This document shows, one piece after another, positions 1 through 64,000 of a stretch of 64,000 bases of DNA. Positions within the stretch are counted from its first letter, which is position 1. Each line of letters begins with the position of its first letter. The stretch covers positions 37,989 to 101,988 of the forward strand of contig JARGNR010000003.1 in the NCBI GenBank assembly GCA_029212405.1, given 5' to 3'. The notes under the pieces were generated by a model, which saw only the letters and a program-made list of their open reading frames with translations, did no database searches and was not told the origin of the DNA. A program made the translations under genes and the position numbers. Origin of the DNA: Saprospiraceae bacterium (GTDB lineage: Bacteria > Bacteroidota > Bacteroidia > Chitinophagales > Saprospiraceae).

Positions 1-839
1 CTGAGGGGAGTTCTGCGCCACAAAAAACAAACACTGATGCTTCATTTAAAAGAGTAGTATCTGATGGAGAATATAATTTTCAATTAGAATATAATCATAG
101 ATTGGACACATCGTATTTAGACGTTGTTTTTCAAGGGCGGAAAAAAATGAGGTACGGCTATGGAGGAAAGGTGGACAAAGAATTCCTCATTGACATGAAT
201 AGGGACCAAAAGAATGAACTCTATGTAGTGGTCGAAAGATCCCATAATAAACAACTCTTTGGCTACTATTTTGAAAATGGTGAGTCTAAGGAAATTAAGC
301 GAGAAATGTATGGAGAGTCTTCCAATAAAAAAGTGATTTCATACAAGGTAGAGAGAAATCAAATTGTGGAACAGTATAATAATACATTTGCAAATGGACA
401 GATAGAAAAAACGGAGTCTAGGTACAATTTAGTAAAAGACGGTCTAGACTATATCTTGCTTCCTCAAGGTTGGTTGCCAAATGAATTGAAAAATATGGCT
501 GGTCAATATGCTGCTCGAGATGCTGCAGGAGCGGGGTATTATAAAGTGATGTTGCTGACACAACTCCGAGGTGGTACTTGGAATGTAGATATTAAGGTAA
601 AGCGAAATGGAGATAAAAAAGAGATGTGCAGTTTTGTAGGAAATGGTTATTTTAAAGATCAATTTTTGTTTGTTCCAATGAAGGATGTAAATCCTGATCT
701 TAAAGGCACATTAAAAATTAGATTTTTGGATCTATTGTCTATTGTTTACACGGAAAATCCTGCAGATAGCAAAGAAATGGTAGCTTTTTGTGATGGAGTA
801 GGCTCTATAGCCGGAAATTTTAAGAAAACTAATTTATGA
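1..839 (+). CDS. Unrecognised protein, 5' end cut off by window
   Basis: The reading frame is open from base 3 with no stop, so the gene starts outside the window; 278 residues are visible. I do not recognise the family. A segment around base 205 reads DMNRDQKNELYV, resembling the Asp-rich calcium-binding loops of FG-GAP or dockerin-like repeats, followed by beta-rich alternating sequence. A later stretch (about bases 420-560) holds YNLVKDGLDYILLPQGW and an Ala/Gly-rich turn. No membrane segment is visible in the part seen. The stop overlaps the start of the next gene by four bases (ATGA), so the two are probably co-transcribed and translationally coupled. Function unknown. Confidence 0.75.
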   Translation, partial: EGSSAPQKTNTDASFKRVVSDGEYNFQLEYNHRLDTSYLDVVFQGRKKMRYGYGGKVDKEFLIDMNRDQKNELYVVVERSHNKQLFGYYFENGESKEIKREMYGESSNKKVISYKVERNQIVEQYNNTFANGQIEKTESRYNLVKDGLDYILLPQGWLPNELKNMAGQYAARDAAGAGYYKVMLLTQLRGGTWNVDIKVKRNGDKKEMCSFVGNGYFKDQFLFVPMKDVNPDLKGTLKIRFLDLLSIVYTENPADSKEMVAFCDGVGSIAGNFKKTNL

Positions 840-1339
840 GTAAGACAATAATTATTATGGGGAGCTCCAATCCATTTGGTGACACATTCAATGTTTGCAA
901 ATCTATAGTGGATGAGCACAATTTTAAATTTCAGGATTTGAATGAATTGGTGATTATGCCTTATGATTATGAACATGAAAATTCAGATGATGATTTTATT
1001 GGCTTCATGAAACATGTAGTACAATCGTATGATACCATCATATTGGCAAGTCCAGTATATTGGTATTCTGTGAGTGGTATCATGAAAAATTTTATTGATC
1101 GTTTTACGGATTTATTGACCATTAAGAAAGACATGGGAAGGCAGTTGCGAGGAAAGTCAATGCTTGCTATCAGTGTAAGTAAATCAGACGATTGCCCAGA
1201 AGAATTTTCATCACCATTGAGACGAACAGCTGAATACTTGGGAATGACATGGAAGGGGTATGCACATTTTCCTGTAAACGAAAAAAATATATGGGAAGAT
1301 CGCCTAAAAACACTCAGTGGATTTCTTGAACAAGATTAA
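836..1339 (+). CDS. NAD(P)H-dependent FMN reductase / flavodoxin-like protein
   Basis: The 167-residue product has the flavodoxin-like fold signature of the NADPH-dependent FMN reductase family. It has an N-terminal beta strand followed by the phosphate-binding turn GSSNPFGDT (residues 9-17), and the second FMN loop ASPVYWYSVSGIMKNFIDR near residues 71-89, which is diagnostic of the family. Members reduce quinones, azo compounds or iron chelates in the cytoplasm; the substrate cannot be read from sequence. The ATG overlaps the previous stop by four bases and the next gene starts five bases after its stop, so it sits in a three-gene operon. Fold confident, substrate unknown. Confidence 0.85.
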   Translation: MSKTIIIMGSSNPFGDTFNVCKSIVDEHNFKFQDLNELVIMPYDYEHENSDDDFIGFMKHVVQSYDTIILASPVYWYSVSGIMKNFIDRFTDLLTIKKDMGRQLRGKSMLAISVSKSDDCPEEFSSPLRRTAEYLGMTWKGYAHFPVNEKNIWEDRLKTLSGFLEQD

Positions 1340-1344
1340 TTTTA

Positions 1345-1905
1345 GTGAATTTGAAAATCGATTCTTCCTCAGGTCCTATTTCACATACGTTTAGTCAAAA
1401 GGGCATTTCAGAATTCAAACATGCATGTGAGTGGGTGCAGCAGTTGCCTTATCATAGAAACTCAACAAAAGAAGATCATCTCATCGTCCTAAAAGAAATG
1501 CAAGGAACATGTAGTTCAAAACATGAGTTGATCAAACGATTGGCTGAAGAAAATGAACTGTTAGGATGTTCCTTGGTGCTCTGTATGTTTAAAATGTCTG
1601 GTCTCAATACACCTAAAATTGGTGATGTACTTTCTCATTATGGACTGGACTATATTCCTGAAGCTCATACGTATATTTTATTGGATGATGAAATTTTAGA
1701 TTTAACGTTTCCTGAGAAACCTCCGCTAGACTATTTAAAGGAAGTGATTTTTACAAAAAAGATAAGTGCGGATCAAATTAAACACTTCAAATCATCTACA
1801 CATAGAAGCTATTTGAGACAATGGGTTGATCAAGAAAGTTTACCTTATTCTTTAAAAGAAATTTGGGAGATAAGAGAGGAATGTATTCAACGGCTTTCTC
1901 AATAA
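1345..1905 (+). CDS. Hypothetical protein, possible transglutaminase-like fold
   Basis: This 186-residue protein starts at GTG five bases after the FMN-reductase-like gene. I do not recognise a named family with certainty. It carries, in transglutaminase order, a Cys at the start of a helix (GTCSSKHELIKRLAEE, about residues 54-69), a His in a strand (EAHTYILLDDE) and an Asp in the next strand (ILDLTFP). That order and spacing match a Cys-His-Asp transglutaminase-like core, although the sequence is diverged. There is no signal peptide, so it should act in the cytoplasm. It appears to be the last gene of the operon, since the next gene is convergent. The catalytic assignment is inference. Confidence 0.7.
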   Translation: MNLKIDSSSGPISHTFSQKGISEFKHACEWVQQLPYHRNSTKEDHLIVLKEMQGTCSSKHELIKRLAEENELLGCSLVLCMFKMSGLNTPKIGDVLSHYGLDYIPEAHTYILLDDEILDLTFPEKPPLDYLKEVIFTKKISADQIKHFKSSTHRSYLRQWVDQESLPYSLKEIWEIREECIQRLSQ

Positions 1906-1908
1906 GTT

Positions 1909-2280
1909 TTATTCTACATATTCCTTTCGATGGACAAGTGCCAATGTATATTCATCCAATTGAATGTAGCCTTGGTCATAACAGAATTTATAAACTCTTC
2001 CTGCTTTGGTCTCATAAATATTAGTAAAATAAGCAAATTGAAAGCCAGCAGTAAGTAGCTTTTCTTTTCTCACTTTTGCTTTGCCTGTGGGGTTGAAATC
2101 AGCGAGAATTCTTCGGTTGCTTCTTAATATTCTATTGATTTTAGTCATGAAGTTGTTGGCATCTCGATTGATAATATTGTTGTAAGCTGTTCTACAGTCA
2201 TCACAACAAAATTTTTTATCTGACCTTCCTCTTACAGGATCACCGCATTGAATACATTTTTTAACAGAACTACTCTTCAC
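1909..2280 (-). CDS. Zinc-ribbon protein
   Basis: A 123-residue cytoplasmic protein with an N-terminal treble-cleft or zinc-ribbon motif, CIQCGDPVRGRSDKKFCCDDC (Cys pairs at about residues 9/12 and 28-32), resembling the DUF2116-type zinc ribbons. The rest is basic and helical (KTKINRILRSNRRIL...) and ends in a short beta region. The start is GTG at 2280; I see no ATG alternative upstream that keeps the zinc motif in frame. It is convergent with the gene ending at 1905 and lies downstream of yebC. Such proteins are probably nucleic-acid binding, but the role is unknown. Confidence 0.75.
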   Translation of the reverse strand: MKSSSVKKCIQCGDPVRGRSDKKFCCDDCRTAYNNIINRDANNFMTKINRILRSNRRILADFNPTGKAKVRKEKLLTAGFQFAYFTNIYETKAGRVYKFCYDQGYIQLDEYTLALVHRKEYVE

Positions 2281-2311
2281 ACCTGTTTATTTACAATTTA
2301 GGATAAAAATG

Positions 2312-2348
2312 CAAAAGCATGTTATATAACTAATATAACATGCTTTTG
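2312..2348 (-). terminator. Strong hairpin, terminator of yebC
   Basis: A perfect 16-bp inverted repeat (2312-2327 with 2333-2348) with a five-base loop lies 20 bases downstream of the yebC stop. One arm ends in a short T run on the minus strand. The length and position fit an intrinsic terminator. Confidence 0.75.
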
Positions 2349-2368
2349 TGACAAATTACAATAATGGG

Positions 2369-3079
2369 TTAGCCAAGATTGGTGAATACTGCCTGCACAT
2401 CTTCGTCATCTTCCAACTTGTCTAATAATTTTTCGATATCTGTCATTTGATCGTCAGTGAAGTCAACCGGACTTGTAGGTATCCGTTGCAAATCAGACTT
2501 TGTGACTTCAATTTTTTTCTCTTCCAACGCTGTTGACATAGAACCAAATTCTGTGTAGGCGGCATAGGCATATACCGTATTATCATCCATCTCAATGGTT
2601 TCAAGACCAAAATCTATCATTTCCAATTCAAATTCATCTTGGTCAAAACCTTCAGGTTTTTCGAATTCAAATACGGCTTTACGATTAAACATATAGTCCA
2701 AAGAACCAGTAGGGACCAATGACCCTCCCGATTTATTAAAATATGATTTTACATTTGCAACTGTTCGAGTAGTATTGTCTGTCGCACATTCTACTACGAT
2801 CAATACCCCGTGGGGCCCTTTTCCTTCATAGAGTACTTCTGCAAAATCTTCCGCATCTTTTCCAACTGCCCGTTTGATTGCTGCCTCAATATTAGCCTTA
2901 GGCATATTTTGGGCTTTTGCATTTTGTATGGCTACTCTCAATGCAGAATTCATATCTGGATCTGGACCTCCCTCTTTCGCCGCAATCTGTACAGCTTTTG
3001 CAAGTTTTGGAAATATTCTGGACATATTGCCCCAACGTTTCATTTTGGCTGCTTTCCGATATTCAAATGCTCTTCCCAT
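2369..3079 (-). CDS. yebC: YebC/PmpR (TACO1) family protein
   Basis: A 236-residue, full-length member of the YebC/TACO1 family. It shows the family's N-terminal basic segment (KRWGNMSRIFPKLAKAVQIAAKEGGPDP, about residues 14-41), the NMPKANIEAAIKRA helix and the EGKGPHGVLIVVECATDN core. Family members were first described as transcription regulators; more recent work links them to relief of ribosome stalling, notably at proline stretches. The acidic C-terminal tail (KLLDKLEDDEDV) is typical. It starts at ATG 3079 and has its own strong terminator, so it is probably monocistronic or follows the gene upstream. Confidence 0.92.
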   Translation of the reverse strand: MGRAFEYRKAAKMKRWGNMSRIFPKLAKAVQIAAKEGGPDPDMNSALRVAIQNAKAQNMPKANIEAAIKRAVGKDAEDFAEVLYEGKGPHGVLIVVECATDNTTRTVANVKSYFNKSGGSLVPTGSLDYMFNRKAVFEFEKPEGFDQDEFELEMIDFGLETIEMDDNTVYAYAAYTEFGSMSTALEEKKIEVTKSDLQRIPTSPVDFTDDQMTDIEKLLDKLEDDEDVQAVFTNLG

Positions 3080-3155
3080 CGTGTGTTAATTTTTTTGCAA
3101 AAATATAAAATTAGCTGAATTGAAGGTTAGTAATGAAGCCAACATGTATAGACGT

Positions 3156-3824
3156 TTATTGCTTGAAGGCATAACTGACTAAATTTGCACCCATCCTCAA
3201 TGCTTTTATTCGTACATCTTCTGGATCTTTATGCACCTCCTGGTCTTCCCATCCATCTCCAAGATCACTTTCATAACTATAGAAGCATACCAATCTACCT
3301 TCCCACAACAATCCAAATCCTTGTGCTGGGCTGTCATCGTGTTTATGAATTTTAGGCAATCCATTTTCAAACTTATATTTTTGATCGTAAATCTCATGCG
3401 TAAATGGTAACTCAATCAATTCTAATTCAGGAAATACTTTTCTCATGGCCAAGCGCACGTAATCATCCATACCATAGTTGTCGTCTATGTGTAAAAAACC
3501 GCCTGCGATAAGATAGTTTCTTAAATTTTCAGCTTCTGCATCCGAAAAGATTACATTCCCGTGTCCAGTCATATGCAGAAATGGGTGATTGTAAATTTCA
3601 ACACTTCCCACATCAACTGTAGCATATTCCAAATCCAAATTTGTGTTCAAAAACTTGTTACAGAATGCCGCCAGATTAACTAAGGAGGTAGGATTTGCAT
3701 ACCAATCTCCTCCACCATTGTACTTAAGTAAAGCCAACTGAAGGCTTGGTTTTTTTGAATCAATTACGGTAAAGGAAAAAAGTCCTATTAGCACCAAAAA
3801 AAGTGCATATTTTGCTATTTTCAT
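3156..3824 (-). CDS. Secreted DUF4159 domain protein
   Basis: I chose ATG 3824, which gives a clean signal peptide (MKIAKYALFLVLIGLFSFTV); a longer frame to 3887 would put 21 polar residues in front of it. The mature protein of about 200 residues is one DUF4159 domain: ALLKYNGGGDWYANPTSLVNL, then FLHMTGHGNVIFSDAE and GGFLHIDDNYGMD, and near the end a region with FGLLWEGRLVCFYSYESDLGDGWED. The fold is like class-I glutamine amidotransferases (GATase-like); its biochemical activity is not established. It is common in Bacteroidota and expected in the periplasm. Confidence 0.85.
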   Translation of the reverse strand: MKIAKYALFLVLIGLFSFTVIDSKKPSLQLALLKYNGGGDWYANPTSLVNLAAFCNKFLNTNLDLEYATVDVGSVEIYNHPFLHMTGHGNVIFSDAEAENLRNYLIAGGFLHIDDNYGMDDYVRLAMRKVFPELELIELPFTHEIYDQKYKFENGLPKIHKHDDSPAQGFGLLWEGRLVCFYSYESDLGDGWEDQEVHKDPEDVRIKALRMGANLVSYAFKQ

Positions 3825-4021
3825 GTATGTATATTTCTGACTTAGTTTAAACTCAAATCTACGCCAAATTATTTTTGATTTACACATGCTTAAGACATTT
3901 AAGACTGTATTAATAGTTTTTTAGTAAGAATGTGTATCGGGTAGTGTGAGCCTACTTCAGCACTAACTATTTTTCTTTCAATTTTGTTCCATGCAACGAT
4001 TTACTCAATGTAAGTCTATTC

Positions 4022-4711
4022 TTATAGATTTAAAAGATGGCATGCGACAATTCCTGCGGTTTCCGTTCTCAATCTTGACGTTCCAAGGGAAACTTCTTTC
4101 CAATTATTTGCTTGAGCACGTTCCACTTCTGCTGCCGTAAAATCTCCTTCCGGCCCAATAAGAACAATTGCATTCGATCCTGAGGAATACAACTTATTTA
4201 GTGCTTGTTGAGGGTCCATACAATGTGCTATGTATTTGGATTGACCATTGAAATCATTTTCTAAAATTTTGGATAGTGGTGTCAAAGGATGCAAGGTGGG
4301 TTTATGGAAGTTTTTAGATTGCTTCATGGCAGATATAATAATCTTTTCCAAACGTTCAGGTTTGATTATTTTACGTTCCGAGCGAGCAGAGAGAAATGGA
4401 AAAATGTGAGAGATTCCGATTTCAGTAGATTTCTCAAGAAACCACTCCAATCGATCTATGTTTTTTGTTGGTGCAATTGCTATAGATCGAATATGGGAAG
4501 GTTTTTGACTTGACATTTGTTTGGTCAATTCTATATCTACATTTTTTTTAGTAATGTTTGAAATATGACCTTGATGAAGATTCCCTTTCCCATCTGTTAC
4601 AAATACTTCTTCTCCGACTTTTTTGCGCAAGACTTTTGAACAGTGAATGCATTCGTCATCGATCAATCGTGCACTATTTCCATCAATTTCTTTGCTGTAA
4701 AAAACAATCAT
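4022..4711 (-). CDS. rsmE: 16S rRNA (uracil1498-N3)-methyltransferase RsmE
   Basis: The 229-residue product matches RsmE from end to end. It has an N-terminal PUA-like domain (residues 1-70, with HCSKVLRKKVGEEV and TDGKG), then the SPOUT methyltransferase domain with EWFLEKSTEIGISHIFPFLSARSE, KQSKNFHKP, the SAM-binding knot motif IGPEGDFTAAEVE and LGTSRLRTETAGIVA. It methylates N3 of U1498 in helix 44 of 16S rRNA of the assembled small subunit. It starts at ATG 4711 and is divergent from the DsbA-like gene. Confidence 0.95.
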   Translation of the reverse strand: MIVFYSKEIDGNSARLIDDECIHCSKVLRKKVGEEVFVTDGKGNLHQGHISNITKKNVDIELTKQMSSQKPSHIRSIAIAPTKNIDRLEWFLEKSTEIGISHIFPFLSARSERKIIKPERLEKIIISAMKQSKNFHKPTLHPLTPLSKILENDFNGQSKYIAHCMDPQQALNKLYSSGSNAIVLIGPEGDFTAAEVERAQANNWKEVSLGTSRLRTETAGIVACHLLNL

Positions 4712-4854
4712 ACTACAAATGAAAGGAATCAGAACCGAAGGATGAAATGAAATGTACTTGATTTATATAAAAAGGAGAAAATGCAAGGTAAATACACAAC
4801 ATTTCAGGTGTAGATGTATTATTATTGTCATTCTTCAGAAATAAACTATATAGT

Positions 4855-5523
4855 ATGATTTCAATCATTTTTACATTACTATTAAATATGCATATGACTA
4901 GCGCACTAGAAAAACCAAAGTTGATTTATGTAGGAGATCCCATGTGCTCTTGGTGTTATGGTATTTCAAATGAATTGAGTAAAACGCTCGATCATTACGG
5001 AGAGAGATTGGAAGTAGAAGTGGTGATGGGCGGCCTTCGAGCTGGAGGAGGAGAAGAGTGGAATGAATCATTTAAAACTTTTTTGCGTCATCATTGGGAA
5101 GATGTAGGCATGCGTTCAGGTCAACCTTTTGCCTTTAAACTGTTGGATCAAGACTATTTTAATTATGATACGGAGCCATCATGCAGGGCTGTGGCTGCTG
5201 TTGGCGAGATTGAGAAAGAAAAGATGATGGATTTTTTCAAAGCGATTCAATATGGATTTTATGTGGGCAATAAGGATCCGAAGCAAGTAGAGTTTTATAT
5301 GCCCATTTGTGAAGAATTAGATATTGATTTCAGTGTATTCTCCAAAATGTTTGCATCAGAAGAAATGAAAAAGAAGACATTGAGCCATTTTCAGCGGTCG
5401 TCAGAATTAGGAGCAAGGTCATTTCCTACAGTGATGTTAGAATACAAGGGACAACGACATGTAATCGCTAAAGGGTACAGTACTTTTGAGAAAATGAAGA
5501 CTAGAATAGATTCCATTATTTAG
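4855..5523 (+). CDS. Secreted DsbA-family thiol oxidoreductase (FrnE-like)
   Basis: ATG 4855 is preferred because it begins a signal peptide (MISIIFTLLLNMHMTSA); a TTG 30 bases upstream gives a longer, charged leader. The mature protein has a thioredoxin fold with a CSWC redox motif in GDPMCSWCYG, a helical insertion (about residues 60-170) and a cis-Pro region RSFPTVMLEYKGQRH near the end. This layout fits the DsbA/FrnE group (DSBA-like thioredoxin domain), which oxidises or isomerises disulfides in the periplasm. It lies alone, divergent from rsmE and convergent with the next gene, its stop overlapping that gene's stop region. Confidence 0.88.
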   Translation: MISIIFTLLLNMHMTSALEKPKLIYVGDPMCSWCYGISNELSKTLDHYGERLEVEVVMGGLRAGGGEEWNESFKTFLRHHWEDVGMRSGQPFAFKLLDQDYFNYDTEPSCRAVAAVGEIEKEKMMDFFKAIQYGFYVGNKDPKQVEFYMPICEELDIDFSVFSKMFASEEMKKKTLSHFQRSSELGARSFPTVMLEYKGQRHVIAKGYSTFEKMKTRIDSII

Positions 5524-6743
5524 CGGAATTTGTATCCAAGGATTAAATAAGTGACTCCATATTTTAAGTCTGGGCCTAAAGAGACCTGAATAGCTCTTTT
5601 TGTATGATGACGAAGTTCGATATTCCATTTATTATTTACTATCCCAACTCCAAAGGCATAATCTCTAAGTAGAAAATTATTAGCCGAATTAACGTTGTAA
5701 ACTTGTGACGTCCCTCTATCAATAGTCGAGCGGAAAGCAAATTCTGGAGCATGAAGAATAGTGCCATAGAGTTTCGTTTCTTTGGATAGTATATGATTAT
5801 ATCTTAATCCAATGGGTAGTTGTATTGTGTTGATATTAAATTTTGCACTACTTATTGTAGAAATGGAATCACTAAAATATATTTTAACAAAAGTAGGTTC
5901 TATGGTTAAAGACCATTGACTATTTGCGTAAGGAAGTATATACTCTACTTCATAGCCAAGTCTAAAAGAAAGTTTATTTGAGAAGTTGAAAGAAGATATG
6001 ATTCCATTTAGGGCTTTTATATTGGTGTTGCCAAATCCTAGCCTAGTTCTAAATTGTATCAATTCTCTATTTCTTGTATCATCAAAATTTATGCTTGAGG
6101 ATCCAATACAAGTATTGTACAAATGAAATAAATCGGATAGGCTATTTTTTTTAAACTTTGTTTTCAATACCATTTCATTTGTAATACCTTTACAAACTAA
6201 ATTATCAAAGAGTTGTATTCTAAAATACCTATTGTATTCTAGTTTGGTGTTTTTTACTTCACTTAATCGAGGGCCGTTTGAGTATCTTCTAAATGAGCTG
6301 TAAACAAGCTGTTCAGGTTTGCTTTGGTCAAGACTAAAAAAGTAGCGTTTAAAATTTGAGTTTTCAAATACATACAACGTTGCTTTTCCTTCTACCAATA
6401 CTTTTAAAAGTATGGTCTCTTCTTGATAATCGGTTTGTTTTAAGTCATATCGGTCCTTTTTTACTTCATTTGATTTATCTATTATAACAGTATGTTTTTG
6501 ATACTTGCATGTGTTATAAATACTAAATTCTGAAATAGCATTGGTGCTTACAGATTGGATTGCTCCAACAGAATCCAACTTGAATTCTATCCTTTCTGGA
6601 TTGTCCTTCCAATCATTGTTTTTAATTAAGCAATTAAGCTTTTCTCCGTCGGAATTTATAAAATATCCAGACTCAAATTTTGCTTGTGAAAAATTCGGAG
6701 TTATAAAATATAAGCTAAATAATAGAGATAGAATTAATCTCAT
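5520..6743 (-). CDS. Putative outer-membrane beta-barrel protein
   Basis: ATG 6743 begins a signal peptide (MRLILSLLFSLYFITPNFSQA); the frame runs open to 6797 but those residues would precede it. The N-terminal part has a segment common in Bacteroidota, GYFINSDGEKLNCLIKNNDW, followed by a small beta domain. The C-terminal 200 residues alternate polar and hydrophobic residues as in PorT-like barrels (FRTRLGFGNTNIKAL, NKLSFRLGYEVEYIL, WNIELRHHTKRA), and the protein ends in an aromatic/basic strand (YLILGYKFR). I see no partner gene. Function unknown; outer-membrane location is inferred. Confidence 0.75.
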   Translation of the reverse strand: MRLILSLLFSLYFITPNFSQAKFESGYFINSDGEKLNCLIKNNDWKDNPERIEFKLDSVGAIQSVSTNAISEFSIYNTCKYQKHTVIIDKSNEVKKDRYDLKQTDYQEETILLKVLVEGKATLYVFENSNFKRYFFSLDQSKPEQLVYSSFRRYSNGPRLSEVKNTKLEYNRYFRIQLFDNLVCKGITNEMVLKTKFKKNSLSDLFHLYNTCIGSSSINFDDTRNRELIQFRTRLGFGNTNIKALNGIISSFNFSNKLSFRLGYEVEYILPYANSQWSLTIEPTFVKIYFSDSISTISSAKFNINTIQLPIGLRYNHILSKETKLYGTILHAPEFAFRSTIDRGTSQVYNVNSANNFLLRDYAFGVGIVNNKWNIELRHHTKRAIQVSLGPDLKYGVTYLILGYKFR

Positions 6744-6881
6744 AAGAGGTAGTTGATTTCGTGAGTTGAAAATGATAATCACCAATGTACAAAACAAAAT
6801 TAATTAAGCAAAATGATCAAATCTATTCAAGCTAAAATGGAAGCAGTAATTACTGTTGTTCTGTTTAGAATTAAAGTTGTA

Positions 6882-8204
6882 TCACCGCATTCTTTTCGCC
6901 TTTATTTCAAGATATTTATTTACGATATTGATGGATAGATCCTGAGGTTTAGTTAAGATGACTTGAATGCCATTTGCTCGTAATTCATCTGCAATCTTTT
7001 CTTTATCCATAATTGCTTTTTGTGCAAAGGTCTTGTAATAAATATCCTTCATTTTCCGTGTTTGCTTAAATTGAGCAGATTCCAATTCTGTATTGATAAA
7101 CATGACCAAGACCAGTAGATGCTTTTGATTCAATGAGCGCAGGTATTTGAGATTCCGTTGCATCTCATAAGGCACTTCAAAATTGGTAAAAATCAAGAGG
7201 ATACTTCTTCTTGATATTTGAGATTGGAGGGTATAGTAGAGCAATTCAAAGTTGGACTCGTTGAAAGCAGTTTTTTGGTCATAAAGTTGTTTGGATATTT
7301 TTTGGAGTTGATGTTGTTGTGAGTCTGCTCTGAGTACGGCACCGATTTTATCAGAAAAAGTGACAAGGCCGGCTTTATCATATTTTCTAAGAATGATGTT
7401 GGACAAAACTAAAGAGGTGTTAATGGCATAATCCAACAAGGTTAAATTCTCAAAAGGCATTTTCATGGATCTGCCCTTATCGACCACACAATACACCATT
7501 TGTGATTTTGAGTTTTCGAATTGGTTGATCATCAATTGATTTCGTCTTGAAGTGGCCCTCCAATTAATAGATTTGATGTTGTCTCCTTGAGCATAATTTC
7601 GTATATGCTCGAATTCATCATTCTCTCCAATTTCTCGAACGCGTCGAATTCCTGCTAGTGTTGCGGTTTGCGAAAATACTTGGAGTTCATACTTTTTCAT
7701 CTGTATGAAAGAAGGAAAAACAGCAATATCTTCTTGTATGGAATGGGTGATTTTTCGTTGGACAAAACCTAACCAAGGAAGCGAGATATACATATGTAGT
7801 TGGCCAAAACGATATTCTCCTCTCTCCGTAGGTCTTATCTTAAAAGGTATTTCAAGACTTTGGTTAGAATTCACCTTTCCAGTATTCGTATATCCACGAT
7901 GTTGAAATTGAAAGGGGAGCTCATCAGTCAATTCAAAGTGGAGTTTAATATTTGCATTATTCACTACATTATACGTAATGACTTGAGGGTCTCCCAGAGA
8001 TAGTTTTTTATTTACTTTTCGGCTTGCTTTGATTGATTTGGAGAGATACCATAACGTTGCAAACTCAAAGACTGCAAGAATCAAGAAAAGAACGATTACA
8101 CACCATGCCAATTTCATGAAACCAGGGTAGGAAAAGGCCAGAACAAAGCATGCAATGCAAACTCCATAAATGATATAAAATCTATTTCTTAGGTACAAAT
8201 TCAT
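6882..8204 (-). CDS. DUF58 domain membrane protein
   Basis: A 440-residue protein with two N-terminal membrane segments (about residues 10-50), a beta-rich middle, and the DUF58 core RVREIGENDEFEHIRNYAQGDN...SINWRATSRRN followed by a von Willebrand A-like region (VVDKGRSMKMP... and FTNFEVP). DUF58 proteins are the standard partners of MoxR ATPases, which are thought to remodel or load them; in several bacteria the pair affects envelope integrity and stress survival. It is the last gene of the operon, 44 bases after the MoxR stop. The metal-binding DxSxS motif is altered (DKGRS), as often in DUF58. Confidence 0.9.
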   Translation of the reverse strand: MNLYLRNRFYIIYGVCIACFVLAFSYPGFMKLAWCVIVLFLILAVFEFATLWYLSKSIKASRKVNKKLSLGDPQVITYNVVNNANIKLHFELTDELPFQFQHRGYTNTGKVNSNQSLEIPFKIRPTERGEYRFGQLHMYISLPWLGFVQRKITHSIQEDIAVFPSFIQMKKYELQVFSQTATLAGIRRVREIGENDEFEHIRNYAQGDNIKSINWRATSRRNQLMINQFENSKSQMVYCVVDKGRSMKMPFENLTLLDYAINTSLVLSNIILRKYDKAGLVTFSDKIGAVLRADSQQHQLQKISKQLYDQKTAFNESNFELLYYTLQSQISRRSILLIFTNFEVPYEMQRNLKYLRSLNQKHLLVLVMFINTELESAQFKQTRKMKDIYYKTFAQKAIMDKEKIADELRANGIQVILTKPQDLSINIVNKYLEIKAKRMR

Positions 8205-8248
8205 CCAATGCTGTTGATTTTTTTCAATACTTTACCTGATTCCTATAA

Positions 8249-9310
8249 TTATCTTGGCACTTCAAGTTCTGAAATAATTTCTTGGATAATTGATTCTGGT
8301 GTGATGGACTCCATTTCTGCATCAGGTGTAAGAATCAGTCGATGATTGATGATATGAGGTGCCACAAATTGTATGTCATCGGGTATTACAAATGAGCGGC
8401 CCATCATTGCAGCTGTAACTTTTGCAGTTTTTAGAATGGCTAATGACGATCTCGGGGAAGCACCCAAATAGACTTTTCCATGGTTTCTGGTTTCTTGAAC
8501 CAATTGACAGATATACTGGTACATTTGATCCTCGACGTGGACATTACTCACAATTTTTTGCATTTGTATAAGCTCATCAGGACTGATAATCGCATTGACA
8601 ACACTCAAGTCAGGTTTGTGCACATCGTTTTTAAACTTTCTTAATATTTCAATCTCTTCTTTCAAATCTGGGTACCCTAATTTCAATTTCATTAAAAATC
8701 GATCCAATTGAGCTTCTGGTAGTTTATACGTCCCTTCCTGTTCTACTGGATTCATAGTAGCGATCACTACAAATGGGAATGACATTTCATATTGGATACT
8801 ATCGTAAGAGATTTGTTTTTCTTCCATTACCTCAAACAGAGCGGCTTGTGTTTTTGCAGGAGCCCTATTTATTTCATCAATCAATACGACATTAGAAAAA
8901 ATGGGACCCTTTTCAAATTTGAATTTTGATTTATTCATCTTATAAACAGAGGTGCCGATGATGTCGGATGGAAGTAGATCGGGAGTGAATTGGATCCTTG
9001 CAAAATTGGCTCTGATGGCTTTTGAGAGTACTTTGGCTGTTAACGTCTTGGCTATTCCAGGTACTCCTTCCAATAGCACATGGCCTCCTGCTAGAATACA
9101 GGTGATCATTAAATCAATTGTTTCTTCTTGACCGACTACCATTTTGCTGCATTCACTTCTGACAAGTTGGATTTTATCGCGGAATGCCTGCATTTCTGCC
9201 GTAACCTGATATCTTGAAGTGATGTAATCAGGAGTTGTGGGCTGAATTTCGTTTTTTTCGGAAGAAATTATGTTTTCATTCCTTGGATTGTCATTTGAAT
9301 TATTTTCCAT
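8249..9310 (-). CDS. MoxR family AAA+ ATPase
   Basis: A 353-residue AAA+ ATPase of the MoxR class. The Walker A motif GVPGIAKT is at residues 82-89, Walker B NVVLIDEIN at 140-148, followed by RAPAKTQAALFEVMEE, sensor I ATMNPVEQEGTY, and the arginine-finger region LPEAQLDRF. The first 30 residues are a polar, Asn/Glu-rich extension. MoxR proteins are chaperone-like ATPases acting with DUF58/VWA partners, and the DUF58 gene follows directly. It starts seven bases after the stop of the FG-GAP gene. Confidence 0.95.
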   Translation of the reverse strand: MENNSNDNPRNENIISSEKNEIQPTTPDYITSRYQVTAEMQAFRDKIQLVRSECSKMVVGQEETIDLMITCILAGGHVLLEGVPGIAKTLTAKVLSKAIRANFARIQFTPDLLPSDIIGTSVYKMNKSKFKFEKGPIFSNVVLIDEINRAPAKTQAALFEVMEEKQISYDSIQYEMSFPFVVIATMNPVEQEGTYKLPEAQLDRFLMKLKLGYPDLKEEIEILRKFKNDVHKPDLSVVNAIISPDELIQMQKIVSNVHVEDQMYQYICQLVQETRNHGKVYLGASPRSSLAILKTAKVTAAMMGRSFVIPDDIQFVAPHIINHRLILTPDAEMESITPESIIQEIISELEVPR

Positions 9311-9317
9311 ATAGATT

Positions 9318-11600
9318 TTAATCTGTTTTAATGATTTGGAACGTTTTTAAACGCTGGTTGATCAATATAGTTATGCTATAAATTCCATTGGGGAATTGGT
9401 TCATATCGCTTGTGATAGGGAATTGGACCCCATTGATACTTTGAATAGATAGAATTTTGTAATCTTCTTCAGTATTGACATGAAATGCTCCGAAAGTAGG
9501 GTTAGGATATACGTGCAGTTGCTCCTCTGTATTAGATGTTGATAATATATCTCCATTCAAAGAAGTGGACACAAAAAATCTATTTCTAATCAATATATCT
9601 AAGTCATTATCTGAATCTAGGTCTTGGAAAAAAGCCAGACCTGCTAAGTGCGGTTCTATGTCGAGATCAATTTCAATCTCATGTGTTGATAGGTAGGATT
9701 GTAAGTCTTCGATAATTTGTATTCGGCCGTCTGACTTGATCAAAGAAATATATCCTTGACCTAAGGATCCGGTAGCGTTAAAATACAAAAGGTTTTCAGA
9801 ATCCAACTCAGTTTTAGTCGCCTGATAAGCATCGTCTACTTCAAGTATAATTATTTTTTCATATTGAGAGGTGACAATTTCGATTTCTCCATCCCCATCG
9901 TAATCGTAAAATAGTGAGTTTCCTAGAGGGAGGTTTTGTTCAAACTCAAGTTTTACAAAATCTGTATAGGTGTTTTGTTCTTTTTTACTAAACCAGATGG
10001 CATAGTTTGATTTCCAGACGATTTCTTTTTGTTGGTCATGATTTATATCTACTTCAATCAATTCAATCGGAAGATTATTCATATTTCTTAAGTAATCTAA
10101 TTTATAATCGGAGTCAAAACTAAGTCTATAGATGTCAAAATCATCATTTATTAATACGGATATTTGATTGTCAGCCTCTTTTGTATAAAGTGAGATCGCA
10201 TTACTTGATAAAGTGAATTTTGGATTATTGATTTCTTCTTCCGTGGGGTTATTTGCATCAAAAATGTAGATTCCATTATCATTGAAATAGGTCAATATGT
10301 ATACAGGTGCATTGGGTTCTAATTCTGTCAATGAGACGGAATATGGTTTATTTTTCAATGGGATTGTTTCATATTTTTTTTGCTTTGAAATAGGGTCCAA
10401 TCGTAAGACTTTTATGTTGTTTTCTTCAATGAAGGAATATCCTAAATCAGAGTTATCGGATGTTACAGGAGTGATGGCTCTGTTTTGACTTATGTCATCT
10501 ACAATTGAATATCCATTGGATAGGTTTTCATTTTCCAAGTCAAAAACATATAAAGCGTTAAATCTGGATCGTAGTAAAATAGCTTCTGAGTCCTTATATA
10601 TAATTTTACTTTCCAGATAGGTTTGCGGTGCTTCTGGACCAGGTATGATCTTATCTAATACGAGTTGACCGTCGTCATAGCGAATGAATTGATAGTCATG
10701 CCCATACCCTATGATGTCATCAATACCATCTCCGTTGTGATCATGAATCAGCAGGCCGGTTGCAAATTCATTGGAATTGTATAGTACGGGTTTGAATGTA
10801 TTTTCTTCAAAAAAGTATATAAATATATCAGTAAAAGATGAGCCGTGATTTATTATTTCATCCCATCCATCTCCATCTATATCTGCGATGTAAATATCTC
10901 GAAATGTGGGTTTGGGATAATCGCCATTGTATTCAAATGGCTCGACATGATTTCCGCCTAAAAGCGTGAAAAAATTGGGTTCATTTGTATTCAAAATAAC
11001 GATTTCGTTTTTACCATCTTTATTGATATCAAGCATCATTATTTTTCCAGCATTTGTCAAAGAAGGTACATCTCCAACTAATTCAAAATTAAATTCGCCT
11101 GTGTTTTTATAAAATGGGAAGGAGCTTTGATTATCATCTAAATGCCAGATGCCTGGTACAATATCATCCCATCCATCATCATCCATATCATAAATAAGGA
11201 TATCGCTGAAACCAATTCCATCCAGTTGACTTCTTTCAGTAAATTCAAGATCCTGATTTTCGTAAACGATATAGTTAGAGAATAAGTCTAAATCACCATC
11301 TTTATCAAAATCAAAAAATACCATCTGTGATATAAAATTTTGGAATTGTATTGATTTTTCTACGGTGTACCCCTCTGTAGATCCTTTAATAAAGTGGATA
11401 TAAGACCCTCCTTGTGGTCCTGTTTTAGCAACAATGTCATTGAAGCCATCATTATTAAAATCAATGACTTGAAATTCTTGTAAATCAGCCAAAGGTGTTG
11501 TTTGTAAGATTTGAGGGAAGGTATATTGAGCATTTACGATACTCGTAAATTCAATAATAAAAAATAGAAAAAAGATAAATTTTGTAGTTTTAGTAATCAT
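9318..11600 (-). CDS. Secreted FG-GAP/VCBS repeat protein with T9SS type A signal
   Basis: A 760-residue protein with a signal peptide (residues 1-24, ending VNAQ) followed by many FG-GAP/VCBS-type repeats with calcium-binding loops (DFNNDGFNDIVAK, DFDKDGDLDLFSN, DMDDDGWDDIVPG, DINKDGKNEIVIL, DIDGDGWDEIINH, DHNGDGIDDIIGY, DYDGDGEIEIVTS, DLDSDNDLDILIR), expected to fold as an integrin-like beta propeller. The last 70 residues are a type A sorting domain (HVYPNPTFGAFHV...) for secretion through T9SS and surface anchoring. It lies between the DUF4350 and MoxR genes of an otherwise standard operon, with gaps of 42 and 7 bases. Ligand unknown. Confidence 0.92.
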   Translation of the reverse strand: MITKTTKFIFFLFFIIEFTSIVNAQYTFPQILQTTPLADLQEFQVIDFNNDGFNDIVAKTGPQGGSYIHFIKGSTEGYTVEKSIQFQNFISQMVFFDFDKDGDLDLFSNYIVYENQDLEFTERSQLDGIGFSDILIYDMDDDGWDDIVPGIWHLDDNQSSFPFYKNTGEFNFELVGDVPSLTNAGKIMMLDINKDGKNEIVILNTNEPNFFTLLGGNHVEPFEYNGDYPKPTFRDIYIADIDGDGWDEIINHGSSFTDIFIYFFEENTFKPVLYNSNEFATGLLIHDHNGDGIDDIIGYGHDYQFIRYDDGQLVLDKIIPGPEAPQTYLESKIIYKDSEAILLRSRFNALYVFDLENENLSNGYSIVDDISQNRAITPVTSDNSDLGYSFIEENNIKVLRLDPISKQKKYETIPLKNKPYSVSLTELEPNAPVYILTYFNDNGIYIFDANNPTEEEINNPKFTLSSNAISLYTKEADNQISVLINDDFDIYRLSFDSDYKLDYLRNMNNLPIELIEVDINHDQQKEIVWKSNYAIWFSKKEQNTYTDFVKLEFEQNLPLGNSLFYDYDGDGEIEIVTSQYEKIIILEVDDAYQATKTELDSENLLYFNATGSLGQGYISLIKSDGRIQIIEDLQSYLSTHEIEIDLDIEPHLAGLAFFQDLDSDNDLDILIRNRFFVSTSLNGDILSTSNTEEQLHVYPNPTFGAFHVNTEEDYKILSIQSINGVQFPITSDMNQFPNGIYSITILINQRLKTFQIIKTD

Positions 11601-11642
11601 TGGTTTACTGTTTTTAGTAAAGAATATATTTATGGGTGATGA

Positions 11643-12851
11643 TCATACATCATCCATTTCTTTATAAATAGTTTCTAATTTTCGATTTAGGCTGACCAAT
11701 TGATCACCTCTAAATGAATTGGGTTGTTCGGCATTCTGGAATCGGTCCATTATATATTGTAAAGTGATCACAGGTATTTTACTCTTTTTAGACAATACAT
11801 TGATATAATCTGGATGATCTTGTGAAATATAAAACTTCTTCTGCATTTTGTAGTAGAATATGTTTTTCATATGCCGGGCCAATTTTTCAGGTTGATCTTG
11901 TTGATAAAATAATTGACTTACTGTATCCACATACTCCAATGAAGTATTTTTATTTTTTTGGACAACAGGTATAATTTTCTGTTTCCGCTTGCCTCCCAAA
12001 AAAACATATATTAATGCTCCCAATACCATCAAATAATAAGCAATTTTAAGCGCAGGTTGAGACATAATATAGTCTAAAGGTGTTCTCTTAGGAGAATTAT
12101 TTGATCCATAAAGTTGTATTGGACTCAAAAGATACACATGTTTAGGGTCAAAATGAGACAAAACACGTTGAGTGTAGTCAAACATGAAGTCTTGCCGGTA
12201 AGAATAATTATAGAATAAGTCCTTTTTCACGTGGTAGAATATTCTTCCTTCCCCAAAAGGAAATTCTGTAAAAAGGGCAAGGCTATCGTTGGAAGCGACT
12301 CTAATGTGTTTTTTATCTTCCTCCCAGTTGAGTCCACCCATCAAGACAAAATCAGTTGGAATGTTTGGAATGAATTTCCTATCGTGAAATTGGTAAATGA
12401 AAGGAGTGTCCAATGCAATATTGGAATCCGTAAAATTAAATTCCAATAGGCTGTCCCGTAAAAATACATCGTCGAAAAAAGTAGAAACAGTATCGGCAAT
12501 TATGTCATTAAAATAATCTGCTATAATTAATACATCATTTCCTTTGGCCGCAATAGAAATCAAAGTGTCGGCCACTTCTTCAGCAAGATAGTCTGGTACA
12601 AATTGGATATATAGACTATTTTGATTCACGGTATCTTCAGGATATCCATTTAAGGTAGACGGAATGTCCTCATAATACCGGGTAACCAATTCTTTAAATA
12701 TAAATAGACCTTGAGGTTGTTCATCCTTATAACTATATCGTTCTTTCCACTCATGGGCGGGAACATCCCGGTATTCTGTCAATGCTGCAAATACGATAAA
12801 TAGCAATGCGATACTGGCCCCAATAATTAGGATGGTTTTATTCCTTGACAT
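11643..12851 (-). CDS. DUF4350 domain membrane protein
   Basis: A 402-residue protein with an N-terminal membrane anchor (about residues 6-24), a large extracytoplasmic DUF4350 region (YKDEQPQGLFIFKELVTRYY ... GNDVLIIADYFND ... FGEGRIFYHVKKDLFYNYSY), a second membrane segment near residue 275 (IAYYLMVLGALIYVFLGG) and a basic, helical cytoplasmic tail (LARHMKNIFYYKMQKKFYISQ). The extracytoplasmic domain is related to GATase-like folds. The gene overlaps the DUF4129 gene by 14 bases. In this conserved Bacteroidota operon it is thought to form part of a MoxR-linked envelope complex; its activity is unknown. Confidence 0.88.
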   Translation of the reverse strand: MSRNKTILIIGASIALLFIVFAALTEYRDVPAHEWKERYSYKDEQPQGLFIFKELVTRYYEDIPSTLNGYPEDTVNQNSLYIQFVPDYLAEEVADTLISIAAKGNDVLIIADYFNDIIADTVSTFFDDVFLRDSLLEFNFTDSNIALDTPFIYQFHDRKFIPNIPTDFVLMGGLNWEEDKKHIRVASNDSLALFTEFPFGEGRIFYHVKKDLFYNYSYRQDFMFDYTQRVLSHFDPKHVYLLSPIQLYGSNNSPKRTPLDYIMSQPALKIAYYLMVLGALIYVFLGGKRKQKIIPVVQKNKNTSLEYVDTVSQLFYQQDQPEKLARHMKNIFYYKMQKKFYISQDHPDYINVLSKKSKIPVITLQYIMDRFQNAEQPNSFRGDQLVSLNRKLETIYKEMDDV

Positions 12852-13602
12852 CTACTTCAATATTTTTTGTGGAATAAAACTTTTCAAAATCAGCTCTCAA
12901 ATAATCAAAAAACAATTGGTCTATAGCATCTCTACCATACCATATGCGTTCATAGGCGATTACAAGATTGTTAAAATGTTGAATTTTACTATCGTTTTTC
13001 ATTTCATCTAGATAGTCACGATTTGTTTTTTCAGGCTTCCAGATAATTTTCTTTTCTTCAATGAGCACTTGTAGCAATTGAATAAACAACATCCGAACAG
13101 CCTCTCTATAATTTCCCAGTTTTAATGCTTCTGTGAGTCCTGATTCTGCATCAATGACTTCAATATCTTCTATTTCATTCTTTACTTCATTTTTGGCTTG
13201 GGTGACCTTTTTGTTCACTTTTACATTTGAAAAAATCAAGTACACAATAAAAATAACCAAGCCAATTATGATGATGTACATGAATGGAGCAAGTATAGAA
13301 CCCCCTGAAAAAATTAAGTTGGATGCAGAAGTAGTATTATCTTCTTTTGTTTCTTCATCGGAATTAGATATTTTTTTTGAATTTGATGAATTTTCTTTTT
13401 CTTGTTTTTTTTTGGGTTTTAATTTTTTTACTGTCTTATTATATTTCGCCAGTTCTTGTAGATCTTTAATCTGACTATTATTAAGTGACTTTGACGATTC
13501 AGTTGTGTTACTTTGGGCATAGGTGGAAGATGTAATAATCACCATAAAACCAAATAATAGATAGGTCAAACAAGTACGATATGTAGTCTGGAATATTCTC
13601 AC
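12838..13602 (-). CDS. DUF4129 domain membrane protein
   Basis: A 254-residue protein with an N-terminal signal segment (ending STYAQ), a low-complexity charged linker (about residues 55-95, rich in Lys, Glu and Ser), one membrane segment (about 103-127) and a C-terminal DUF4129 domain with AVRMLFIQLLQVLIEEKKI, NRDYLDEM and AYERIWYGRDAID. DUF4129 is the usual companion of DUF4350 and MoxR/DUF58. The start is GTG at 13602, in a GTGA overlap with the SpoIIM stop, which indicates translational coupling. The domain faces the cytoplasm if the signal is cleaved; inferred. Confidence 0.87.
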   Translation of the reverse strand: MRIFQTTYRTCLTYLLFGFMVIITSSTYAQSNTTESSKSLNNSQIKDLQELAKYNKTVKKLKPKKKQEKENSSNSKKISNSDEETKEDNTTSASNLIFSGGSILAPFMYIIIIGLVIFIVYLIFSNVKVNKKVTQAKNEVKNEIEDIEVIDAESGLTEALKLGNYREAVRMLFIQLLQVLIEEKKIIWKPEKTNRDYLDEMKNDSKIQHFNNLVIAYERIWYGRDAIDQLFFDYLRADFEKFYSTKNIEVDVKE

Positions 13603-15434
13603 GATTTGCTTTCAAATATTTTAGATTGCGTTGAAAATATTTCCAACCTTTTCCATAGATCAGAAGCATGAAGTTTTGCATGCTCTGAAAGTATTAGGTT
13701 TACAAAGAGGTAATAATACAAAGGAAATAGTAACAAATAAATGAAAAGATGAACTGTAGTCATAATGATAACTTGAGTTACATGAATGCCACTAAACACA
13801 TCATGCCATGAAATGAAATCCAGAAAAAATTGTACGATGAATTGATCGACTGAATAAGTGATCAGTCCATGCAAAATCAATGTCATAGCAAAACATAGGA
13901 ATGAGACCAACCAACCATTTAGAGAAAGCGTATAGTATTGAACTAGCTCGGACCATACCTTCCAGCCTTTATCAGGAATGCTGTACAAGGTATACATTAG
14001 GAATTGTGGAGGAATAAATAAAAAGAAGAGAAACATCCATTCAACATCAAAGTAGTAGCAAACAAAAAGTGGTGAAAATGTAAACAGCATCATATTGATG
14101 AAATGCATTTTGATGAATACCATTTTATTTTCGATGCTTAAATTTTCACTTCTATAGATCATAGTCACGATTAAAGACGCATAAGTGATGATCAGCCAAT
14201 ACAAAATAAAAAGTAGTATTCCTCCATATTGCATTCCAAAAAGTAGGATTGAATCAGACGGATAATCCACATGTGGCGATAAAAGCCATTGATAAAATCC
14301 AAAACTCAAAATTGCAATAACAAGCAATAAATTCATTGCATGTGAAAAATACTTGCCCATATTAATTCTGAATTGGGCAAATCCTAGATATATATTTTGA
14401 CTTAGGTTCCTATATTTTGTTAGATCAATTTCCAAAGGACTTGTCTCATTAGGTTCTATGTCAGAGGTGTGAATATCGGTGGAAAGATTGTTTTGTTGCC
14501 ACCAGGGATAAAACACATAGTATCCCAAAATGAAAATTAAAGAACCGCCAATAATCACTATTTTGAAAATCATTGGCATGTCAGTTAGACGGGTGATAAA
14601 TGATTCTAAAAAACCTGCGATAAAAAAAAGAGGGGTAGTACCCAAAAGAACTCGTATGGACCTGGTTGCGGCTAACCGTACCGATGTTCCTCGATCAAAC
14701 GTCTTTGGGAATAAAATTCCATTTCCTAAAATAATTCCAGCAGATCCAGCAATGATAATCGCAGATATTTCGATCGTTCCATGAATCCAAATGGTCATGA
14801 AAGACTCTACAAATAACCCTTTTGTATAAAAGAAGTATTGGAATGCTCCCAACATTATTCCATTGTGAAATAAGATGATAATGGTGCCCAATGAACCGAA
14901 GATTCCCATGATAAAGCAAAGAAAGGAAACTCGTACATTATTAACTGTGATTCGGAGAAACATATCGGATTGCTCCTCATCTTTATACACTGCCATAGGG
15001 TCATCGTTGCTAATATTGCGCTCCGTCTGCTCAATGTAATCTTTGCCTAAAATTATCTCTGGAAATTGGGGATCATGGGCTGTCGATACGATACCGATCA
15101 AAACTGCTATCATAAAAACTGAAAAAGAAATAAGCAATGCGCGTCTAGAGGCAAACATCTCTCTTGGAAGAATATGACCGAAAAAGTTTTTGATCGACTC
15201 TAGACTCCAACTGTTTTTTTTCTGTTCCATAGAATCAAATACTCGTTGAGTCAACTGATTCAAGTATGCTCTTACAGATCGTTTAGGATAAAATGTGCTG
15301 GCATAGGCCAAATCACTTGAAACTTTAACGAAAAGATTGTGCAGGCGATCGGGGTCCTTGTTGGGATAATTCAACAATCCTTCTAGTTCTTCCCAGTGAT
15401 CCTTGTTTTCTTCTATGAATTGTGTTTCTGTCAA
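13599..15434 (-). CDS. SpoIIM (stage II sporulation protein M)-like membrane protein
   Basis: A protein of about 611 residues with an N-terminal soluble helical domain (ETQFIEENKDHWEELEGLLN... PKRSVRAYLNQLTQRVF) and then many membrane segments; the SpoIIM/UPF0095 region (FLRITVNNVRVSFLCFIMGIFGSLGTIIILFHNGIMLGAF ... IWIHGTIEISAIIIAGSAGI) lies in the first half. I place the start at TTG 15434, just before TETQFIEENK, where relatives usually begin; the frame is open to a TTG at 15512. It is the first gene of the MoxR-DUF58 operon. Non-sporulating Bacteroidota keep this family; its role is unknown. The extra C-terminal membrane segments are unusually extensive. Confidence 0.85.
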   Translation of the reverse strand: MTETQFIEENKDHWEELEGLLNYPNKDPDRLHNLFVKVSSDLAYASTFYPKRSVRAYLNQLTQRVFDSMEQKKNSWSLESIKNFFGHILPREMFASRRALLISFSVFMIAVLIGIVSTAHDPQFPEIILGKDYIEQTERNISNDDPMAVYKDEEQSDMFLRITVNNVRVSFLCFIMGIFGSLGTIIILFHNGIMLGAFQYFFYTKGLFVESFMTIWIHGTIEISAIIIAGSAGIILGNGILFPKTFDRGTSVRLAATRSIRVLLGTTPLFFIAGFLESFITRLTDMPMIFKIVIIGGSLIFILGYYVFYPWWQQNNLSTDIHTSDIEPNETSPLEIDLTKYRNLSQNIYLGFAQFRINMGKYFSHAMNLLLVIAILSFGFYQWLLSPHVDYPSDSILLFGMQYGGILLFILYWLIITYASLIVTMIYRSENLSIENKMVFIKMHFINMMLFTFSPLFVCYYFDVEWMFLFFLFIPPQFLMYTLYSIPDKGWKVWSELVQYYTLSLNGWLVSFLCFAMTLILHGLITYSVDQFIVQFFLDFISWHDVFSGIHVTQVIIMTTVHLFIYLLLFPLYYYLFVNLILSEHAKLHASDLWKRLEIFSTQSKIFESKS

Positions 15435-15613
15435 TTTTTGATGTCGTAGGTTTAACCGTATTTTATTTGTGAATTTAAAAACATTTTTGTGAGAAGCACA
15501 GCCAATTCTCAATAATAGTATTCGAGATGTACGTTTATTATTTATCGAAAGTTCTTTAAGTAAACAAAATCCATCTTATATTCACTTTAAAGAACCAAAG
15601 ACAAAATTAAGAT

Positions 15614-16321
15614 TTGAAGTACATCGACATTTCTACCGCACATAATATATCTATTCGATATGAATTGGCCAATACAATGCTAAGGATTTTGGCATGGGGA
15701 ATAGACACGCTGATCCTTTTGATTTATTTTATGCTGGTGTCGTTTATTGCATTTAGTAATATTTTTTTGTTTTACTTTTTAGTTTTCTTCGCTATCAGTT
15801 TTTATCATTTGGCATTTGAGATTTTAAATAATGGGCAAAGCCCTGGAAAAAGAATATTGAATATCAAGGTGGTCACATTACATGGTAGAACACCGAAACC
15901 GCAAGACTACTTCCTTCGCTGGATTTTTAGATTACTCGAAATAACTGGCTGTGCGGGAGTGATAGCAATTCTATACATTTCTTCCACTGGAAAAAATCAA
16001 AGAATCGGAGATTTACTTGCGCAGACCACAGTTATAAAATTGAAAAACAAACAGATTTTTGATTTGAAAGGCTTAGTCAGAATGGGAGATAAAAAGAGAA
16101 AAATCAAATACCCAAAGGTGACAATGTACAATGATTCAGATATGATGCTCGTGAAAGACGCATTAGCACGTATCAAAAAAACTCCGAATGAACAAACCCA
16201 TACTTTTTTAAATTCTTTGACGCAAAAAATTGCGGAAGATTTGGATGAAAAGATTGATGAACGTAGAAAAGTACAGTTTTTGGAGATCCTATTGTATGAT
16301 TATATTACGTTAACCCGATAG
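15614..16321 (+). CDS. RDD family membrane protein
   Basis: A 235-residue RDD-domain protein starting at TTG 15614 (MKYIDISTAHNISIRYELANTMLR). Two membrane segments (about residues 25-70) precede NNGQSPGKRILNIKVV, a third follows (ITGCAGVIAILYIS), and the domain closes with NQRIGDLLAQTTVIKL. The C-terminal third is charged and helical and cytoplasmic. RDD genes accompany SpoIIM/DUF4129/MoxR genes in many Bacteroidota; here the gene is divergent from the operon, so a shared promoter region probably lies at 15435-15613. Substrate unknown. Confidence 0.88.
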   Translation: MKYIDISTAHNISIRYELANTMLRILAWGIDTLILLIYFMLVSFIAFSNIFLFYFLVFFAISFYHLAFEILNNGQSPGKRILNIKVVTLHGRTPKPQDYFLRWIFRLLEITGCAGVIAILYISSTGKNQRIGDLLAQTTVIKLKNKQIFDLKGLVRMGDKKRKIKYPKVTMYNDSDMMLVKDALARIKKTPNEQTHTFLNSLTQKIAEDLDEKIDERRKVQFLEILLYDYITLTR

Positions 16322-16324
16322 ACC

Positions 16325-16954
16325 ATGATCCAAAGGCTCGTGGATAAAATTGTCTTCTTTTTTCGAGTCCTTGGATATGGAAGGACAGCCATTTTAAAAA
16401 TCCATATTACAAAAATTGAACGGATTAGTTTTGGATTATTTTATGGGACCTTGCATTTTGAAAAACTAGAAAGGATGCAAGGAGTAATTGATTATTCAAA
16501 AGCAAAGAAAATAAGTATTCAGCATATTCTTTCATTGCCGCCTAAGTCCTTTATTCTATTTAATCTATTGCATTTTCCTCATTCTTATTTGCAAAGCTTT
16601 TTTAAATGTTTGCCAGAATTGTGGGAGAATATTTCTGAATCGACAATTGATGAAATATATCAAAAATGTTATGGACTGGAAGGTAAAATGAGCTTGACAG
16701 ACTATTTGTTTAATAACACAGATTTGAACCCATTTGGTATCATTGTGCATGGTGGACAAAGTAAAAAATGGAAAATAACATTGATTGAACAGTATTTAGA
16801 TTTCCATATTGACTTCTTGAACTTTAAGAGAGAGCTTGTTACTAATAATTACTTTGAAAATTCTGAAGGCAAGAAGAGCCAAGTATGTATGCATAAAATT
16901 ACATTCAGAAAATATTTGGAAAATGTGCTTAAAGAATTGAATGCGAGTGAATAA
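16325..16954 (+). CDS. Hypothetical protein downstream of RDD
   Basis: A 209-residue protein that I do not recognise. It starts at ATG three bases after the RDD stop, so the two are almost certainly one operon. The sequence is basic, with aromatic-rich helices (KIVFFFRVLGYGRTAILKIHI; LPPKSFILFNLLHFPHSYLQS) that look amphipathic rather than membrane spanning, and a C-terminal helix (FRKYLENVLKELNAS). No signal peptide or known catalytic motif is visible. Its position suggests a link to the SpoIIM/MoxR envelope cluster, but that is only context. Confidence 0.7.
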   Translation: MIQRLVDKIVFFFRVLGYGRTAILKIHITKIERISFGLFYGTLHFEKLERMQGVIDYSKAKKISIQHILSLPPKSFILFNLLHFPHSYLQSFFKCLPELWENISESTIDEIYQKCYGLEGKMSLTDYLFNNTDLNPFGIIVHGGQSKKWKITLIEQYLDFHIDFLNFKRELVTNNYFENSEGKKSQVCMHKITFRKYLENVLKELNASE

Positions 16955-16970
16955 CTCGAATCAAATCATA

Positions 16971-17015
16971 AAATATACTGCCCATTCTTAAGTCAATAAT
17001 GGGCAGTATATTTTT
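16971..17015. terminator. Bidirectional terminator
   Basis: A 16-bp inverted repeat (16971-16986 with 16998-17013) with an A run on one side and a T run on the other lies between the convergent genes ending at 16954 and 17017. It can terminate both. Confidence 0.85.
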
Positions 17016-17016
17016 A

Positions 17017-18690
17017 TTAGTTAGCTACAATAAATCGAGCTACTTTTTTTCCTTCTAGTAACACAAAATGAATCCCAGGATTATAATTGGATATATCCAA
17101 GTATGCTCTTCCACCAGTTAACATGATTCGTTCTATTTTTTGACCTAGCGCATTGTAAATGTCCAAATTGGAATACATGCTTGCGTCCCATTCCACTATT
17201 AAATAATTGTTGGCAGGATTAGGAAAAACATTGATAGAGTAGGTGTCCTCCAGTACTTCCACATCCAAGATTTTGTCACAGAATGTTTCATCAGGCTCTA
17301 ATTCTATAAATGTGGTCTCACTGAAATCTTTCCCTTCAAATGCAGGATAATCTGCGGGGTATCGTTTCATTCTAAATGTGAGATTGTTGTTGATTTCAAG
17401 AGAATCTCCTTGTGTGACTTGAGCGCCACCCTTAAATGGAGTTTTATATTCCCATACGATTTCATTGTCTGGGGTCATTTCATAGGTGTATCCAAATCTC
17501 CCGGATGTAATCAAGTAATTGTCATTGGGCAATTGCTGAAAACTAGACAAGCCTGTAGAATATAATTTTTGTGGTTCTTCTGGATGAGTAGCTGTAAATG
17601 AAAAATCAATTGGGAAAAAAGTTTTGGTTTCTAATTCGTCAAATGCATACCTCCAAGTGTACATATCCCATTGTGGTTTAAAGATATTTACGGTAGAAAA
17701 ATCTGCTCCTACTCGATTATTAAAAACACCCAATGCATTATAGTTTGAATTTGCTGGACTTATAAAGTCATCCATGAAGTGAATGTCATGCTGGAAAAAT
17801 AACTGTTTTTGCATGGAAGAGTCTCTTGTATATACATACGGATTTCCCCATCTGTACATAAGATCTCCACCTCTTCCGCCCAATCCACCAAAATTGCCAG
17901 CAGCAAGTTCTGTACTGGTAGAGTGATCAATGATCCAAACTTCATCAAAGTAAGGAACACTGATGATAATTTGATTTCTCAATTCATGAAAGTCGATGGC
18001 ATTAATATGCAACCAGTCCGGATGCCCATCGTGTGTATCATAATTCACATCAATCAATTCAGGGTGATCTGTGATTACTCCAAAATTATCTTTTGATTCA
18101 TCAAAATCTTGGATCAAATGGTCCCAAGCATGCCACTCCCAAACAATTTCGTTTGTCTCTGGATTAATTTCAAATATATATTCTGACCATATTTTACCCT
18201 GATCAATTGAGGCTGGATTACGTCCTGCCTGAATTGCTTCTTCTTCGGACTTTTGCTCCCATGCCACCGCAATAATATTACCATTGTCCATGAGCGTAAA
18301 ATCATGATGCAGTCTTAAAGAGTCATTGTTCATTTCAAACTGCCAAATTAGATTATTGTCCCAATCTCTAATTTCAAGGAATTCTCCACCGCCTCCTGCC
18401 CAAATGGCATCGCTTGATACATTGGCATCTCTTTTTCCTTTGACCAATGTGCCATCGGGCCTTAAATATGCGATGTTTCCAGGACGGAAATTTTCTTCAT
18501 CTTCCCATACATGGACCACTTCTCCACAATTATTTAATAAGTACACATTGGGTTGATTATGAGGAAACATCAGGTTGTATCCATCATAAGCATTCATTGG
18601 ATCATACGACAAAAGTCCTACTGTATTTTGGGCTACTACTGTTGATCCAAGAAGTATATATAGGGCTAAAAAAGGTAAAATTTTCTTCAT
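17017..18690 (-). CDS. Secreted arylsulfotransferase (ASST) with T9SS type A signal
   Basis: A 557-residue protein with a signal peptide (residues 1-20), an ASST-type six-bladed propeller and a C-terminal T9SS type A domain (INVFPNPANNYLIVEWD...). ASST motifs are visible: VYLLNNCGEVVHVW near the start, LRLHHDFTLMDNGNIIA, HPDWLHINAIDFHE followed by IIISVPYFDEVWIID, and FFQHDIHFMDD. These His residues match the active-site positions of arylsulfate sulfotransferases, which move sulfuryl groups between phenols without PAPS. Unlike the enterobacterial enzyme it lacks the Dsb partner genes nearby. Outer-surface location follows from the sorting signal; the natural substrate is unknown. Confidence 0.88.
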   Translation of the reverse strand: MKKILPFLALYILLGSTVVAQNTVGLLSYDPMNAYDGYNLMFPHNQPNVYLLNNCGEVVHVWEDEENFRPGNIAYLRPDGTLVKGKRDANVSSDAIWAGGGGEFLEIRDWDNNLIWQFEMNNDSLRLHHDFTLMDNGNIIAVAWEQKSEEEAIQAGRNPASIDQGKIWSEYIFEINPETNEIVWEWHAWDHLIQDFDESKDNFGVITDHPELIDVNYDTHDGHPDWLHINAIDFHELRNQIIISVPYFDEVWIIDHSTSTELAAGNFGGLGGRGGDLMYRWGNPYVYTRDSSMQKQLFFQHDIHFMDDFISPANSNYNALGVFNNRVGADFSTVNIFKPQWDMYTWRYAFDELETKTFFPIDFSFTATHPEEPQKLYSTGLSSFQQLPNDNYLITSGRFGYTYEMTPDNEIVWEYKTPFKGGAQVTQGDSLEINNNLTFRMKRYPADYPAFEGKDFSETTFIELEPDETFCDKILDVEVLEDTYSINVFPNPANNYLIVEWDASMYSNLDIYNALGQKIERIMLTGGRAYLDISNYNPGIHFVLLEGKKVARFIVAN

Positions 18691-18998
18691 AAAAGTAATC
18701 GATTACAAATGAATAATACGGTAAAATCAATCACAAGATAACAATACTCATAGAAGAGAAAAGAGTGGTTGTTTATTTATTCTATGCTAGTGCTAAGTAA
18801 GACAAATAAAGGACAGAAGGTAAGTGAGGAAATATATTTATTTTTTTTATTCAATCCATGTTACCTTTTCATTTTCTAAGTTATAAAGTATAGAGATTCC
18901 AAACTACTGGAAACATATCTTGGGGTATAGCTATCACGATAAAAACCAGGTGTTAAATCAATTGTATACTCATGCACTCACAAGTATTTAAACCAATT
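18691..18998. other. Intergenic region without recognised gene
   Basis: About 310 bases separate the arylsulfotransferase start from the terminator of the adhesin gene. It is AT-rich and holds only short frames. It should contain the promoter of the minus-strand arylsulfotransferase gene; I cannot place the -7 element with confidence. Confidence 0.5.
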
Positions 18999-19032
18999 AA
19001 AGGTCGTTGAAATTATTCAACGGCCTTTTTTC
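18999..19032 (-). terminator. Terminator after the lectin adhesin gene
   Basis: A hairpin of about 12 pairs including one G-T pair (18999-19011 with 19016-19028) lies just beyond the stop at 19045. T runs flank it on the plus strand and the stem ends in TTT on the minus strand, so it may work in both directions. No plus-strand gene precedes it. Confidence 0.65.
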
Positions 19033-19044
19033 ATCTATCTGTAA

Positions 19045-22000
19045 TCACAATAGCGTTACTGTTCCAAAATATTCTAAGATTGTACCATTTACAGTAGTTA
19101 TTTCTATTGCATAAACATACACGGCAGATTGGGCAAGTTTTCCTGAAATGTATCCATTCCAACCTAAATCTGGGACATTAGGTTGGAAGCTATTGTTTTG
19201 GGAAACGAGATTACCCCAACGGTCATAAATCAACATATGGTTTACTTGAGCAATATTTTCATTCCCATAAATTGTGAAATAATCATTGGAACCATCTCCA
19301 AGACTAGGTGAAAATACATTTGGGATAACGACCTTTAAATCTTCCTTATACCGTACGTGGATTAAGGCAGATGAAGTACATCCATATTCATCCGTGACTT
19401 TAATTTCATAATAAGGACTTCCAACTTCTACAATCAATGGATTTAGGCAATCAAAACAGGACAATCCTATTGACGGTGACCATACCACCTCAAAGTCTGA
19501 ATTTGAAGAAACATCAACATTCAATTGAACTTCGGGATAATCTACATTTACGATAACAGTATCTCCCGATAAAACATAGATTTCAGGTGCGTCAACATAT
19601 GCTTCTACATAAAATGAGTCCTTTTCTGTACATCCATATCTATTTTCTATTTGAATAAAATACCACCCTTCTTCTGTTACTTTAATTGAGTCCTCATAAT
19701 CAGTAAAAGCATGGATACTACTCCATAATTCCTGGATTTCATTATCGGTAGATTCATATCTTACAATGGATTCTAGTTGGTTGCAATAGATATCACCTCC
19801 TGCTATATGTAAATTGGGCGGATTTTGATAAGCTAGCACCTGCACTTCCTTTTCTATGCTACAACCAAATTCGTTTATGGCGGTAATGGAGTAGGTGCCT
19901 GGGATGGATACTGAAATATTTTGCGTTTGTTCTGAAAAACCATTTGGCCCTTTCCATTGGTACATTATATGTTCAGATGTAGTTTCAGAAAATATATCGA
20001 TTTCAGTTGTTTTGCATGTTAGAGAGTCAGTGTGTAATAGTTCGATCTCAGGTGCATCTAAAAATGAGGAAATATAAAAGGTGTCCTGTATAGCACAGCC
20101 ATTTTCTCCTTCTAAATATAAGTAATAGAATCCCGAATCTATACTTGTTATATTCGTCATGGAAGTCGTACTGCCATCAGGAGAAGTAATTGAAAAAAGT
20201 GAATAAGTGTCTAAAATAGTTGTAGTTATCGTGGATTGTGGAGAAGTACAGGTGATCGAATCATATTCTAAAGCATAGGAAGGAAGATCAATTTCTTGTA
20301 CTATCTGTACAGTTGTATCCAAGGAACATTCACCTGCAAAATCAATGTGTACCATGTAGGCTCCTGGAATTGAAACTTCTGGATTTAGCGTATTGGAGGT
20401 AAAATTGTCTGGCCCGGACCATTGTATGTTCAAGTAAGGTGTTTCTAGTGTAAAAGGGAGTAGGACAGCTTCTGAAATACAATCTAAGGTATCTGATCCT
20501 ATTTCAAAATCAGGAATTAATGAGGTATCTAATATATTAATAGTGTCCATAAGACTGCAGCCACTTTCTTGATTTACTGTATTAATATAATAGAAGCCTG
20601 CAACAGATGTTGTAAAGGAATGCTGATCGGTTTGAAAGTTATTTGGTCCTTCCCAGTAGACGATTTCACCATTTGAAATAGCAGCCTCTATGTTAGCAGC
20701 GGGAAGAATGCAATTTATGGTATCAAAAGAGATTGCAATTGCTGGAAAAGAAAAATTACTAGATATGTATGCTGAATCGCTTGCCGAGCACCCCATGCTG
20801 TTTTGAATGTCTATATAATACCATCCTTCGCTATCGACTTCAATTGTCTTATTTTCACCAATTACCTCAGATTCATCTGTCCAATGGTATGTTAAGTCTG
20901 ATTCGTTTGATTCAGGGATTAATTCAAGAAATGGGGTATAACAATTTATGGTGTCATTTTCTATGGATAGAGAGGGAGAAGGGCCTTTAAAGTTTACCCA
21001 AACAGAATCCAAATGAGTACAATAATTGGTGGTGTCAGTTATGGATAAGAAGTATACACCTTCTTCATACACAGATAAGGATAGACTAGAATCATTATAA
21101 ACATCATTTCCATACCATTCAAAATCATACGCTTGATTTGCATCAGCAGATAGTTCTATCATTTCTATATCACATGGGACCAATGTGTCACGTAAAAGAA
21201 CCGTAGGTTTTATGGTGTCAATCTGTATAGTTATAGAAGCTTCAGAAGTGCAACCATCCTTAGTAATAACTTCAACATTGTAATTTCCAGCTTGAGTGAT
21301 TAATGGAATAGAATCGAAGCTAAAAAATTGATTATTCAAGCTCCACGTAATGTTTTCAATTTCACCTGAACTTGAAAAAAGAGGAGTAATTGAAGTCTGC
21401 TGGCAGTTTAAGTTTTCGGAGGTCAATTCAATGTTAGGGATGTCGTTGGACAATGTGACATTAAAACTATCGATGGTTGTGCACCCATTTAAGGTGTCGG
21501 TCAAAAGAATGAAATAAGAACCCGCACCAAGAATGGATAATGATTCTGTATTACCAACTATGGAATCTTGATAGGACCAAGCAGGAATGGTATGATCTCC
21601 GATTTCAGAAATCATCAAAAGCGTATCTGCATCAAAATTGGTGCAGTCAAGAAATAAATCTTTTGGACCATTACCTATTGGGGGCATTGTATCCATCTCT
21701 ATTGTCACATTGGAAGTGGCCAGGCATGTAAGTCCATTGGAAGTAATTTGTGCGGTCAAGAAATAGGTTCCAGGATCTTCCACGATCAGAATTTCTTGGT
21801 TGGTATACGATTGGCCAGTCGACCAAGTAAAGTTTACAGAATTTATGTCAAAATTGGATCCAGGAATAGGAATAAGTTCCACACTTGTATTTGTACAATT
21901 TATGATAGAAGGGGCAACTATTTCAACGGAGGGAACTACATTTTCTAATTGAAGAAAAATAGTACTGTCACAACCAAATTCTGTAAACGTGTTGATTTCA

Positions 22001-23298
22001 TATAGATTGGGTAGCGTAAAAACTTCATCGCCGACTAAGGTATATTCCCCTTCACAAACTACTTGATATAGATATTCTGGTTCTGGTAGTTCGTGGACAT
22101 GCAATAGGGTATTCAATTGATAATCACACCCATTAGGGCCAGGGATAAAGTCCACATAAAATCCTGACTCATTATGACCCATATATGATTCTCCTTCACA
22201 GATATCCACTTCATTATATTCGGTATATGAAGGATCTATTGCTTCAACAATAGGGCAGACTACTTGCAAGTTACTAGAGCCTCCAGTTGCAGAAGTATAT
22301 CCCCAAAAAGCTGTCGTTGATCCTCCGAAGCAGTTGTTAATGATGTCAAACGACCCATTAAGAACAAGAATGTTGTCAAAATAGACGGAGTACTGATTTC
22401 CCGATGGACTCCAATCAAATCGTATGGTATGATCTAATCCATCTTCAATATTACCTAGAGTGATAGGGCCTTCAATAGAATTGTTATGGTTCATATTACC
22501 ATTTATATTGAAAGCACAATGATCTTGAAAAGGGTCTGCCAAGTTTCCGTTTTGCCAGGTGTCAAATTCAAAAATGGCTGAATTTGGCATGCCGCTGGCG
22601 CCTATTCCCTCTCCTGTGCCTCCACAGAAGTCTTGACCATTGGATTGATATACCAAACAGATTCCATCTGCACCATTTGCATCCGTGGTGCCAAAGTTGG
22701 CTGTCATTTCATGACTAAAAGGCATGGTGAAGTCAATAGCATTCTGATACCATGCACATCCTTGTTGATTGCCTGTGTTTTGAGTCAATTGTATACATTC
22801 CCCAACAATTGAAGCATCGGCAAATGCTAAAAAGTCGGGTATTGGAGAAATAGATTGAATAATTTTAATCTCAAATTCACCATTGGGACTGCCGTCTTGC
22901 GCCCATACGCGAATAAAATAGGTCTCGCCTGGATTTAACTGATCAATAAAGAGCAAAGGGTTTGGACTTCCATCGCAATTGTTATCCAGAATATTGTATA
23001 ATAATTTAGGTTCAGAACATGGGCCTGAATAGACTGCAATAGCTGGATCTATCATGGTTGTTCCATTCATGATCAAATAAAAACCATTGGACGGCATGGT
23101 AAAAGAAATCCAAGTATCGGGTCCTACATAACCTCCATAGGGTGGAGCGTCAATTCCAGAATTAGAATTTATGTTATTATTAAAAAGGACAAAATCCTGA
23201 TTATCTGTGCTGAGCATGGTTGCCGCACATGGGGTGTCTCCAGCATATAGGATTGAAGAAGCATAAAGGGCAAAATATAATAATATTAAGCTTCTCAT
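19045..23298 (-). CDS. Giant secreted lectin-domain adhesin with gliding-motility (T9SS type B) C-terminus
   Basis: A 1417-residue surface protein. Order: signal peptide (1-20); a pre-peptidase C-terminal-like beta domain (about 21-150, with GPDTWISFTMPSNGFYLIM and LNPGETYFIRVWAQDG); an L-type (legume-like) lectin domain (about 155-345, with GCAWYQNAIDFTMPFSHEM, NGADGICLVYQ, AIFEFDTWQN and HTIRFDWSPSGNQYSVYFDN); then about ten diverged Ig/PKD-like repeats of 80 residues, many ending in GxYxVxVT-type strands with paired Cys; finally the CHU_C gliding-motility-associated domain (PNVFSPSLGDGSNDYFTIYG ... MLIYDRWGNLV ... GYISGKL ... YAIEITTVNG). It is exported by T9SS and probably binds glycans outside the cell. 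Confidence 0.92.
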   Translation of the reverse strand: MRSLILLYFALYASSILYAGDTPCAATMLSTDNQDFVLFNNNINSNSGIDAPPYGGYVGPDTWISFTMPSNGFYLIMNGTTMIDPAIAVYSGPCSEPKLLYNILDNNCDGSPNPLLFIDQLNPGETYFIRVWAQDGSPNGEFEIKIIQSISPIPDFLAFADASIVGECIQLTQNTGNQQGCAWYQNAIDFTMPFSHEMTANFGTTDANGADGICLVYQSNGQDFCGGTGEGIGASGMPNSAIFEFDTWQNGNLADPFQDHCAFNINGNMNHNNSIEGPITLGNIEDGLDHTIRFDWSPSGNQYSVYFDNILVLNGSFDIINNCFGGSTTAFWGYTSATGGSSNLQVVCPIVEAIDPSYTEYNEVDICEGESYMGHNESGFYVDFIPGPNGCDYQLNTLLHVHELPEPEYLYQVVCEGEYTLVGDEVFTLPNLYEINTFTEFGCDSTIFLQLENVVPSVEIVAPSIINCTNTSVELIPIPGSNFDINSVNFTWSTGQSYTNQEILIVEDPGTYFLTAQITSNGLTCLATSNVTIEMDTMPPIGNGPKDLFLDCTNFDADTLLMISEIGDHTIPAWSYQDSIVGNTESLSILGAGSYFILLTDTLNGCTTIDSFNVTLSNDIPNIELTSENLNCQQTSITPLFSSSGEIENITWSLNNQFFSFDSIPLITQAGNYNVEVITKDGCTSEASITIQIDTIKPTVLLRDTLVPCDIEMIELSADANQAYDFEWYGNDVYNDSSLSLSVYEEGVYFLSITDTTNYCTHLDSVWVNFKGPSPSLSIENDTINCYTPFLELIPESNESDLTYHWTDESEVIGENKTIEVDSEGWYYIDIQNSMGCSASDSAYISSNFSFPAIAISFDTINCILPAANIEAAISNGEIVYWEGPNNFQTDQHSFTTSVAGFYYINTVNQESGCSLMDTINILDTSLIPDFEIGSDTLDCISEAVLLPFTLETPYLNIQWSGPDNFTSNTLNPEVSIPGAYMVHIDFAGECSLDTTVQIVQEIDLPSYALEYDSITCTSPQSTITTTILDTYSLFSITSPDGSTTSMTNITSIDSGFYYLYLEGENGCAIQDTFYISSFLDAPEIELLHTDSLTCKTTEIDIFSETTSEHIMYQWKGPNGFSEQTQNISVSIPGTYSITAINEFGCSIEKEVQVLAYQNPPNLHIAGGDIYCNQLESIVRYESTDNEIQELWSSIHAFTDYEDSIKVTEEGWYFIQIENRYGCTEKDSFYVEAYVDAPEIYVLSGDTVIVNVDYPEVQLNVDVSSNSDFEVVWSPSIGLSCFDCLNPLIVEVGSPYYEIKVTDEYGCTSSALIHVRYKEDLKVVIPNVFSPSLGDGSNDYFTIYGNENIAQVNHMLIYDRWGNLVSQNNSFQPNVPDLGWNGYISGKLAQSAVYVYAIEITTVNGTILEYFGTVTLL

Positions 23299-23520
23299 TC
23301 CTAAATATAGTATTAATCTAGAGGATATTGGAATTTTTTAGAAAATTGAACAATGTCAAGTAGTTTACATATTACATGATTATAAAAAACGTAGTTTTTA
23401 TTCACTCTTACTACTAAATATCCAGCAAGTTTTTATTAGGATAAAATATTTGTCAACATTCATACAAGGATGGTGTTGTGATGAGGGAGTTGATTAGAAT
23501 GTTTCAAAATAGAAAATACA

Positions 23521-24144
23521 ATGAATAGGTTTATAAGTAAAAGTGAAATAGAAGAGTTTGAAAAGATATTTCGAATCAATTTGATCAATAGTATAACAGG
23601 TATTAAGCCAGCAAACTTAATCGGTACGAGGTCAACACAAGGAAGCAATTTGGCTATTTTTAGCTCAGTGGTCCATATGGGAAGTAATCCTCCTTTGATC
23701 GGAATGATTTCTAGACCTTCTGGAGAGGTAGAACGGCACACGTTTACTAACATTGAAAAAACTGGATATTACACAATCAATCACTTGAAAGTGGACGATC
23801 ACAGGTCGGGCCATTATACCTCTGCCAAATTTTCAAATCAAATTTCAGAATTTGATGCTTGTGGGTTTACTGAATATTATTCAGCGTCTTTTTTTGCTCC
23901 TTACGTGGCCGAAAGTAGTTTGAGTATTGGAATGCGTTATTTAGAAGCCATTCCAATCAAGCAAAACGGTACGCTATTAATTCTGGGAGAGGTAGAAGAG
24001 ATCCGATTGAATGGTGCTGAATTAGAGCCAGATGGAAGTCTAAATTTAGAGTCCATAACGAGTACTGGAATTTCAGGATTAGATACGTATTATAGACTTC
24101 AAAAAGTTGCAAAACATCCTTTTGCAAGAGTCAAAGATATGTAA
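23521..24144 (+). CDS. Flavin reductase family protein
   Basis: A 207-residue protein of the flavin reductase-like (FMN-binding split barrel) family: [44 protein letters not shown] is the flavin-binding strand-loop region (about residues 20-63), followed by [21 protein letters not shown]. Members bind FMN and reduce flavins or act as oxygenase partners. The DUF2256 gene begins four bases after its stop, so the pair is co-transcribed. Cytoplasmic; the partner enzyme is unknown. Confidence 0.9.
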
Positions 24145-24148
24145 TACA

Positions 24149-24310
24149 ATGAAGAGAATTCAGAAATCCAACTTGCCGGAAAAGATTTGCTTAGTTTGCA
24201 ATAGACCATTTAAATGGAGAAAGAAATGGGAGAAAAACTGGGAAGAAGTGAAATACTGTAGTAAACGTTGCAGAGGAATGAAATCAACAACTGCAAGTGC
24301 GACTAATTAA
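24149..24310 (+). CDS. DUF2256 small zinc-binding protein
   Basis: A 53-residue protein starting at ATG 24149, which drops 14 residues that overlap the upstream gene in a longer frame. It matches DUF2256: [19 protein letters not shown], then [11 protein letters not shown], with four Cys placed as a zinc knuckle (CxxC ... CxxxC). It is strongly basic and has an aromatic-rich core. DUF2256 genes often sit beside flavoprotein or photolyase/cryptochrome genes, and here follow a flavin reductase at four bases. Function unknown. Confidence 0.88.
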
Positions 24311-24710
24311 TCCAATATTAGCAGTTTGACTTCAAATTTCAAGCAGGTAGAATCCTGGATTAAACGCAATAAAATATTTTCGTTATTTTTTATTGAACAG
24401 CTGTTCAATAGAATAATTTGAACATTGGTAATCAGTTTCTTTTGCTGGTGATCCGTGCATTGTGTAAAATTCTCTATATTACGTATACAATTGATCAAAA
24501 TCAATTTTTGTAAACCCCAAAGTTTTTACCATGGTAAAAGGAATTGTTATATTCCAATCGCAATTTTACAAAGGACTATTGTATCATTATTGCCAAGAAG
24601 TATTGGTTGTAAGAAAAACCAGTTCATTGGTAAAGAGTAATCCTCTTTTGTCTACTTGCCGTGAGAGAAGGAGGACTAAAATGGGCGTTTATCAAGTATT
24701 TAACAGGATA
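24311..24710. other. Intergenic region with a perfect palindrome and a possible decayed regulator
   Basis: No convincing intact gene is present. The stretch holds the 20-bp palindrome at 24391-24410 and a 60-codon frame (24531-24713) that contains KGLLYHY, the core of the TetR-family recognition helix, but nothing else clearly TetR-like. It may be the remains of a regulator gene; see findings. Confidence 0.4.
24391..24410. promoter_or_regulatory. Perfect 20-bp palindrome, operator-like
   Basis: TATTGAACAG is followed directly by its reverse complement CTGTTCAATA. The TTGAAC...GTTCAA form without a spacer resembles operators of TetR-family repressors. It lies 81 bases after DUF2256 and about 330 bases before the catalase-like gene. 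It could also be a small hairpin, but a gapless palindrome makes a poor RNA loop. Confidence 0.5.
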
Positions 24711-24718
24711 TAAATTTG
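24711..24718 (+). promoter_or_regulatory. Candidate -7 element of the catalase-like gene
   Basis: TAAATTTG matches the Bacteroidota -7 consensus TAnnTTTG and lies 25 bases before ATG 24744. No clear TTTG is seen about 20 bases further upstream. Confidence 0.45.
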
Positions 24719-24743
24719 AATTTTGTAAATAACCCCATAGATT

Positions 24744-25760
24744 ATGACTATACCTAAATTGGCTACAGAAAATCCTCCAAAAGGAGAAGCTAAAGCAACA
24801 GAAAAAATCATTTCATTGCTTAAAAAAACATTAGAAAAAGACTACCCACCGCCAAAGAGAACACTTCGTGATGCGCATCCTAAGCAGGTAGGATTAGTTA
24901 AAGCAGAATTTACCGTTTTGGATGATTTTCCCAAACAGTTCAAGGTAGGTGTTTTTAAAGAAGCCAAAACATTCAAAGCGTGGATTCGATTTTCAAAACT
25001 GTCTAATGGACCAGATATTTCTAAAGATTCAAGAGGGATGGCTATTAAATTGATGGGGGTGCCTGGAGAAAAGATATTGGAATCACAAAAAACGGCGACT
25101 ACTCAGGATTTTGTATTTATGAGTACTCAATTTTTTGTCACTAAGGATGTTGAAGGCTTTGCGGGCTTATTAAATGCAGTGAGTAAAGGTAAATTTAGAG
25201 CTGGGTTATATTTTCTTACACATCCCAAATTGGCAAAACTATTTCTGAAGATTAGAATTCAAGTTGCCAATATTTTGGGAGTGGAATGGGGGAGTACAAC
25301 CCCTTATTTGTTAGGAGAAAATGCGGTGAAATATGCGGTAACACCAGATCGGTTTACATCGGACACCATACCCAAAGGGACGCCAGCGGATAATTATTTG
25401 ACGCAACGAATGGCCAGTCAATTGGCTGAGAACGATTTCATGATGAACTTTTATATCCAACCGCAAGTGGATGCAGAAAAAATGCCGATTGAAGACCCTA
25501 GAGTTGTATGGAGCCGTGAGTTGTCCCCACTTATTCGGGTAGCGACGATAAAAGTTTTAAAACAGACGTTTGATAGTGAGGCACAGCAAATGTATGGAGA
25601 TCAACTATCATTTACCCCTTGGCATTCTTTGCCGGAGCATAGACCATTGGGAGGTATTAATCGTGGAAGAAAGGCCATCTATGAAACGATGTCAGCATTT
25701 CGCCATAAGAGAAATAACGAAGTGTCGGAGGAGCCAACGGATTGGAAAGATTTTGATTAA
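24744..25760 (+). CDS. Catalase-like heme protein
   Basis: A 338-residue member of the small catalase-like family (y4iL/SrpA-like), shorter than the roughly 480-residue monofunctional catalases. Visible hallmarks: the distal His region RTLRDAHPKQVGLVKAEF, FKAWIRFSKLSNGPDISKDSRGMAIKLMGV, TQDFVFMSTQFFVTKD, and TPWHSLPEHRPLGGINRGRKAIYE, in which the Tyr of IYE is the expected heme ligand. It lacks a signal peptide and should be cytoplasmic. It may be a peroxidase or lipid-oxidising enzyme rather than a catalase; the reaction cannot be settled from sequence. Monocistronic, followed by a strong terminator. Confidence 0.88.
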   Translation: MTIPKLATENPPKGEAKATEKIISLLKKTLEKDYPPPKRTLRDAHPKQVGLVKAEFTVLDDFPKQFKVGVFKEAKTFKAWIRFSKLSNGPDISKDSRGMAIKLMGVPGEKILESQKTATTQDFVFMSTQFFVTKDVEGFAGLLNAVSKGKFRAGLYFLTHPKLAKLFLKIRIQVANILGVEWGSTTPYLLGENAVKYAVTPDRFTSDTIPKGTPADNYLTQRMASQLAENDFMMNFYIQPQVDAEKMPIEDPRVVWSRELSPLIRVATIKVLKQTFDSEAQQMYGDQLSFTPWHSLPEHRPLGGINRGRKAIYETMSAFRHKRNNEVSEEPTDWKDFD

Positions 25761-25766
25761 GAAGAA

Positions 25767-25796
25767 AGAAGCGGTCTTTTTAATGAGACCGCTTCT
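25767..25796. terminator. Bidirectional terminator
   Basis: An 11-bp perfect stem (25767-25777 with 25786-25796) with an eight-base loop lies between the convergent genes ending at 25760 and 25804. A-rich and T-rich flanks fit termination of both. Confidence 0.85.
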
Positions 25797-25803
25797 ATTT
25801 AAT

Positions 25804-26169
25804 TTAATCGGTGATTGTTACCTCATAACAGGCAACATCCCATGTTAACGTAAGACCATTGGATATATTTAATCCACAACTACTGCTACACTGAGATTCC
25901 GACACAACTGAATATCCTGGTATTCCAACTGTTCGAGCTCGAACATACATCCATTCTTCTCCTGTTGCACCAGTAATTACAACAGTTTCACCATCCTCTA
26001 CTGTTACAGGGCCGCCGATAACACCATCAAAACAATTTGTAGGAGTTGCGCTATTAGCAGTTACTATAATGTCATAAGAAGAATCATTATTTACTGTTAA
26101 ATTGGGTGCTTGGGCATAGGAACATAAAGTAAAGAGGATGAATGCTGTTGAAAATAATAACTTTTTCAT
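25804..26169 (-). CDS. Small secreted hypothetical protein
   Basis: A 121-residue protein with a signal peptide (MKKLLFSTAFILFTLCSYAQ) and a mature domain of about 100 residues that looks all-beta, with four Cys (TNCFDG, SQCSSSCG, DVACYE) likely to form disulfides. I do not recognise the family. The gene stands alone, with a shared terminator downstream and 666 bases without a gene upstream. No sorting domain is present, so it probably stays in the periplasm or leaves by another path. Confidence 0.75.
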   Translation of the reverse strand: MKKLLFSTAFILFTLCSYAQAPNLTVNNDSSYDIIVTANSATPTNCFDGVIGGPVTVEDGETVVITGATGEEWMYVRARTVGIPGYSVVSESQCSSSCGLNISNGLTLTWDVACYEVTITD

Positions 26170-26835
26170 ATTTGTAAATTTTAAAAATTAAGAAATAATA
26201 AGAATGATACATTCATAGAATAACTATTCAGCTCTCTGCAGTTGAGCTGGTTAATGACATTAATTGTCATACTGACTTCCGAAGCAACAATCAAATAGTA
26301 TTGGATCCAGTTTTCAATATTTGAACATCAAACTTTGAAAGAATTATTCAAAAGCATGTAGTATGTAAGTATTATAAGAACAGGCAGCATGCACTGTTTT
26401 GAAAAGAACTTCCCTTTTCAATATCGAATTAATTTAAGCTTTGTACAGTCTACCTTTTTTACAAAGCACATTACAAGGGATAATCTTAACTAAGAACTTG
26501 TTTTTTCATATTGGGTTTATTTCAATGTGATTATCTAATTCATTAGGGTGAATTGGGAAAACGGCTGAATAGGGCAAAAAGGGTAAAATGGGTTATTCAT
26601 TTCGAATTGGTTCTCTAATGTTCAATAGAAAACTTTATAAATACATCAGGGGATACCACTAAAAGTGGAACGTGAAGTAATAATTGCACTCTATTGGTAT
26701 AGTTAAAATAAATGATTGTGAGTCAGTGCATCATCAATTATGACTGGTTTTTAACTTCTAAGAAGCGCAAATTAAGAAAAGAAGGGTTTGGTATTTTGAT
26801 ATTCAGAAAATATTGGATATAAACTAAGGCCTGTC
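26170..26835. other. 666-bp region without recognised gene
   Basis: No frame longer than about 40 codons looks coding. The part next to 26170 must hold the promoter of the small secreted protein. Small inverted repeats occur at about 26230-26250 (CAGCTC...GAGCTG) and 26252-26270 (ATGACATTAATTGTCAT). Otherwise I see nothing. Confidence 0.5.
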
Positions 26836-27633
26836 TTAGAACTGTAGTGGAATTTCAATACCAATAGTGAATTGAAGACCAGAAAATCGAGACGAGACAT
26901 TGGCACTTTCTAATAACCCTTCATCACTTAGCTCAACAGACTCTATGGTAAAATCTTCGATAGCATTTGTATCATTGTCATATTTAAGGTCATGGATTAC
27001 GATTGTATTAAGACCAAAATTGTAGCTAGATTTAATAATAAGTTTAAGAAATGAAAAAATATCTACTTTCAAATCCAAACCGAAATTGGCATAATATAAA
27101 TCTTTCAACGTCTCTATTAATTTATTCCGCTCTGCATAAACAGTAATTCCATCTGAGTCCTCCCAAATAGTTGCTCCAGCTTGGCCTTGCAACTCTTTGG
27201 AATAAAAAGAATACCCCAAATTAAAAGAGGGGATTATATGGATATGCTTAAATGTTGGAAATTTTATACCTAAGCCCACCTGTGTAGAAACAAAAGGTTT
27301 ATAATCAGTTGTAGAACAAAAGTCAAGAGCATTACGAACACCAGAAGAATCGAATATATCCAAACTAGAACAATGGGACATGTAATACGTTCCAAAACTC
27401 AAATCAAGGTTAATCTGAATTAGCTTATTCAAATGATAATTAGCACCGATATTAGTAATGTTTATATTGACGTTTTTAGCATCAATATAACCACCCGTAT
27501 CAAAATCAACCTTTGAGTTCAATAAACGTACGCCATATGATGCATTAACATCTAATTTTGTTTGCGACGAACAGTCTAGGGAAACCAACATGAGTAAGGC
27601 AACGACTATGGAGTAGGATAATTTAGTATTCAA
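26836..27633 (-). CDS. Putative outer-membrane beta-barrel protein
   Basis: I place the start at TTG 27633, which gives the signal peptide MNTKLSYSIVVALLMLVSLDCSSQ; the frame extends to 27684 but would then begin inside the strong hairpin at 27649-27688. The mature protein of about 240 residues alternates in the manner of OmpA- or PorT-like barrels (IQINLDLSFGTYYMSH, VGLGIKFPTFKHIHIIPSFNLGYSFYS, LQFTIGIEIPLQF) and ends in Phe, the usual last residue of outer-membrane barrels. It follows the lipoprotein gene at 27727 but the hairpin separates them. Function unknown. Confidence 0.7.
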   Translation of the reverse strand: MNTKLSYSIVVALLMLVSLDCSSQTKLDVNASYGVRLLNSKVDFDTGGYIDAKNVNINITNIGANYHLNKLIQINLDLSFGTYYMSHCSSLDIFDSSGVRNALDFCSTTDYKPFVSTQVGLGIKFPTFKHIHIIPSFNLGYSFYSKELQGQAGATIWEDSDGITVYAERNKLIETLKDLYYANFGLDLKVDIFSFLKLIIKSSYNFGLNTIVIHDLKYDNDTNAIEDFTIESVELSDEGLLESANVSSRFSGLQFTIGIEIPLQF

Positions 27634-27648
27634 TACAAAACGATTTAG

Positions 27649-27688
27649 AATATTGAGGTGTCGGAATAATAACCGACACCTCAATATT
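27649..27688 (-). terminator. 16-bp hairpin between lipoprotein and barrel genes
   Basis: A perfect 16-bp inverted repeat (27649-27664 with 27673-27688) with an eight-base loop lies 39 bases after the lipoprotein stop and about 16 bases before the next likely start. The T run after it is weak, so it may be a partial terminator or an RNA-stability element that sets the ratio of the two products. Confidence 0.6.
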
Positions 27689-27726
27689 AATATTAAAATT
27701 TTATTTTAATACGAAAAACTACAATG

Positions 27727-29073
27727 TCAAAAATTAAAGAGTGTACTGGTACGTGATGCAAATGGGAATGTTGCACCTGAATGAAATACTTCATAAGTGA
27801 TTAAAACATTATCGTACTCATTAGCTCTATAATCGTCATCTATATCTATCTCATGATGATAGTCGTTATCATTAAATTTAGTCTTTGATGCTGTAACCGA
27901 ACGCAATACTTCGGTACATTCATGTTCTCGATACACGACACCATTAAATGATATTGTAATTTTACCTACTTTGTGATCTTTCCATTTACCATCTGAATTT
28001 CTTTTTTGAACTTTGACTTTTGCACCTACATGAGCATCCCACCAGCTTATATCTTCCATGTCATAATTCTTGTAATATGAAACTCGTAAATCACCATTGC
28101 CATAGGTTAAAGTGATAACATGACCATCAAATTCATCATCAAGACAAGATGGAGTATTTGAAACGACATGAGAAACAGTTGAACTAGAAAATGAATTACA
28201 TAAACCACAAATAGAAGGTGTGAATTCAACGGTAATATTATTTACTTCGACTCCTAAAGGTGCCGGGTCGTATCTATTGGTAGCTAAGTATCCACCTTGA
28301 CCAATATTCACATTAGAAATATTAGAAACGCTGCCGTCACCCCAAGTGATAGTTAAATCTCCTGCGCAAAAAGGAGTGCCACCTTCATCATTAATAAACT
28401 CTACTCTAATAAGAGGTCGAACGACAAATGGAAGGAGACTAACTTGTGTCACATTAACTATAGATACAACTATTTCGCAAGGCTCTCTAGGCACGGAGGT
28501 GGTATTATTTCCGTTATTAGGGGTAAGATTACTAATAGGATCAGGGAGGGAACCATCTGGTCGAATTATTTCATTGTTTTCGTGGTCAGTAACAAGTACT
28601 CCTTCTTTCCAAATTTGATCGTCTCCTAGTGATTGGATGTCTGATAATACAGGGCCAGATGCATACAGTCCTTGCCTAATGTACTTGTGGTATTCTCCGG
28701 CAATTCCAATTTCCATCGCATCATTAAGTACATATTGTTTCGCTGTACTTGACACGTAGATATCTAAATTGTCTCTAAAGTTGGCATCGCCTTCTTCTAA
28801 AGTACGATATGAATCATAAAGAGAATTGAAGCCCAATCGACTGTAGAGGTCATCTCTATCATCGGTCTCCAGTTCACTGATATATGATTTAAAATCACTT
28901 AAATGTTGTTTGGATGAGAATTCAAATACCCCGTTATTAACTTGAGGGTCTGCGGGTGTTGTATGCCTTTTTGTAATTTCATCAGGTGTAGAATGTAATT
29001 CAGTATCATCTGAACAACTAAAAATGAACATAGTGAAAAGCGCGCACGCTAGTACGTTTCTAAAATAAGTCAT
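27727..29073 (-). CDS. Lipoprotein of unknown function
   Basis: A 448-residue protein with a lipoprotein signal peptide (MTYFRNVLACALFTMFIFSC, lipobox FSC, lipidated at about Cys20) and acidic +2 residues (SDD). The mature N-terminal part is helical and polar (SDFKSYISELETDDRDDLYSRLGF), as in some Bacteroidota surface lipoproteins. The middle has PKD- or Ig-like strands (RVEFINDEGG...LTITWGDGSVSNI...) with CGLC, and the C-terminal part is rich in Asp, His and Tyr. I do not recognise a family. It precedes the barrel gene on the same strand and may be its surface partner; that is inference. Confidence 0.75.
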   Translation of the reverse strand: MTYFRNVLACALFTMFIFSCSDDTELHSTPDEITKRHTTPADPQVNNGVFEFSSKQHLSDFKSYISELETDDRDDLYSRLGFNSLYDSYRTLEEGDANFRDNLDIYVSSTAKQYVLNDAMEIGIAGEYHKYIRQGLYASGPVLSDIQSLGDDQIWKEGVLVTDHENNEIIRPDGSLPDPISNLTPNNGNNTTSVPREPCEIVVSIVNVTQVSLLPFVVRPLIRVEFINDEGGTPFCAGDLTITWGDGSVSNISNVNIGQGGYLATNRYDPAPLGVEVNNITVEFTPSICGLCNSFSSSTVSHVVSNTPSCLDDEFDGHVITLTYGNGDLRVSYYKNYDMEDISWWDAHVGAKVKVQKRNSDGKWKDHKVGKITISFNGVVYREHECTEVLRSVTASKTKFNDNDYHHEIDIDDDYRANEYDNVLITYEVFHSGATFPFASRTSTLFNF

Positions 29074-29583
29074 ATAATAAATATTTTAATTAATAATTGG
29101 TTACGTAATTATAATTGGTTGTTGTAAATGTAATTGATTGTAATTGTTCTTTGAGTTAACGAGCTCAAGATGCAAAGTTAAGACAAATTAAACGATATTG
29201 ATAGTCATTTATTTTTTTTTATTTGGGAAGGGGGCATTTCGCATAAAATAAAAGCTGCTCATTATACATACCGCTCATCATGCATTCGACAATATCTTAT
29301 GTGAGCGCATTCCTTTGTAGATTCATTCATTGAATTAGGGATTGCTCCGAATTTGATGCGGGATAGTTTTACTTAAGCAAGTTGAACTATGCATTTCACC
29401 ATTAATAGCAATTTTTTATAGACACTCTTTTTGACGATGCCATCATCGTGTATCTAATACAAATACAGTGTAATCAGCAAAATGTGGTCTTTGTCTCTCG
29501 AATTATATGCCTTCTTGAAAAAGAAGTATTAGAATTAACTTATCTGAGTATACTGAATCGTTGTTGTACCAATACGATAAAAT
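29074..29583. other. 510-bp region without recognised gene
   Basis: It holds the upstream region of the minus-strand lipoprotein gene, including a candidate -7 element at 29173-29180, and ends at the tRNA terminator. The rest shows no coding frame or convincing structured RNA. Confidence 0.5.
29173..29180 (-). promoter_or_regulatory. Candidate -7 element of the lipoprotein gene
   Basis: On the minus strand this reads TAACTTTG, matching TAnnTTTG. It would give a leader of about 90 bases before ATG 29073. A clear -33 TTTG is not seen. Confidence 0.4.
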
Positions 29584-29615
29584 AAAAAAGCCGAGACATT
29601 CAACTCGGCTTTTTT
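29584..29615. terminator. Terminator after tRNA-Leu
   Basis: A seven-base-pair GC-rich stem (AGCCGAG with CTCGGCT) is flanked by six A on one side and six T on the other. It lies about 20 bases beyond the 3' end of the minus-strand tRNA. Confidence 0.85.
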
Positions 29616-29634
29616 ATGCTAAAGATAAACTATG

Positions 29635-29716
29635 TACCCCCGGGGGGAATCGAACCCCCACTCCCGAAGGAACTGGATTTTGAATCCAGCGCGTCTACCA
29701 ATTCCGCCACAGGGGC
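29635..29716 (-). tRNA. tRNA-Leu (anticodon CAA)
   Basis: The minus strand folds as a class II tRNA: acceptor stem GCCCCTG paired with CGGGGGT, D arm GGCGGAATTGGTAGACGC, anticodon stem CTGGA/TCCAG with loop TTCAAAA (anticodon CAA, reading UUG), a short variable arm TTCCTTCGGGAG, and T arm GGGGG-TTCGATT-CCCCC. The discriminator base is A, as in tRNA-Leu. CCA is not encoded (CAT follows), so it must be added by the nucleotidyltransferase. A terminator follows. A broken copy of its 5' half lies just upstream. Confidence 0.95.
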
Positions 29717-29778
29717 GAAGGTACAAATGAATGATTTTTTGTTTAGAGAGGAATCAAAAAAAACTCTCTGGTTTGGAA

Positions 29779-29829
29779 TCCCGCTTAGGCGGGACGCGTC
29801 TACCAATTCCGCCACAGGGGCGAAGGTAC
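29779..29829 (-). pseudogene. Truncated tRNA-Leu 5' half joined to a hairpin
   Basis: The 35 bases at 29795-29829 are identical to 29690-29724, which cover the 5' flank, acceptor strand and D arm of the intact tRNA-Leu. Where the anticodon arm should begin, the copy instead has a six-base-pair hairpin (TCCCGC...GCGGGA, 29779-29794). No anticodon, T arm or 3' acceptor strand follows, so it cannot make a tRNA. It lies upstream of the intact gene on the same strand. Confidence 0.85.
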
Positions 29830-29964
29830 TTCTCTAAAAATTCGATAAATAATTAATTTTTAAAGATTTTTCACTTCGTTGCTTCCAACTAAAGCGACGC
29901 AAATGTATTGAAATTTTCTATATTGCACAACATGAATCAATTTCCTTTTTATAAATTTTAATTT

Positions 29965-30441
29965 ATGAAATGTTTTTTATCGGTATTGCTTGTGTTTATG
30001 ACGGTTTCCTTATTTAGTCAAGTCGATTTAATCTCAAAAAAAGGAGGCAAGTTTTTGTATAAAGATCAGCTTTTTACCTGCAATGAAATGGGACCGATCT
30101 ATGAACAATCGGTTGAGGCTTTCAAATTATATACGTCTGGCAAAAAAAATAAAATGGTGGCTAAATTTTTTGCCTATACGGGCCTGTTGTTTGTTGGAGG
30201 GGGATTATTGGGGACGAATTATGGAGATTTAAGTGACCGATACACTGGGGCGGCACTCTTGGCTATTGGGGCTCTACTTGAGTTGGTCTCTATTGTACCT
30301 GCACTAATTGGTAGTCAGAAGTTGAAAAAAGCGCGAAATGTGTTTAATTTGGAATTGATTGAAGAACATGGTTATGGGATAGGAGCAAGTTTGTCGATTG
30401 GAATTAGTAGACATGGGATGGGGGTGGTTTTGTTGTTTTAA
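29965..30441 (+). CDS. Tandem paralogue family, member 1
   Basis: A 158-residue protein with a signal peptide (ending LFSQ). It shares with the next four genes the pattern LI.KKG.K.LYK.Q...C..MG.IYEQS.EA.KLY..G, one or two hydrophobic segments rich in Gly (FVGGGLLG...AALLAIGALLELVSIVPALIG), then KLKKARNVFN...IEEHGYG and an end of the form GVVLLF. I do not recognise a named family. The mature part is likely membrane-embedded through the central hydrophobic pair. It is the most diverged member together with member 2, and is followed by the 9-base repeat tract. Confidence 0.8.
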   Translation: MKCFLSVLLVFMTVSLFSQVDLISKKGGKFLYKDQLFTCNEMGPIYEQSVEAFKLYTSGKKNKMVAKFFAYTGLLFVGGGLLGTNYGDLSDRYTGAALLAIGALLELVSIVPALIGSQKLKKARNVFNLELIEEHGYGIGASLSIGISRHGMGVVLLF

Positions 30442-30512
30442 TTGCTGGAATTGCTGGAATTACTGAATCGCGGAATCGCTGGATTGCTGGAATTGCTGAA
30501 ATGCTGGATGGA
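30441..30512. repeat. Degenerate 9-base tandem repeat
   Basis: About eight imperfect copies of ATTGCTGGA (with variants such as ATTACTGAA, ATCGCTGGA and shorter units) fill the gap between paralogues 1 and 2, beginning at the last base of the stop codon. It is non-coding in context. Confidence 0.85.
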
Positions 30513-30543
30513 AATTATATTATTTGATTGATAAACTATTGTT

Positions 30544-31026
30544 ATGAAATGGCTTCTTTTTATTTTTTTTGTTGTGTTAAGTAATGCTCTTGTTGGCCAG
30601 ACAGACCTTATACAAAAGAAAGGAAGTAAATACCTTTATAAGGAGAAAATCTATCGATGTCAGGATTTAGGAGTGGTTTTAAGAAATAATCCAGAAGCTT
30701 ATCAGGTGTACCTCTCAAGCAGAAAGACAACATCCATAGCGAATACCATGTTGTATGGTGGAATTGCAAGTTCATTAACCGGCTTAGTCATTGGGTCTAA
30801 CGCAGAAAAATTTTCAAGAAATGCAACTGCAACACTTTTATTTCTTGGAGGGGGGGTGATTGCTGCAATTTTTTCTTTAATTCCTAGAGGCATTGCAAAC
30901 TCAAAACTTTTGAAATCAATAAAAATTTTTAATTTTCAAGAGATAGAGCAGAATGGTTACCAATTACAATCAAATGGACAATTACACCAAGTGGATCATG
31001 GTATAGGATTTGTTTTTAATTTTTAA
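30544..31026 (+). CDS. Tandem paralogue family, member 2
   Basis: A 160-residue paralogue with a signal peptide (ending LVGQ). Family pattern: DLIQKKGSKYLYKEKIYRCQDLG, then NPEAYQVYLSSRK, a hydrophobic pair (MLYGGIASSLTGLVIGS and LLFLGGGVIAAIFSLIP), SKLLKSIKIFNFQEIEQNGY, and the end GIGFVFNF. The C-terminal aromatic Phe resembles outer-membrane strands, but the central segments look like inner-membrane helices, so location is uncertain. It stands between the repeat tract and member 3. Confidence 0.8.
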   Translation: MKWLLFIFFVVLSNALVGQTDLIQKKGSKYLYKEKIYRCQDLGVVLRNNPEAYQVYLSSRKTTSIANTMLYGGIASSLTGLVIGSNAEKFSRNATATLLFLGGGVIAAIFSLIPRGIANSKLLKSIKIFNFQEIEQNGYQLQSNGQLHQVDHGIGFVFNF

Positions 31027-31064
31027 TCCGATCAATTCGATTTTTAAACCAATGAATTAGTAGT

Positions 31065-31568
31065 ATGAAATATTTATGCTTTTTGATGTTTACAATTTGT
31101 GCAAATGGAGTATTAGGGCAAACTCATTTGTTGACCAAAGAGGGCTCTAAGTATTACTATCAAGGGAACGAATACTCTTGTGAAAAGTTGGGATCTGTTT
31201 ATGAGCAAGTAGAACCTGCTTTTAAATTGTATGTCAGAGGAAAGTCTTTATCAGAAGGAGGAAGAAGTAAAATTAGATTTGGGATTGGTATGATTCTAGG
31301 AGGATTCGTAAGTGTATACGCAGGAGCTTCTGGCACGATTAGCGGTCAATCTCCCAACTTTTTAGCAATAATAGGGTTCGTTGGGATTTTTGGTGGGCTA
31401 TCTATAGAACTCATTGGAATTGGACAGAAAATTAGTGGTAACAATAAGTTGAGGAGAGCAAGGAATGTATTTAATGATACCATGATGGAACGACATGGAG
31501 CCAATTCAGAGCTATCCCTTTCTCTTGCACAGACATACAATGGAATAGGTTTTGTCGTTACATTTTAA
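31065..31568 (+). CDS. Tandem paralogue family, member 3
   Basis: A 167-residue paralogue with a signal peptide (ending VLGQ). It has LTKEGSKYYYQGNEYSCEKLGSVYEQVEPAFKLYVRGK, a hydrophobic pair around IGMILGGFVSVYAGA and IGFVGIFGGLSIELIGIG, NKLRRARNVFNDTMMERHG and SLSLAQTYNGIGFVVTF. Its last 60 bases reappear in decayed form at 32262-32320, which shows that they were part of a duplicated segment. Function unknown. Confidence 0.8.
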   Translation: MKYLCFLMFTICANGVLGQTHLLTKEGSKYYYQGNEYSCEKLGSVYEQVEPAFKLYVRGKSLSEGGRSKIRFGIGMILGGFVSVYAGASGTISGQSPNFLAIIGFVGIFGGLSIELIGIGQKISGNNKLRRARNVFNDTMMERHGANSELSLSLAQTYNGIGFVVTF

Positions 31569-31624
31569 ACGGATCACAATCTAACTCTGTATATAGATTA
31601 CAAACCAATGAATGACTATCACAT

Positions 31625-32134
31625 ATGAAATTTATTCTATCATTATTACTTGTTTTTTTCTTTTTTAGTGGTTTTGGACAGGGAGAATTTCTTGTCAAAA
31701 ATGGATCCAATTACTTTTATAAAGGAAAAGGATATAAATACAAAGATTTAACTCCAATATATAGACAGCATGAACCTGCTTACAAAATATATATGGAAGG
31801 CGTGGATTTAAGGAAAAAAGCTTCAAGAAATGGGTTAAATGGACTGTATTTGATAGGTGGGGGTGCGCTAACTGTCTTGGTAGGTTCATCTGTCGCAGAT
31901 TCAAATTTAGACATCTCACCTAATGGTTATGCAGCATTTGGAACGATAGCTGTTTTGGGTGGATACATTATAGAAATAATTGCACTTACTCAACGATTTA
32001 AAGGAGACTCCAAGCTCAGGAACGCAGTAGATGTTTTTAATTTTGGAGTCATCGAAAAGCATGGGTACAAGCAAGAAACCTCATTACTACTAGGTCAAAC
32101 TTCAAATGGTATTGGACTGGTACTAAGTTTTTAA
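31625..32134 (+). CDS. Tandem paralogue family, member 4
   Basis: A 169-residue paralogue with a signal peptide (ending GFGQ). It is very close to member 5: FLVKNGSNYFYKGKGYKYKDLTPIYRQHEPAYKIYMEG, then RKKASRNGLNGLYLIGGGAL, a second hydrophobic segment (YAAFGTIAVLGGYIIEIIAL), FKGDSKLRNAVDVFNFGVIEKHGYKQETSLLLGQ and SNGIGLVLSF. The difference from member 5 is concentrated between the two hydrophobic segments (SSVADSNLDISPNG here). Role unknown. Confidence 0.82.
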   Translation: MKFILSLLLVFFFFSGFGQGEFLVKNGSNYFYKGKGYKYKDLTPIYRQHEPAYKIYMEGVDLRKKASRNGLNGLYLIGGGALTVLVGSSVADSNLDISPNGYAAFGTIAVLGGYIIEIIALTQRFKGDSKLRNAVDVFNFGVIEKHGYKQETSLLLGQTSNGIGLVLSF

Positions 32135-32154
32135 AATATTGCTGCGCTAAATCT

Positions 32155-32240
32155 GCGTTTTTTCAAACTACTTGCTGAGGTCTATACCCAATTCGAATCT
32201 AATTAGTACAATAGGTTTAAAGTAGACGATACCGTCATGG
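32155..32240 (-). pseudogene. Decayed fragment of the rseP 3' end
   Basis: On the minus strand this reads IVYFKP.VLIRFELGIDLSK, then a stop where rseP has Trp, then FEK. It aligns to the rseP C-terminus IVGFFILIGLMIFALGLDVSKWFK. The DNA match to 32911-32985 is clear by eye (for example CAATTCGAATCTAATTAG against CAATGCGAATATCATTAG). It is part of the tandem duplication and is not functional. Confidence 0.85.
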
Positions 32241-32261
32241 ATTGTTATAGATATAGTCCAA

Positions 32262-32320
32262 AATAATCCTTTTCTTTTGCATAGAAATACAATGTAAAAA
32301 GTTTTGTCGTTACACTTTAA
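32262..32320 (+). pseudogene. Decayed 3' end of paralogue 3
   Basis: The segment matches 31512-31568, the last 19 codons of member 3, ending in SFVVTL-stop against GFVVTF-stop, with an in-frame stop where member 3 has Gln of AQTYNG. It directly follows the rseP fragment, so the duplication junction lies near 32241-32261. Confidence 0.8.
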
Positions 32321-32995
32321 ACTAATCACAATCTATCTCTGAATATAGATTGTAAACCAATGAATGACTATACATATGAAATTTATTCTATCACTATTAC
32401 TTGTTCTTTTCTTTTTTAATGGTTTTGGACAAGCAGATTTTCTTGCTAAAAATGGCTCCAACTACTTTTATAAAGGCAAAGGGTATAAATACAAAGAATT
32501 AACTCCAATATATAAACAACACGAACCTGCTTATAAAATGTATATGGAAGGCGTGGGTTTAAGAAAAAAAGCTTCAAGAAATGGGTTAAATGGACTTTAT
32601 TTGATAGGTGGAGGTGCGCTTGCTGTATACGCTTTATCATCTCTCCCAATTCTTAGTTTAGATGATTCCCCGAATCCCTATACCTCAATTGGTGTAATAG
32701 CCGTCCTGGGAGGATACGTTCTTGAAATAATTGCATTAATTCAACGATTTAAAGGTGATTCCAAGCTCAGGAAAGCTGTGGATATATTTAATCTTGGAGT
32801 CATCGAAAAGCATGGTTACAAGCAAGAAACCTCATTGCACCTAAATCAAACCTCAAATGGTATTGGACTTGTGTTCAGTTTTTAAAATACTCTTGTTTTA
32901 ACTACGTTTACTTAAACCACTTACTGACGTCTAGACCCAATGCGAATATCATTAGTCCTATAAGTATAAAGAATCCGACGATTGTGGCATATTCC
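32263..32995. repeat. Segmental duplication, copy B
   Basis: Matches copy A (31512-32245): the decayed member 3 end, member 5, and the 3' end of the intact rseP gene. Upstream of the enclosed gene both copies share AATCACAATCT, TATAGATT and AAACCAATGAATGACTAT. Confidence 0.8.
32376..32885 (+). CDS. Tandem paralogue family, member 5
   Basis: A 169-residue near-copy of member 4. ATG 32376 is the start that matches the other members; an ATG four codons upstream exists only because of a small indel. Signal peptide ends GFGQ; then FLAKNGSNYFYKGKGYKYKELTPIYKQHEPAYKMYMEGVGLRKKASRNGLNGLYLIGGGAL, a diverged loop (YALSSLPILSLDDSPNPYTS), IGVIAVLGGYVLEIIAL, and SNGIGLVFSF at the end. It arose from member 4 by the segmental duplication. 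It converges on rseP with 22 bases between stops. Confidence 0.82.
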   Translation: MKFILSLLLVLFFFNGFGQADFLAKNGSNYFYKGKGYKYKELTPIYKQHEPAYKMYMEGVGLRKKASRNGLNGLYLIGGGALAVYALSSLPILSLDDSPNPYTSIGVIAVLGGYVLEIIALIQRFKGDSKLRKAVDIFNLGVIEKHGYKQETSLHLNQTSNGIGLVFSF

Positions 32996-34245
32996 ATAAA
33001 CTTATCGTTTGGTTTTTTACCCGTAATTACTTCCCAAATCAAGAACATGACATAACCTCCATCCAATGCAGGGATCGGTAATAAATTGAAAAAACCGAGT
33101 AGAATAGAGAGCATAGCAGTGATTCTCCAGAATGTTTCCCAGTCCCAACTTGGATCAAACATATTGGCAATTGAGAAGACACTTCCCAATGAATCTGTCG
33201 CCTTAATTTTACCAGTAAACATTTGCTTGAACGCCTTTAATTGTCCAGTCAAAAATCCTACACTTTTGTCCCATCCTTTAGGAATGGATTCTCCGATACT
33301 AAATTTCTGTCTTTGAATATCGAAGAACGCTTCCGCTTGTGCGTTTCCAATACCCAATTCACTATTTTCTCCTAATTCAGCGGTAAGTTGAAGGGTGTCA
33401 GTTGAGTTTCTTAATACTGTTAAATTAACTTTCTGATTCGGCTTTTTTGAAATTGCCTCAGAAAATACATGCAACCAAGGAGTACTTTGGCCATTTACTT
33501 TTATAACTCGATCCCCAACTTTTATTCCAGCTTTTTCTGCAGGAAATTTAGCTTTTACTGAACTTACTTGGTGAGGCATTCGCAATCGGAACAATCCTTT
33601 TCCTTTGTTTTCGTGTTTTGTTAGCTTTTCAGCCAGTCCAGCAGGGATGGGTAATTGAACATTGTTCCCGTCTCTATTTACAGTTAAAAATTGAGGATCA
33701 TTAAGTACGATCTCTTGAGTGACCGTTCCAGGATTATATCTTTCAAATTTAACATCCCCAATTGCAATAATGTTATCTCCGTCTTCAATTCCAATTTCTT
33801 TACCGAGTTCACTAGCATATACCCCATAGGTCATGTCTGTGCTATTGATATAAGATTCTCCATAATACCAAAGTATCCCAGCAAAAATTATGATTCCTAA
33901 AATGAAATTTACGGTTACTCCTCCAAGCATGATGATCAATCGTTGCCATGCAGCCTTTGATCTAAATTCCCATGGCTGAGGTTCTTGTTCCAATTGTTCT
34001 GTATCCATGCTCTCATCAATCATTCCTGAAATCTTCACATATCCACCAAATGGAATCCAACCAATACCGTATTCCGTTTCTCCTATTTGCTTTTTAAATA
34101 AGGAAAACCCTGGGTTGAAAAAGAGATAAAATTTTTCTACTCTTGTCTTAAACCATTTGGCTGGAAAAAAATGTCCACATTCATGAAGAACGACCAAAAT
34201 GGAAAGACACAAAATCAACTGAGCTGCAATACTTATAATATCCAT
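32908..34245 (-). CDS. rseP: RIP metalloprotease RseP (site-2 protease)
   Basis: A 445-residue M50B zinc protease of the inner membrane. The active-site HECGH is at residues 21-25 in the first membrane helix, with PFGGYVKISGM soon after; a PDZ region is centred on VSSVKAKFPAEKAGIKVGDRVIKVNGQ (about residues 215-245); and the second catalytic motif LLPIPALDGGY is in a late membrane helix, Asp being the third zinc ligand. It cleaves membrane-spanning anti-sigma factors and remnant signal peptides within the bilayer. It stands alone on the minus strand. Its last 80 bases were copied into the neighbouring paralogue array. Confidence 0.95.
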   Translation of the reverse strand: MDIISIAAQLILCLSILVVLHECGHFFPAKWFKTRVEKFYLFFNPGFSLFKKQIGETEYGIGWIPFGGYVKISGMIDESMDTEQLEQEPQPWEFRSKAAWQRLIIMLGGVTVNFILGIIIFAGILWYYGESYINSTDMTYGVYASELGKEIGIEDGDNIIAIGDVKFERYNPGTVTQEIVLNDPQFLTVNRDGNNVQLPIPAGLAEKLTKHENKGKGLFRLRMPHQVSSVKAKFPAEKAGIKVGDRVIKVNGQSTPWLHVFSEAISKKPNQKVNLTVLRNSTDTLQLTAELGENSELGIGNAQAEAFFDIQRQKFSIGESIPKGWDKSVGFLTGQLKAFKQMFTGKIKATDSLGSVFSIANMFDPSWDWETFWRITAMLSILLGFFNLLPIPALDGGYVMFLIWEVITGKKPNDKFMEYATIVGFFILIGLMIFALGLDVSKWFK

Positions 34246-34474
34246 GAAATCTAATCTCTTGTTTAGTTTAACTTGTGCAATAGCTTTGTTTCGTTACTAC
34301 ACAGTATGTTGCAACGGTCTATTGCTGCAATTTGTTTCATAATTGGCTGCAAATGTAAGTATTCATTTTTTAATAGAACTATTGAATTGATTAAGCTTGT
34401 AAGAAAATCGATATCTTACCCTATTTTAGAGACATAAATTCTTTTCTTTGAAATCCTCATTTGTTAGATTTATC

Positions 34475-34882
34475 ATGAAATACATCACACTGCTTTTATT
34501 CTTAGTCTTCAATTGTGCAATTTTTACCGGATGTGGTTCGGTAAAGTTGGATGATAATGTGGAGGCAAAAACTGCGAATCAATCGCCAAAGGTTTATTTA
34601 AGTCTTGCGGATTATTTAAGGACACAAGGAGGCGTAATTGTATCTGGTACAGGAAACAATGTAATTGTGCAAATTCGAGGTGTTAATAGCATTCAGGGAG
34701 ATACGAGACCCTTTTATTATATTGATGGAGTTGCGATAGGGCGATCCTATGCTTCTGCGAATAGTGCACTTAACCCCAATAACATAAAAAGTATACGAAT
34801 TCTTTCCAGTCTCTCTGAATTGGCTATCTATGGAGAAAATGGAAATAATGGAGTCATTCTTGTCAAATCAAAACGGAAATGA
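34475..34882 (+). CDS. Small lipoprotein with TonB-dependent receptor plug domain
   Basis: ATG 34475 starts a lipoprotein signal (MKYITLLLFLVFNCAIFTGCG, lipobox TGC); a TTG at 34448 gives a longer leader. The mature protein of about 115 residues is a lone plug domain: YLRTQGGVIVSGTGNNVIVQIRGVNSIQGDTRPFYYIDGVAI, then NPNNIKSIRILSSLSELAIYGENGNNGVILVKSK, which is the standard SusC-type plug pattern. No barrel follows in this gene or the next. Such stand-alone plugs are known in Bacteroidota but their role is unclear. Confidence 0.85.
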   Translation: MKYITLLLFLVFNCAIFTGCGSVKLDDNVEAKTANQSPKVYLSLADYLRTQGGVIVSGTGNNVIVQIRGVNSIQGDTRPFYYIDGVAIGRSYASANSALNPNNIKSIRILSSLSELAIYGENGNNGVILVKSKRK

Positions 34883-34980
34883 GTCATTTAAGTGGGGTGT
34901 CATATCTCCTTAATTAACTGACCACCAATTAAATTACCCAAAAAGGATATAGAATGGTAGGCCTTATTCAAACTATATTC

Positions 34981-34988
34981 TACTTTTG
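34981..34988 (+). promoter_or_regulatory. Candidate -7 element of the PD40 lipoprotein gene
   Basis: TACTTTTG fits TAnnTTTG and lies 44 bases before ATG 35033. Confidence 0.4.
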
Positions 34989-35032
34989 CGCCAAGAAAAT
35001 CACCAATTAAATAGAATTAAGACTTAATATAT

Positions 35033-36133
35033 ATGAGAAATTTCATCTTATCACTTTCGATTATTTGCATTTTTATAGCTTGTAAATCCGAAAAACCTAC
35101 ACCAGAAACTACTGATTCAGGAGAAACTGAAAATACAGATACACTTAGATACGATCAAGAAGTCCATTTGAAAAATGTGAAACAATTGACTTTTGGCGGA
35201 GACAATGCAGAAGCCTATTGGAGTTTTGATGATTCTAAAATAGTTTTTCAAGCTAAAAACAAAGAATGGGGCGCACCGTGCGACCAGATTTATGTATCAG
35301 AAGTTGGAGTGGAAATGAGAGATGTTCCTCAACTGGTAAGTACTGGAAAAGGAAGAACTACGTGCAGTTACTTTTTACCTGGAGATTCCACTATAATTTA
35401 CGCATCTACGCATGAAGGAGGAGACGCATGTCCACCTGAACCTTCAAGAGCAGAAGGATATGTATGGCCAGTATATGCAACCTTTGATATTTACACTGCT
35501 GATTTAGAAGGGAATTTACTGCAAAAAATGACGGACTATGAGGGATATGATGCCGAAGCGACCGTTTCACCCAAGGGAGATAAAATTGTTTTTACTTCCA
35601 TGCGTTCTGGTGACCTCGAGTTATGGACCATGGATATAGATGGGAGTAATAAAAAACAGGTAACTGATCAATTGGGATACGATGGAGGTGCTTTCTTTTC
35701 TCCAGATGGAAAAAAATTGATTTTTAGATCGTCAAGACCGTCAACAGATGCGGATAAGAAGAAATATAAAGACTTGTTGGCAAAAGGCTTAGTCATGCCT
35801 AGCGATATGGAACTCTACGTTTGTAATGTCGATGGTAGTGAGCTGACAAAGATTACTGATTTAGGACAAGCGAATTGGGCACCATTTTTTCATCCAAGTG
35901 GGGAAAAGGTTATATTTTCAACAAATCATGCATCGCCTCAAGGTGGAAGGCCAACATTCAACTTATACATGATAAACTTGGATGGAACAGGGTTAGAGAA
36001 GATTACACATGATAGTGTATTTGATGCATTCCCTATGTTTTCAAATGATGGAAAGAAACTGATTTTCTCTAGTAATAGAAATAATGGAGGGACAAGAGAA
36101 ACGAATTTATTTGTCGCTGACTGGGTAGAGTAG
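35033..36133 (+). CDS. TolB-like (PD40 repeat) lipoprotein
   Basis: A 366-residue lipoprotein (MRNFILSLSIICIFIACKS, lipidated at Cys17) followed by a Thr/Glu-rich linker and a beta propeller made of PD40 repeats: WSFDDSKIVFQAKN, VSPKGDKIVFTSMRSGDLELWTMDIDG, FSPDGKKLIFRSSR, HPSGEKVIFSTNH and FSNDGKKLIFSSNRNNGG. The whole matches the TolB C-terminal propeller family without the Tol N-terminal domain. Periplasmic or surface location. Partner unknown; the next gene in the same direction starts 100 bases later. Confidence 0.88.
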   Translation: MRNFILSLSIICIFIACKSEKPTPETTDSGETENTDTLRYDQEVHLKNVKQLTFGGDNAEAYWSFDDSKIVFQAKNKEWGAPCDQIYVSEVGVEMRDVPQLVSTGKGRTTCSYFLPGDSTIIYASTHEGGDACPPEPSRAEGYVWPVYATFDIYTADLEGNLLQKMTDYEGYDAEATVSPKGDKIVFTSMRSGDLELWTMDIDGSNKKQVTDQLGYDGGAFFSPDGKKLIFRSSRPSTDADKKKYKDLLAKGLVMPSDMELYVCNVDGSELTKITDLGQANWAPFFHPSGEKVIFSTNHASPQGGRPTFNLYMINLDGTGLEKITHDSVFDAFPMFSNDGKKLIFSSNRNNGGTRETNLFVADWVE

Positions 36134-36233
36134 ATTTCAAGGATTACAAAGAATACTTATCTTAAATTTCTGTTTTTTCTTTATATTTCATCGTCAAATA
36201 AAGATTGATGTTAACTCGCAAATAAAAAATTGA

Positions 36234-37211
36234 ATGAAAAAACGAAGAGATTTTATGAAACAAGCTGGTTTGCTAGCTGTAGGATTACCTTTTATTGGGA
36301 CTTTAAATAGTTGTAAATCAGATAAAAATGCGGGGGAAGCAGCTGTCAAAGCTACCGTTGATGAAGCGGTGAAGTCTGGGTTTACATTGGATGAGTTTGG
36401 GATTCAATTGTGGTCTGTGAAAGATTTCATGAATAAAGATCCCAAAGGCACACTAAAAGCTCTTAGTGAATATGGGTACAATACGATAGAAAGCTTCCAA
36501 GGAGAACAAGGAGTCTTTTGGGGGATGTCTGCCAAAGACTATAATACCTATCTCAACGACCACAATTTAAAATCAGTTTCTAGCCATTGTGATCCTCAAT
36601 ATGCATTAGACCCAACAAAAAGGGATGAATTTAAAAAATTGGTGGATGATGCTTCTGAAATCGGTATGGAGTACCTAGTCAATCCGTATTTAGGGTTTTT
36701 GAAGACACAAGATGAGTTCAAAAATGCAACGGATGGAATGAATGAATTGGGAGAAATATGTGCAAAAAATGGCATTCAATATTGTTACCATAATCACCAT
36801 TATTCATTTATGGATCTGGATGGAGCATATCCTCAAGATATCATGATGAAAGGTACTGAAGGAGGATCTGTTGGATTCGAAATGGATATTTATTGGGTAG
36901 TTGCTGCGGGTGCGGATCCTGAAGCATGGTTAAAAAAGTACCCGAATAGATTTGTGTTAAGTCATGTCAAAGATCGATACAAAGAAGAGCGTTTGATGCA
37001 GATCAAAGAAGAGGAAGGAACAGATGAAAATTTTGGTATTAATGGATCATGTGTATTAGGAGTAGGGCAGATAGATTTCCATAAAGTACTCCTTACAGCC
37101 AAAGAGCAGGGAATGAAGAAATACATTGTTGAGCATGAGCGATATGACGATATGACTTCAATGGAAGCAGTAGAAAAAGATGCTGCCTATATGAAACAGT
37201 TCATTGTTTAA
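36234..37211 (+). CDS. Sugar phosphate isomerase/epimerase family lipoprotein (TIM barrel)
   Basis: A 325-residue protein with a twin-arginine-like leader (KKRRDFMKQAGLLAVGLPFIGTL) that ends in a lipobox (NSC, Cys27), so it is probably exported folded and lipidated. The rest is a xylose-isomerase-like TIM barrel: GIQLWSVKDFM, YGYNTIESF, SSHCDPQYAL, CYHNHHYSFMDL, GFEMDIYWVVAAGADP, RFVLSHVKDRY and KYIVEHERYDDM. The His, Asp and Glu residues in these motifs match metal and substrate positions of the family. The sugar substrate is unknown. Confidence 0.9.
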   Translation: MKKRRDFMKQAGLLAVGLPFIGTLNSCKSDKNAGEAAVKATVDEAVKSGFTLDEFGIQLWSVKDFMNKDPKGTLKALSEYGYNTIESFQGEQGVFWGMSAKDYNTYLNDHNLKSVSSHCDPQYALDPTKRDEFKKLVDDASEIGMEYLVNPYLGFLKTQDEFKNATDGMNELGEICAKNGIQYCYHNHHYSFMDLDGAYPQDIMMKGTEGGSVGFEMDIYWVVAAGADPEAWLKKYPNRFVLSHVKDRYKEERLMQIKEEEGTDENFGINGSCVLGVGQIDFHKVLLTAKEQGMKKYIVEHERYDDMTSMEAVEKDAAYMKQFIV

Positions 37212-37241
37212 ACTAGAATAAAGAAAATCTTTACAAAATAG

Positions 37242-37277
37242 AAGCCTGCAATAATTCGTTTTATTGTAGGCTTTTTA
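37242..37277 (+). terminator. Terminator after the isomerase gene
   Basis: A 13-bp stem with two non-Watson-Crick pairs (37242-37254 with 37261-37273), loop TTCGTT, followed by a T run. Confidence 0.8.
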
Positions 37278-37302
37278 ATTGGGTATAAAGTTGAATTGAA
37301 AT

Positions 37303-37719
37303 ATGGAAAAAATAGTAATATTCATTCTACTAAGTTGTTGTTTCCTTGCTTGTGAATTATCTCCTCCCCCTCCCAAGTGTGTGTCTAATCCACCTTTTGA
37401 TCAACTGGAAACCTTTTCAAAAGAGTATCATGCTGAAGTAATTAAGAAGCTAGAAAAATCCAAAGCAACTGACTTTCGGTACTTTTTCAAAACCTTTGTT
37501 GAAAGCGGTGAAGAGACCAATATGATATTAAATCTACGAAATGAAAATCAATGTTTCGATGTGAAGATGTTGGTTGAAAATTGGGAGAAATTAGGTGGTA
37601 TGCGAAAGGTGAATGGCAAATCTTATCCTAAAGAATTGGTTTTATTGAAATGGAATATTGAAAACAGAAATGACGATAAGATAGTGGTCTATGATGATAT
37701 GAACTGGATTATTGACTGA
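37303..37719 (+). CDS. Small hypothetical lipoprotein
   Basis: A 138-residue lipoprotein: leader MEKIVIFILLSCCFLACE with lipobox LAC, then a Pro-rich segment (LSPPPPKCVSNPPFD) and a helical/beta domain with KATDFRYFFKTFVESGEETNMILNLRNENQCFDVKML. It has three Cys in the mature part. I do not recognise the family. It is convergent with the next gene, 11 bases apart. Confidence 0.75.
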   Translation: MEKIVIFILLSCCFLACELSPPPPKCVSNPPFDQLETFSKEYHAEVIKKLEKSKATDFRYFFKTFVESGEETNMILNLRNENQCFDVKMLVENWEKLGGMRKVNGKSYPKELVLLKWNIENRNDDKIVVYDDMNWIID

Positions 37720-37730
37720 TTCAAAAGAAA

Positions 37731-38828
37731 TTACTTTTTGATGTCTAATTTTAATGAGAATTGAAGAGAGTCTTTTTTATTACTTCCAATATAGATCATC
37801 GAATCGGGTGTTACTTGATGATACTTTCCTTTAATATTTAATTCCCAGAAGTCCTGAAAGTTCCAAAATTCCAATTGGTTGTATTTTGGATCTATGATGT
37901 ATTCAAAAAAAGAAAGAGAGTCAGCTATTTCAACAGCCCCAAATCTCCCCTTGTCCAAAATGATACTTTTGAAACTTTGTATGTCTTTTCTATTTTGACT
38001 AGTAATGCCTTCTTTCATGAATTTAATATCCGTTATTTTCCATACGCCTGTGATCGGACTTTCGATATTACTGGTCATATAATTCTTTGCATCTTCAATA
38101 AAATGTTGGGTATAGAAGTAAAATCCAATTAATAGGATGACTTTAAATATTCGGCCAGAATTGATGAGGTGATAATGGTTTTTTAATGGGTGATATTCCT
38201 CAGTTAGTTTATTATTCTGGCGAGAGAAAAATGAATAATATGCAGGAAAGTCGGCAAAGATGAAGGAGCCAATAACAGCTAGATAAATACTATTCTTATA
38301 GATATAGCAACTGTCAAAACTATAATTGTGCATTACCGTATTTGCTAAAATTGCAAACATTAATATGTTTCCTAGTCGTTGGGTTTGTCTGAAGCAAATC
38401 AGGGCTAATCCCCCTAAAATGATATAACCAATATATGCTTGAAATATAGGACTGAACCCATAAAAGGCATTTGCAAAAGTGTCTGCCTCCAATTGTGCCA
38501 GTTTGGTTTCGCCTGTAAATAAAGTGTAATTATAAAAATGGCCTTCTGCTTTTAGAAGGGCAGTTGTAAAGACTGCATAAACCAATAGAACCCTTAGAAC
38601 AACTTCAGACCAATAGTTAAACTTTTCGTGGTTTTTATATTTTAAAGTAGCATAGGCAGCACCTAGTCCAGTTATTCCCATACAAATACCGAGTAACCAC
38701 GCCCTGAAAATATCCATTTTGTCATCTCCACACATCCACCATTTTACAGTCAATGTAGAACCTAAGACTCCAATTAGTGTTAGATTGAGAACATTGCTAA
38801 TTGTAGTATGAAGATCTTTGTACTGCAT
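37731..38828 (-). CDS. DoxX-like membrane protein with C-terminal extracytoplasmic domain
   Basis: A 365-residue protein with about seven membrane segments in the first 245 residues (for example NLTLIGVLGSTLTVKWW, VVLRVLLVYAVFTTALL, AYIGYIILGGLALICF, IFKVILLIGFYFYTQHF) and a soluble C-terminal domain of about 110 residues that starts ITGVWKITDIKFMKEG and has a lipocalin-like beta pattern. The membrane part resembles DoxX/MauE-type proteins, but the match is weak. ATG 38828 is preferred. It is monocistronic; function unknown. Confidence 0.7.
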   Translation of the reverse strand: MQYKDLHTTISNVLNLTLIGVLGSTLTVKWWMCGDDKMDIFRAWLLGICMGITGLGAAYATLKYKNHEKFNYWSEVVLRVLLVYAVFTTALLKAEGHFYNYTLFTGETKLAQLEADTFANAFYGFSPIFQAYIGYIILGGLALICFRQTQRLGNILMFAILANTVMHNYSFDSCYIYKNSIYLAVIGSFIFADFPAYYSFFSRQNNKLTEEYHPLKNHYHLINSGRIFKVILLIGFYFYTQHFIEDAKNYMTSNIESPITGVWKITDIKFMKEGITSQNRKDIQSFKSIILDKGRFGAVEIADSLSFFEYIIDPKYNQLEFWNFQDFWELNIKGKYHQVTPDSMIYIGSNKKDSLQFSLKLDIKK

Positions 38829-38949
38829 ATGTAATAGGGCATATTGATATCTTCAGAAAAGATACAGTAATGCATGTTTATTTTCGTAATTGAAAGATGA
38901 TAATGTCATTTCTTTAACAATATCTAACTATATTATATTTTGCATTTCA

Positions 38950-39834
38950 ATGAAAAAATGGATTAAGAGAATGGGCTGGTTTTTATTCATATCTGTGCTG
39001 ATTGTAGTATTTCTTGTTAATGGTGGGATGAAAATGATGCACTTTTCAGATGATAAAGCAAAAGCATATTTTGAGGATAGAGGATTTGATGGTCAGATTG
39101 AAAAAATACGAATAAATGACATTGATGTAAAGGTAATCTCAAGTAAGCCCAACGCAGAAAATCAGACATTAATCGTTTTTGTACACGGTGCACCAGGAAG
39201 CTGGGATGCATTTAAACAATTCATTACAGACAAGGATATTTCGAGAGGAGCAACTGTAATAGCATATGATCGCCCGGGATATGGAGGGTCAAGTTTGCTT
39301 CCTATGTCTGGAATTCAAGATCAAGCTGAGATATTGAAAGAAATCATACGAACCTATAAAACAGAAAAAGTGATATTGGTAGGGCATTCTTATGGTGGTC
39401 CAATTGCTGGCTTAGCCGCATTAGATGAAAAAATGGAGGTGGATGCAACGATTATGATTGCACCATTAGTAGATCCAGAGAGTGAGCCTATATTTTGGTA
39501 CTCCTATTTTTCATATTGGAAATGGTCGAGATGGATGTTGCCTCCATCTTTAATTGTAGCTGGTTCTGAAAAGTTTGCACATTCAAATGAATTGGCACAA
39601 ATTGATTCTTTATGGAAAAAGGCTGAAAGTAGGTTTATCCATGTGCATGGATTGGAAGATGGGTTGGCACCTGGGAAAGAAAATATTTCATTTACCAAAG
39701 CCAATATTCCCGAACAAAAGTTGACTCAAATTGTATACGAAAAAAAGGGGCATCTTGTTATTTGGACTGATTTTGAATTAATGAAAGCAATAATTATGGA
39801 TGAAAAGGATCGAAAAATCGGATTAGTAGAGTAA
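38950..39834 (+). CDS. Alpha/beta hydrolase, membrane-anchored
   Basis: ATG 38950 starts a basic leader and one membrane anchor (KKWIKRMGWFLFISVLIVVFLV); upstream in-frame codons to 38890 are not needed. The hydrolase domain shows the oxyanion region FVHGAPGSWDAF, the nucleophile elbow GHSYGG (Ser in VILVGHSYGGPIAGLA) and the catalytic His in KKGHLVIWTDF; the acid is probably Asp in HVHGLEDGLAPG. It belongs to the large alpha/beta hydrolase family (Abhydrolase_1); substrate unknown. It probably faces the periplasm. Confidence 0.88.
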   Translation: MKKWIKRMGWFLFISVLIVVFLVNGGMKMMHFSDDKAKAYFEDRGFDGQIEKIRINDIDVKVISSKPNAENQTLIVFVHGAPGSWDAFKQFITDKDISRGATVIAYDRPGYGGSSLLPMSGIQDQAEILKEIIRTYKTEKVILVGHSYGGPIAGLAALDEKMEVDATIMIAPLVDPESEPIFWYSYFSYWKWSRWMLPPSLIVAGSEKFAHSNELAQIDSLWKKAESRFIHVHGLEDGLAPGKENISFTKANIPEQKLTQIVYEKKGHLVIWTDFELMKAIIMDEKDRKIGLVE

Positions 39835-40041
39835 CATAATTACTGTAAAAAGTGTCTTATATAGGCAGGAAAACAGCATTAACACTTCATTACATACATA
39901 TTTTTCCTGAATTTGTCAAGTGTAGAAACTTTTTTACATTTATAATTGTATTAATACTTAAGATCGTCAATGATTTCATTCCCGTGAAAGATTGAGATGA
40001 ATTCATTCCCAATATTCATAAACCTAATAAAATAGATATAT

Positions 40042-40908
40042 ATGCGACAACTCAAGATTACCAACAAAATCACCAATAGAGAAAGCGTCGCTCTAGAAAA
40101 ATATCTGAACGATATAGCCAAAATTGATTTAATCAATGCAGATGAAGAAATTCGTTTAGCCAAATTAATTAAACAAGGAGATAAAGAAGCTTTAGAAAAG
40201 TTAACAAAGGCCAACCTAAGGTTTGTAGTATCTGTCGCAAAGCAATATCAAAATCAAGGATTGTCTCTTCCGGATTTGATCAATGAAGGGAATGTAGGAT
40301 TGATGAAAGCGGCGAAGCGTTTTGATGAAACTAAAGGATTTAAATTCATTTCATATGCAGTTTGGTGGATTCGACAGTCTATTTTAGCAGCCATAGTAGA
40401 ATATAGTAGAATGGTGAGATTACCTTTAAATAAGGTGAGTTCCTACAATAAAGTGAATGAGGCTTATGTGAAGTTTGTTCAGAAATTTGAACGAGAACCT
40501 ACACATGAAGAATTAGCGGAATTGTTGGATGTAAAGCCAAAGGAAATTGGAAATATGCTTCAAGGAGGCAACCGTCATGTTTCTATGGATGCACCCATAA
40601 GTAGCGATGAAGGAGCGGCTACTCGTATTGATTTATATTCTCTAGGTGATGAAGATAGCCCAGATTTACAATTGATGGAACAATCTTTGGCTGATGAAAT
40701 AAAACATGGATTGAGCTTATTGTCCCCAAGAGAAGTAGAAATATTGTCTGTTTATTATGGGTTGAATGGAAGAAGCTCTCATACTCTTGATGAGATTGGT
40801 GACATGTTCGGGTTGACCCGAGAACGTGTACGTCAAATCAGAGAAAGAGCTATCCGTAGACTAAGAAGATCTGTTAACAGAAATGCTCTTAAATCTTATT
40901 TAGGATAA
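40042..40908 (+). CDS. rpoD: Primary RNA polymerase sigma factor (RpoD/SigA type)
   Basis: A 288-residue primary sigma factor of the Bacteroidota form: no region 1.1, region 1.2 RESVALEKYLNDIAKIDLINADEEIRLAKLI, region 2 ANLRFVVSVAKQYQNQGLSLPDLINEGNVGLMKAAKRFDETKGFKFISYAVWWIRQSI, region 3 (SSYNKVNEAYVKFVQKFEREPTHEELAELL) and region 4.2 TLDEIGDMFGLTRERVRQIRERAIRRL. It directs transcription from the TTTG/TAnnTTTG promoters of this phylum. It is monocistronic with about 200 bases of upstream region. Confidence 0.96.
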   Translation: MRQLKITNKITNRESVALEKYLNDIAKIDLINADEEIRLAKLIKQGDKEALEKLTKANLRFVVSVAKQYQNQGLSLPDLINEGNVGLMKAAKRFDETKGFKFISYAVWWIRQSILAAIVEYSRMVRLPLNKVSSYNKVNEAYVKFVQKFEREPTHEELAELLDVKPKEIGNMLQGGNRHVSMDAPISSDEGAATRIDLYSLGDEDSPDLQLMEQSLADEIKHGLSLLSPREVEILSVYYGLNGRSSHTLDEIGDMFGLTRERVRQIRERAIRRLRRSVNRNALKSYLG

Positions 40909-40935
40909 ATTAGACTTTTTTACGGGCAAGATTAT

Positions 40936-41952
40936 TTATCCGTTGACATTTCCAATTTTAACCAATTGAAATTCTAGTTCAATGATTTGACCTGGGTCTT
41001 CAGTCAATTCTATTTGCGCAGGGATAGATTTCCATGAAGGAGTGTCATTTGGAAATTCGTCAATAAGTTCCAAAATGGCTTTTGTTAAATTTAATAAATC
41101 TACCGCACTGATTTTATCGTCTGAATTTACATCTGCAGCCAAAAATTGATAAGGTTCTGTAAATGGATCCAATTCTAAAATGTGCTTTCTGATTTTCAAT
41201 AAATCTACTCCTGACATACTCCCATCAGCTGCAGCCCCAGAGGCTTCCACGATAATAACTGGGTTTTCAATTTCAGGAAAATCATCGGATGGATATTCAA
41301 AAGTGGTACTTCCTCCAGTTATTTCTAAAATATCATACGTTGGAAAATCAGCATTGGCTGGTTTTAGAATATATTTAATTTCTTCAGGAGATGTGTTACT
41401 TTTTGTGTCAACATTAAATGAGAAAGAAGTTGGATCATCCATTCCATTGTCCATACCTGTAGCTCCAGTTGAAGCAATGACTTCATCAAAATCGTCGTAA
41501 GAAAAACCCATGTGAACGGTGCCATCTGGAGCAATGATGGCTAAAGTTGGCGTACCATAATATGGACCAAATGTTCCAGATTTGTAAATGAGTCCAGCAT
41601 CTTTTCCACCACCATCAAATCCGACTCCAGGGAATGTGACTCCGTATTGTATTTTGTAATTTGCCACATCGGCATTACTATCAAAATTTTGAGTACTTAA
41701 TTCAATGAATTCAACATCATATTGTCCAGCTCCCCAAGCTTGATATTTTTCTTCCATCCATGGTGCCAATTGAATGCACGGTGGACAAGTGGTGAAAAAT
41801 AGTTTAATAACGACCGTTTGTCCTTTATCTAAATGGTCTTTGTACAGTTCGTGAACGACCCCGTCAGAGTCTGTAACCGTAAAATCGGGCGCCTGCTGAC
41901 CAAACGCTCCAGAAATAATAAATAGAAAACTTAGTACAGTTAAAATTCTCAT
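40936..41952 (-). CDS. Secreted thioredoxin-like protein with dockerin domain
   Basis: ATG 41952 starts the signal peptide (MRILTVLSFLFIISGAFGQQ). A TlpA/redoxin-type thioredoxin domain follows (about residues 20-160) with the redox motif in FFTTCPPCIQLAPW and the cis-Pro region GTPTLAIIAPDG. A linker domain (about 165-230) precedes a type I dockerin (two loops: GSMSGVDLLKIRKHILEL and DVNSDDKISAVDLLNLTKAILEL). The protein ends in VKIGNVNG; in relatives I know this strand is often followed by more sequence and a T9SS sorting domain, which is missing here. It stands alone, convergent with the sigma factor gene. Confidence 0.85.
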   Translation of the reverse strand: MRILTVLSFLFIISGAFGQQAPDFTVTDSDGVVHELYKDHLDKGQTVVIKLFFTTCPPCIQLAPWMEEKYQAWGAGQYDVEFIELSTQNFDSNADVANYKIQYGVTFPGVGFDGGGKDAGLIYKSGTFGPYYGTPTLAIIAPDGTVHMGFSYDDFDEVIASTGATGMDNGMDDPTSFSFNVDTKSNTSPEEIKYILKPANADFPTYDILEITGGSTTFEYPSDDFPEIENPVIIVEASGAAADGSMSGVDLLKIRKHILELDPFTEPYQFLAADVNSDDKISAVDLLNLTKAILELIDEFPNDTPSWKSIPAQIELTEDPGQIIELEFQLVKIGNVNG

Positions 41953-42057
41953 GCCAAGTATGTTATTGATTTTCAAAGCTATAAATAAGATTTGACAAAC
42001 ACAAGTTATTGCAGTTTGTTGAAATCAACCTGTTGCTTTTGTCACCTGTAATATTCC

Positions 42058-42408
42058 TTATCCACCTGCTTTCTTAATGTTTTTATATCCTTTCTCTTTC
42101 AATAAGGCTATAATTTTATCTCTATGTTCGCCTTGTATAATGATTTCACCATTCTTTACAGATCCTCCAACGCCACATTTTCCTTTCAATGTTTTACCCA
42201 AGGCATTTAATTCATTATCAGGAAGCTCTTCTAATCCTTTGATCAAACTGACGGATTTACCTCCTCTTCCTTTCTTTTCAAGATGAACTCGAATGATGAA
42301 TTCAGAGTGATTTATTTCTTCTTTTTCTTCCGGCATCTCAGGAGCATTTTCAGGATTGCCCATTTTGATGAAATCGTCCCACGATAGTTTTGTTTCTTTT
42401 TTATTCAC
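42058..42408 (-). CDS. eIF1/SUI1 family translation factor (YciH)
   Basis: A 116-residue protein of the SUI1 family. The first 45 residues are a Glu/Pro-rich extension; the SUI1 fold follows with [70 protein letters not shown], in which the GRGGK and CGVGGS signatures are diagnostic. Bacterial YciH is thought to influence start-site selection or translation under stress. Start GTG 42408, two bases after the upstream gene's stop, so the two are one operon. Confidence 0.92.
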
Positions 42409-42410
42409 AA

Positions 42411-43502
42411 TTATGCTTTTCTTTTCCAGTTGAAATTGATCATGCGCAACACTAAAAATCCTAAATCTCTAGTGCCTATGTTTGAATTGGATAACACAAT
42501 AACTCCTGTTCCAGTTTCCTTGATGAAGGCTATAAATGCATTGTGGCCATTTGTTTTGCCCGAATGAGTAATGATGTCGTACCCTCTTCTTTGGTCTATT
42601 ATTTGCCAGCCTTTTCCTGTTCGGATAGATTCATTAAAATCAGTTTCTACTTCTTTTAAGTGATTGGTTTTAAATTTATCAACATAGGGGTGGTCCGTTA
42701 ATCCAATATTAATTTTCATGAATTTCACCAAATCTGATGCGGTTGTTTTGACGCCTTCTGAGGCTCCAAAGGATGCGAAAGTCCATGGTTTTGTCTCTCT
42801 TCCAGCTCGATCATATCCTACTGTGACAATATCTTTTTTGCGTTCTTTGAAAAATACAAATGAACTGTCCATTTCGATTGGGTCGAATATATATTGGTCC
42901 ATCAGTTTGTCAAAGGAAGTCTGAGTGGCATATTCTAAGACAATTTCAAGCAGGCCATAATTGGTATGGGCATAGTTGAATTCGCCGATAGTTTTAGGGA
43001 CAAAATTTACATAGAATGCAGACAACTCGCTTTTTTCATAATATCCGTAGGGATTTTGTGGGTCTTTTTCTTTTGCACCAAAGAAATAAGGCCGTACAGG
43101 TAGCCCTGAGGTATGTTGAATTAGATGTAATAAAGTGACATCATCCATTCTTGGATTTTGAATTCCTTCAGGTAGGAAAGAATTTATTTTGTCTTCATAG
43201 TTCAGAATCCCATTTTCTACCAAAATTGACACTAAACTTGATGTGAATACTTTTGAAATACTGCCTACTTCAAAAATATCTTCTGCATCTAGTGTGGATT
43301 TCTCCCCTTTAATGTCTGAACCAAACTCTACGTAATAAGTGGAATCTTGGTCAACGATTCCTATAATAAAGCCTGGGGTGTCATCTAAACTGATCTCCGT
43401 ATCATGCAGAATAATTCGTTCAATTTCCACTTTTAAGTCTCCATTTTGGCCGAAGACACATGAAATAGAAAAAAGCATTGATATAATCGAAAAGAATCGC
43501 AT
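42411..43502 (-). CDS. Secreted serine hydrolase (beta-lactamase/PBP-like family)
   Basis: A 363-residue protein with a signal peptide ([19 protein letters not shown]) and the fold of class C beta-lactamases and D-aminopeptidases. The nucleophile motif SxxK is SISK (residues 81-84, in [12 protein letters not shown]), and the third motif is HSGKTNG. The second motif, usually YxN, reads YAH in [13 protein letters not shown], a variant that should alter specificity. Such proteins are esterases, peptidases or inactive relatives; the substrate cannot be assigned. It precedes the SUI1 gene by two bases. Confidence 0.9.
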
Positions 43503-43570
43503 AAGTGCAAAACTACGGATACTGTTGCATATTAGTGAAGTAAAACAAGCTATTTCTATACCTAAAGATT

Positions 43571-45031
43571 TTAATTGTCTTGTAGTTCGTCAAACATGCC
43601 TTTGAACGGATCAGAGAATGAGATTGTATTATTGACAAATGATTTACTGATCATTTCTAGTTCACTCATGCCATGGAGGGCCAATTCCATATATGGATAT
43701 TTATGCTCCTCATCAACGTTTTGATTATCGATCAACTTCGAAAGCCCTACTACACTATCTAGTTTTTTTCTATATTCTTCCTCGTTGTCGTCGTTCAATA
43801 TTTCAATTTGATTGCCATCGGCAAACCAGGCTTTAATAACTCCGTAAGGATCTCTATCGATGCCTTTTTTGAGTTCATCTGGTGCGGGGAAAGTTTCGAG
43901 GAAAATCTCTTTTATTGCTCCGCTTAACAGATGCATAGCTACATTGTAGGGACCTTCTTGCTCTCCTTCATATACCAATTCAACTTTACCAGTGATGGCT
44001 GGAACAACACCCCAGAAATCAGTTACTCGGGTGGTAGTGTTGTTATCACCATTCATGATCATTCTTCTCTCGGCAGTACTTACAAGATTCTCCAAACCCG
44101 AAATAGATAATCGTGCTGAAACACCACTCTTTTCATCAACAAACTCACTTTCCCTTGCCTCGAATGAGACAAATTCTAACAAGTCCTGATGCATTTCAAA
44201 CACTTTAATTTTCTCCCTTTGATCCGCATGTAAATTGGCTTCCTGTTGAGTTATTTCTTTGGATACCTCGATGGTAGTAGGGTAGTGCGTTAGAATTTGA
44301 CTTTCGATTCTATCTTTCAATGGAGTAATTATACTTCCTCTGTTGGTATAATCTTCTGGATTGGCAGTAAAAATAAATTGAATGTCTAGAGGTAGTCTCA
44401 ATTTAAACCCTCTGATTTGCAAATCACCTTCCTGTAATATATTAAATAAGGAAACTTGAATTCTTGGTTGAAGGTCGGGAAGTTCATTAATCACAAAAAT
44501 AGATCGGTGAGATCTTGGGACTAAGCCAAAGTGAATTACTCTTTCATCTGAATAAGGCAGTTTTAACGTTGCTGCTTTTATAGGGTCCACATCTCCAATC
44601 AAGTCGGCAATGGAAACATCTGGAGTAGCCAATTTTTCAACATATCTTTCGTCTCTATGCACCCATTCTATTGGGGTCTTGTCTCCTAAAGATTTTACTT
44701 TTTCAATTCCATCTCTGGTTATTGGATTCATCGGGTCATCATTCAATTCATTCCCTCCAATGATAGGCATGTACTCATCCAACAAGGTGACTAATAATCG
44801 TGCTATTCGTGTTTTAGCCTGACCTCTTAATCCCAAGAGTAAAATATTATGTCTCGATAAGATGGCTCTTTCTATATCTGGCAATACAGTATCATCAAAG
44901 CCTAAAATTCCATCAAATACTTTCTCTTTGTTTTTAATCTTTTTTATCAGATTCTCTCTAAGCTCTTCTTTCAGTGATCGAGATACATATCCAGATTTTT
45001 TTAAGTCTCCTAACGTCTTGCTATTGTTCAT
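43571..45031 (-). CDS. AAA+ ATPase, magnesium chelatase ChlI/MoxR-like
   Basis: A 486-residue AAA+ ATPase: Walker A GLRGQAKT at residues 67-74, Walker B region IFVINELPDL, then QPRIQVSLFNILQEGDLQIRGFKLRLPLDIQFIFTANPEDYTNRGSIITPLKDRIESQ with sensor and arginine-finger residues, and an extended helical C-terminus. It resembles magnesium-chelatase subunit I, but no chlorophyll or cobalamin genes are near; the VWA partner at 45071-46168 is immediately upstream. The pair is therefore more like the MoxR/VWA chaperone-type systems. ATG 45031 begins 39 bases after the partner's stop. Confidence 0.9.
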   Translation of the reverse strand: MNNSKTLGDLKKSGYVSRSLKEELRENLIKKIKNKEKVFDGILGFDDTVLPDIERAILSRHNILLLGLRGQAKTRIARLLVTLLDEYMPIIGGNELNDDPMNPITRDGIEKVKSLGDKTPIEWVHRDERYVEKLATPDVSIADLIGDVDPIKAATLKLPYSDERVIHFGLVPRSHRSIFVINELPDLQPRIQVSLFNILQEGDLQIRGFKLRLPLDIQFIFTANPEDYTNRGSIITPLKDRIESQILTHYPTTIEVSKEITQQEANLHADQREKIKVFEMHQDLLEFVSFEARESEFVDEKSGVSARLSISGLENLVSTAERRMIMNGDNNTTTRVTDFWGVVPAITGKVELVYEGEQEGPYNVAMHLLSGAIKEIFLETFPAPDELKKGIDRDPYGVIKAWFADGNQIEILNDDNEEEYRKKLDSVVGLSKLIDNQNVDEEHKYPYMELALHGMSELEMISKSFVNNTISFSDPFKGMFDELQDN

Positions 45032-45070
45032 CTATTCTTTTTGTTTAAAGTGTTTTTTGAAATTGATTCC

Positions 45071-46168
45071 CTACCTTCTCTTTCTTTTGTTTTGTTTATA
45101 ATCCATAAAAATGAATTCTCCTAACCCTTGGAGTGAGCTGTAGAATGCTTTTCCATTATTGGCATTTGTAAATTGATCTACAAAATTTACCAAGAAAGGA
45201 TCTCTTGCAATCATGAAAGTGGTTATAGGTATCTGCAATTTTCTACATTTAACAGCTAACCCTAATGTTCTGTTTAAAATAGTCTTATCCAGGCCAAAAC
45301 TATTTTTATAATATTTTTTTCCTTTTTTGATGCACGTGGGCTTTCCATCGGTGATCATCATAATTTGTTTGTTGGGATTTTTTCGTTTTCTTAAAATATC
45401 CATAGCTAGTTCTAACCCCGCTACAGTGTTGGTGTGGTAAGGTCCCACCTCTAAGTAAGGGAGGTCCTTAATTTCTATTTGCCATGCATCGTTGCCAAAA
45501 ACAATGATATCCAAGGTGTCTTTGGGGTACCGAGTAATGATCAACTCAGAAAGGGCCATGGCCACTTTTTTAGCTGGTGTTATTCGATCCTCTCCATATA
45601 GTATCATGCTATGCGAAATATCGATCATTAGCACTGTACTGGTCTGACTTTGATAATACGTTTCATGAACCTGTAAATCTCTCTCAGTCATTCTGAAATC
45701 ATCAATTCCATGATTGATGTAGGAGTTTTTGAGAGACTCTGTCATTGAAATTTTATCCAGTTTATCTCCGAATTCAAATGGCCTTAGTTCGGAGGTAAAT
45801 TCATCACCTCTACCGCTGACTTTGGTGTTGTGATCGCCTCTTTTTGACTTTTTTAGTTGGTCAAAAATATCATCTAATGCTTGTCTCCGAAGAGCAACTT
45901 CCATCTTAGAAGTAGGAGTAAACTTTGGGTTTTTCTTATCATTATTGCTAATCATACCCTTGTCTATCAAGTCTTGGATAAAGTCAGCGATTCCATAATT
46001 ATTGTCTGTGAGATTATATTGCTTGTCCAATTCTGTCAACCAACTCAATGATTCGTTTACATCTCCACTCGTATGGAGTAACAATTCCTTAAATATTTTA
46101 AGTAGACGTTCAAATGGATCCTCTCCCTCAGGACCTGGAACATATTCTGCAAACCTCCATCCTTTCAT
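45071..46168 (-). CDS. VWA domain protein, partner of the AAA ATPase
   Basis: A 365-residue soluble protein. The N-terminal half is helical and charged, and begins KGWRFAEYVPGPEGEDPFERLLKIF; the C-terminal half is a von Willebrand A domain with an intact MIDAS: DISHS (Asp183, Ser185, Ser187), Thr in HTNTVAGLELA and Asp in MMITDGKPT. The tail is strongly basic (KQNKRKRR). With the AAA ATPase downstream it forms a two-gene unit like BchI/BchD or RavA/ViaA, which couple ATP hydrolysis to metal insertion or protein remodelling. Client unknown. Confidence 0.9.
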   Translation of the reverse strand: MKGWRFAEYVPGPEGEDPFERLLKIFKELLLHTSGDVNESLSWLTELDKQYNLTDNNYGIADFIQDLIDKGMISNNDKKNPKFTPTSKMEVALRRQALDDIFDQLKKSKRGDHNTKVSGRGDEFTSELRPFEFGDKLDKISMTESLKNSYINHGIDDFRMTERDLQVHETYYQSQTSTVLMIDISHSMILYGEDRITPAKKVAMALSELIITRYPKDTLDIIVFGNDAWQIEIKDLPYLEVGPYHTNTVAGLELAMDILRKRKNPNKQIMMITDGKPTCIKKGKKYYKNSFGLDKTILNRTLGLAVKCRKLQIPITTFMIARDPFLVNFVDQFTNANNGKAFYSSLQGLGEFIFMDYKQNKRKRR

Positions 46169-46295
46169 ACGCGTTCAAGTATTAATTTTTCAAATTAACG
46201 GCTAATGTTTTTTAACAACAATTCATCTTTAAAGTTGTGGAGTTTAATCTTAAAAATAAAACATTATGGAAATAACAAGGTTTTAAATATTAACC

Positions 46296-46303
46296 TATAT
46301 TTG
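46296..46303 (+). promoter_or_regulatory. Candidate -7 element of hmgA
   Basis: TATATTTG matches TAnnTTTG exactly and lies 41 bases before ATG 46345. No clear TTTG is visible at -33. The palindrome at 46312-46322 begins nine bases downstream of its last base. Confidence 0.55.
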
Positions 46304-46311
46304 TTGTCAAA

Positions 46312-46322
46312 GCAACTATTGC
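46312..46322. promoter_or_regulatory. Candidate MarR operator at hmgA
   Basis: GCAACTATTGC is an inverted repeat (GCAA, three-base centre, TTGC) directly downstream of the -7 element. The same 11 bases occur before hppD, in the same position. Binding there would block the transcription start. Confidence 0.55.
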
Positions 46323-46344
46323 AATTGTAAATAAATTTGAGCTT

Positions 46345-47508
46345 ATGCCTATCTATCATAAATTGGGTAACATTCCACCTAAAAGACATACTATTTTTAA
46401 AAAGGATAATGGAGAATTACACTACGAACAACTATTTGGTACAATTGGATTTGACGGGATGTCTTCTTTGATGTATCATCTGCATAGACCGACCATGGTC
46501 AAGGAAGTGAGTGAGCCTGTGGATGTGATGCCAGAAATTGCTGTTCAACACAACATGAAATCTAGAAAATTAATAGGATTTGATATTGCTCCTGTAGATG
46601 ATTTTTTAGAAAGTAGAACTACCATCATGCTCAACAATGATGTACATGTTGGACTAGCAGCACCTCGAAAATCATTGCGAGATTATTTTTATAAGAATGC
46701 AGATGCCGATGAGATGTTATTCATTCACAAAGGAACTGGAACACTCAGGACAATCTTTGGAAACATTAAATTTGAATACGGTGACTATTTGATCATTCCT
46801 AGAGGGGTTATCTATCAAATAGACTTCGATACGGAGGACAACAGAATATTATACGCTGAGTCATTTCATCCTATTTATACACCTAAAAGATATCGCAATT
46901 GGTTCGGACAATTACTGGAACATTCTCCTTTTTGCGAAAGAGATTTAAAGTTGCCTGAAAACTTAGAGACATTTGATGAAAAGGGGGAGTTTTTAATGAA
47001 AGTGAAAAAACAAGGACATATGCATGAGTTGGTATATGTTTCTCACCCATTTGATGTGGTTGGATGGGATGGATATAATTTCCCATATGGTTTCAGTATT
47101 CATAATTTTGAGCCCATTACAGGTAGAGTACATCAACCGCCACCCGTCCACCAAACATTTGAAACTTCTGCATTTGTAGTGTGTTCGTTTTGTCCAAGGC
47201 TTTATGACTATCACCCAAAAGCGATACCTGCACCTTACAACCATAGTAATATTGATTCTGATGAGATGTTATATTATGTTGATGGAGATTTTATGAGCAG
47301 GAATAATATTGGCCCTGGATATATTAGTTTGCATCCAGCGGGTATACCTCACGGACCACACCCTGGTGCATATGAGCGGAGTATTGGAGAAACAGTAACA
47401 GAGGAATTGGCAGTTATGATTGATACATTCAAGCCTATGATGTTAACAAAAGCGGCAATGGAAATTGATGATGGTTCGTATTATCAATCTTGGCTTGAAG
47501 GAAAGTAG
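46345..47508 (+). CDS. hmgA: Homogentisate 1,2-dioxygenase
   Basis: A 387-residue cupin-fold enzyme that opens the ring of homogentisate to maleylacetoacetate using Fe(II) and oxygen. The metal ligands are visible: His and Glu in HSNIDSDEMLYYVDG and His in GIPHGPHPG; the ligand-region sequence HQTFETSAFVVCSFCPRLYDYHP is also typical. It is shorter than the fungal and human enzymes (about 440 residues), as usual for this bacterial group. It is the first gene of the hmgA-fahA-marR operon, under a TATATTTG promoter with a palindromic operator. Confidence 0.95.
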   Translation: MPIYHKLGNIPPKRHTIFKKDNGELHYEQLFGTIGFDGMSSLMYHLHRPTMVKEVSEPVDVMPEIAVQHNMKSRKLIGFDIAPVDDFLESRTTIMLNNDVHVGLAAPRKSLRDYFYKNADADEMLFIHKGTGTLRTIFGNIKFEYGDYLIIPRGVIYQIDFDTEDNRILYAESFHPIYTPKRYRNWFGQLLEHSPFCERDLKLPENLETFDEKGEFLMKVKKQGHMHELVYVSHPFDVVGWDGYNFPYGFSIHNFEPITGRVHQPPPVHQTFETSAFVVCSFCPRLYDYHPKAIPAPYNHSNIDSDEMLYYVDGDFMSRNNIGPGYISLHPAGIPHGPHPGAYERSIGETVTEELAVMIDTFKPMMLTKAAMEIDDGSYYQSWLEGK

Positions 47509-47539
47509 GAATGATTCTAAATTAGTGTAAAAGGCAAAA

Positions 47540-47560
47540 AAATAAATAAATAAATAAAAA
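47540..47560. repeat. AAAT simple repeat
   Basis: About four copies of AAAT followed by an A run lie in the 65-base gap between hmgA and fahA, ending 14 bases before the fahA start. Confidence 0.75.
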
Positions 47561-47573
47561 ACATAATAAATAT

Positions 47574-48806
47574 ATGAATTCTTGGATAGAAATAAGTGAA
47601 GACAGTGATTTTAGTATCTACAATATCCCATTTGGAATTTTTAGTGTGGGAGACTCAGGGAAAAGAATGGGCATTGCCATAGGTGATCAAGTATTGGATA
47701 TAGCAGAATTAAATTCATTAGGCCTATTGGGTCATGATATCCAACAAGACATCTTTGAAAATAATTATTTGAATGATTTTATTGCTCTTGGAAAGCCAGT
47801 GACCAGTTCAGTTCGAGAAAAAATTCAGAAGGAATTATGCGATGAGTCTAGTGTGCTAAAAGAGAATTCAGATGTATTCTATGATCAATCTGAAGTCACT
47901 ATGCATCTTCCTATCCAGGTAGGGGACTATACTGATTTTTATAGCAGTATTGAACATGCCACGAATCTAGGTAAATTGTTTAGAGATCCTGAGAATGCAC
48001 TTCTTCCGAACTGGAGACATTTACCAGTAGGCTATCATGGAAGAGCATCTTCGATCATATTAAGTGGACAACCTATTCACAGGCCCAAAGGACAAACTAA
48101 ACCGCCTGAAGGAGATCCTGTATTTGGACCATGTAGATTATTGGATTTTGAATTGGAGATGGCATTTATAATAGGCAAATCAAGCCAACTTGGAGATCGA
48201 ATAAGTACAGGAGATGCTGGAGATCATATTTTTGGAATGGTGCTATTTAATGATTGGAGTGCCAGAGATATTCAGAAATGGGAATACGTACCATTGGGGC
48301 CATTTTTAGGGAAAAGTTTTGCCAGTTCTATTTCTCCATGGGTAGTGACAATGGATGCTTTATCGTATTACAAAGTAGCAGGGCCAGTACAGGAACCCAA
48401 AGTGTTGCCATATCTCCAATATGAGGGAGATAAAAATTATGACATTAATCTTCAAGTTTCTATTGCACCAGAAGGAGGAGAAGAAACGGTAATATCAAAT
48501 TCAAATTACAAATACATGTATTGGAATCAAGAACAACAATTGGCGCACCATACAGTTAATGGGTGCAATGTAAACGTAGGGGATATGATGGCGTCTGGGA
48601 CAATCAGCGGTAAAGATGAGCATTCCTATGGTTCTTTGTTAGAAATAACCCAAGCTGGGAAAAAATCGTTGACATTAATTGGTGGGGAGGAAAGAAAATT
48701 TATTCAGGATAACGATACACTTACTTTAAGAGGTCATTGCAAAAAAGATGGAAGACGAGTTGGATTTGGTGAAGTAAGTGCCAAAATATTACCTGCAAAA
48801 GACTAA
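47574..48806 (+). CDS. fahA: Fumarylacetoacetase
   Basis: A 410-residue fumarylacetoacetate hydrolase, which cleaves the last intermediate of tyrosine breakdown to fumarate and acetoacetate. Family motifs are in place: GDYTDFYSSIEHATNLG (Asp and catalytic His), GYHGRASSIILSG, LLDFELEMAFIIG (the two metal-binding Glu), and FNDWSARDIQKWEYVPLGPFLGKSF (metal Asp and Lys). The length fits the full FAH enzyme rather than the shorter FAH-domain hydrolases. It follows hmgA and precedes marR by two bases. No separate maleylacetoacetate isomerase is seen in the window. Confidence 0.95.
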   Translation: MNSWIEISEDSDFSIYNIPFGIFSVGDSGKRMGIAIGDQVLDIAELNSLGLLGHDIQQDIFENNYLNDFIALGKPVTSSVREKIQKELCDESSVLKENSDVFYDQSEVTMHLPIQVGDYTDFYSSIEHATNLGKLFRDPENALLPNWRHLPVGYHGRASSIILSGQPIHRPKGQTKPPEGDPVFGPCRLLDFELEMAFIIGKSSQLGDRISTGDAGDHIFGMVLFNDWSARDIQKWEYVPLGPFLGKSFASSISPWVVTMDALSYYKVAGPVQEPKVLPYLQYEGDKNYDINLQVSIAPEGGEETVISNSNYKYMYWNQEQQLAHHTVNGCNVNVGDMMASGTISGKDEHSYGSLLEITQAGKKSLTLIGGEERKFIQDNDTLTLRGHCKKDGRRVGFGEVSAKILPAKD

Positions 48807-48808
48807 CT

Positions 48809-49249
48809 ATGGCAATGCATGGTGACAAAAAGATAGGGTTTTTATTAGAACGGACGACCCGTATTGCAAAACTATCGTTTACAAAGGCGTTTAAGAAATT
48901 AAACGTGGATATCACTCCAGAACAATGGATCGTACTCGACAAACTGGATTTGAAGGGAGAAATGTCTCAAAAGGAGATTGGGAATGAGAGTTTTAAAAAT
49001 GCACCTACCATTTCAAGGATTATCGATAATCTTGTTCGTAAAGGATATGTAAGTAGAACAAGTGAAGAAAGTGATCGTAGAAAGACAGCTATTAGCCTTA
49101 CACAAGAAGGAGAGAAAGTTATCCAACTTTGCCGGCAAGAAGTAGATGCACTTCGTGATCTTTCATGGAACAATTTATCAGACCAGGACTATGAAGATTT
49201 TAATCGGATTATCGATCAAATTTTTTTAAATTTTGAAGGGTATAATTAA
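48809..49249 (+). CDS. MarR family transcriptional regulator
   Basis: A 146-residue winged-helix regulator of the MarR type. The dimerisation helices flank the DNA-binding core LKGEMSQKEIGNESFKNAPTISRIIDNLVRKGYVSRTSEESDRRKTAISLTQEGEKVI, including the Asp-Arg-Arg wing tip. It is the third gene of the hmgA-fahA operon, so it is expected to be co-expressed with its targets and to respond to a pathway intermediate such as homogentisate (inference by analogy with HmgR/HpaR-type regulators). Palindromes suited to a MarR dimer lie before hmgA and hppD. Confidence 0.92.
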   Translation: MAMHGDKKIGFLLERTTRIAKLSFTKAFKKLNVDITPEQWIVLDKLDLKGEMSQKEIGNESFKNAPTISRIIDNLVRKGYVSRTSEESDRRKTAISLTQEGEKVIQLCRQEVDALRDLSWNNLSDQDYEDFNRIIDQIFLNFEGYN

Positions 49250-49401
49250 TAAGTAGATGGCGGGAGTCTTTCTTTTTTAGTATTTGCAATGTGTACAGTA
49301 TAATTGGAATTGAATTGGTATGAATTTTAATGCTACTTCCTTCCTTTGTGATCGATTTGTTCATACAAATGAGATGTTTTCTAATAAATTTCATCAAAGT
49401 G

Positions 49402-49432
49402 TTTCAGTTTACGAGGGATGTCCTTATATTTG
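49402..49432 (+). promoter_or_regulatory. Candidate hppD promoter
   Basis: TATATTTG at 49425-49432 has a weak -33 (TTTC, 49402-49405) 19 bases before it. The GCAACTATTGC palindrome begins six bases downstream. ATG 49472 follows 40 bases after the -7 element. Confidence 0.55.
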
Positions 49433-49437
49433 CCTAT

Positions 49438-49448
49438 GCAACTATTGC
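49438..49448. promoter_or_regulatory. Candidate MarR operator at hppD
   Basis: The 11 bases GCAACTATTGC are identical to 46312-46322 before hmgA and sit at nearly the same distance from an identical -7 element. Confidence 0.55.
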
Positions 49449-49471
49449 CTTAACAATAAAAAATAGAAAGA

Positions 49472-50605
49472 ATGAATTATATGACTGCGGATATGCCGGG
49501 TGTAGAAAGTGTTGATAATGAAATTATGCCAATTAATGGTACGGATTACGTAGAATTGTATGTAAGTAACGCTAAACAAGCGGCTTATTATTATAAAGCT
49601 GCTTTTGGGTTTCAGAGTTTGGCCTATGCAGGTTTGGAGACAGGTGTTCGGGATAGAGAGTCGTATGTTGTCATTCAAGATAAGATCAGATTGGTTTTTA
49701 CTTCTCCATTAAATAGTGGTTCAGACATCGGTAGGCACATTGATGCACACGGAGATGGTGTTAAAGTCAATGCATTATGGGTAGATGATGCTACAAAGTC
49801 ATACAATGAGGCGGTTTCCAGAGGCGCAAGGTCTTACATGGAGCCAGTAACTGAGGAGGATGAATTTGGAAAGGTTGTTCGATCTGGAATATATACTTAT
49901 GGAGAAGTTGTACATGTTTTTGTAGAACGTAAAGATTATTCTGGGTTATTCTTGCCAGGGTACAAAAAATGGGCACCATTATATGAGGCAGAAGAAACAG
50001 GATTGATGTACGTCGATCATATGGTTGGGAATGTTGAGTTGGGTGATATGAATAAATGGGTCAAATTCTACGAAGAAGTAATGGGATTTAAACAAATCTT
50101 ATCTTTTGATGATAAGGATATTTCTACGGAGTACACTGCTTTGATGAGTAAGGTGATGAGTAATGGAAATGGAAGAATAAAATTTCCAATCAATGAACCA
50201 GCGGAAGGGATAAAAAAATCTCAAGTGGACGAATATCTTGAATTTTATGAAGGAGCAGGTGTCCAGCATGTAGCTATGGCTACCAATGATATTATTAAAA
50301 CAGTAACCAATTTACGAGATAGAGGGGTGGAATTTTTGAAAGTTCCCAATACCTATTATGATGAATTATTGGATAGAGTAGGCAGTATCGATGAAGACCT
50401 TGAGCCATTAAGAGAATTAGGTATTTTAGTAGATAGAGACGATGAAGGCTATTTATTGCAAATATTTACTAAGACTGTAAACCCAAGACCAACTATGTTT
50501 TTTGAAATTATTCAACGAAAAGGGGCTACTTCCTTTGGAAAAGGTAACTTTAAAGCCTTGTTTGAAGCGATTGAAAGAGAACAAGAATTGCGTGGCACAC
50601 TCTAA
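49472..50605 (+). CDS. hppD: 4-hydroxyphenylpyruvate dioxygenase
   Basis: A 377-residue two-domain vicinal-oxygen-chelate enzyme that turns 4-hydroxyphenylpyruvate into homogentisate, the substrate of HmgA. The three Fe ligands are visible: His in YVDHMVGNV, His in GAGVQHVAMATNDI and Glu in PTMFFEIIQRKGA; the C-terminal helix with FGKGNFKALFEAIEREQE is typical. It starts at ATG 49472 and is probably transcribed from its own promoter, since 222 bases separate it from marR. It completes the upper part of tyrosine catabolism in this cluster. Confidence 0.96.
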   Translation: MNYMTADMPGVESVDNEIMPINGTDYVELYVSNAKQAAYYYKAAFGFQSLAYAGLETGVRDRESYVVIQDKIRLVFTSPLNSGSDIGRHIDAHGDGVKVNALWVDDATKSYNEAVSRGARSYMEPVTEEDEFGKVVRSGIYTYGEVVHVFVERKDYSGLFLPGYKKWAPLYEAEETGLMYVDHMVGNVELGDMNKWVKFYEEVMGFKQILSFDDKDISTEYTALMSKVMSNGNGRIKFPINEPAEGIKKSQVDEYLEFYEGAGVQHVAMATNDIIKTVTNLRDRGVEFLKVPNTYYDELLDRVGSIDEDLEPLRELGILVDRDDEGYLLQIFTKTVNPRPTMFFEIIQRKGATSFGKGNFKALFEAIEREQELRGTL

Positions 50606-50630
50606 GATCAAATAGTATTTCGCAATGATT

Positions 50631-50668
50631 AATGGCAATCTATTCATTTAGGTTGCCATTTGTTTTTA
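50631..50668 (+). terminator. Terminator after hppD
   Basis: An 11-bp stem with one mismatch (50631-50641 with 50650-50660), loop ATTCATTT, followed by a T-rich run, 26 bases after the hppD stop. Confidence 0.8.
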
Positions 50669-50773
50669 TTACTGAATTGAGTGATAAAACAAAATATTAA
50701 TTTAATTAATTGGTAATCAGTATATTAAGTATTGTAATTTTTATTTATTGTAAAACAAAATGAAAAACATGTA

Positions 50774-50805
50774 TTTGTTTTACGGTATGTTTGATTTTAT
50801 ATTTG
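50774..50805 (+). promoter_or_regulatory. Promoter of the T9SS protein gene
   Basis: TTTG at 50774-50777 and TATATTTG at 50798-50805, 20 bases apart, fit the Bacteroidota consensus. The start codon follows 38 bases downstream. Confidence 0.6.
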
Positions 50806-50842
50806 TAATGCAAATTATAGATACCGCATAAAATTATCCATT

Positions 50843-52333
50843 ATGAAATGTCTACTGCCAATCCTACTTGTTATTTCATTTGCTCAAGCAAGTGCGAATA
50901 TTCCTGATTCATTAAACATTGACCTACCATGGCAATTGATCAATATATCATCTTGTGATGCAACAATGGGAGAAGGTCCTAGGACGGAAAACGAAGGGGT
51001 AGCAATTGCATTAGAATTGGATGAAGTATTAGAAGAGGAAAATGGGGCCTGCACACTTAGAAAGAAACAATGGATTATAATAGATTGGGTAAATTCAACT
51101 ACCTATGATTATATACAACTTGGTAAAGCTCGAGAAGATATTAATTTTCAATGTGCGAATGAGCTATTTATCCAATACGATCAATTTCCTGTCGTGCTTA
51201 CGGAAGATGATTTGATATTAGATAAAGATCCTACTCATACCTATTCGTTTAGTTTCAAGGATGAAAATGTTAAAAATATTCTCATTGATGAGGGGACTGA
51301 AGATAATATTGAGGTATTTACATATGACTGGACGGAGAATACGGTTTGTAAAACCAGCATTTATGTAACTAAATGTGAAGATGATGTTGTTTTAGTATTT
51401 CCGGAAACGACTGAAATTGAATTCAATCAAGAGCCATATATATTGTTGACCTTAGAATTATTGGGTGTTCAGATAGATTATCCATGTGGTGGCTATGAGT
51501 ATAAAATATCTTTTGGCAATTCTGGATCAAACTATCTACCTTCAAGGGCAGTTGGATCTTATGTTGATGTAAGAGTGGAAGTAGATTTTGAAAATGGAAC
51601 AAACTATAAAAAACACATCAATGTGCATGTGACTGGAGAGAAGCCCCATCCAGTGAATATGTATATGGAAGAATTGACTTTTGAAGCTGGTGAAACCATA
51701 GAGCTTCAAGTGTGGTCTGAAAATATTGACGGACTAGTGGCTTGGCAACTTCAATTGGAATTTTTTGATGCGGAGATTTTAGATATTGCACCTAGTGAAA
51801 TGTTTGATGATATTCCGTTTAATATAATCAATAACAAAAGTACTTTAAAAGCATTGTGGACACCACAAAACGCATTGTCGATAGATGCATTATCGAATGT
51901 AACGTGGTTCACAATCACTTTAAAGCCAGAAATAAGTGGGAGCACTTTGGATATTTTTAAGATGGAACAAAATCCGTGGAGTCTTATCGGGATTGAGGAC
52001 GAAAATTATATTTACGAGTATGAAGCGGATTTTGTTTTTAATATTGCTCCAAAAAATCTATTGAATGTAGAAACTCCATTCTATGAAAATACATTGTACC
52101 TATACCCTAATCCTGCCAGTCACGTACTGAATTTGAAATTTATGAACAACTACCTCCAAGAAGGAAGTATTCAAGTATTAAATACAGACGGTCAGGTGTT
52201 AGCTACAAAGCAGATGAACAATGACTTTAGTCAAAATACATCTATGGATATTTCTAACCTGCAGACAGGAGTGTACATTCTAAAATATGATAATAAATAT
52301 CATAGCTTCTCCAAAAAATTTATAAAGATTTAG
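50843..52333 (+). CDS. Secreted protein with T9SS type A sorting domain
   Basis: A 496-residue protein with a signal peptide (residues 1-18, ending QASA) and a C-terminal type A domain (LYLYPNPASHVLNLKFMNNYL ... GVYILKYDNKYHSFSKKFIKI). The N-terminal half has paired Cys and aromatic strands; the region at about residues 275-400 (MYMEELTFEAGETIELQVWSENIDGLVAWQLQLEFFD...) has the look of a cohesin-like or adhesin beta domain of the kind often linked to dockerin-like or sorting modules. Family not recognised beyond that. Exported to the surface; role unknown. Confidence 0.82.
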   Translation: MKCLLPILLVISFAQASANIPDSLNIDLPWQLINISSCDATMGEGPRTENEGVAIALELDEVLEEENGACTLRKKQWIIIDWVNSTTYDYIQLGKAREDINFQCANELFIQYDQFPVVLTEDDLILDKDPTHTYSFSFKDENVKNILIDEGTEDNIEVFTYDWTENTVCKTSIYVTKCEDDVVLVFPETTEIEFNQEPYILLTLELLGVQIDYPCGGYEYKISFGNSGSNYLPSRAVGSYVDVRVEVDFENGTNYKKHINVHVTGEKPHPVNMYMEELTFEAGETIELQVWSENIDGLVAWQLQLEFFDAEILDIAPSEMFDDIPFNIINNKSTLKALWTPQNALSIDALSNVTWFTITLKPEISGSTLDIFKMEQNPWSLIGIEDENYIYEYEADFVFNIAPKNLLNVETPFYENTLYLYPNPASHVLNLKFMNNYLQEGSIQVLNTDGQVLATKQMNNDFSQNTSMDISNLQTGVYILKYDNKYHSFSKKFIKI

Positions 52334-52368
52334 ACCCAATAAAATAAAATAGGACTGTCACGATAAAC

Positions 52369-52438
52369 AAAGTCGATTTTCAAAAATCAACTATTTTTTC
52401 ACGGAAATAGAAGGTTGGTAGGGAGATCGACTTTTTTT
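52369..52438 (+). terminator. Long-range stem with T run
   Basis: AAAGTCGAT (52369-52377) pairs with ATCGACTTT (52426-52434), enclosing 48 bases that include a smaller hairpin, and is followed by further T residues. It lies about 35 bases after the T9SS gene and may terminate it. Confidence 0.55.
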
Positions 52439-52595
52439 AAATTATTCTAGTCTATTGACGGGTAAAACACCAATTTTTCTTTTTTAGTACATATTTGCGT
52501 TGCAATAACATAGGATTCCATATCTTTCGTCGTCTAACAAAAAAATAATGATACGTTAACAATGTAGTTACATGTCATTAAGTCGATAAAGGTTT

Positions 52596-53294
52596 ATGCT
52601 AGATTTATCATCACTGCAATACAGTTCGGAATATCCAGGAGTAATGTCTATTTTATTTACTGTTATTTGTTCTGTTGTATTGGGTATAGCAGTAGCCTTC
52701 ACGTATGATAAAACCAGTCGTAATGTAGATCGACCAGATAATTTTCTCCAAGCATTGGTATTGGTTACGGTTGTTGCAGCTACCGTCATGCAGGCCATTG
52801 GAGATAGTTTGGCAAGAGGTCTTGGAATGATTGGAGCTTTATCCATCATTCGTTTTCGGACAACCATTCAAGATCCAAGGAATATTGTATTTATGTTTAG
52901 TGCTATTGCCGTAGGGATTGCCTGTGGAGTGATGGGATTTACGGTGGCTATTTTTGGAACATTGGGTTTTTGTTTTACTGCCTTTTTGCTTCGATTTTCT
53001 TCATTTAGTAAAAAACAGAAGCTTTTTGGAGACTTAAAACTGAAATTTTATAAGGTCGATGGAAACCATAAAGCCTTGGAAGAGGTATTAAAAAAACACT
53101 GTTCAAAATTTGCAATACGAAAAAAGGAGTTTGGAACAGGAACTGGAAAAAAGTCAAATTTGATTACCTATACCTATCGGATAAAATTGAAAGATGTATT
53201 TGCTTCGCAGAATTTAGTAGATGATCTAGACGATTTATACGGAATAGTTGTAGGGGATTTAACAATTGAAAATAAAGAATTTGATACGATTTAG
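52596..53294 (+). CDS. DUF4956 membrane protein
   Basis: A 232-residue protein with about four membrane segments in the first 150 residues (LFTVICSVVLGIAVAFTYD, LQALVLVTVVAATVMQAIGD, MFSAIAVGIACGVMG, FTVAIFGTLGFCFTAFLL) and the DUF4956 signature GLGMIGALSIIRFRTTIQDPRNIVFMFSAIAVG. The C-terminal 80 residues are a soluble alpha/beta domain. DUF4956 genes commonly sit next to CotH-kinase and polyphosphate-polymerase (VTC) genes, and here the CotH gene is three genes downstream. First gene of a four-gene operon; the next starts eight bases later. Confidence 0.92.
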   Translation: MLDLSSLQYSSEYPGVMSILFTVICSVVLGIAVAFTYDKTSRNVDRPDNFLQALVLVTVVAATVMQAIGDSLARGLGMIGALSIIRFRTTIQDPRNIVFMFSAIAVGIACGVMGFTVAIFGTLGFCFTAFLLRFSSFSKKQKLFGDLKLKFYKVDGNHKALEEVLKKHCSKFAIRKKEFGTGTGKKSNLITYTYRIKLKDVFASQNLVDDLDDLYGIVVGDLTIENKEFDTI

Positions 53295-53302
53295 ATAGAC
53301 AT

Positions 53303-54391
53303 ATGAAGAAAGTAAATTTATTATATGTAGGCGCTTTAGTATTGACTATGATCATGGTCCTGATGACCTTTTCCATGCAATCTAAAACCGCTTCATTCTA
53401 TGGGTTTGCTGAGAATAAAGAAACGGAGATCAATCATATTGACGATGTTTTGGTGCTGAAGATACATGTTGAAAATGGGCAGGAGGTAAAAAAAGGAGAA
53501 TTGCTGATAGAAGTGCAGAACTCGATTTTACCTTCAAAAATTGATGGGTTGAAATTGGAAAAAGAGGTATTGAAAAAATCACTTCAGCAAAAGAAAAGTG
53601 AGGTGCGAAATAAAATTACTTCAATTGAATTGGATCGAGACATCAAACTAAAAGATTTGAATTCCAAGATTGAAATATTGGAGAAAGAAATGGCACTCAA
53701 TGCATCTCTATACGAAGGCTTGACAAGTATTGAAAACTCTAAGGGAACTTCTGAAAATCCCGACAGGTTGAAATTGAAGTATTTAAAACAAAGTATACAA
53801 GATGTTGAAGAAAAAGCTAAAGAGGAGATACGAATGCAAAATTCAATTTTGGCAACAATAGGTGCACCTACGACGGTGAAGTCAGAACAATTGGATACAG
53901 AAATTGAGCACTTTCAAAAAGAGAAAGAAAAATTATCGATCTATGCTCCTTCAGATGGGTTGATCGGTAGTGTATCCTGTAAAGAGGGAGAAAATATTTC
54001 TGCATTTTCTACCTTAATGAATTTTTATAAACACAATCCTACGTTAGTGAAAGGTTTTGTGCATGAAAGTATGATTTTGGAGGTGAAAGTTGGAGATGAA
54101 TTGGAGGTATCTTCGTCTCTACATCCCGATGTTCATATAAAAGGTAAGGTGTTTGGATTGGGTTCTAGAATAGTAGAAATTCCTGAACGTTTGAGAAAGA
54201 TTGCTGATTTTAAAACTTATGGAAGAGAAGTGTTGATCAAAATTCCTGAGGAAAATGATTTTCTTCAAAAAGAAAAGGTGTTGTTAAATACGATAACAGA
54301 GAATACAGGTATGAAACTTGGAAATTTGTTTAGTTCTAAAAAGCCGTTATCTGAAAATATAGAGCAAGTAGACAATGAAAATAACCGTTGA
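53303..54391 (+). CDS. HlyD-type periplasmic adaptor protein
   Basis: A 362-residue adaptor: one N-terminal membrane anchor (LLYVGALVLTMIMVLMTF), first lipoyl half HIDDVLVLKIHVENGQEVKKGELLIEVQ, a long coiled-coil hairpin (about residues 78-205, rich in Lys and Glu), second lipoyl half IYAPSDGLIGSVSCKEGENISAF, and a beta-barrel region VKGFVHESMILEVKVGDELEV. It joins an inner-membrane complex to an outer-membrane channel, and the channel-like gene follows three bases later. No ABC or RND pump gene is present in the operon. Confidence 0.88.
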   Translation: MKKVNLLYVGALVLTMIMVLMTFSMQSKTASFYGFAENKETEINHIDDVLVLKIHVENGQEVKKGELLIEVQNSILPSKIDGLKLEKEVLKKSLQQKKSEVRNKITSIELDRDIKLKDLNSKIEILEKEMALNASLYEGLTSIENSKGTSENPDRLKLKYLKQSIQDVEEKAKEEIRMQNSILATIGAPTTVKSEQLDTEIEHFQKEKEKLSIYAPSDGLIGSVSCKEGENISAFSTLMNFYKHNPTLVKGFVHESMILEVKVGDELEVSSSLHPDVHIKGKVFGLGSRIVEIPERLRKIADFKTYGREVLIKIPEENDFLQKEKVLLNTITENTGMKLGNLFSSKKPLSENIEQVDNENNR

Positions 54392-54394
54392 TTC

Positions 54395-55651
54395 ATGGCT
54401 TGTATAAATGTGATATATACAACAACGTGTAAAGGTATTTGGCTTGCTGTTTTACTTCATTTGGGATGTTTTTTATCCGTCAATGGACAAGAAATCTGGA
54501 CGCCCAGTCAGTATTTGGGTTTGAATCAGACTCAAAAAGAGTCTCCTTATCGGGCTAGTTTAGATTTCTTAGAAAATGATGCTAAAGGGATGCCTTTTAT
54601 TGATAATTATGAATTCAGAACAGAAACAAGTGAAAATGATTTTGCTCAACAGCAGTTTCAATTAAGGTTTCAATTTAATAGCAGTGACGAACGGAAAGCG
54701 TATGATAAGGTATTGTCCACGCATGCAGAAAAATACAAATTGCTCGAAGCTCAATATGAATCAGATATTTGGGAAGAAAAGTATAAGAATATTGTAGCCT
54801 TGTATTTCATTCAAAGAGAAGAGAATTTATGGCGCCAGGATATAGAGCTGATCAAGGATAAAAAGAAGGTGCTTCAAAAGATTTTGGATAATACGGGCCA
54901 ATTGGATGTTGCAGAATGGATATCCAATGAAACTGAATTATCCAATTTATATGCTGATTCGTTAGAGTTGGCGTTGAAGAGAAATGAAATAGGATTTAAG
55001 ATTTTTAGTATTGACCGAGATGTGCCCAGAGTTGATGATACTCAGATTATTAGCGTTGATGCAATTGTTGAGTCTTTATCCACTTTGAAAGATGAAGTAG
55101 AGTTGCATCCCGATATACAGTTGTTAAAGGTAGAAGAAAAATTAGCAGAAGCAGAATTTGAATTGGAGGATGCAGAATCGAAAAAATGGTTGAAGTTTGC
55201 TCAGCTGGAATATCAATCGGATAATAATGAATCATTTCAGAATGAATTGTCGTTCAGCACAAGTATTATTATTCCAAACAAGAACAATAACAGAATTAAG
55301 AAAAATGATGTTATTTTGGATGTTTTGGAGCAGAAATATAAAACTAGCATAGAACGTGAAGAAGGTGAGAAAGAGTTTTTATTGCTCGGAAAGAAACTTG
55401 AGGGTTTGCATATTCAGTTGACTGAATTTCTTCGGATTTGTGAAGTTCAGGACTTAGAAGGATTATTTCAATCCTATGCAGAGAAAAAAAGTGTCTCTCC
55501 TATTTTTCTTATTGGAATAAAGAGGTCTATTCTTAAAAATGAGAAAAAGCAATTGAAAATAGAAAAGGATATATATGATACGTATATAAATCTACTAAGT
55601 AAAACAGGGGCATTTATAAAAACACCAAGGAAAAATTACTTGACAAATTAA
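54395..55651 (+). CDS. TolC-like outer-membrane protein
   Basis: A 418-residue protein with a signal-like leader (ending SVNGQ) and then long charged helices (DFAQQQFQLRFQFNSSDERKAYDKVL..., LHPDIQLLKVEEKLAEAEFELEDAESKKW, LLLGKKLEGLHIQLTEFLRICE) of the kind found in TolC-family channels, including the typical HPDIQLLKVEEKLAEAE helix. A beta segment (WLKFAQLEYQSDNNE...LSFSTSIIIP) matches the place of the barrel strands. It is diverged and shorter than TolC (about 490). Its position after the HlyD-type gene supports the call. Confidence 0.78.
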   Translation: MACINVIYTTTCKGIWLAVLLHLGCFLSVNGQEIWTPSQYLGLNQTQKESPYRASLDFLENDAKGMPFIDNYEFRTETSENDFAQQQFQLRFQFNSSDERKAYDKVLSTHAEKYKLLEAQYESDIWEEKYKNIVALYFIQREENLWRQDIELIKDKKKVLQKILDNTGQLDVAEWISNETELSNLYADSLELALKRNEIGFKIFSIDRDVPRVDDTQIISVDAIVESLSTLKDEVELHPDIQLLKVEEKLAEAEFELEDAESKKWLKFAQLEYQSDNNESFQNELSFSTSIIIPNKNNNRIKKNDVILDVLEQKYKTSIEREEGEKEFLLLGKKLEGLHIQLTEFLRICEVQDLEGLFQSYAEKKSVSPIFLIGIKRSILKNEKKQLKIEKDIYDTYINLLSKTGAFIKTPRKNYLTN

Positions 55652-55677
55652 AACCACAAACAAATAAATCTACTAAG

Positions 55678-58602
55678 ATGAAAAAATTATGTACACTAGT
55701 TCTTCTACTTATTGGCGTTGGTATAACCCTGAATGCTCAGGTGCATATCAATGAATACTCTGCTGCAAATTTGGCCAATTTCTTTGATAATTACGAAAGG
55801 ACAGAAGATTGGATCGAACTATACAACGATGGAGATGTGGATGTAGATTTGAGTGGATATCATTTATCAGATAAAGCTTCCAAACCAGGGAAGTGGGAAA
55901 TTCCATCAGGAACCATTATTCCTGCAAAAGGCTTTTTGGTGTTCTGGTGTTCAGGTAGAGATGAAGTTTGTGATAATAACCATTTTCATACCAATTTTAA
56001 GCTTGCACAGACCAAGGACAATGAAACATTGCTGTTTACTATGCCTGATGAAAGCATCATTGATGAAATACCATTGGGCTTGGTGTTAGTCGAGTCTTCA
56101 TGGTGTAGATCAACGGATGGTGGTGAAGATTGGTTGATTTGTACCAATCCAAGTTTGGGGAGTTCAAATAATGAAACAAATCAGTACGAACGCTACACAA
56201 TGATTCCTTCTATGGATATGCCAGCTGGATATTATACAGATTCAGTCCTAGTTACCTTAACCAATAATGATCCTGGAACCACATTACGATATACAATGGA
56301 TGGTACGAATCCTACAGCTGACTCACCAGAATACATGGAACCTATTCTAATTAAAGAGACTACGGTGTTGAAAGCCCAATCTTTTAGTAATGATCCTATG
56401 GTGTTGGATGGAAAAATGGATTTTAATACCTACTTCATCAATGAAGATTTTACATTGGCCGTTTTTTCTGTAGCTGCAGATAGAGTACAAGATTTGGCTA
56501 ATGGAGAAGGAAGTTTAATACCTATCGGGTCTATTGAATATTTTAATACAGATAAAGAAAGGGAAGCCACTTCATTCGGATCATTAAATCGACACGGTCA
56601 AGATTCTTGGGCATTGGACCATAGAAGTTTGGATTGGGTATCTAGAGATGAAATGGGGTATTCAAAGGCAGTTAATGCACCTTTGTTTTCTTTTTCTGAT
56701 AGAGATGAATATCAAAAATTCATGTTTAGAAATTCTGGGGACGATAACTATCCAGCCATAAATGATTTCAATCATCAAGGAAGTACACATATTAGAGATG
56801 AATATGTACAAACATTAGCTCGGGAAGGGGGGTTGAAATTGGATTCAAGATCTGTCGAACGGGTGATTTTATTTCTCAATGGGACGTATTGGGGAGTATA
56901 TGGTATGCGAGATAGACCAGTAGATCACGATTACACAGATTATTACTACGACCAAGGAAAATACGATGTGCAATACTTGACTACGTGGGGAGATACAGAA
57001 TTGCAATATGGAGGTCAGCAAGCCTTGAACGATTGGTACAGGCTCAGAAATTTTATTCTTGAAAACGATATGGGTGATACCTCTAATTATGAAAAAGTTA
57101 CTGATGAGCTTAATGTGGTCAGCCTCATGGATTATATGATTGTCAACCTAAATTGTGTTGCATCCGATTGGTTAAATTATAATACCGGTTGGTGGAGAGG
57201 AACGAACCCTGATGGAGACCACAAAAAATGGGGATATATTTTGTGGGATTTGGATGCTACTTTTGATTATTATATCAATTATAGTGGGGTGCCAAATATT
57301 AGCCCTGATGCTCAACCTTGTGATATTGAAGATATCTCAAATTTCATGGATGAGTTTTTTGATATGAATGAAGGAGAGGCTGGACCTGGATCTATTATTT
57401 GTACGACTACGGGAGATTTCGCATCGTGCAATAGTATAATGAATGGGTCAAGTCCTTATGAAGCGTCAGATTCCTTATTCATGATTGTAGTGAATCAGGA
57501 TAATAGTTGTTGTGAAGATTGGGACGAAACATGTCAAGCTCAGTACGATGAATTGAACGTTAGCCCTGAGGATTTTGCCAATTGTCCGAGTATTTTAGAT
57601 GGCTCATGCCCTCATGAATTGGATGATCCATATTTGTTGCAAGTTTTTCAGGCAACAGATAATTGCTGTGAGAATTGGTTTGGCTACTGTAATTTTTATT
57701 ATAATTTCTTTGCCAATGGTGGTGAAGCAGGATCTGATGTGGATGGGAATGTAGGGATGCACGAAAAAATATTCTTGAAATTGCAAGAAGAAAGTGAAGT
57801 GTTCAGACAATTGTATTATTCTAGGCAGGCAGATTTAATGAATACCGTGTATACCTGTGAGAATATGATAGCTACATTGGATAGGATGCTGGCAGTTATT
57901 GAACCAGAAATGCCAAGACAAATAGAAAGATGGGGTGGATCAATGGGGCAATGGCAAGCAAACGTGCAGCGGTTAAAGAATTTTATCAATCAACGATGTG
58001 AGTTGTTTGATGAGGGATTGACCAATTGTTTTGATTTGACTGGACCTTATGAACTTACGTTATTAGTAGAGCCAGATGGAGTAGGAGAGATTGATTTGAA
58101 TACATTAGATATTGAAGATTTTCCATGGACTGGAGATTATTTTGGAGGTATGGTGAATAAGATAAAGGCAAGAGCATTTGAAGATGATTTTCAATTTAGT
58201 CACTGGGAGACAAAAGCTGGCTCTATGATTATGCCTTCTCTAACAGATAGAAAAGCGACCATTCAATTAGAATCTCAAGATACGTTAATAGCCGTGTTTG
58301 AATCTGTGGTTGGAGTAGAAGATCTTGCATCTGGAATTTCTATGAATGTATTTCCTAATCCATCTTCAGGAGTTGCATCTATTCGATATGAATTAGAAGA
58401 ACCGATGGAAGTACAAATTAGTATCCTAAATATGATGGGGCAAGTCGTGAAGCAATTGCCTACTTCTGGAACAAAAACCTCAGCAGGTGTGCACAATCAG
58501 CAGATCGATCTGACTAAAGAAGGAATTTCTACAGGTGTTTATCTTATTCGATTAAAAGCGGATAATTATGAAATAACTAAACGGCTGTCTGTACTCAGAT
58601 GA
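55678..58602 (+). CDS. CotH-kinase surface protein with lamin-tail, Cys-rich repeats and T9SS type A signal
   Basis: A 974-residue protein. Order: signal peptide (1-21); lamin-tail domain (about 22-150, EDWIELYNDGDVDVDLSGYHLSD); a chitobiase-C-terminal-like beta domain (about 180-260, LRYTMDGTNPTADSPEY); CotH kinase domain (about 280-750) with the family's FMFRNSGDD, YWGVYGMRDRP, DWLNYNTGWWR (Asp497) and WGYILWDLDATF (Asp524 and Asp526, the expected metal-binding Asp); two Cys-rich repeats inserted at 584-626 and 636-678; and a C-terminal sorting domain (VFPNPSSGVASIRYELEEPM...). CotH proteins phosphorylate Ser of partner proteins. Export by T9SS places this one outside the cell. Confidence 0.9.
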   Translation: MKKLCTLVLLLIGVGITLNAQVHINEYSAANLANFFDNYERTEDWIELYNDGDVDVDLSGYHLSDKASKPGKWEIPSGTIIPAKGFLVFWCSGRDEVCDNNHFHTNFKLAQTKDNETLLFTMPDESIIDEIPLGLVLVESSWCRSTDGGEDWLICTNPSLGSSNNETNQYERYTMIPSMDMPAGYYTDSVLVTLTNNDPGTTLRYTMDGTNPTADSPEYMEPILIKETTVLKAQSFSNDPMVLDGKMDFNTYFINEDFTLAVFSVAADRVQDLANGEGSLIPIGSIEYFNTDKEREATSFGSLNRHGQDSWALDHRSLDWVSRDEMGYSKAVNAPLFSFSDRDEYQKFMFRNSGDDNYPAINDFNHQGSTHIRDEYVQTLAREGGLKLDSRSVERVILFLNGTYWGVYGMRDRPVDHDYTDYYYDQGKYDVQYLTTWGDTELQYGGQQALNDWYRLRNFILENDMGDTSNYEKVTDELNVVSLMDYMIVNLNCVASDWLNYNTGWWRGTNPDGDHKKWGYILWDLDATFDYYINYSGVPNISPDAQPCDIEDISNFMDEFFDMNEGEAGPGSIICTTTGDFASCNSIMNGSSPYEASDSLFMIVVNQDNSCCEDWDETCQAQYDELNVSPEDFANCPSILDGSCPHELDDPYLLQVFQATDNCCENWFGYCNFYYNFFANGGEAGSDVDGNVGMHEKIFLKLQEESEVFRQLYYSRQADLMNTVYTCENMIATLDRMLAVIEPEMPRQIERWGGSMGQWQANVQRLKNFINQRCELFDEGLTNCFDLTGPYELTLLVEPDGVGEIDLNTLDIEDFPWTGDYFGGMVNKIKARAFEDDFQFSHWETKAGSMIMPSLTDRKATIQLESQDTLIAVFESVVGVEDLASGISMNVFPNPSSGVASIRYELEEPMEVQISILNMMGQVVKQLPTSGTKTSAGVHNQQIDLTKEGISTGVYLIRLKADNYEITKRLSVLR

Positions 58603-58642
58603 TAGTTATTTGTAAAAGTGAATATTAAAAAATAACAATTGG

Positions 58643-58673
58643 AAAAGAGGCTTCACACAGAGGCCTCTTTTTA
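58643..58673 (+). terminator. Terminator of the CotH operon
   Basis: A nine-base-pair perfect stem (AAAAGAGGC 58643-58651 with GCCTCTTTT 58663-58671) and a T run, 40 bases after the CotH stop. Confidence 0.85.
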
Positions 58674-58866
58674 GTATATCTAGGTTTTTGGTTTGTTTTT
58701 GTTTAAAGAAATGCTTTTTACAATCCTAAAAGATCTGGGAGACGAAGGGATAGGTCATTTTTGCTTTCTAATAAAGAGCGTTTTGAATTATCTGTTTTTG
58801 AATTGAGATATAAAACTTTAGAGAATAGAATGCTTTCTCCAGATTGAAAGACGGGACAGAGGAATA
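58674..58866. other. Region between two terminators, no gene recognised
   Basis: About 190 bases lie between the terminator of the CotH operon and a second terminator at 58867-58908. The longest frame has 32 codons and no recognisable similarity. The second terminator implies a transcript, so this could be a small RNA or the remains of a lost gene. Confidence 0.4.
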
Positions 58867-58908
58867 AAAAAAGAACCTCTAATCGTTATAGAGGCTCTTT
58901 CTTTTTTT
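58867..58908 (+). terminator. Second terminator without an obvious gene
   Basis: An imperfect stem (AAAGAACCTCTA with TAGAGGCTCTTT, one A-C mismatch) followed by a run of T. Confidence 0.75.
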
Positions 58909-59029
58909 TGGCTTGTATATTGGCCAAACAAATATGGGAAACAATAAATACCAAGACTTTACCAGAGTCTCAATATATTTTGGGTGTTTTTGTGTTACTG
59001 ACAAACAATAAAATAATTATAACTAAATA

Positions 59030-59263
59030 ATGATTTATGTTTATTCAGAAATTAAAACAACTTTACTTATGCAAATTAGATGCCAAAAAAATAGCATGGA
59101 TGTCAAATTGTTATCTAGAAGACAAAAAACAAAGCACTTTTTGATTTTATCGCAATTCAAAGAGAAAATTCATGTTGAAAAACATATAATTTGTGTTCTG
59201 TCACTCTATCTTGTTGTAGGTTCTAATGGAATTGATATATTAGCGAACGGAATAAAAAAATAG
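59030..59263 (+). CDS. Doubtful small frame before the cytochrome gene
   Basis: A 77-codon frame that starts at ATG and ends two bases before the cytochrome c start. It is Lys-rich with a hydrophobic stretch (HIICVLSLYLVVGSNGIDIL) but shows no family motif, and its composition is like non-coding AT-rich DNA. I keep it only because of the tight spacing to the next gene; it may equally be the cytochrome gene's leader. Confidence 0.2.
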   Translation: MIYVYSEIKTTLLMQIRCQKNSMDVKLLSRRQKTKHFLILSQFKEKIHVEKHIICVLSLYLVVGSNGIDILANGIKK

Positions 59264-59264
59264 G

Positions 59265-59564
59265 ATGAAAAAAATAGTTGTGTTTACTGCTTTTATATTT
59301 ATAGTCTTCTCATGCGCGGAAAAAAACAACAAAGCTGCTGCAATTTTAGGCAAGCAAGTTTTTAAGAAAAACTGTGTCATTTGTCATGGCGTTGATGGAA
59401 AATTAGGGTTAAATAATTCGAAAGATCTTACTATTTCTAAATTGACCAAGGAAGAACGAGTTAGTATTATTAAAAACGGAAAAGGGGCCATGAATGCCTT
59501 TGGGACTATTCTAAAACCTCAAGAAATTGATGCTGTTGTAGAATATACATTCCTACTCAAATAG
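59265..59564 (+). CDS. Small cytochrome c lipoprotein
   Basis: A 99-residue lipoprotein (MKKIVVFTAFIFIVFSCAE, lipidated at Cys17) with one class I cytochrome c domain: the heme site CVICH in FKKNCVICHGVDGKLG and the axial Met in KGAMNAFGTILKPQEIDAV. It is a short mono-heme electron carrier on the periplasmic side of a membrane. The AnmK gene follows nine bases later on the same strand. Its redox partner is unknown. Confidence 0.9.
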   Translation: MKKIVVFTAFIFIVFSCAEKNNKAAAILGKQVFKKNCVICHGVDGKLGLNNSKDLTISKLTKEERVSIIKNGKGAMNAFGTILKPQEIDAVVEYTFLLK

Positions 59565-59573
59565 AATAATTTT

Positions 59574-60629
59574 ATGATCGTTGCAGGAGTAATGTCTGGG
59601 AGTTCACTGGATGGATTAGATGTAGCTATTGTTCGATTAGATGGGGAAGGAGATTGGAGTTTATGTGCAACATATGCTTGTCCTTATAACGATACATGGG
59701 TTCGTAACTTAAAAGAATACGAAAAATTATCTGCAGTAGAATATATTGCGTTTAAGGTGGATTACAGCAAGTACGTAAGTGAATTGCTAAAAGATATGCT
59801 CAGTGAGTTCAATGGATCTATTGATTACATTAGTTTCCATGGACATACGCTGATGCATCTACCACATGATCACATCACAGAACAAATCGGCAATGGAGGT
59901 ATTTTGGCAGCCATTCTTGGGATTCCCACAATTACAGATTTCAGAATACAGGATGTACAAAAAGGAGGGGTAGGAACACCTTTAGCCCCATTAGTGGAAC
60001 GGGATCTTTTTTCAGGCTATGATTATTACCTCAATTTAGGCGGCATTGCAAACATTACCTATGTTGAAGAGAAAGTCATTCAACTGGCCTACGATGTGTG
60101 TCCTTGTAATCAAGTGTTAAATCATTTTAGCAATACATTGGGGAGAGAATATGATGAGGGAGGTTTGTTGGCACGATCTGGTTCATTTCTATCCAGTGTG
60201 ATAGATTTTTTACAAACATTTCCATTTTTTAAAACTCCACCTCCTAAAGCATTGGATAATAATTGGATTAAGAAAGATTTCATCCCTGGATTTCCTTCTG
60301 GGAAAGCGGAAGACTTATTGCATACGTATACAAAATGGATGGCTGATTGTATTGCCAATGAAATTCACGAGGATGGTAATCCAAAGACTCTATTCGTTTC
60401 AGGGGGTGGTGCCCATAATTCCTACTTTATGGAATGTTTACAAATTGCACTAAAAGATAGAAACTGTGATCTTAAAATTCCGTCCAAGGAGATCATAGAT
60501 TTCAAAGAAGCAATACTGATGAGTTTGTTGGCCTACAAATACGTTACCGATCAAGTCAATGTATTATGCAGTGTTACAGGTGCACACTCAGATTCGATTG
60601 GTGGAGCATTATACAAGGTCCCGCAATAG
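59574..60629 (+). CDS. anmK: Anhydro-N-acetylmuramic acid kinase
   Basis: A 351-residue sugar kinase of the AnmK family, which phosphorylates and hydrolyses 1,6-anhydro-MurNAc during cell-wall recycling, giving MurNAc-6-phosphate. Family motifs: GVMSGSSLDGLDVAIV at the N-terminus, ISFHGHTLMH, the phosphate-binding region YLNLGGIANITYV, NHFSNTLGREYDEGG and LFVSGGGAHNSYFMECL. It is cytoplasmic. The preceding cytochrome gene is nine bases upstream but has no obvious link to recycling. Confidence 0.95.
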   Translation: MIVAGVMSGSSLDGLDVAIVRLDGEGDWSLCATYACPYNDTWVRNLKEYEKLSAVEYIAFKVDYSKYVSELLKDMLSEFNGSIDYISFHGHTLMHLPHDHITEQIGNGGILAAILGIPTITDFRIQDVQKGGVGTPLAPLVERDLFSGYDYYLNLGGIANITYVEEKVIQLAYDVCPCNQVLNHFSNTLGREYDEGGLLARSGSFLSSVIDFLQTFPFFKTPPPKALDNNWIKKDFIPGFPSGKAEDLLHTYTKWMADCIANEIHEDGNPKTLFVSGGGAHNSYFMECLQIALKDRNCDLKIPSKEIIDFKEAILMSLLAYKYVTDQVNVLCSVTGAHSDSIGGALYKVPQ

Positions 60630-60899
60630 GATTGTAATTCACATAAATTCTAAAGACCAGATCATTTCTATAAACGTTCAATGGGTGGTGCTATAATTGT
60701 TATAGTGTAGTTCTTTAATGAAGTGATTTAAAAACGTATGTTAAAATGAATTGTATATGCTTGGTTTTCAAATTGATACGATTTTGAAGAAACATAGCAT
60801 TAGCTACGTGACTGAAAAATTGTGAAAAGTTGAGAATCAATGACATGCAATGGAATTAACAATATGTTTTTAAATCACTTCAATATCTGAGTGCTCTGC

Positions 60900-61592
60900 T
60901 TAAACATGGAAATATTCAGTCATTTTTTGAATAGTCTCCTCCGTTTTTAGATTGTCCATGATCATATTCCCTTTCTCTAGGATTACAATTCTACTGCATA
61001 CTTCTGCTACATGCGTAAGATCATGACTTGAAATCAAAAAAGTATGTTTGTCCAAACGCTCACGAATAATTTTCTTTAGTCTTATTTGTGTCGATGGGTC
61101 AAGGCTGGCAAACGGTTCATCCAAGATGATGATTTCTGGATTGCCAATTAGAGAGCCTACTATTCCTACCTTTTTTTGGTTTCCCTTAGATAAGTCTCTG
61201 ATGTATTTTTTGACACCTAAAATTTCACCATTAAAAAATTCTTCGAACTGGTGGATAAATTCTTTTACTTCACCTTTAGACCAGTTGTGTAATCCTCCTA
61301 CAAAGTCAAAGTATTCGTTCGGAGTTAAGAAGTCAATTAAAAATGTCTCGTCCAAGAAGGCGGAGGTGTATGATTTCCAATCCTCGGTTTTACTTACATC
61401 ACTGCCTTTGGTCAATACACTGCCTTCACTCGCTTTGATTAAGTCGAGAATTAGAGAAAATGCAGTTGTCTTTCCAGCTCCATTGTTTCCAACAATTCCT
61501 ACACATTCCCCTTTATCTATAGATAGGTTTTCAATATTCAAAACCGTAGTTTTGCCATATGTTTTAGTAACGTTATTAAATTCTAATAGCAT
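60900..61592 (-). CDS. ABC transporter ATP-binding protein
   Basis: A 230-residue ATPase: Walker A GNNGAGKTT, signature LSKGNQKKVGI, Walker B IIILDEP with the catalytic Glu, and the His switch in LISSHDLTHVAEVC. It belongs to the ABC-2-type exporter group. The start codon overlaps closely with the upstream permease (DUF5687), whose stop lies 11 bases before it, so the two form one transporter. The substrate is unknown. Confidence 0.92.
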   Translation of the reverse strand: MLLEFNNVTKTYGKTTVLNIENLSIDKGECVGIVGNNGAGKTTAFSLILDLIKASEGSVLTKGSDVSKTEDWKSYTSAFLDETFLIDFLTPNEYFDFVGGLHNWSKGEVKEFIHQFEEFFNGEILGVKKYIRDLSKGNQKKVGIVGSLIGNPEIIILDEPFASLDPSTQIRLKKIIRERLDKHTFLISSHDLTHVAEVCSRIVILEKGNMIMDNLKTEETIQKMTEYFHV

Positions 61593-61603
61593 TGATTTAT
61601 TTA

Positions 61604-63073
61604 TTATTTTGATCTAAAAGCGGTTCCAATTTTGTATCTGTTTTTCTTGAAAAGAGCTACAGAAATATCAATAAGTTTGTCATGGAAAATAAATCCAATA
61701 AGTCCGATGAAAGCAGTTATATAGATGCCCAAGTCTGGATATCCCATATATTTACACCCATGGTAAAGCACAATAGGTACGATCATTATTGGAATTATAA
61801 TTAAAAACAGAGCTACCGAAAACCCTTCGTAATTCATTGCATCTCCTTTATTGGAATCAACTTTCTTAGAGTTGTAACTGGCCAATAACATGTAGAGAAA
61901 TAATACGAAGCCAAGATTATAAAACATCATGGCCGGCATCAACAAAAAATATTCTGTTTTATAAAAACCATAAAGTATTAATAGCATTGTTTGAGCGATA
62001 ATGATCATGCATTGGAGATAATATTTAGCTCTGAATATTTCCTTTATGCTTTCCATTTTGGTCAATAAAAGATCGAAGTGTCCACTATTCCATGATAGAA
62101 GTAATTGACCATAGGTTAAAGCAAAACCTCCCGTCGTAAAAATTGCAATGAACATATACCATCCCATACCTTGATATGATTCAATTTCACTCATCAATGG
62201 ATATAGAAAAATCAAGAAGATGACATACATCATATTCTTTGATCTCTTATTTCTTACAATAAGTTTGAGTTCCATTTCCATCATTTCACCAGCACGTCCA
62301 AATTTTGAAAATAGACCAGAGTGAATATTTACTTCCGTGATTGAATTGTCACTTGCACTGTCTTCCAAGTAAACTATTTTAGATAATATGGTAAAACTGA
62401 AGTAATAGCATGCAACCATAGTCAGAACTGGAATCAGTGCAAATCCTATATTGCTTGTAAGGAATACAAAACTATTTTCAAAAAATACGCCCAAAGGCAA
62501 ATAACCTTGAACATCCAAAAAATTGATTATGAGTAATCCTGCAATAAGACCTCCAGTAACTAATTTGTTCAAGCTCAATTGTTTGTCTATAATAAAAGCC
62601 AAGTAATTGGATGTAAATAAAAGTCCAATCATTACAAAAGCATGATTCAACACCTTTACATTGTATTCTGGATTTAAATGAGCTGAAGTTAAATAAGCTA
62701 TAATACCTAATAGGGTAATCCAATTGATCCAATGAAAAGCAGTTTTGGTCAAGACATAGTGATAGATTTTAGTTTTTTTTATAGGTTGTAAAATGTATTG
62801 CTTCAACTCTTTGAATCCAAAATTTTGAAAGATGAGTCTGGTTAAAGTGAAATATAGAATCGTATACATAAAGTATTTACCAATCACTGCACTTGGATTA
62901 ACATCAGGGGCTAGTTTTTCTACTGCAAATGGAGCTGCTGCACCTAAGACGACCATGGATAGTCCAAAATATAGTCCAACAAACACCATCATGAGTGTGG
63001 TACTAAGGTTTTGACTGAATGCTGGACTTCTTAAAAATGACTTAATAGAAAGTTGGGTTATTTTTCCAAACAT
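61604..63073 (-). CDS. DUF5687 family ABC permease
   Basis: A 489-residue membrane protein that matches the Bacteroidota DUF5687 family: the N-terminus MFGKITQLSIKSFLRSPAFSQNLSTTLMM is characteristic, followed by about 11-12 membrane segments and, in the middle, a cytoplasmic stretch GEMMEMELKLIVRNKRSKNMMYV that resembles the coupling region of ABC-2 permeases. With the ATPase downstream it should form a complete exporter. ATG 63073 is clear. Substrate unknown. Confidence 0.92.
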   Translation of the reverse strand: MFGKITQLSIKSFLRSPAFSQNLSTTLMMVFVGLYFGLSMVVLGAAAPFAVEKLAPDVNPSAVIGKYFMYTILYFTLTRLIFQNFGFKELKQYILQPIKKTKIYHYVLTKTAFHWINWITLLGIIAYLTSAHLNPEYNVKVLNHAFVMIGLLFTSNYLAFIIDKQLSLNKLVTGGLIAGLLIINFLDVQGYLPLGVFFENSFVFLTSNIGFALIPVLTMVACYYFSFTILSKIVYLEDSASDNSITEVNIHSGLFSKFGRAGEMMEMELKLIVRNKRSKNMMYVIFLIFLYPLMSEIESYQGMGWYMFIAIFTTGGFALTYGQLLLSWNSGHFDLLLTKMESIKEIFRAKYYLQCMIIIAQTMLLILYGFYKTEYFLLMPAMMFYNLGFVLFLYMLLASYNSKKVDSNKGDAMNYEGFSVALFLIIIPIMIVPIVLYHGCKYMGYPDLGIYITAFIGLIGFIFHDKLIDISVALFKKNRYKIGTAFRSK

Positions 63074-63441
63074 ATAGATTGACTTAATTGATTTCTGGGT
63101 GTAAACTAAAAATAAGATTTAGATTTTACCCAATTTTGGGATAAGTAGAATGCAATTGTCGACATATTATATTAACTATTCGTTAAAATTGAGTATTCGT
63201 TGACGCACTTAAGACAAGAAGATGGTCTTAGTATATAGATGGTCTATTTGGTTTGCGTTATTATATTCCAATGTAAATCATCGGATTTAATGTCCTAAAG
63301 AACGTTAAGTATGATAAGAAGCAAATATTGAACTGATCTTTTTTATATTTTGTGCGTTCAATAAGTAAGACATATTGAAATCTTAAAAATAGAAAAGGAA
63401 GATTCAAAATTTTGAACCATCTTAAATAAAGATTTAGGTTC
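63074..63441. other. Divergent intergenic region
   Basis: About 370 bases between the DUF5687 gene and the last gene. AT-rich; it must carry promoters in both directions. A TATATTTTG-like sequence at about 63344 could serve the plus-strand gene. No gene or structured RNA seen. Confidence 0.45.
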
Positions 63442-64000
63442 ATGAGCAAACGAAGAAAACCCTTAAAGAGAATGAAACGATTTATAACAATTATATTACT
63501 TGGAATTAGTATAACCTCCTTTGCTCAGGTATTGAATGACGATTGCCAATTTGCAACGTTTATATCAGATATTGATGGATATTGTTCCGAGCCTGCTGAG
63601 TTTACCAATATCAATGCTATGCCTGATCCAGTTTTCTCAGATGTTTGTTTTCTCAATTATCTGAATGGGGTATGGTTTTCTTTTGTACCTAAAGAGCCTG
63701 CTATCAATGTACGGGTGTTTGGTACTGGGATTGGGTTAAATACACTACAATTTCCAAAAATGGCATTGTTTTCTTCATGTGGAAATTTTTTAACCTGTTC
63801 TCCAGGAAAATCTCAAAATTCTGATGAATTTGTGATTTCCGGGTTGACGATTGGCCAGGTATATTACTTGATGGTGGAGTCGGCAGAAAACCTAGAGGGA
63901 ACATTTCAATTATGTATTGATGATTTTACACCAACTCCTTCACCGGAATCAGATTGTGACAAGGCGGTTGTATTATGTAGCAAAGAACCATTTTCGGTAG
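63442..64000 (+). CDS. Secreted T9SS-type surface protein, 3' end cut off
   Basis: The frame is open from ATG 63442 to the window end; ATG 63472 gives a cleaner signal peptide (MKRFITIILLGISITSFAQ). The visible 180 residues are a pre-peptidase-like beta domain: LNDDCQFATFISDIDGYCSEPAEF, GVWFSFVPKEPAINVRVFG, then LTIGQVYYLMVESAENLEGTFQLCIDDF, and a second one begins with SDCDKAVVLCSKEPFSV. This repeated N-terminal layout is typical of large gliding-motility-associated (type B) surface proteins of Saprospirales, such as the one at 19045-23298. The C-terminal part is not visible. Confidence 0.85.
   Translation, partial: MSKRRKPLKRMKRFITIILLGISITSFAQVLNDDCQFATFISDIDGYCSEPAEFTNINAMPDPVFSDVCFLNYLNGVWFSFVPKEPAINVRVFGTGIGLNTLQFPKMALFSSCGNFLTCSPGKSQNSDEFVISGLTIGQVYYLMVESAENLEGTFQLCIDDFTPTPSPESDCDKAVVLCSKEPFSV

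Follow-up and report, generated by a model that had tools for sequence, protein, structure and literature searches.

In the window, the 64,000-nucleotide stretch of DNA analyzed here, two neighboring genes (P4 and P5) very probably arose through a tandem duplication by illegitimate recombination, after which both copies were kept under purifying selection and a block of DNA before P5 was conserved. The draft genome that carries the window comprises 6.8 Mb in 222 contigs. P4 and P5 are the last members of a row of five paralogues (P1–P5; 158–169 amino acids) on the plus strand at 29965–32885, which is bounded by a minus-strand tRNA-Leu(CAA) gene (29634–29716) on one side and by rseP on the other (Table 1). 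The start of P5 that is homologous to that of P4 is the ATG at 32376; the open reading frame list begins at an in-frame ATG at 32364 (173 amino acids).

Table 1. Features of the duplicated locus and tRNA-Leu(CAA) copies in the window and in other loci (window coordinates unless a locus is named).
Feature	Position	Strand	Evidence or remark
Paralogue 3 (P3), intact	31065–31568	+	Open reading frame, alignment; last 30 codons (from 31476) form the unit's left edge
Paralogue 4 (P4), 169 amino acids, intact	31625–32134	+	Open reading frame
Paralogue 5 (P5), 169 amino acids, intact	32376–32885	+	Open reading frame, alignment
rseP (M50 site-2 protease, PDZ), intact	32908–34245	-	Peptidase_M50, E 2.3e-55; last ~23 codons form the right edge of the unit
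First unit copy: P3 end, leader, P4, rseP-end relic	31476–32229	+	Aligns end to end with 32228–32978
Second unit copy: P3-end relic, leader, P5, real rseP end	32228–32978	+	Alignment
Duplication junction	32222–32229		Breakpoint scan; equal-best 32222–32229, near-best 32220–32231
rseP 3'-end relic (final ~23 codons), with a stop replacing the Trp codon	32153–32229	-	Shuffles; 54/71 identical over coding part
P3 3'-end relic (final 30 codons), stop codon preserved, with two further stops inside	32228–32319	+	Alignment
Conserved block: P3-relic end and leader, candidate promoter/leader	32266–32375	+	95/109 identical
tRNA-Leu(CAA) copy with hairpin TCCCGC-CTAA-GCGGGA	Window 29795–29829	-	
tRNA-Leu(CAA) copy with hairpin TCCCGAT..ATCGGGA	L052, about 1260–1330	-	
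tRNA-Leu(CAA) copy with hairpin CCTGCCTG..CAGGCAGG	L113, from 2167	+	
tRNA-Leu(CAA) copy with altered anticodon arm	L049, about 6345–6420		Judged by eye

The Duplicated Unit and Its Junction

The two unit copies form one local alignment interrupted by a few short gaps only, and lie next to each other in direct orientation and in the same order, with the source genes P3 and rseP intact on the flanks. Each unit measures ~752 bp and consists of the last 30 codons of P3, a paralogue, and the last ~23 codons of rseP, with edges drawn from this single sequence, as the P4/P5 pair occurs in one genome only. The original prediction, that the end of P3, a paralogue, and the end of rseP recur in this order on both sides through a tandem duplication of about 740 bases reaching into both neighbors, stands for the order and for the event, and needs a small correction in size. 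Its borders shift as well, since the copied part of P3, placed from 31512, starts at 31476 in the alignment, and the junction, placed at 32241–32261, is moved some 12–40 bp further left by the breakpoint scan. One tandem duplication that covered the gene and reached into both neighbors would explain the aligned parts and is supported by them.

The two joined sites lie in the interior of rseP and in the interior of P3 and are non-homologous, which points to illegitimate recombination and not to crossing-over between paralogues. In strict register, the bases GA at 32228–32229 match both joined sites, an overlap of ~2 nt that is also expected by chance and proves no mechanism. No further repeat of ≥20 nt sits at both unit edges within 27000–37000, and no transposase was recognized by eye among the 21 open reading frames of ≥80 amino acids at 24000–40000.

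Both relics are real and far above chance. The rseP relic scores 41 against the rseP end at 32902–32978 (dinucleotide shuffles: mean 9.3, maximum 15, 0/500 reaching the score), and the P3 relic together with its leader (32266–32363) scores 70 against 31514–31611 (mean 9.6, maximum 18, again 0/500). The reading proposed beforehand had been staked on a significant match of each fragment, and both were found, as was the decay that it described: in frame, the minus-strand rseP relic reads LGIDLSK-stop-FEK where rseP itself reads LGLDVSKWFK, so that DLSK is followed by a stop in place of Trp, and the P3 relic gives DTVMD...FVVTL-stop, interrupted by two stops. The left part of the P3 relic (32230–32265) matches in register at 20 of 36 positions, a level reached at 0.044% of window offsets. 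A search of the bacterium's own genome with 32150–32262 returned the query itself and then only matches with E values of 0.055 and 0.36, a sensitivity at which the rseP source was not listed.

The Conserved Block Before P5

Identity between the unit copies amounts to 427/509 in the gene, 49/55 in the leader, and 10/16 in the 3' spacer; in the relics, it is 68/92 (74%) over the whole P3 relic, 46/54 over the last part of that relic, and 76% over the rseP coding part. The earlier view that the gene was kept and the flanks decayed is thus borne out by the rseP relic and by the portion of the P3 relic farthest from P5, but not by the 110 bp before P5, which are as well conserved as the gene, a degree of conservation on which they may be proposed to hold promoter or leader signals.

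The whole spacer between P4 and P5 may even have been kept for its function, with the rseP end providing a terminator for P4 and the P3 end a promoter for P5, a reading that is possible, though on the unlikely side. Conservation of the block exceeds that of the remaining relics (77/110; Fisher p = 0.003) and that of the synonymous sites of the gene (p = 3e-5), as this reading would have it, but the borders in these tests were set post hoc, and the leader alone does not differ significantly from the rseP relic (p = 0.10, also with post hoc borders). A promoter-like motif, TTTG-N19-AAGTTTTG, lies before P5 at 32276 with one mismatch to the consensus, and its best counterpart before P4 has two mismatches; a motif as good as that of P5 is present in 7.7% of 1500 random 148-nt stretches, which makes it suggestive only. 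Similarly, the hairpin in the P5 leader has only a slight advantage over shuffles (z -1.98; P4 leader, z -0.52), but the rseP relic (32120–32230), which would have to supply the terminator, folds no better than shuffles (z 0.84) and has drifted. It is likewise conceivable, if doubtful, that the P3 end (32266–32319) and the leader turned from coding DNA into a promoter of P5's own, with P5 expressed independently of the P1–P4 row. If true, a decayed coding stub would have become regulatory DNA, kept and tuned once it was freed from coding for P3.

Divergence and Selection on P4 and P5

The P4/P5 pair is under purifying selection. The two genes show 86 differences, 47 of them at third positions, and maximum likelihood yields an omega of 0.17 (dS 0.66, dN 0.11) and rejects an omega of 1 (2dlnL 46.8) as well as an omega of 0.5 (2dlnL 18.2), the least that is expected under free drift of one copy on an equal branch. 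The NG86 method gives a dS of 0.51 and a bootstrap range for omega of 0.14–0.36. The pairwise omega averages P4 and P5; with P3 as the outgroup, five amino-acid changes fall on P5 and four on P4, with 23 sites uninformative. Because omega is well under 0.5 and amino-acid change is even, both copies look constrained at the sequence level, and the suggestion made earlier, that selection favored a second copy, gains support. In neutral simulations, no stop arose in 18% at 43 substitutions and in 4.3% at 86, so that intact reading frames are weak evidence alone.

Divergence is unevenly spread along the gene. Codons 84–113 (31874–31963 vs. 32625–32714) have a dS of 2.07, compared with 0.41 and 0.55 on either side (~15/24 vs. 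28/91 synonymous differences; p = 0.008, with borders chosen after seeing the data), and the leader together with the first 20 codons is the least diverged part of the pair. The alignment of the divergent patch also contains a compensating pair of 1-nt gaps. One event alone, with neither subsequent conversion nor a local burst, does not account for this patchiness, which is what would be expected if later gene conversion had kept the gene bodies alike and the duplication were older than gene divergence implies. Such a history is nonetheless improbable, since the relics show no more divergence than the synonymous sites of the gene, which argues against homogenization of the gene alone; the rseP relic is about as diverged as might be guessed if its age were that of the gene pair. 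P3 may also have donated sequence by conversion to the divergent middle of P5, as the two have a short TGTATACGC stretch in common by eye; the even polarization of the amino-acid changes does not decide for or against this.

Relatives and History of the Array

Besides P5, no relative of P4 exceeds 39% identity in its own genome or 34% in 59 other genomes, and a single-protein scan of the genome contigs detected no relative. In the tree, P4 and P5 group together (96/96) and are joined by P3 (82/89), and G2c groups with G1a (97/92); the deeper forks are weak. The A1 profile, searched against genomes drawn from a larger group with at most nine candidates scored per genome, so that counts are lower bounds, places the family in at least 45 of 398 genomes of the same-family set, the own genome counted. 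The best genome outside the rows of the profile itself reached 90.6 bits in these 398, compared with 212 for P5 and 207 for P4.

The arrangement at rseP differs among relatives. In G002, of the same genus, the interval from rseP to tRNA-Leu(CAA) holds four paralogues, the nearest of which faces rseP across a relic-free spacer of 74 bp between the two gene ends; the paralogues of G002 reach no more than 33% identity to P4, so that a true ortholog of the P4/P5 ancestor was not seen in this genome. In G001, rseP is followed by a gap of ~690 bp and by one paralogue near the contig end. In G003, also of the same genus (L052, 1002–1096), rseP is followed by a frameshifted paralogue 3' end of ~100 bp and then by the tRNA. 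This relic scores 39 against G2a, 30 against G2b and G2c, and 24 against G1a (0/500 mononucleotide shuffles each), and its score is reached in 3/500 shuffles for G2d, 6/500 for P3, 99/500 for P4, and 86/500 for P5. Most simply, the array in G003 was lost through deletion; a family member is found elsewhere in this genome (C17, E 4.7e-6).

Among 80 public rseP loci, a paralogue is present in two only, those of G002 (L085) and G001 (L086) (profile E ≤ 0.1), and tRNA-Leu(CAA) lies downstream of rseP in 25, on the rseP strand in 21 and on the other strand in four; some of the 80 loci end soon after rseP, so that the absence of paralogues or tRNA is unproven for every locus. Because the tRNA is this widespread and the paralogue is confined to these two loci, the rseP–tRNA neighborhood appears old, and the array seems to have been added within the genus. 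Synonymous sites of rseP are saturated between the own genome and G001 or G002 (dS over 4), against a dS of 0.66 for the pair, which would make the P4/P5 event younger than the splits from these genomes.

In the window, the tRNA gene shares a strand with rseP; it is inverted in L085 (= L049), L118, L119, L163, and also L052. Extra tRNA-Leu(CAA) copies, partial or full, with the anticodon arm replaced or interrupted by a hairpin, were seen in the window, L052, L113, and L049 (Table 1), and possibly arose when a REP-like hairpin inserted into copies of the tRNA. Between P1 and P2 (30428–30509), the window also contains imperfect short direct repeats (ATTGCTGGA-like).

Tandem sets of the family also occur in G002, G095, G119, G254, G282, G226, and G290. 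One self-comparison of each of 12 loci revealed paralogue and leader repeats, and no second case with relics of both neighbors was recognized. In L165 (G095), a leader-like stretch before the first paralogue recurs as an 81% direct repeat (3308–3355 and 4039–4086), and its second copy sits in the 0.9-kb gap after that paralogue and may mark another duplication relic. In L174 (G002), another family member is followed downstream by direct repeats of ~200 bp (3263–4534).

That five tandem paralogues supply homology, and that tandem sets recur elsewhere, could suggest that the extra copy came from unequal homologous crossing-over between neighboring paralogues; this origin is very improbable and was rejected, as it is contradicted by the junction of rseP with P3, and a paralogue-to-paralogue exchange would have left rseP uncopied. 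An assembly artifact, for which the many contigs of a draft genome could be cited, has a negligible chance and was also rejected, since misassembly would yield near-identical copies and these differ by 16% in the gene and 24–26% in the relics, with more than half of the gene differences at third positions.

The Protein Family

All that can be said of the P1–P5 family, from the protein sequences and a predicted structure, is that its members appear to be small exported or membrane-anchored proteins. The AlphaFold model of P4 (12-row alignment; mean pLDDT 75.6, pTM 0.59) begins with a signal-like helix, followed by a short region of strand, a helical hairpin of two long helices, and a low-confidence C-terminal strand pair, and the terminal Phe is common to all 12 aligned members. 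A Foldseek comparison of this model with the PDB gave no match at E ≤ 0.001 (best E 0.15); the top rows contained pore-forming-toxin B chains and SH3BP5, with TM-scores below 0.5 in the best 50 of 519. Nothing passed the cut-off for P1–P5 in Pfam (six proteins searched) or for any of seven proteins in NCBIfam, and five proteins searched against PHROGs, which has no cut-off, gave one match, of P3 to the holin family phrog_175 (E 0.007). A holin identity is not supported, as the Pfam holin models stay below their cut-offs (13.4 bits against 28.4 for P1 and 13.8 bits against 25 for P3). The rseP query returned nothing informative from a phage collection. Repeated tandem growth and loss of the arrays suggests that dose or variety is under selection.

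Proposed History

We infer that the locus originally carried P3 (plus strand), a single ancestor of P4 and P5 (plus strand), and rseP (minus strand). A site in rseP ~23 codons from its end would then have recombined with a site in P3 ~30 codons from its end, with ~2 nt shared, so that ~752 bp were duplicated head to tail. P3 and rseP would have remained untouched at full length, with an rseP stub joined to a P3 stub as the new middle. This event would have taken place in the present lineage, after its split from the other sequenced members of the genus, in a family that appears to form tandem arrays repeatedly. Purifying selection would afterward have acted on both copies, for extra dose or a division of labor, and the rseP stub and far P3 stub would have drifted, with the 110 bp before P5 conserved, most likely as its promoter and leader.

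Comparison With Known Systems

Nothing on this locus appeared among the matches listed in open-licence PMC papers. The process is ordinary and known, and the locus is a new instance in which both edges of the event are still legible. In Salmonella, spontaneous duplications with junction microhomology have been mapped in a screen for overlaps of ≥7 bp, with ≥11 bp in the verified duplications (PMC3411829). In Escherichia coli, 9-bp borders have been used to direct duplications, in a report that cites an earlier study by its authors in which microhomology was not necessary (PMC11111574). The present unit resembles bacterial duplications by illegitimate recombination in being head to tail, with edges that fall within genes, a join that shares little homology, and no insertion element recognized at the edges. 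Unlike the Salmonella set, it has a join of ~2 nt, outside the reach of that screen (PMC3411829), and it is less than 1 kb long, lies in a natural genome, and has diverged to a dS of 0.66.

Within the A1 profile family, P1–P5 are like the other arrays, with relics of both neighbors recognized only here, and they display one step of array growth at a site where G003, of the same genus, keeps only a relic. Both duplication edges remain readable at a synonymous divergence of ~0.66, and the two neighboring genes serve as internal clocks. The locus is therefore a small test case for the survival of stubs, the speed of their drift, and the possible conversion of a copied coding end into a promoter. 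The stubs are partial, stop-containing gene copies in intergenic space, as are other persisting pseudogene fragments. Young pseudogenes are removed quickly in Salmonella (PMC2916853); unlike these, the present stubs have persisted while the copies diverged substantially, which may reflect a needed promoter next to them or a length too small to impose a cost.
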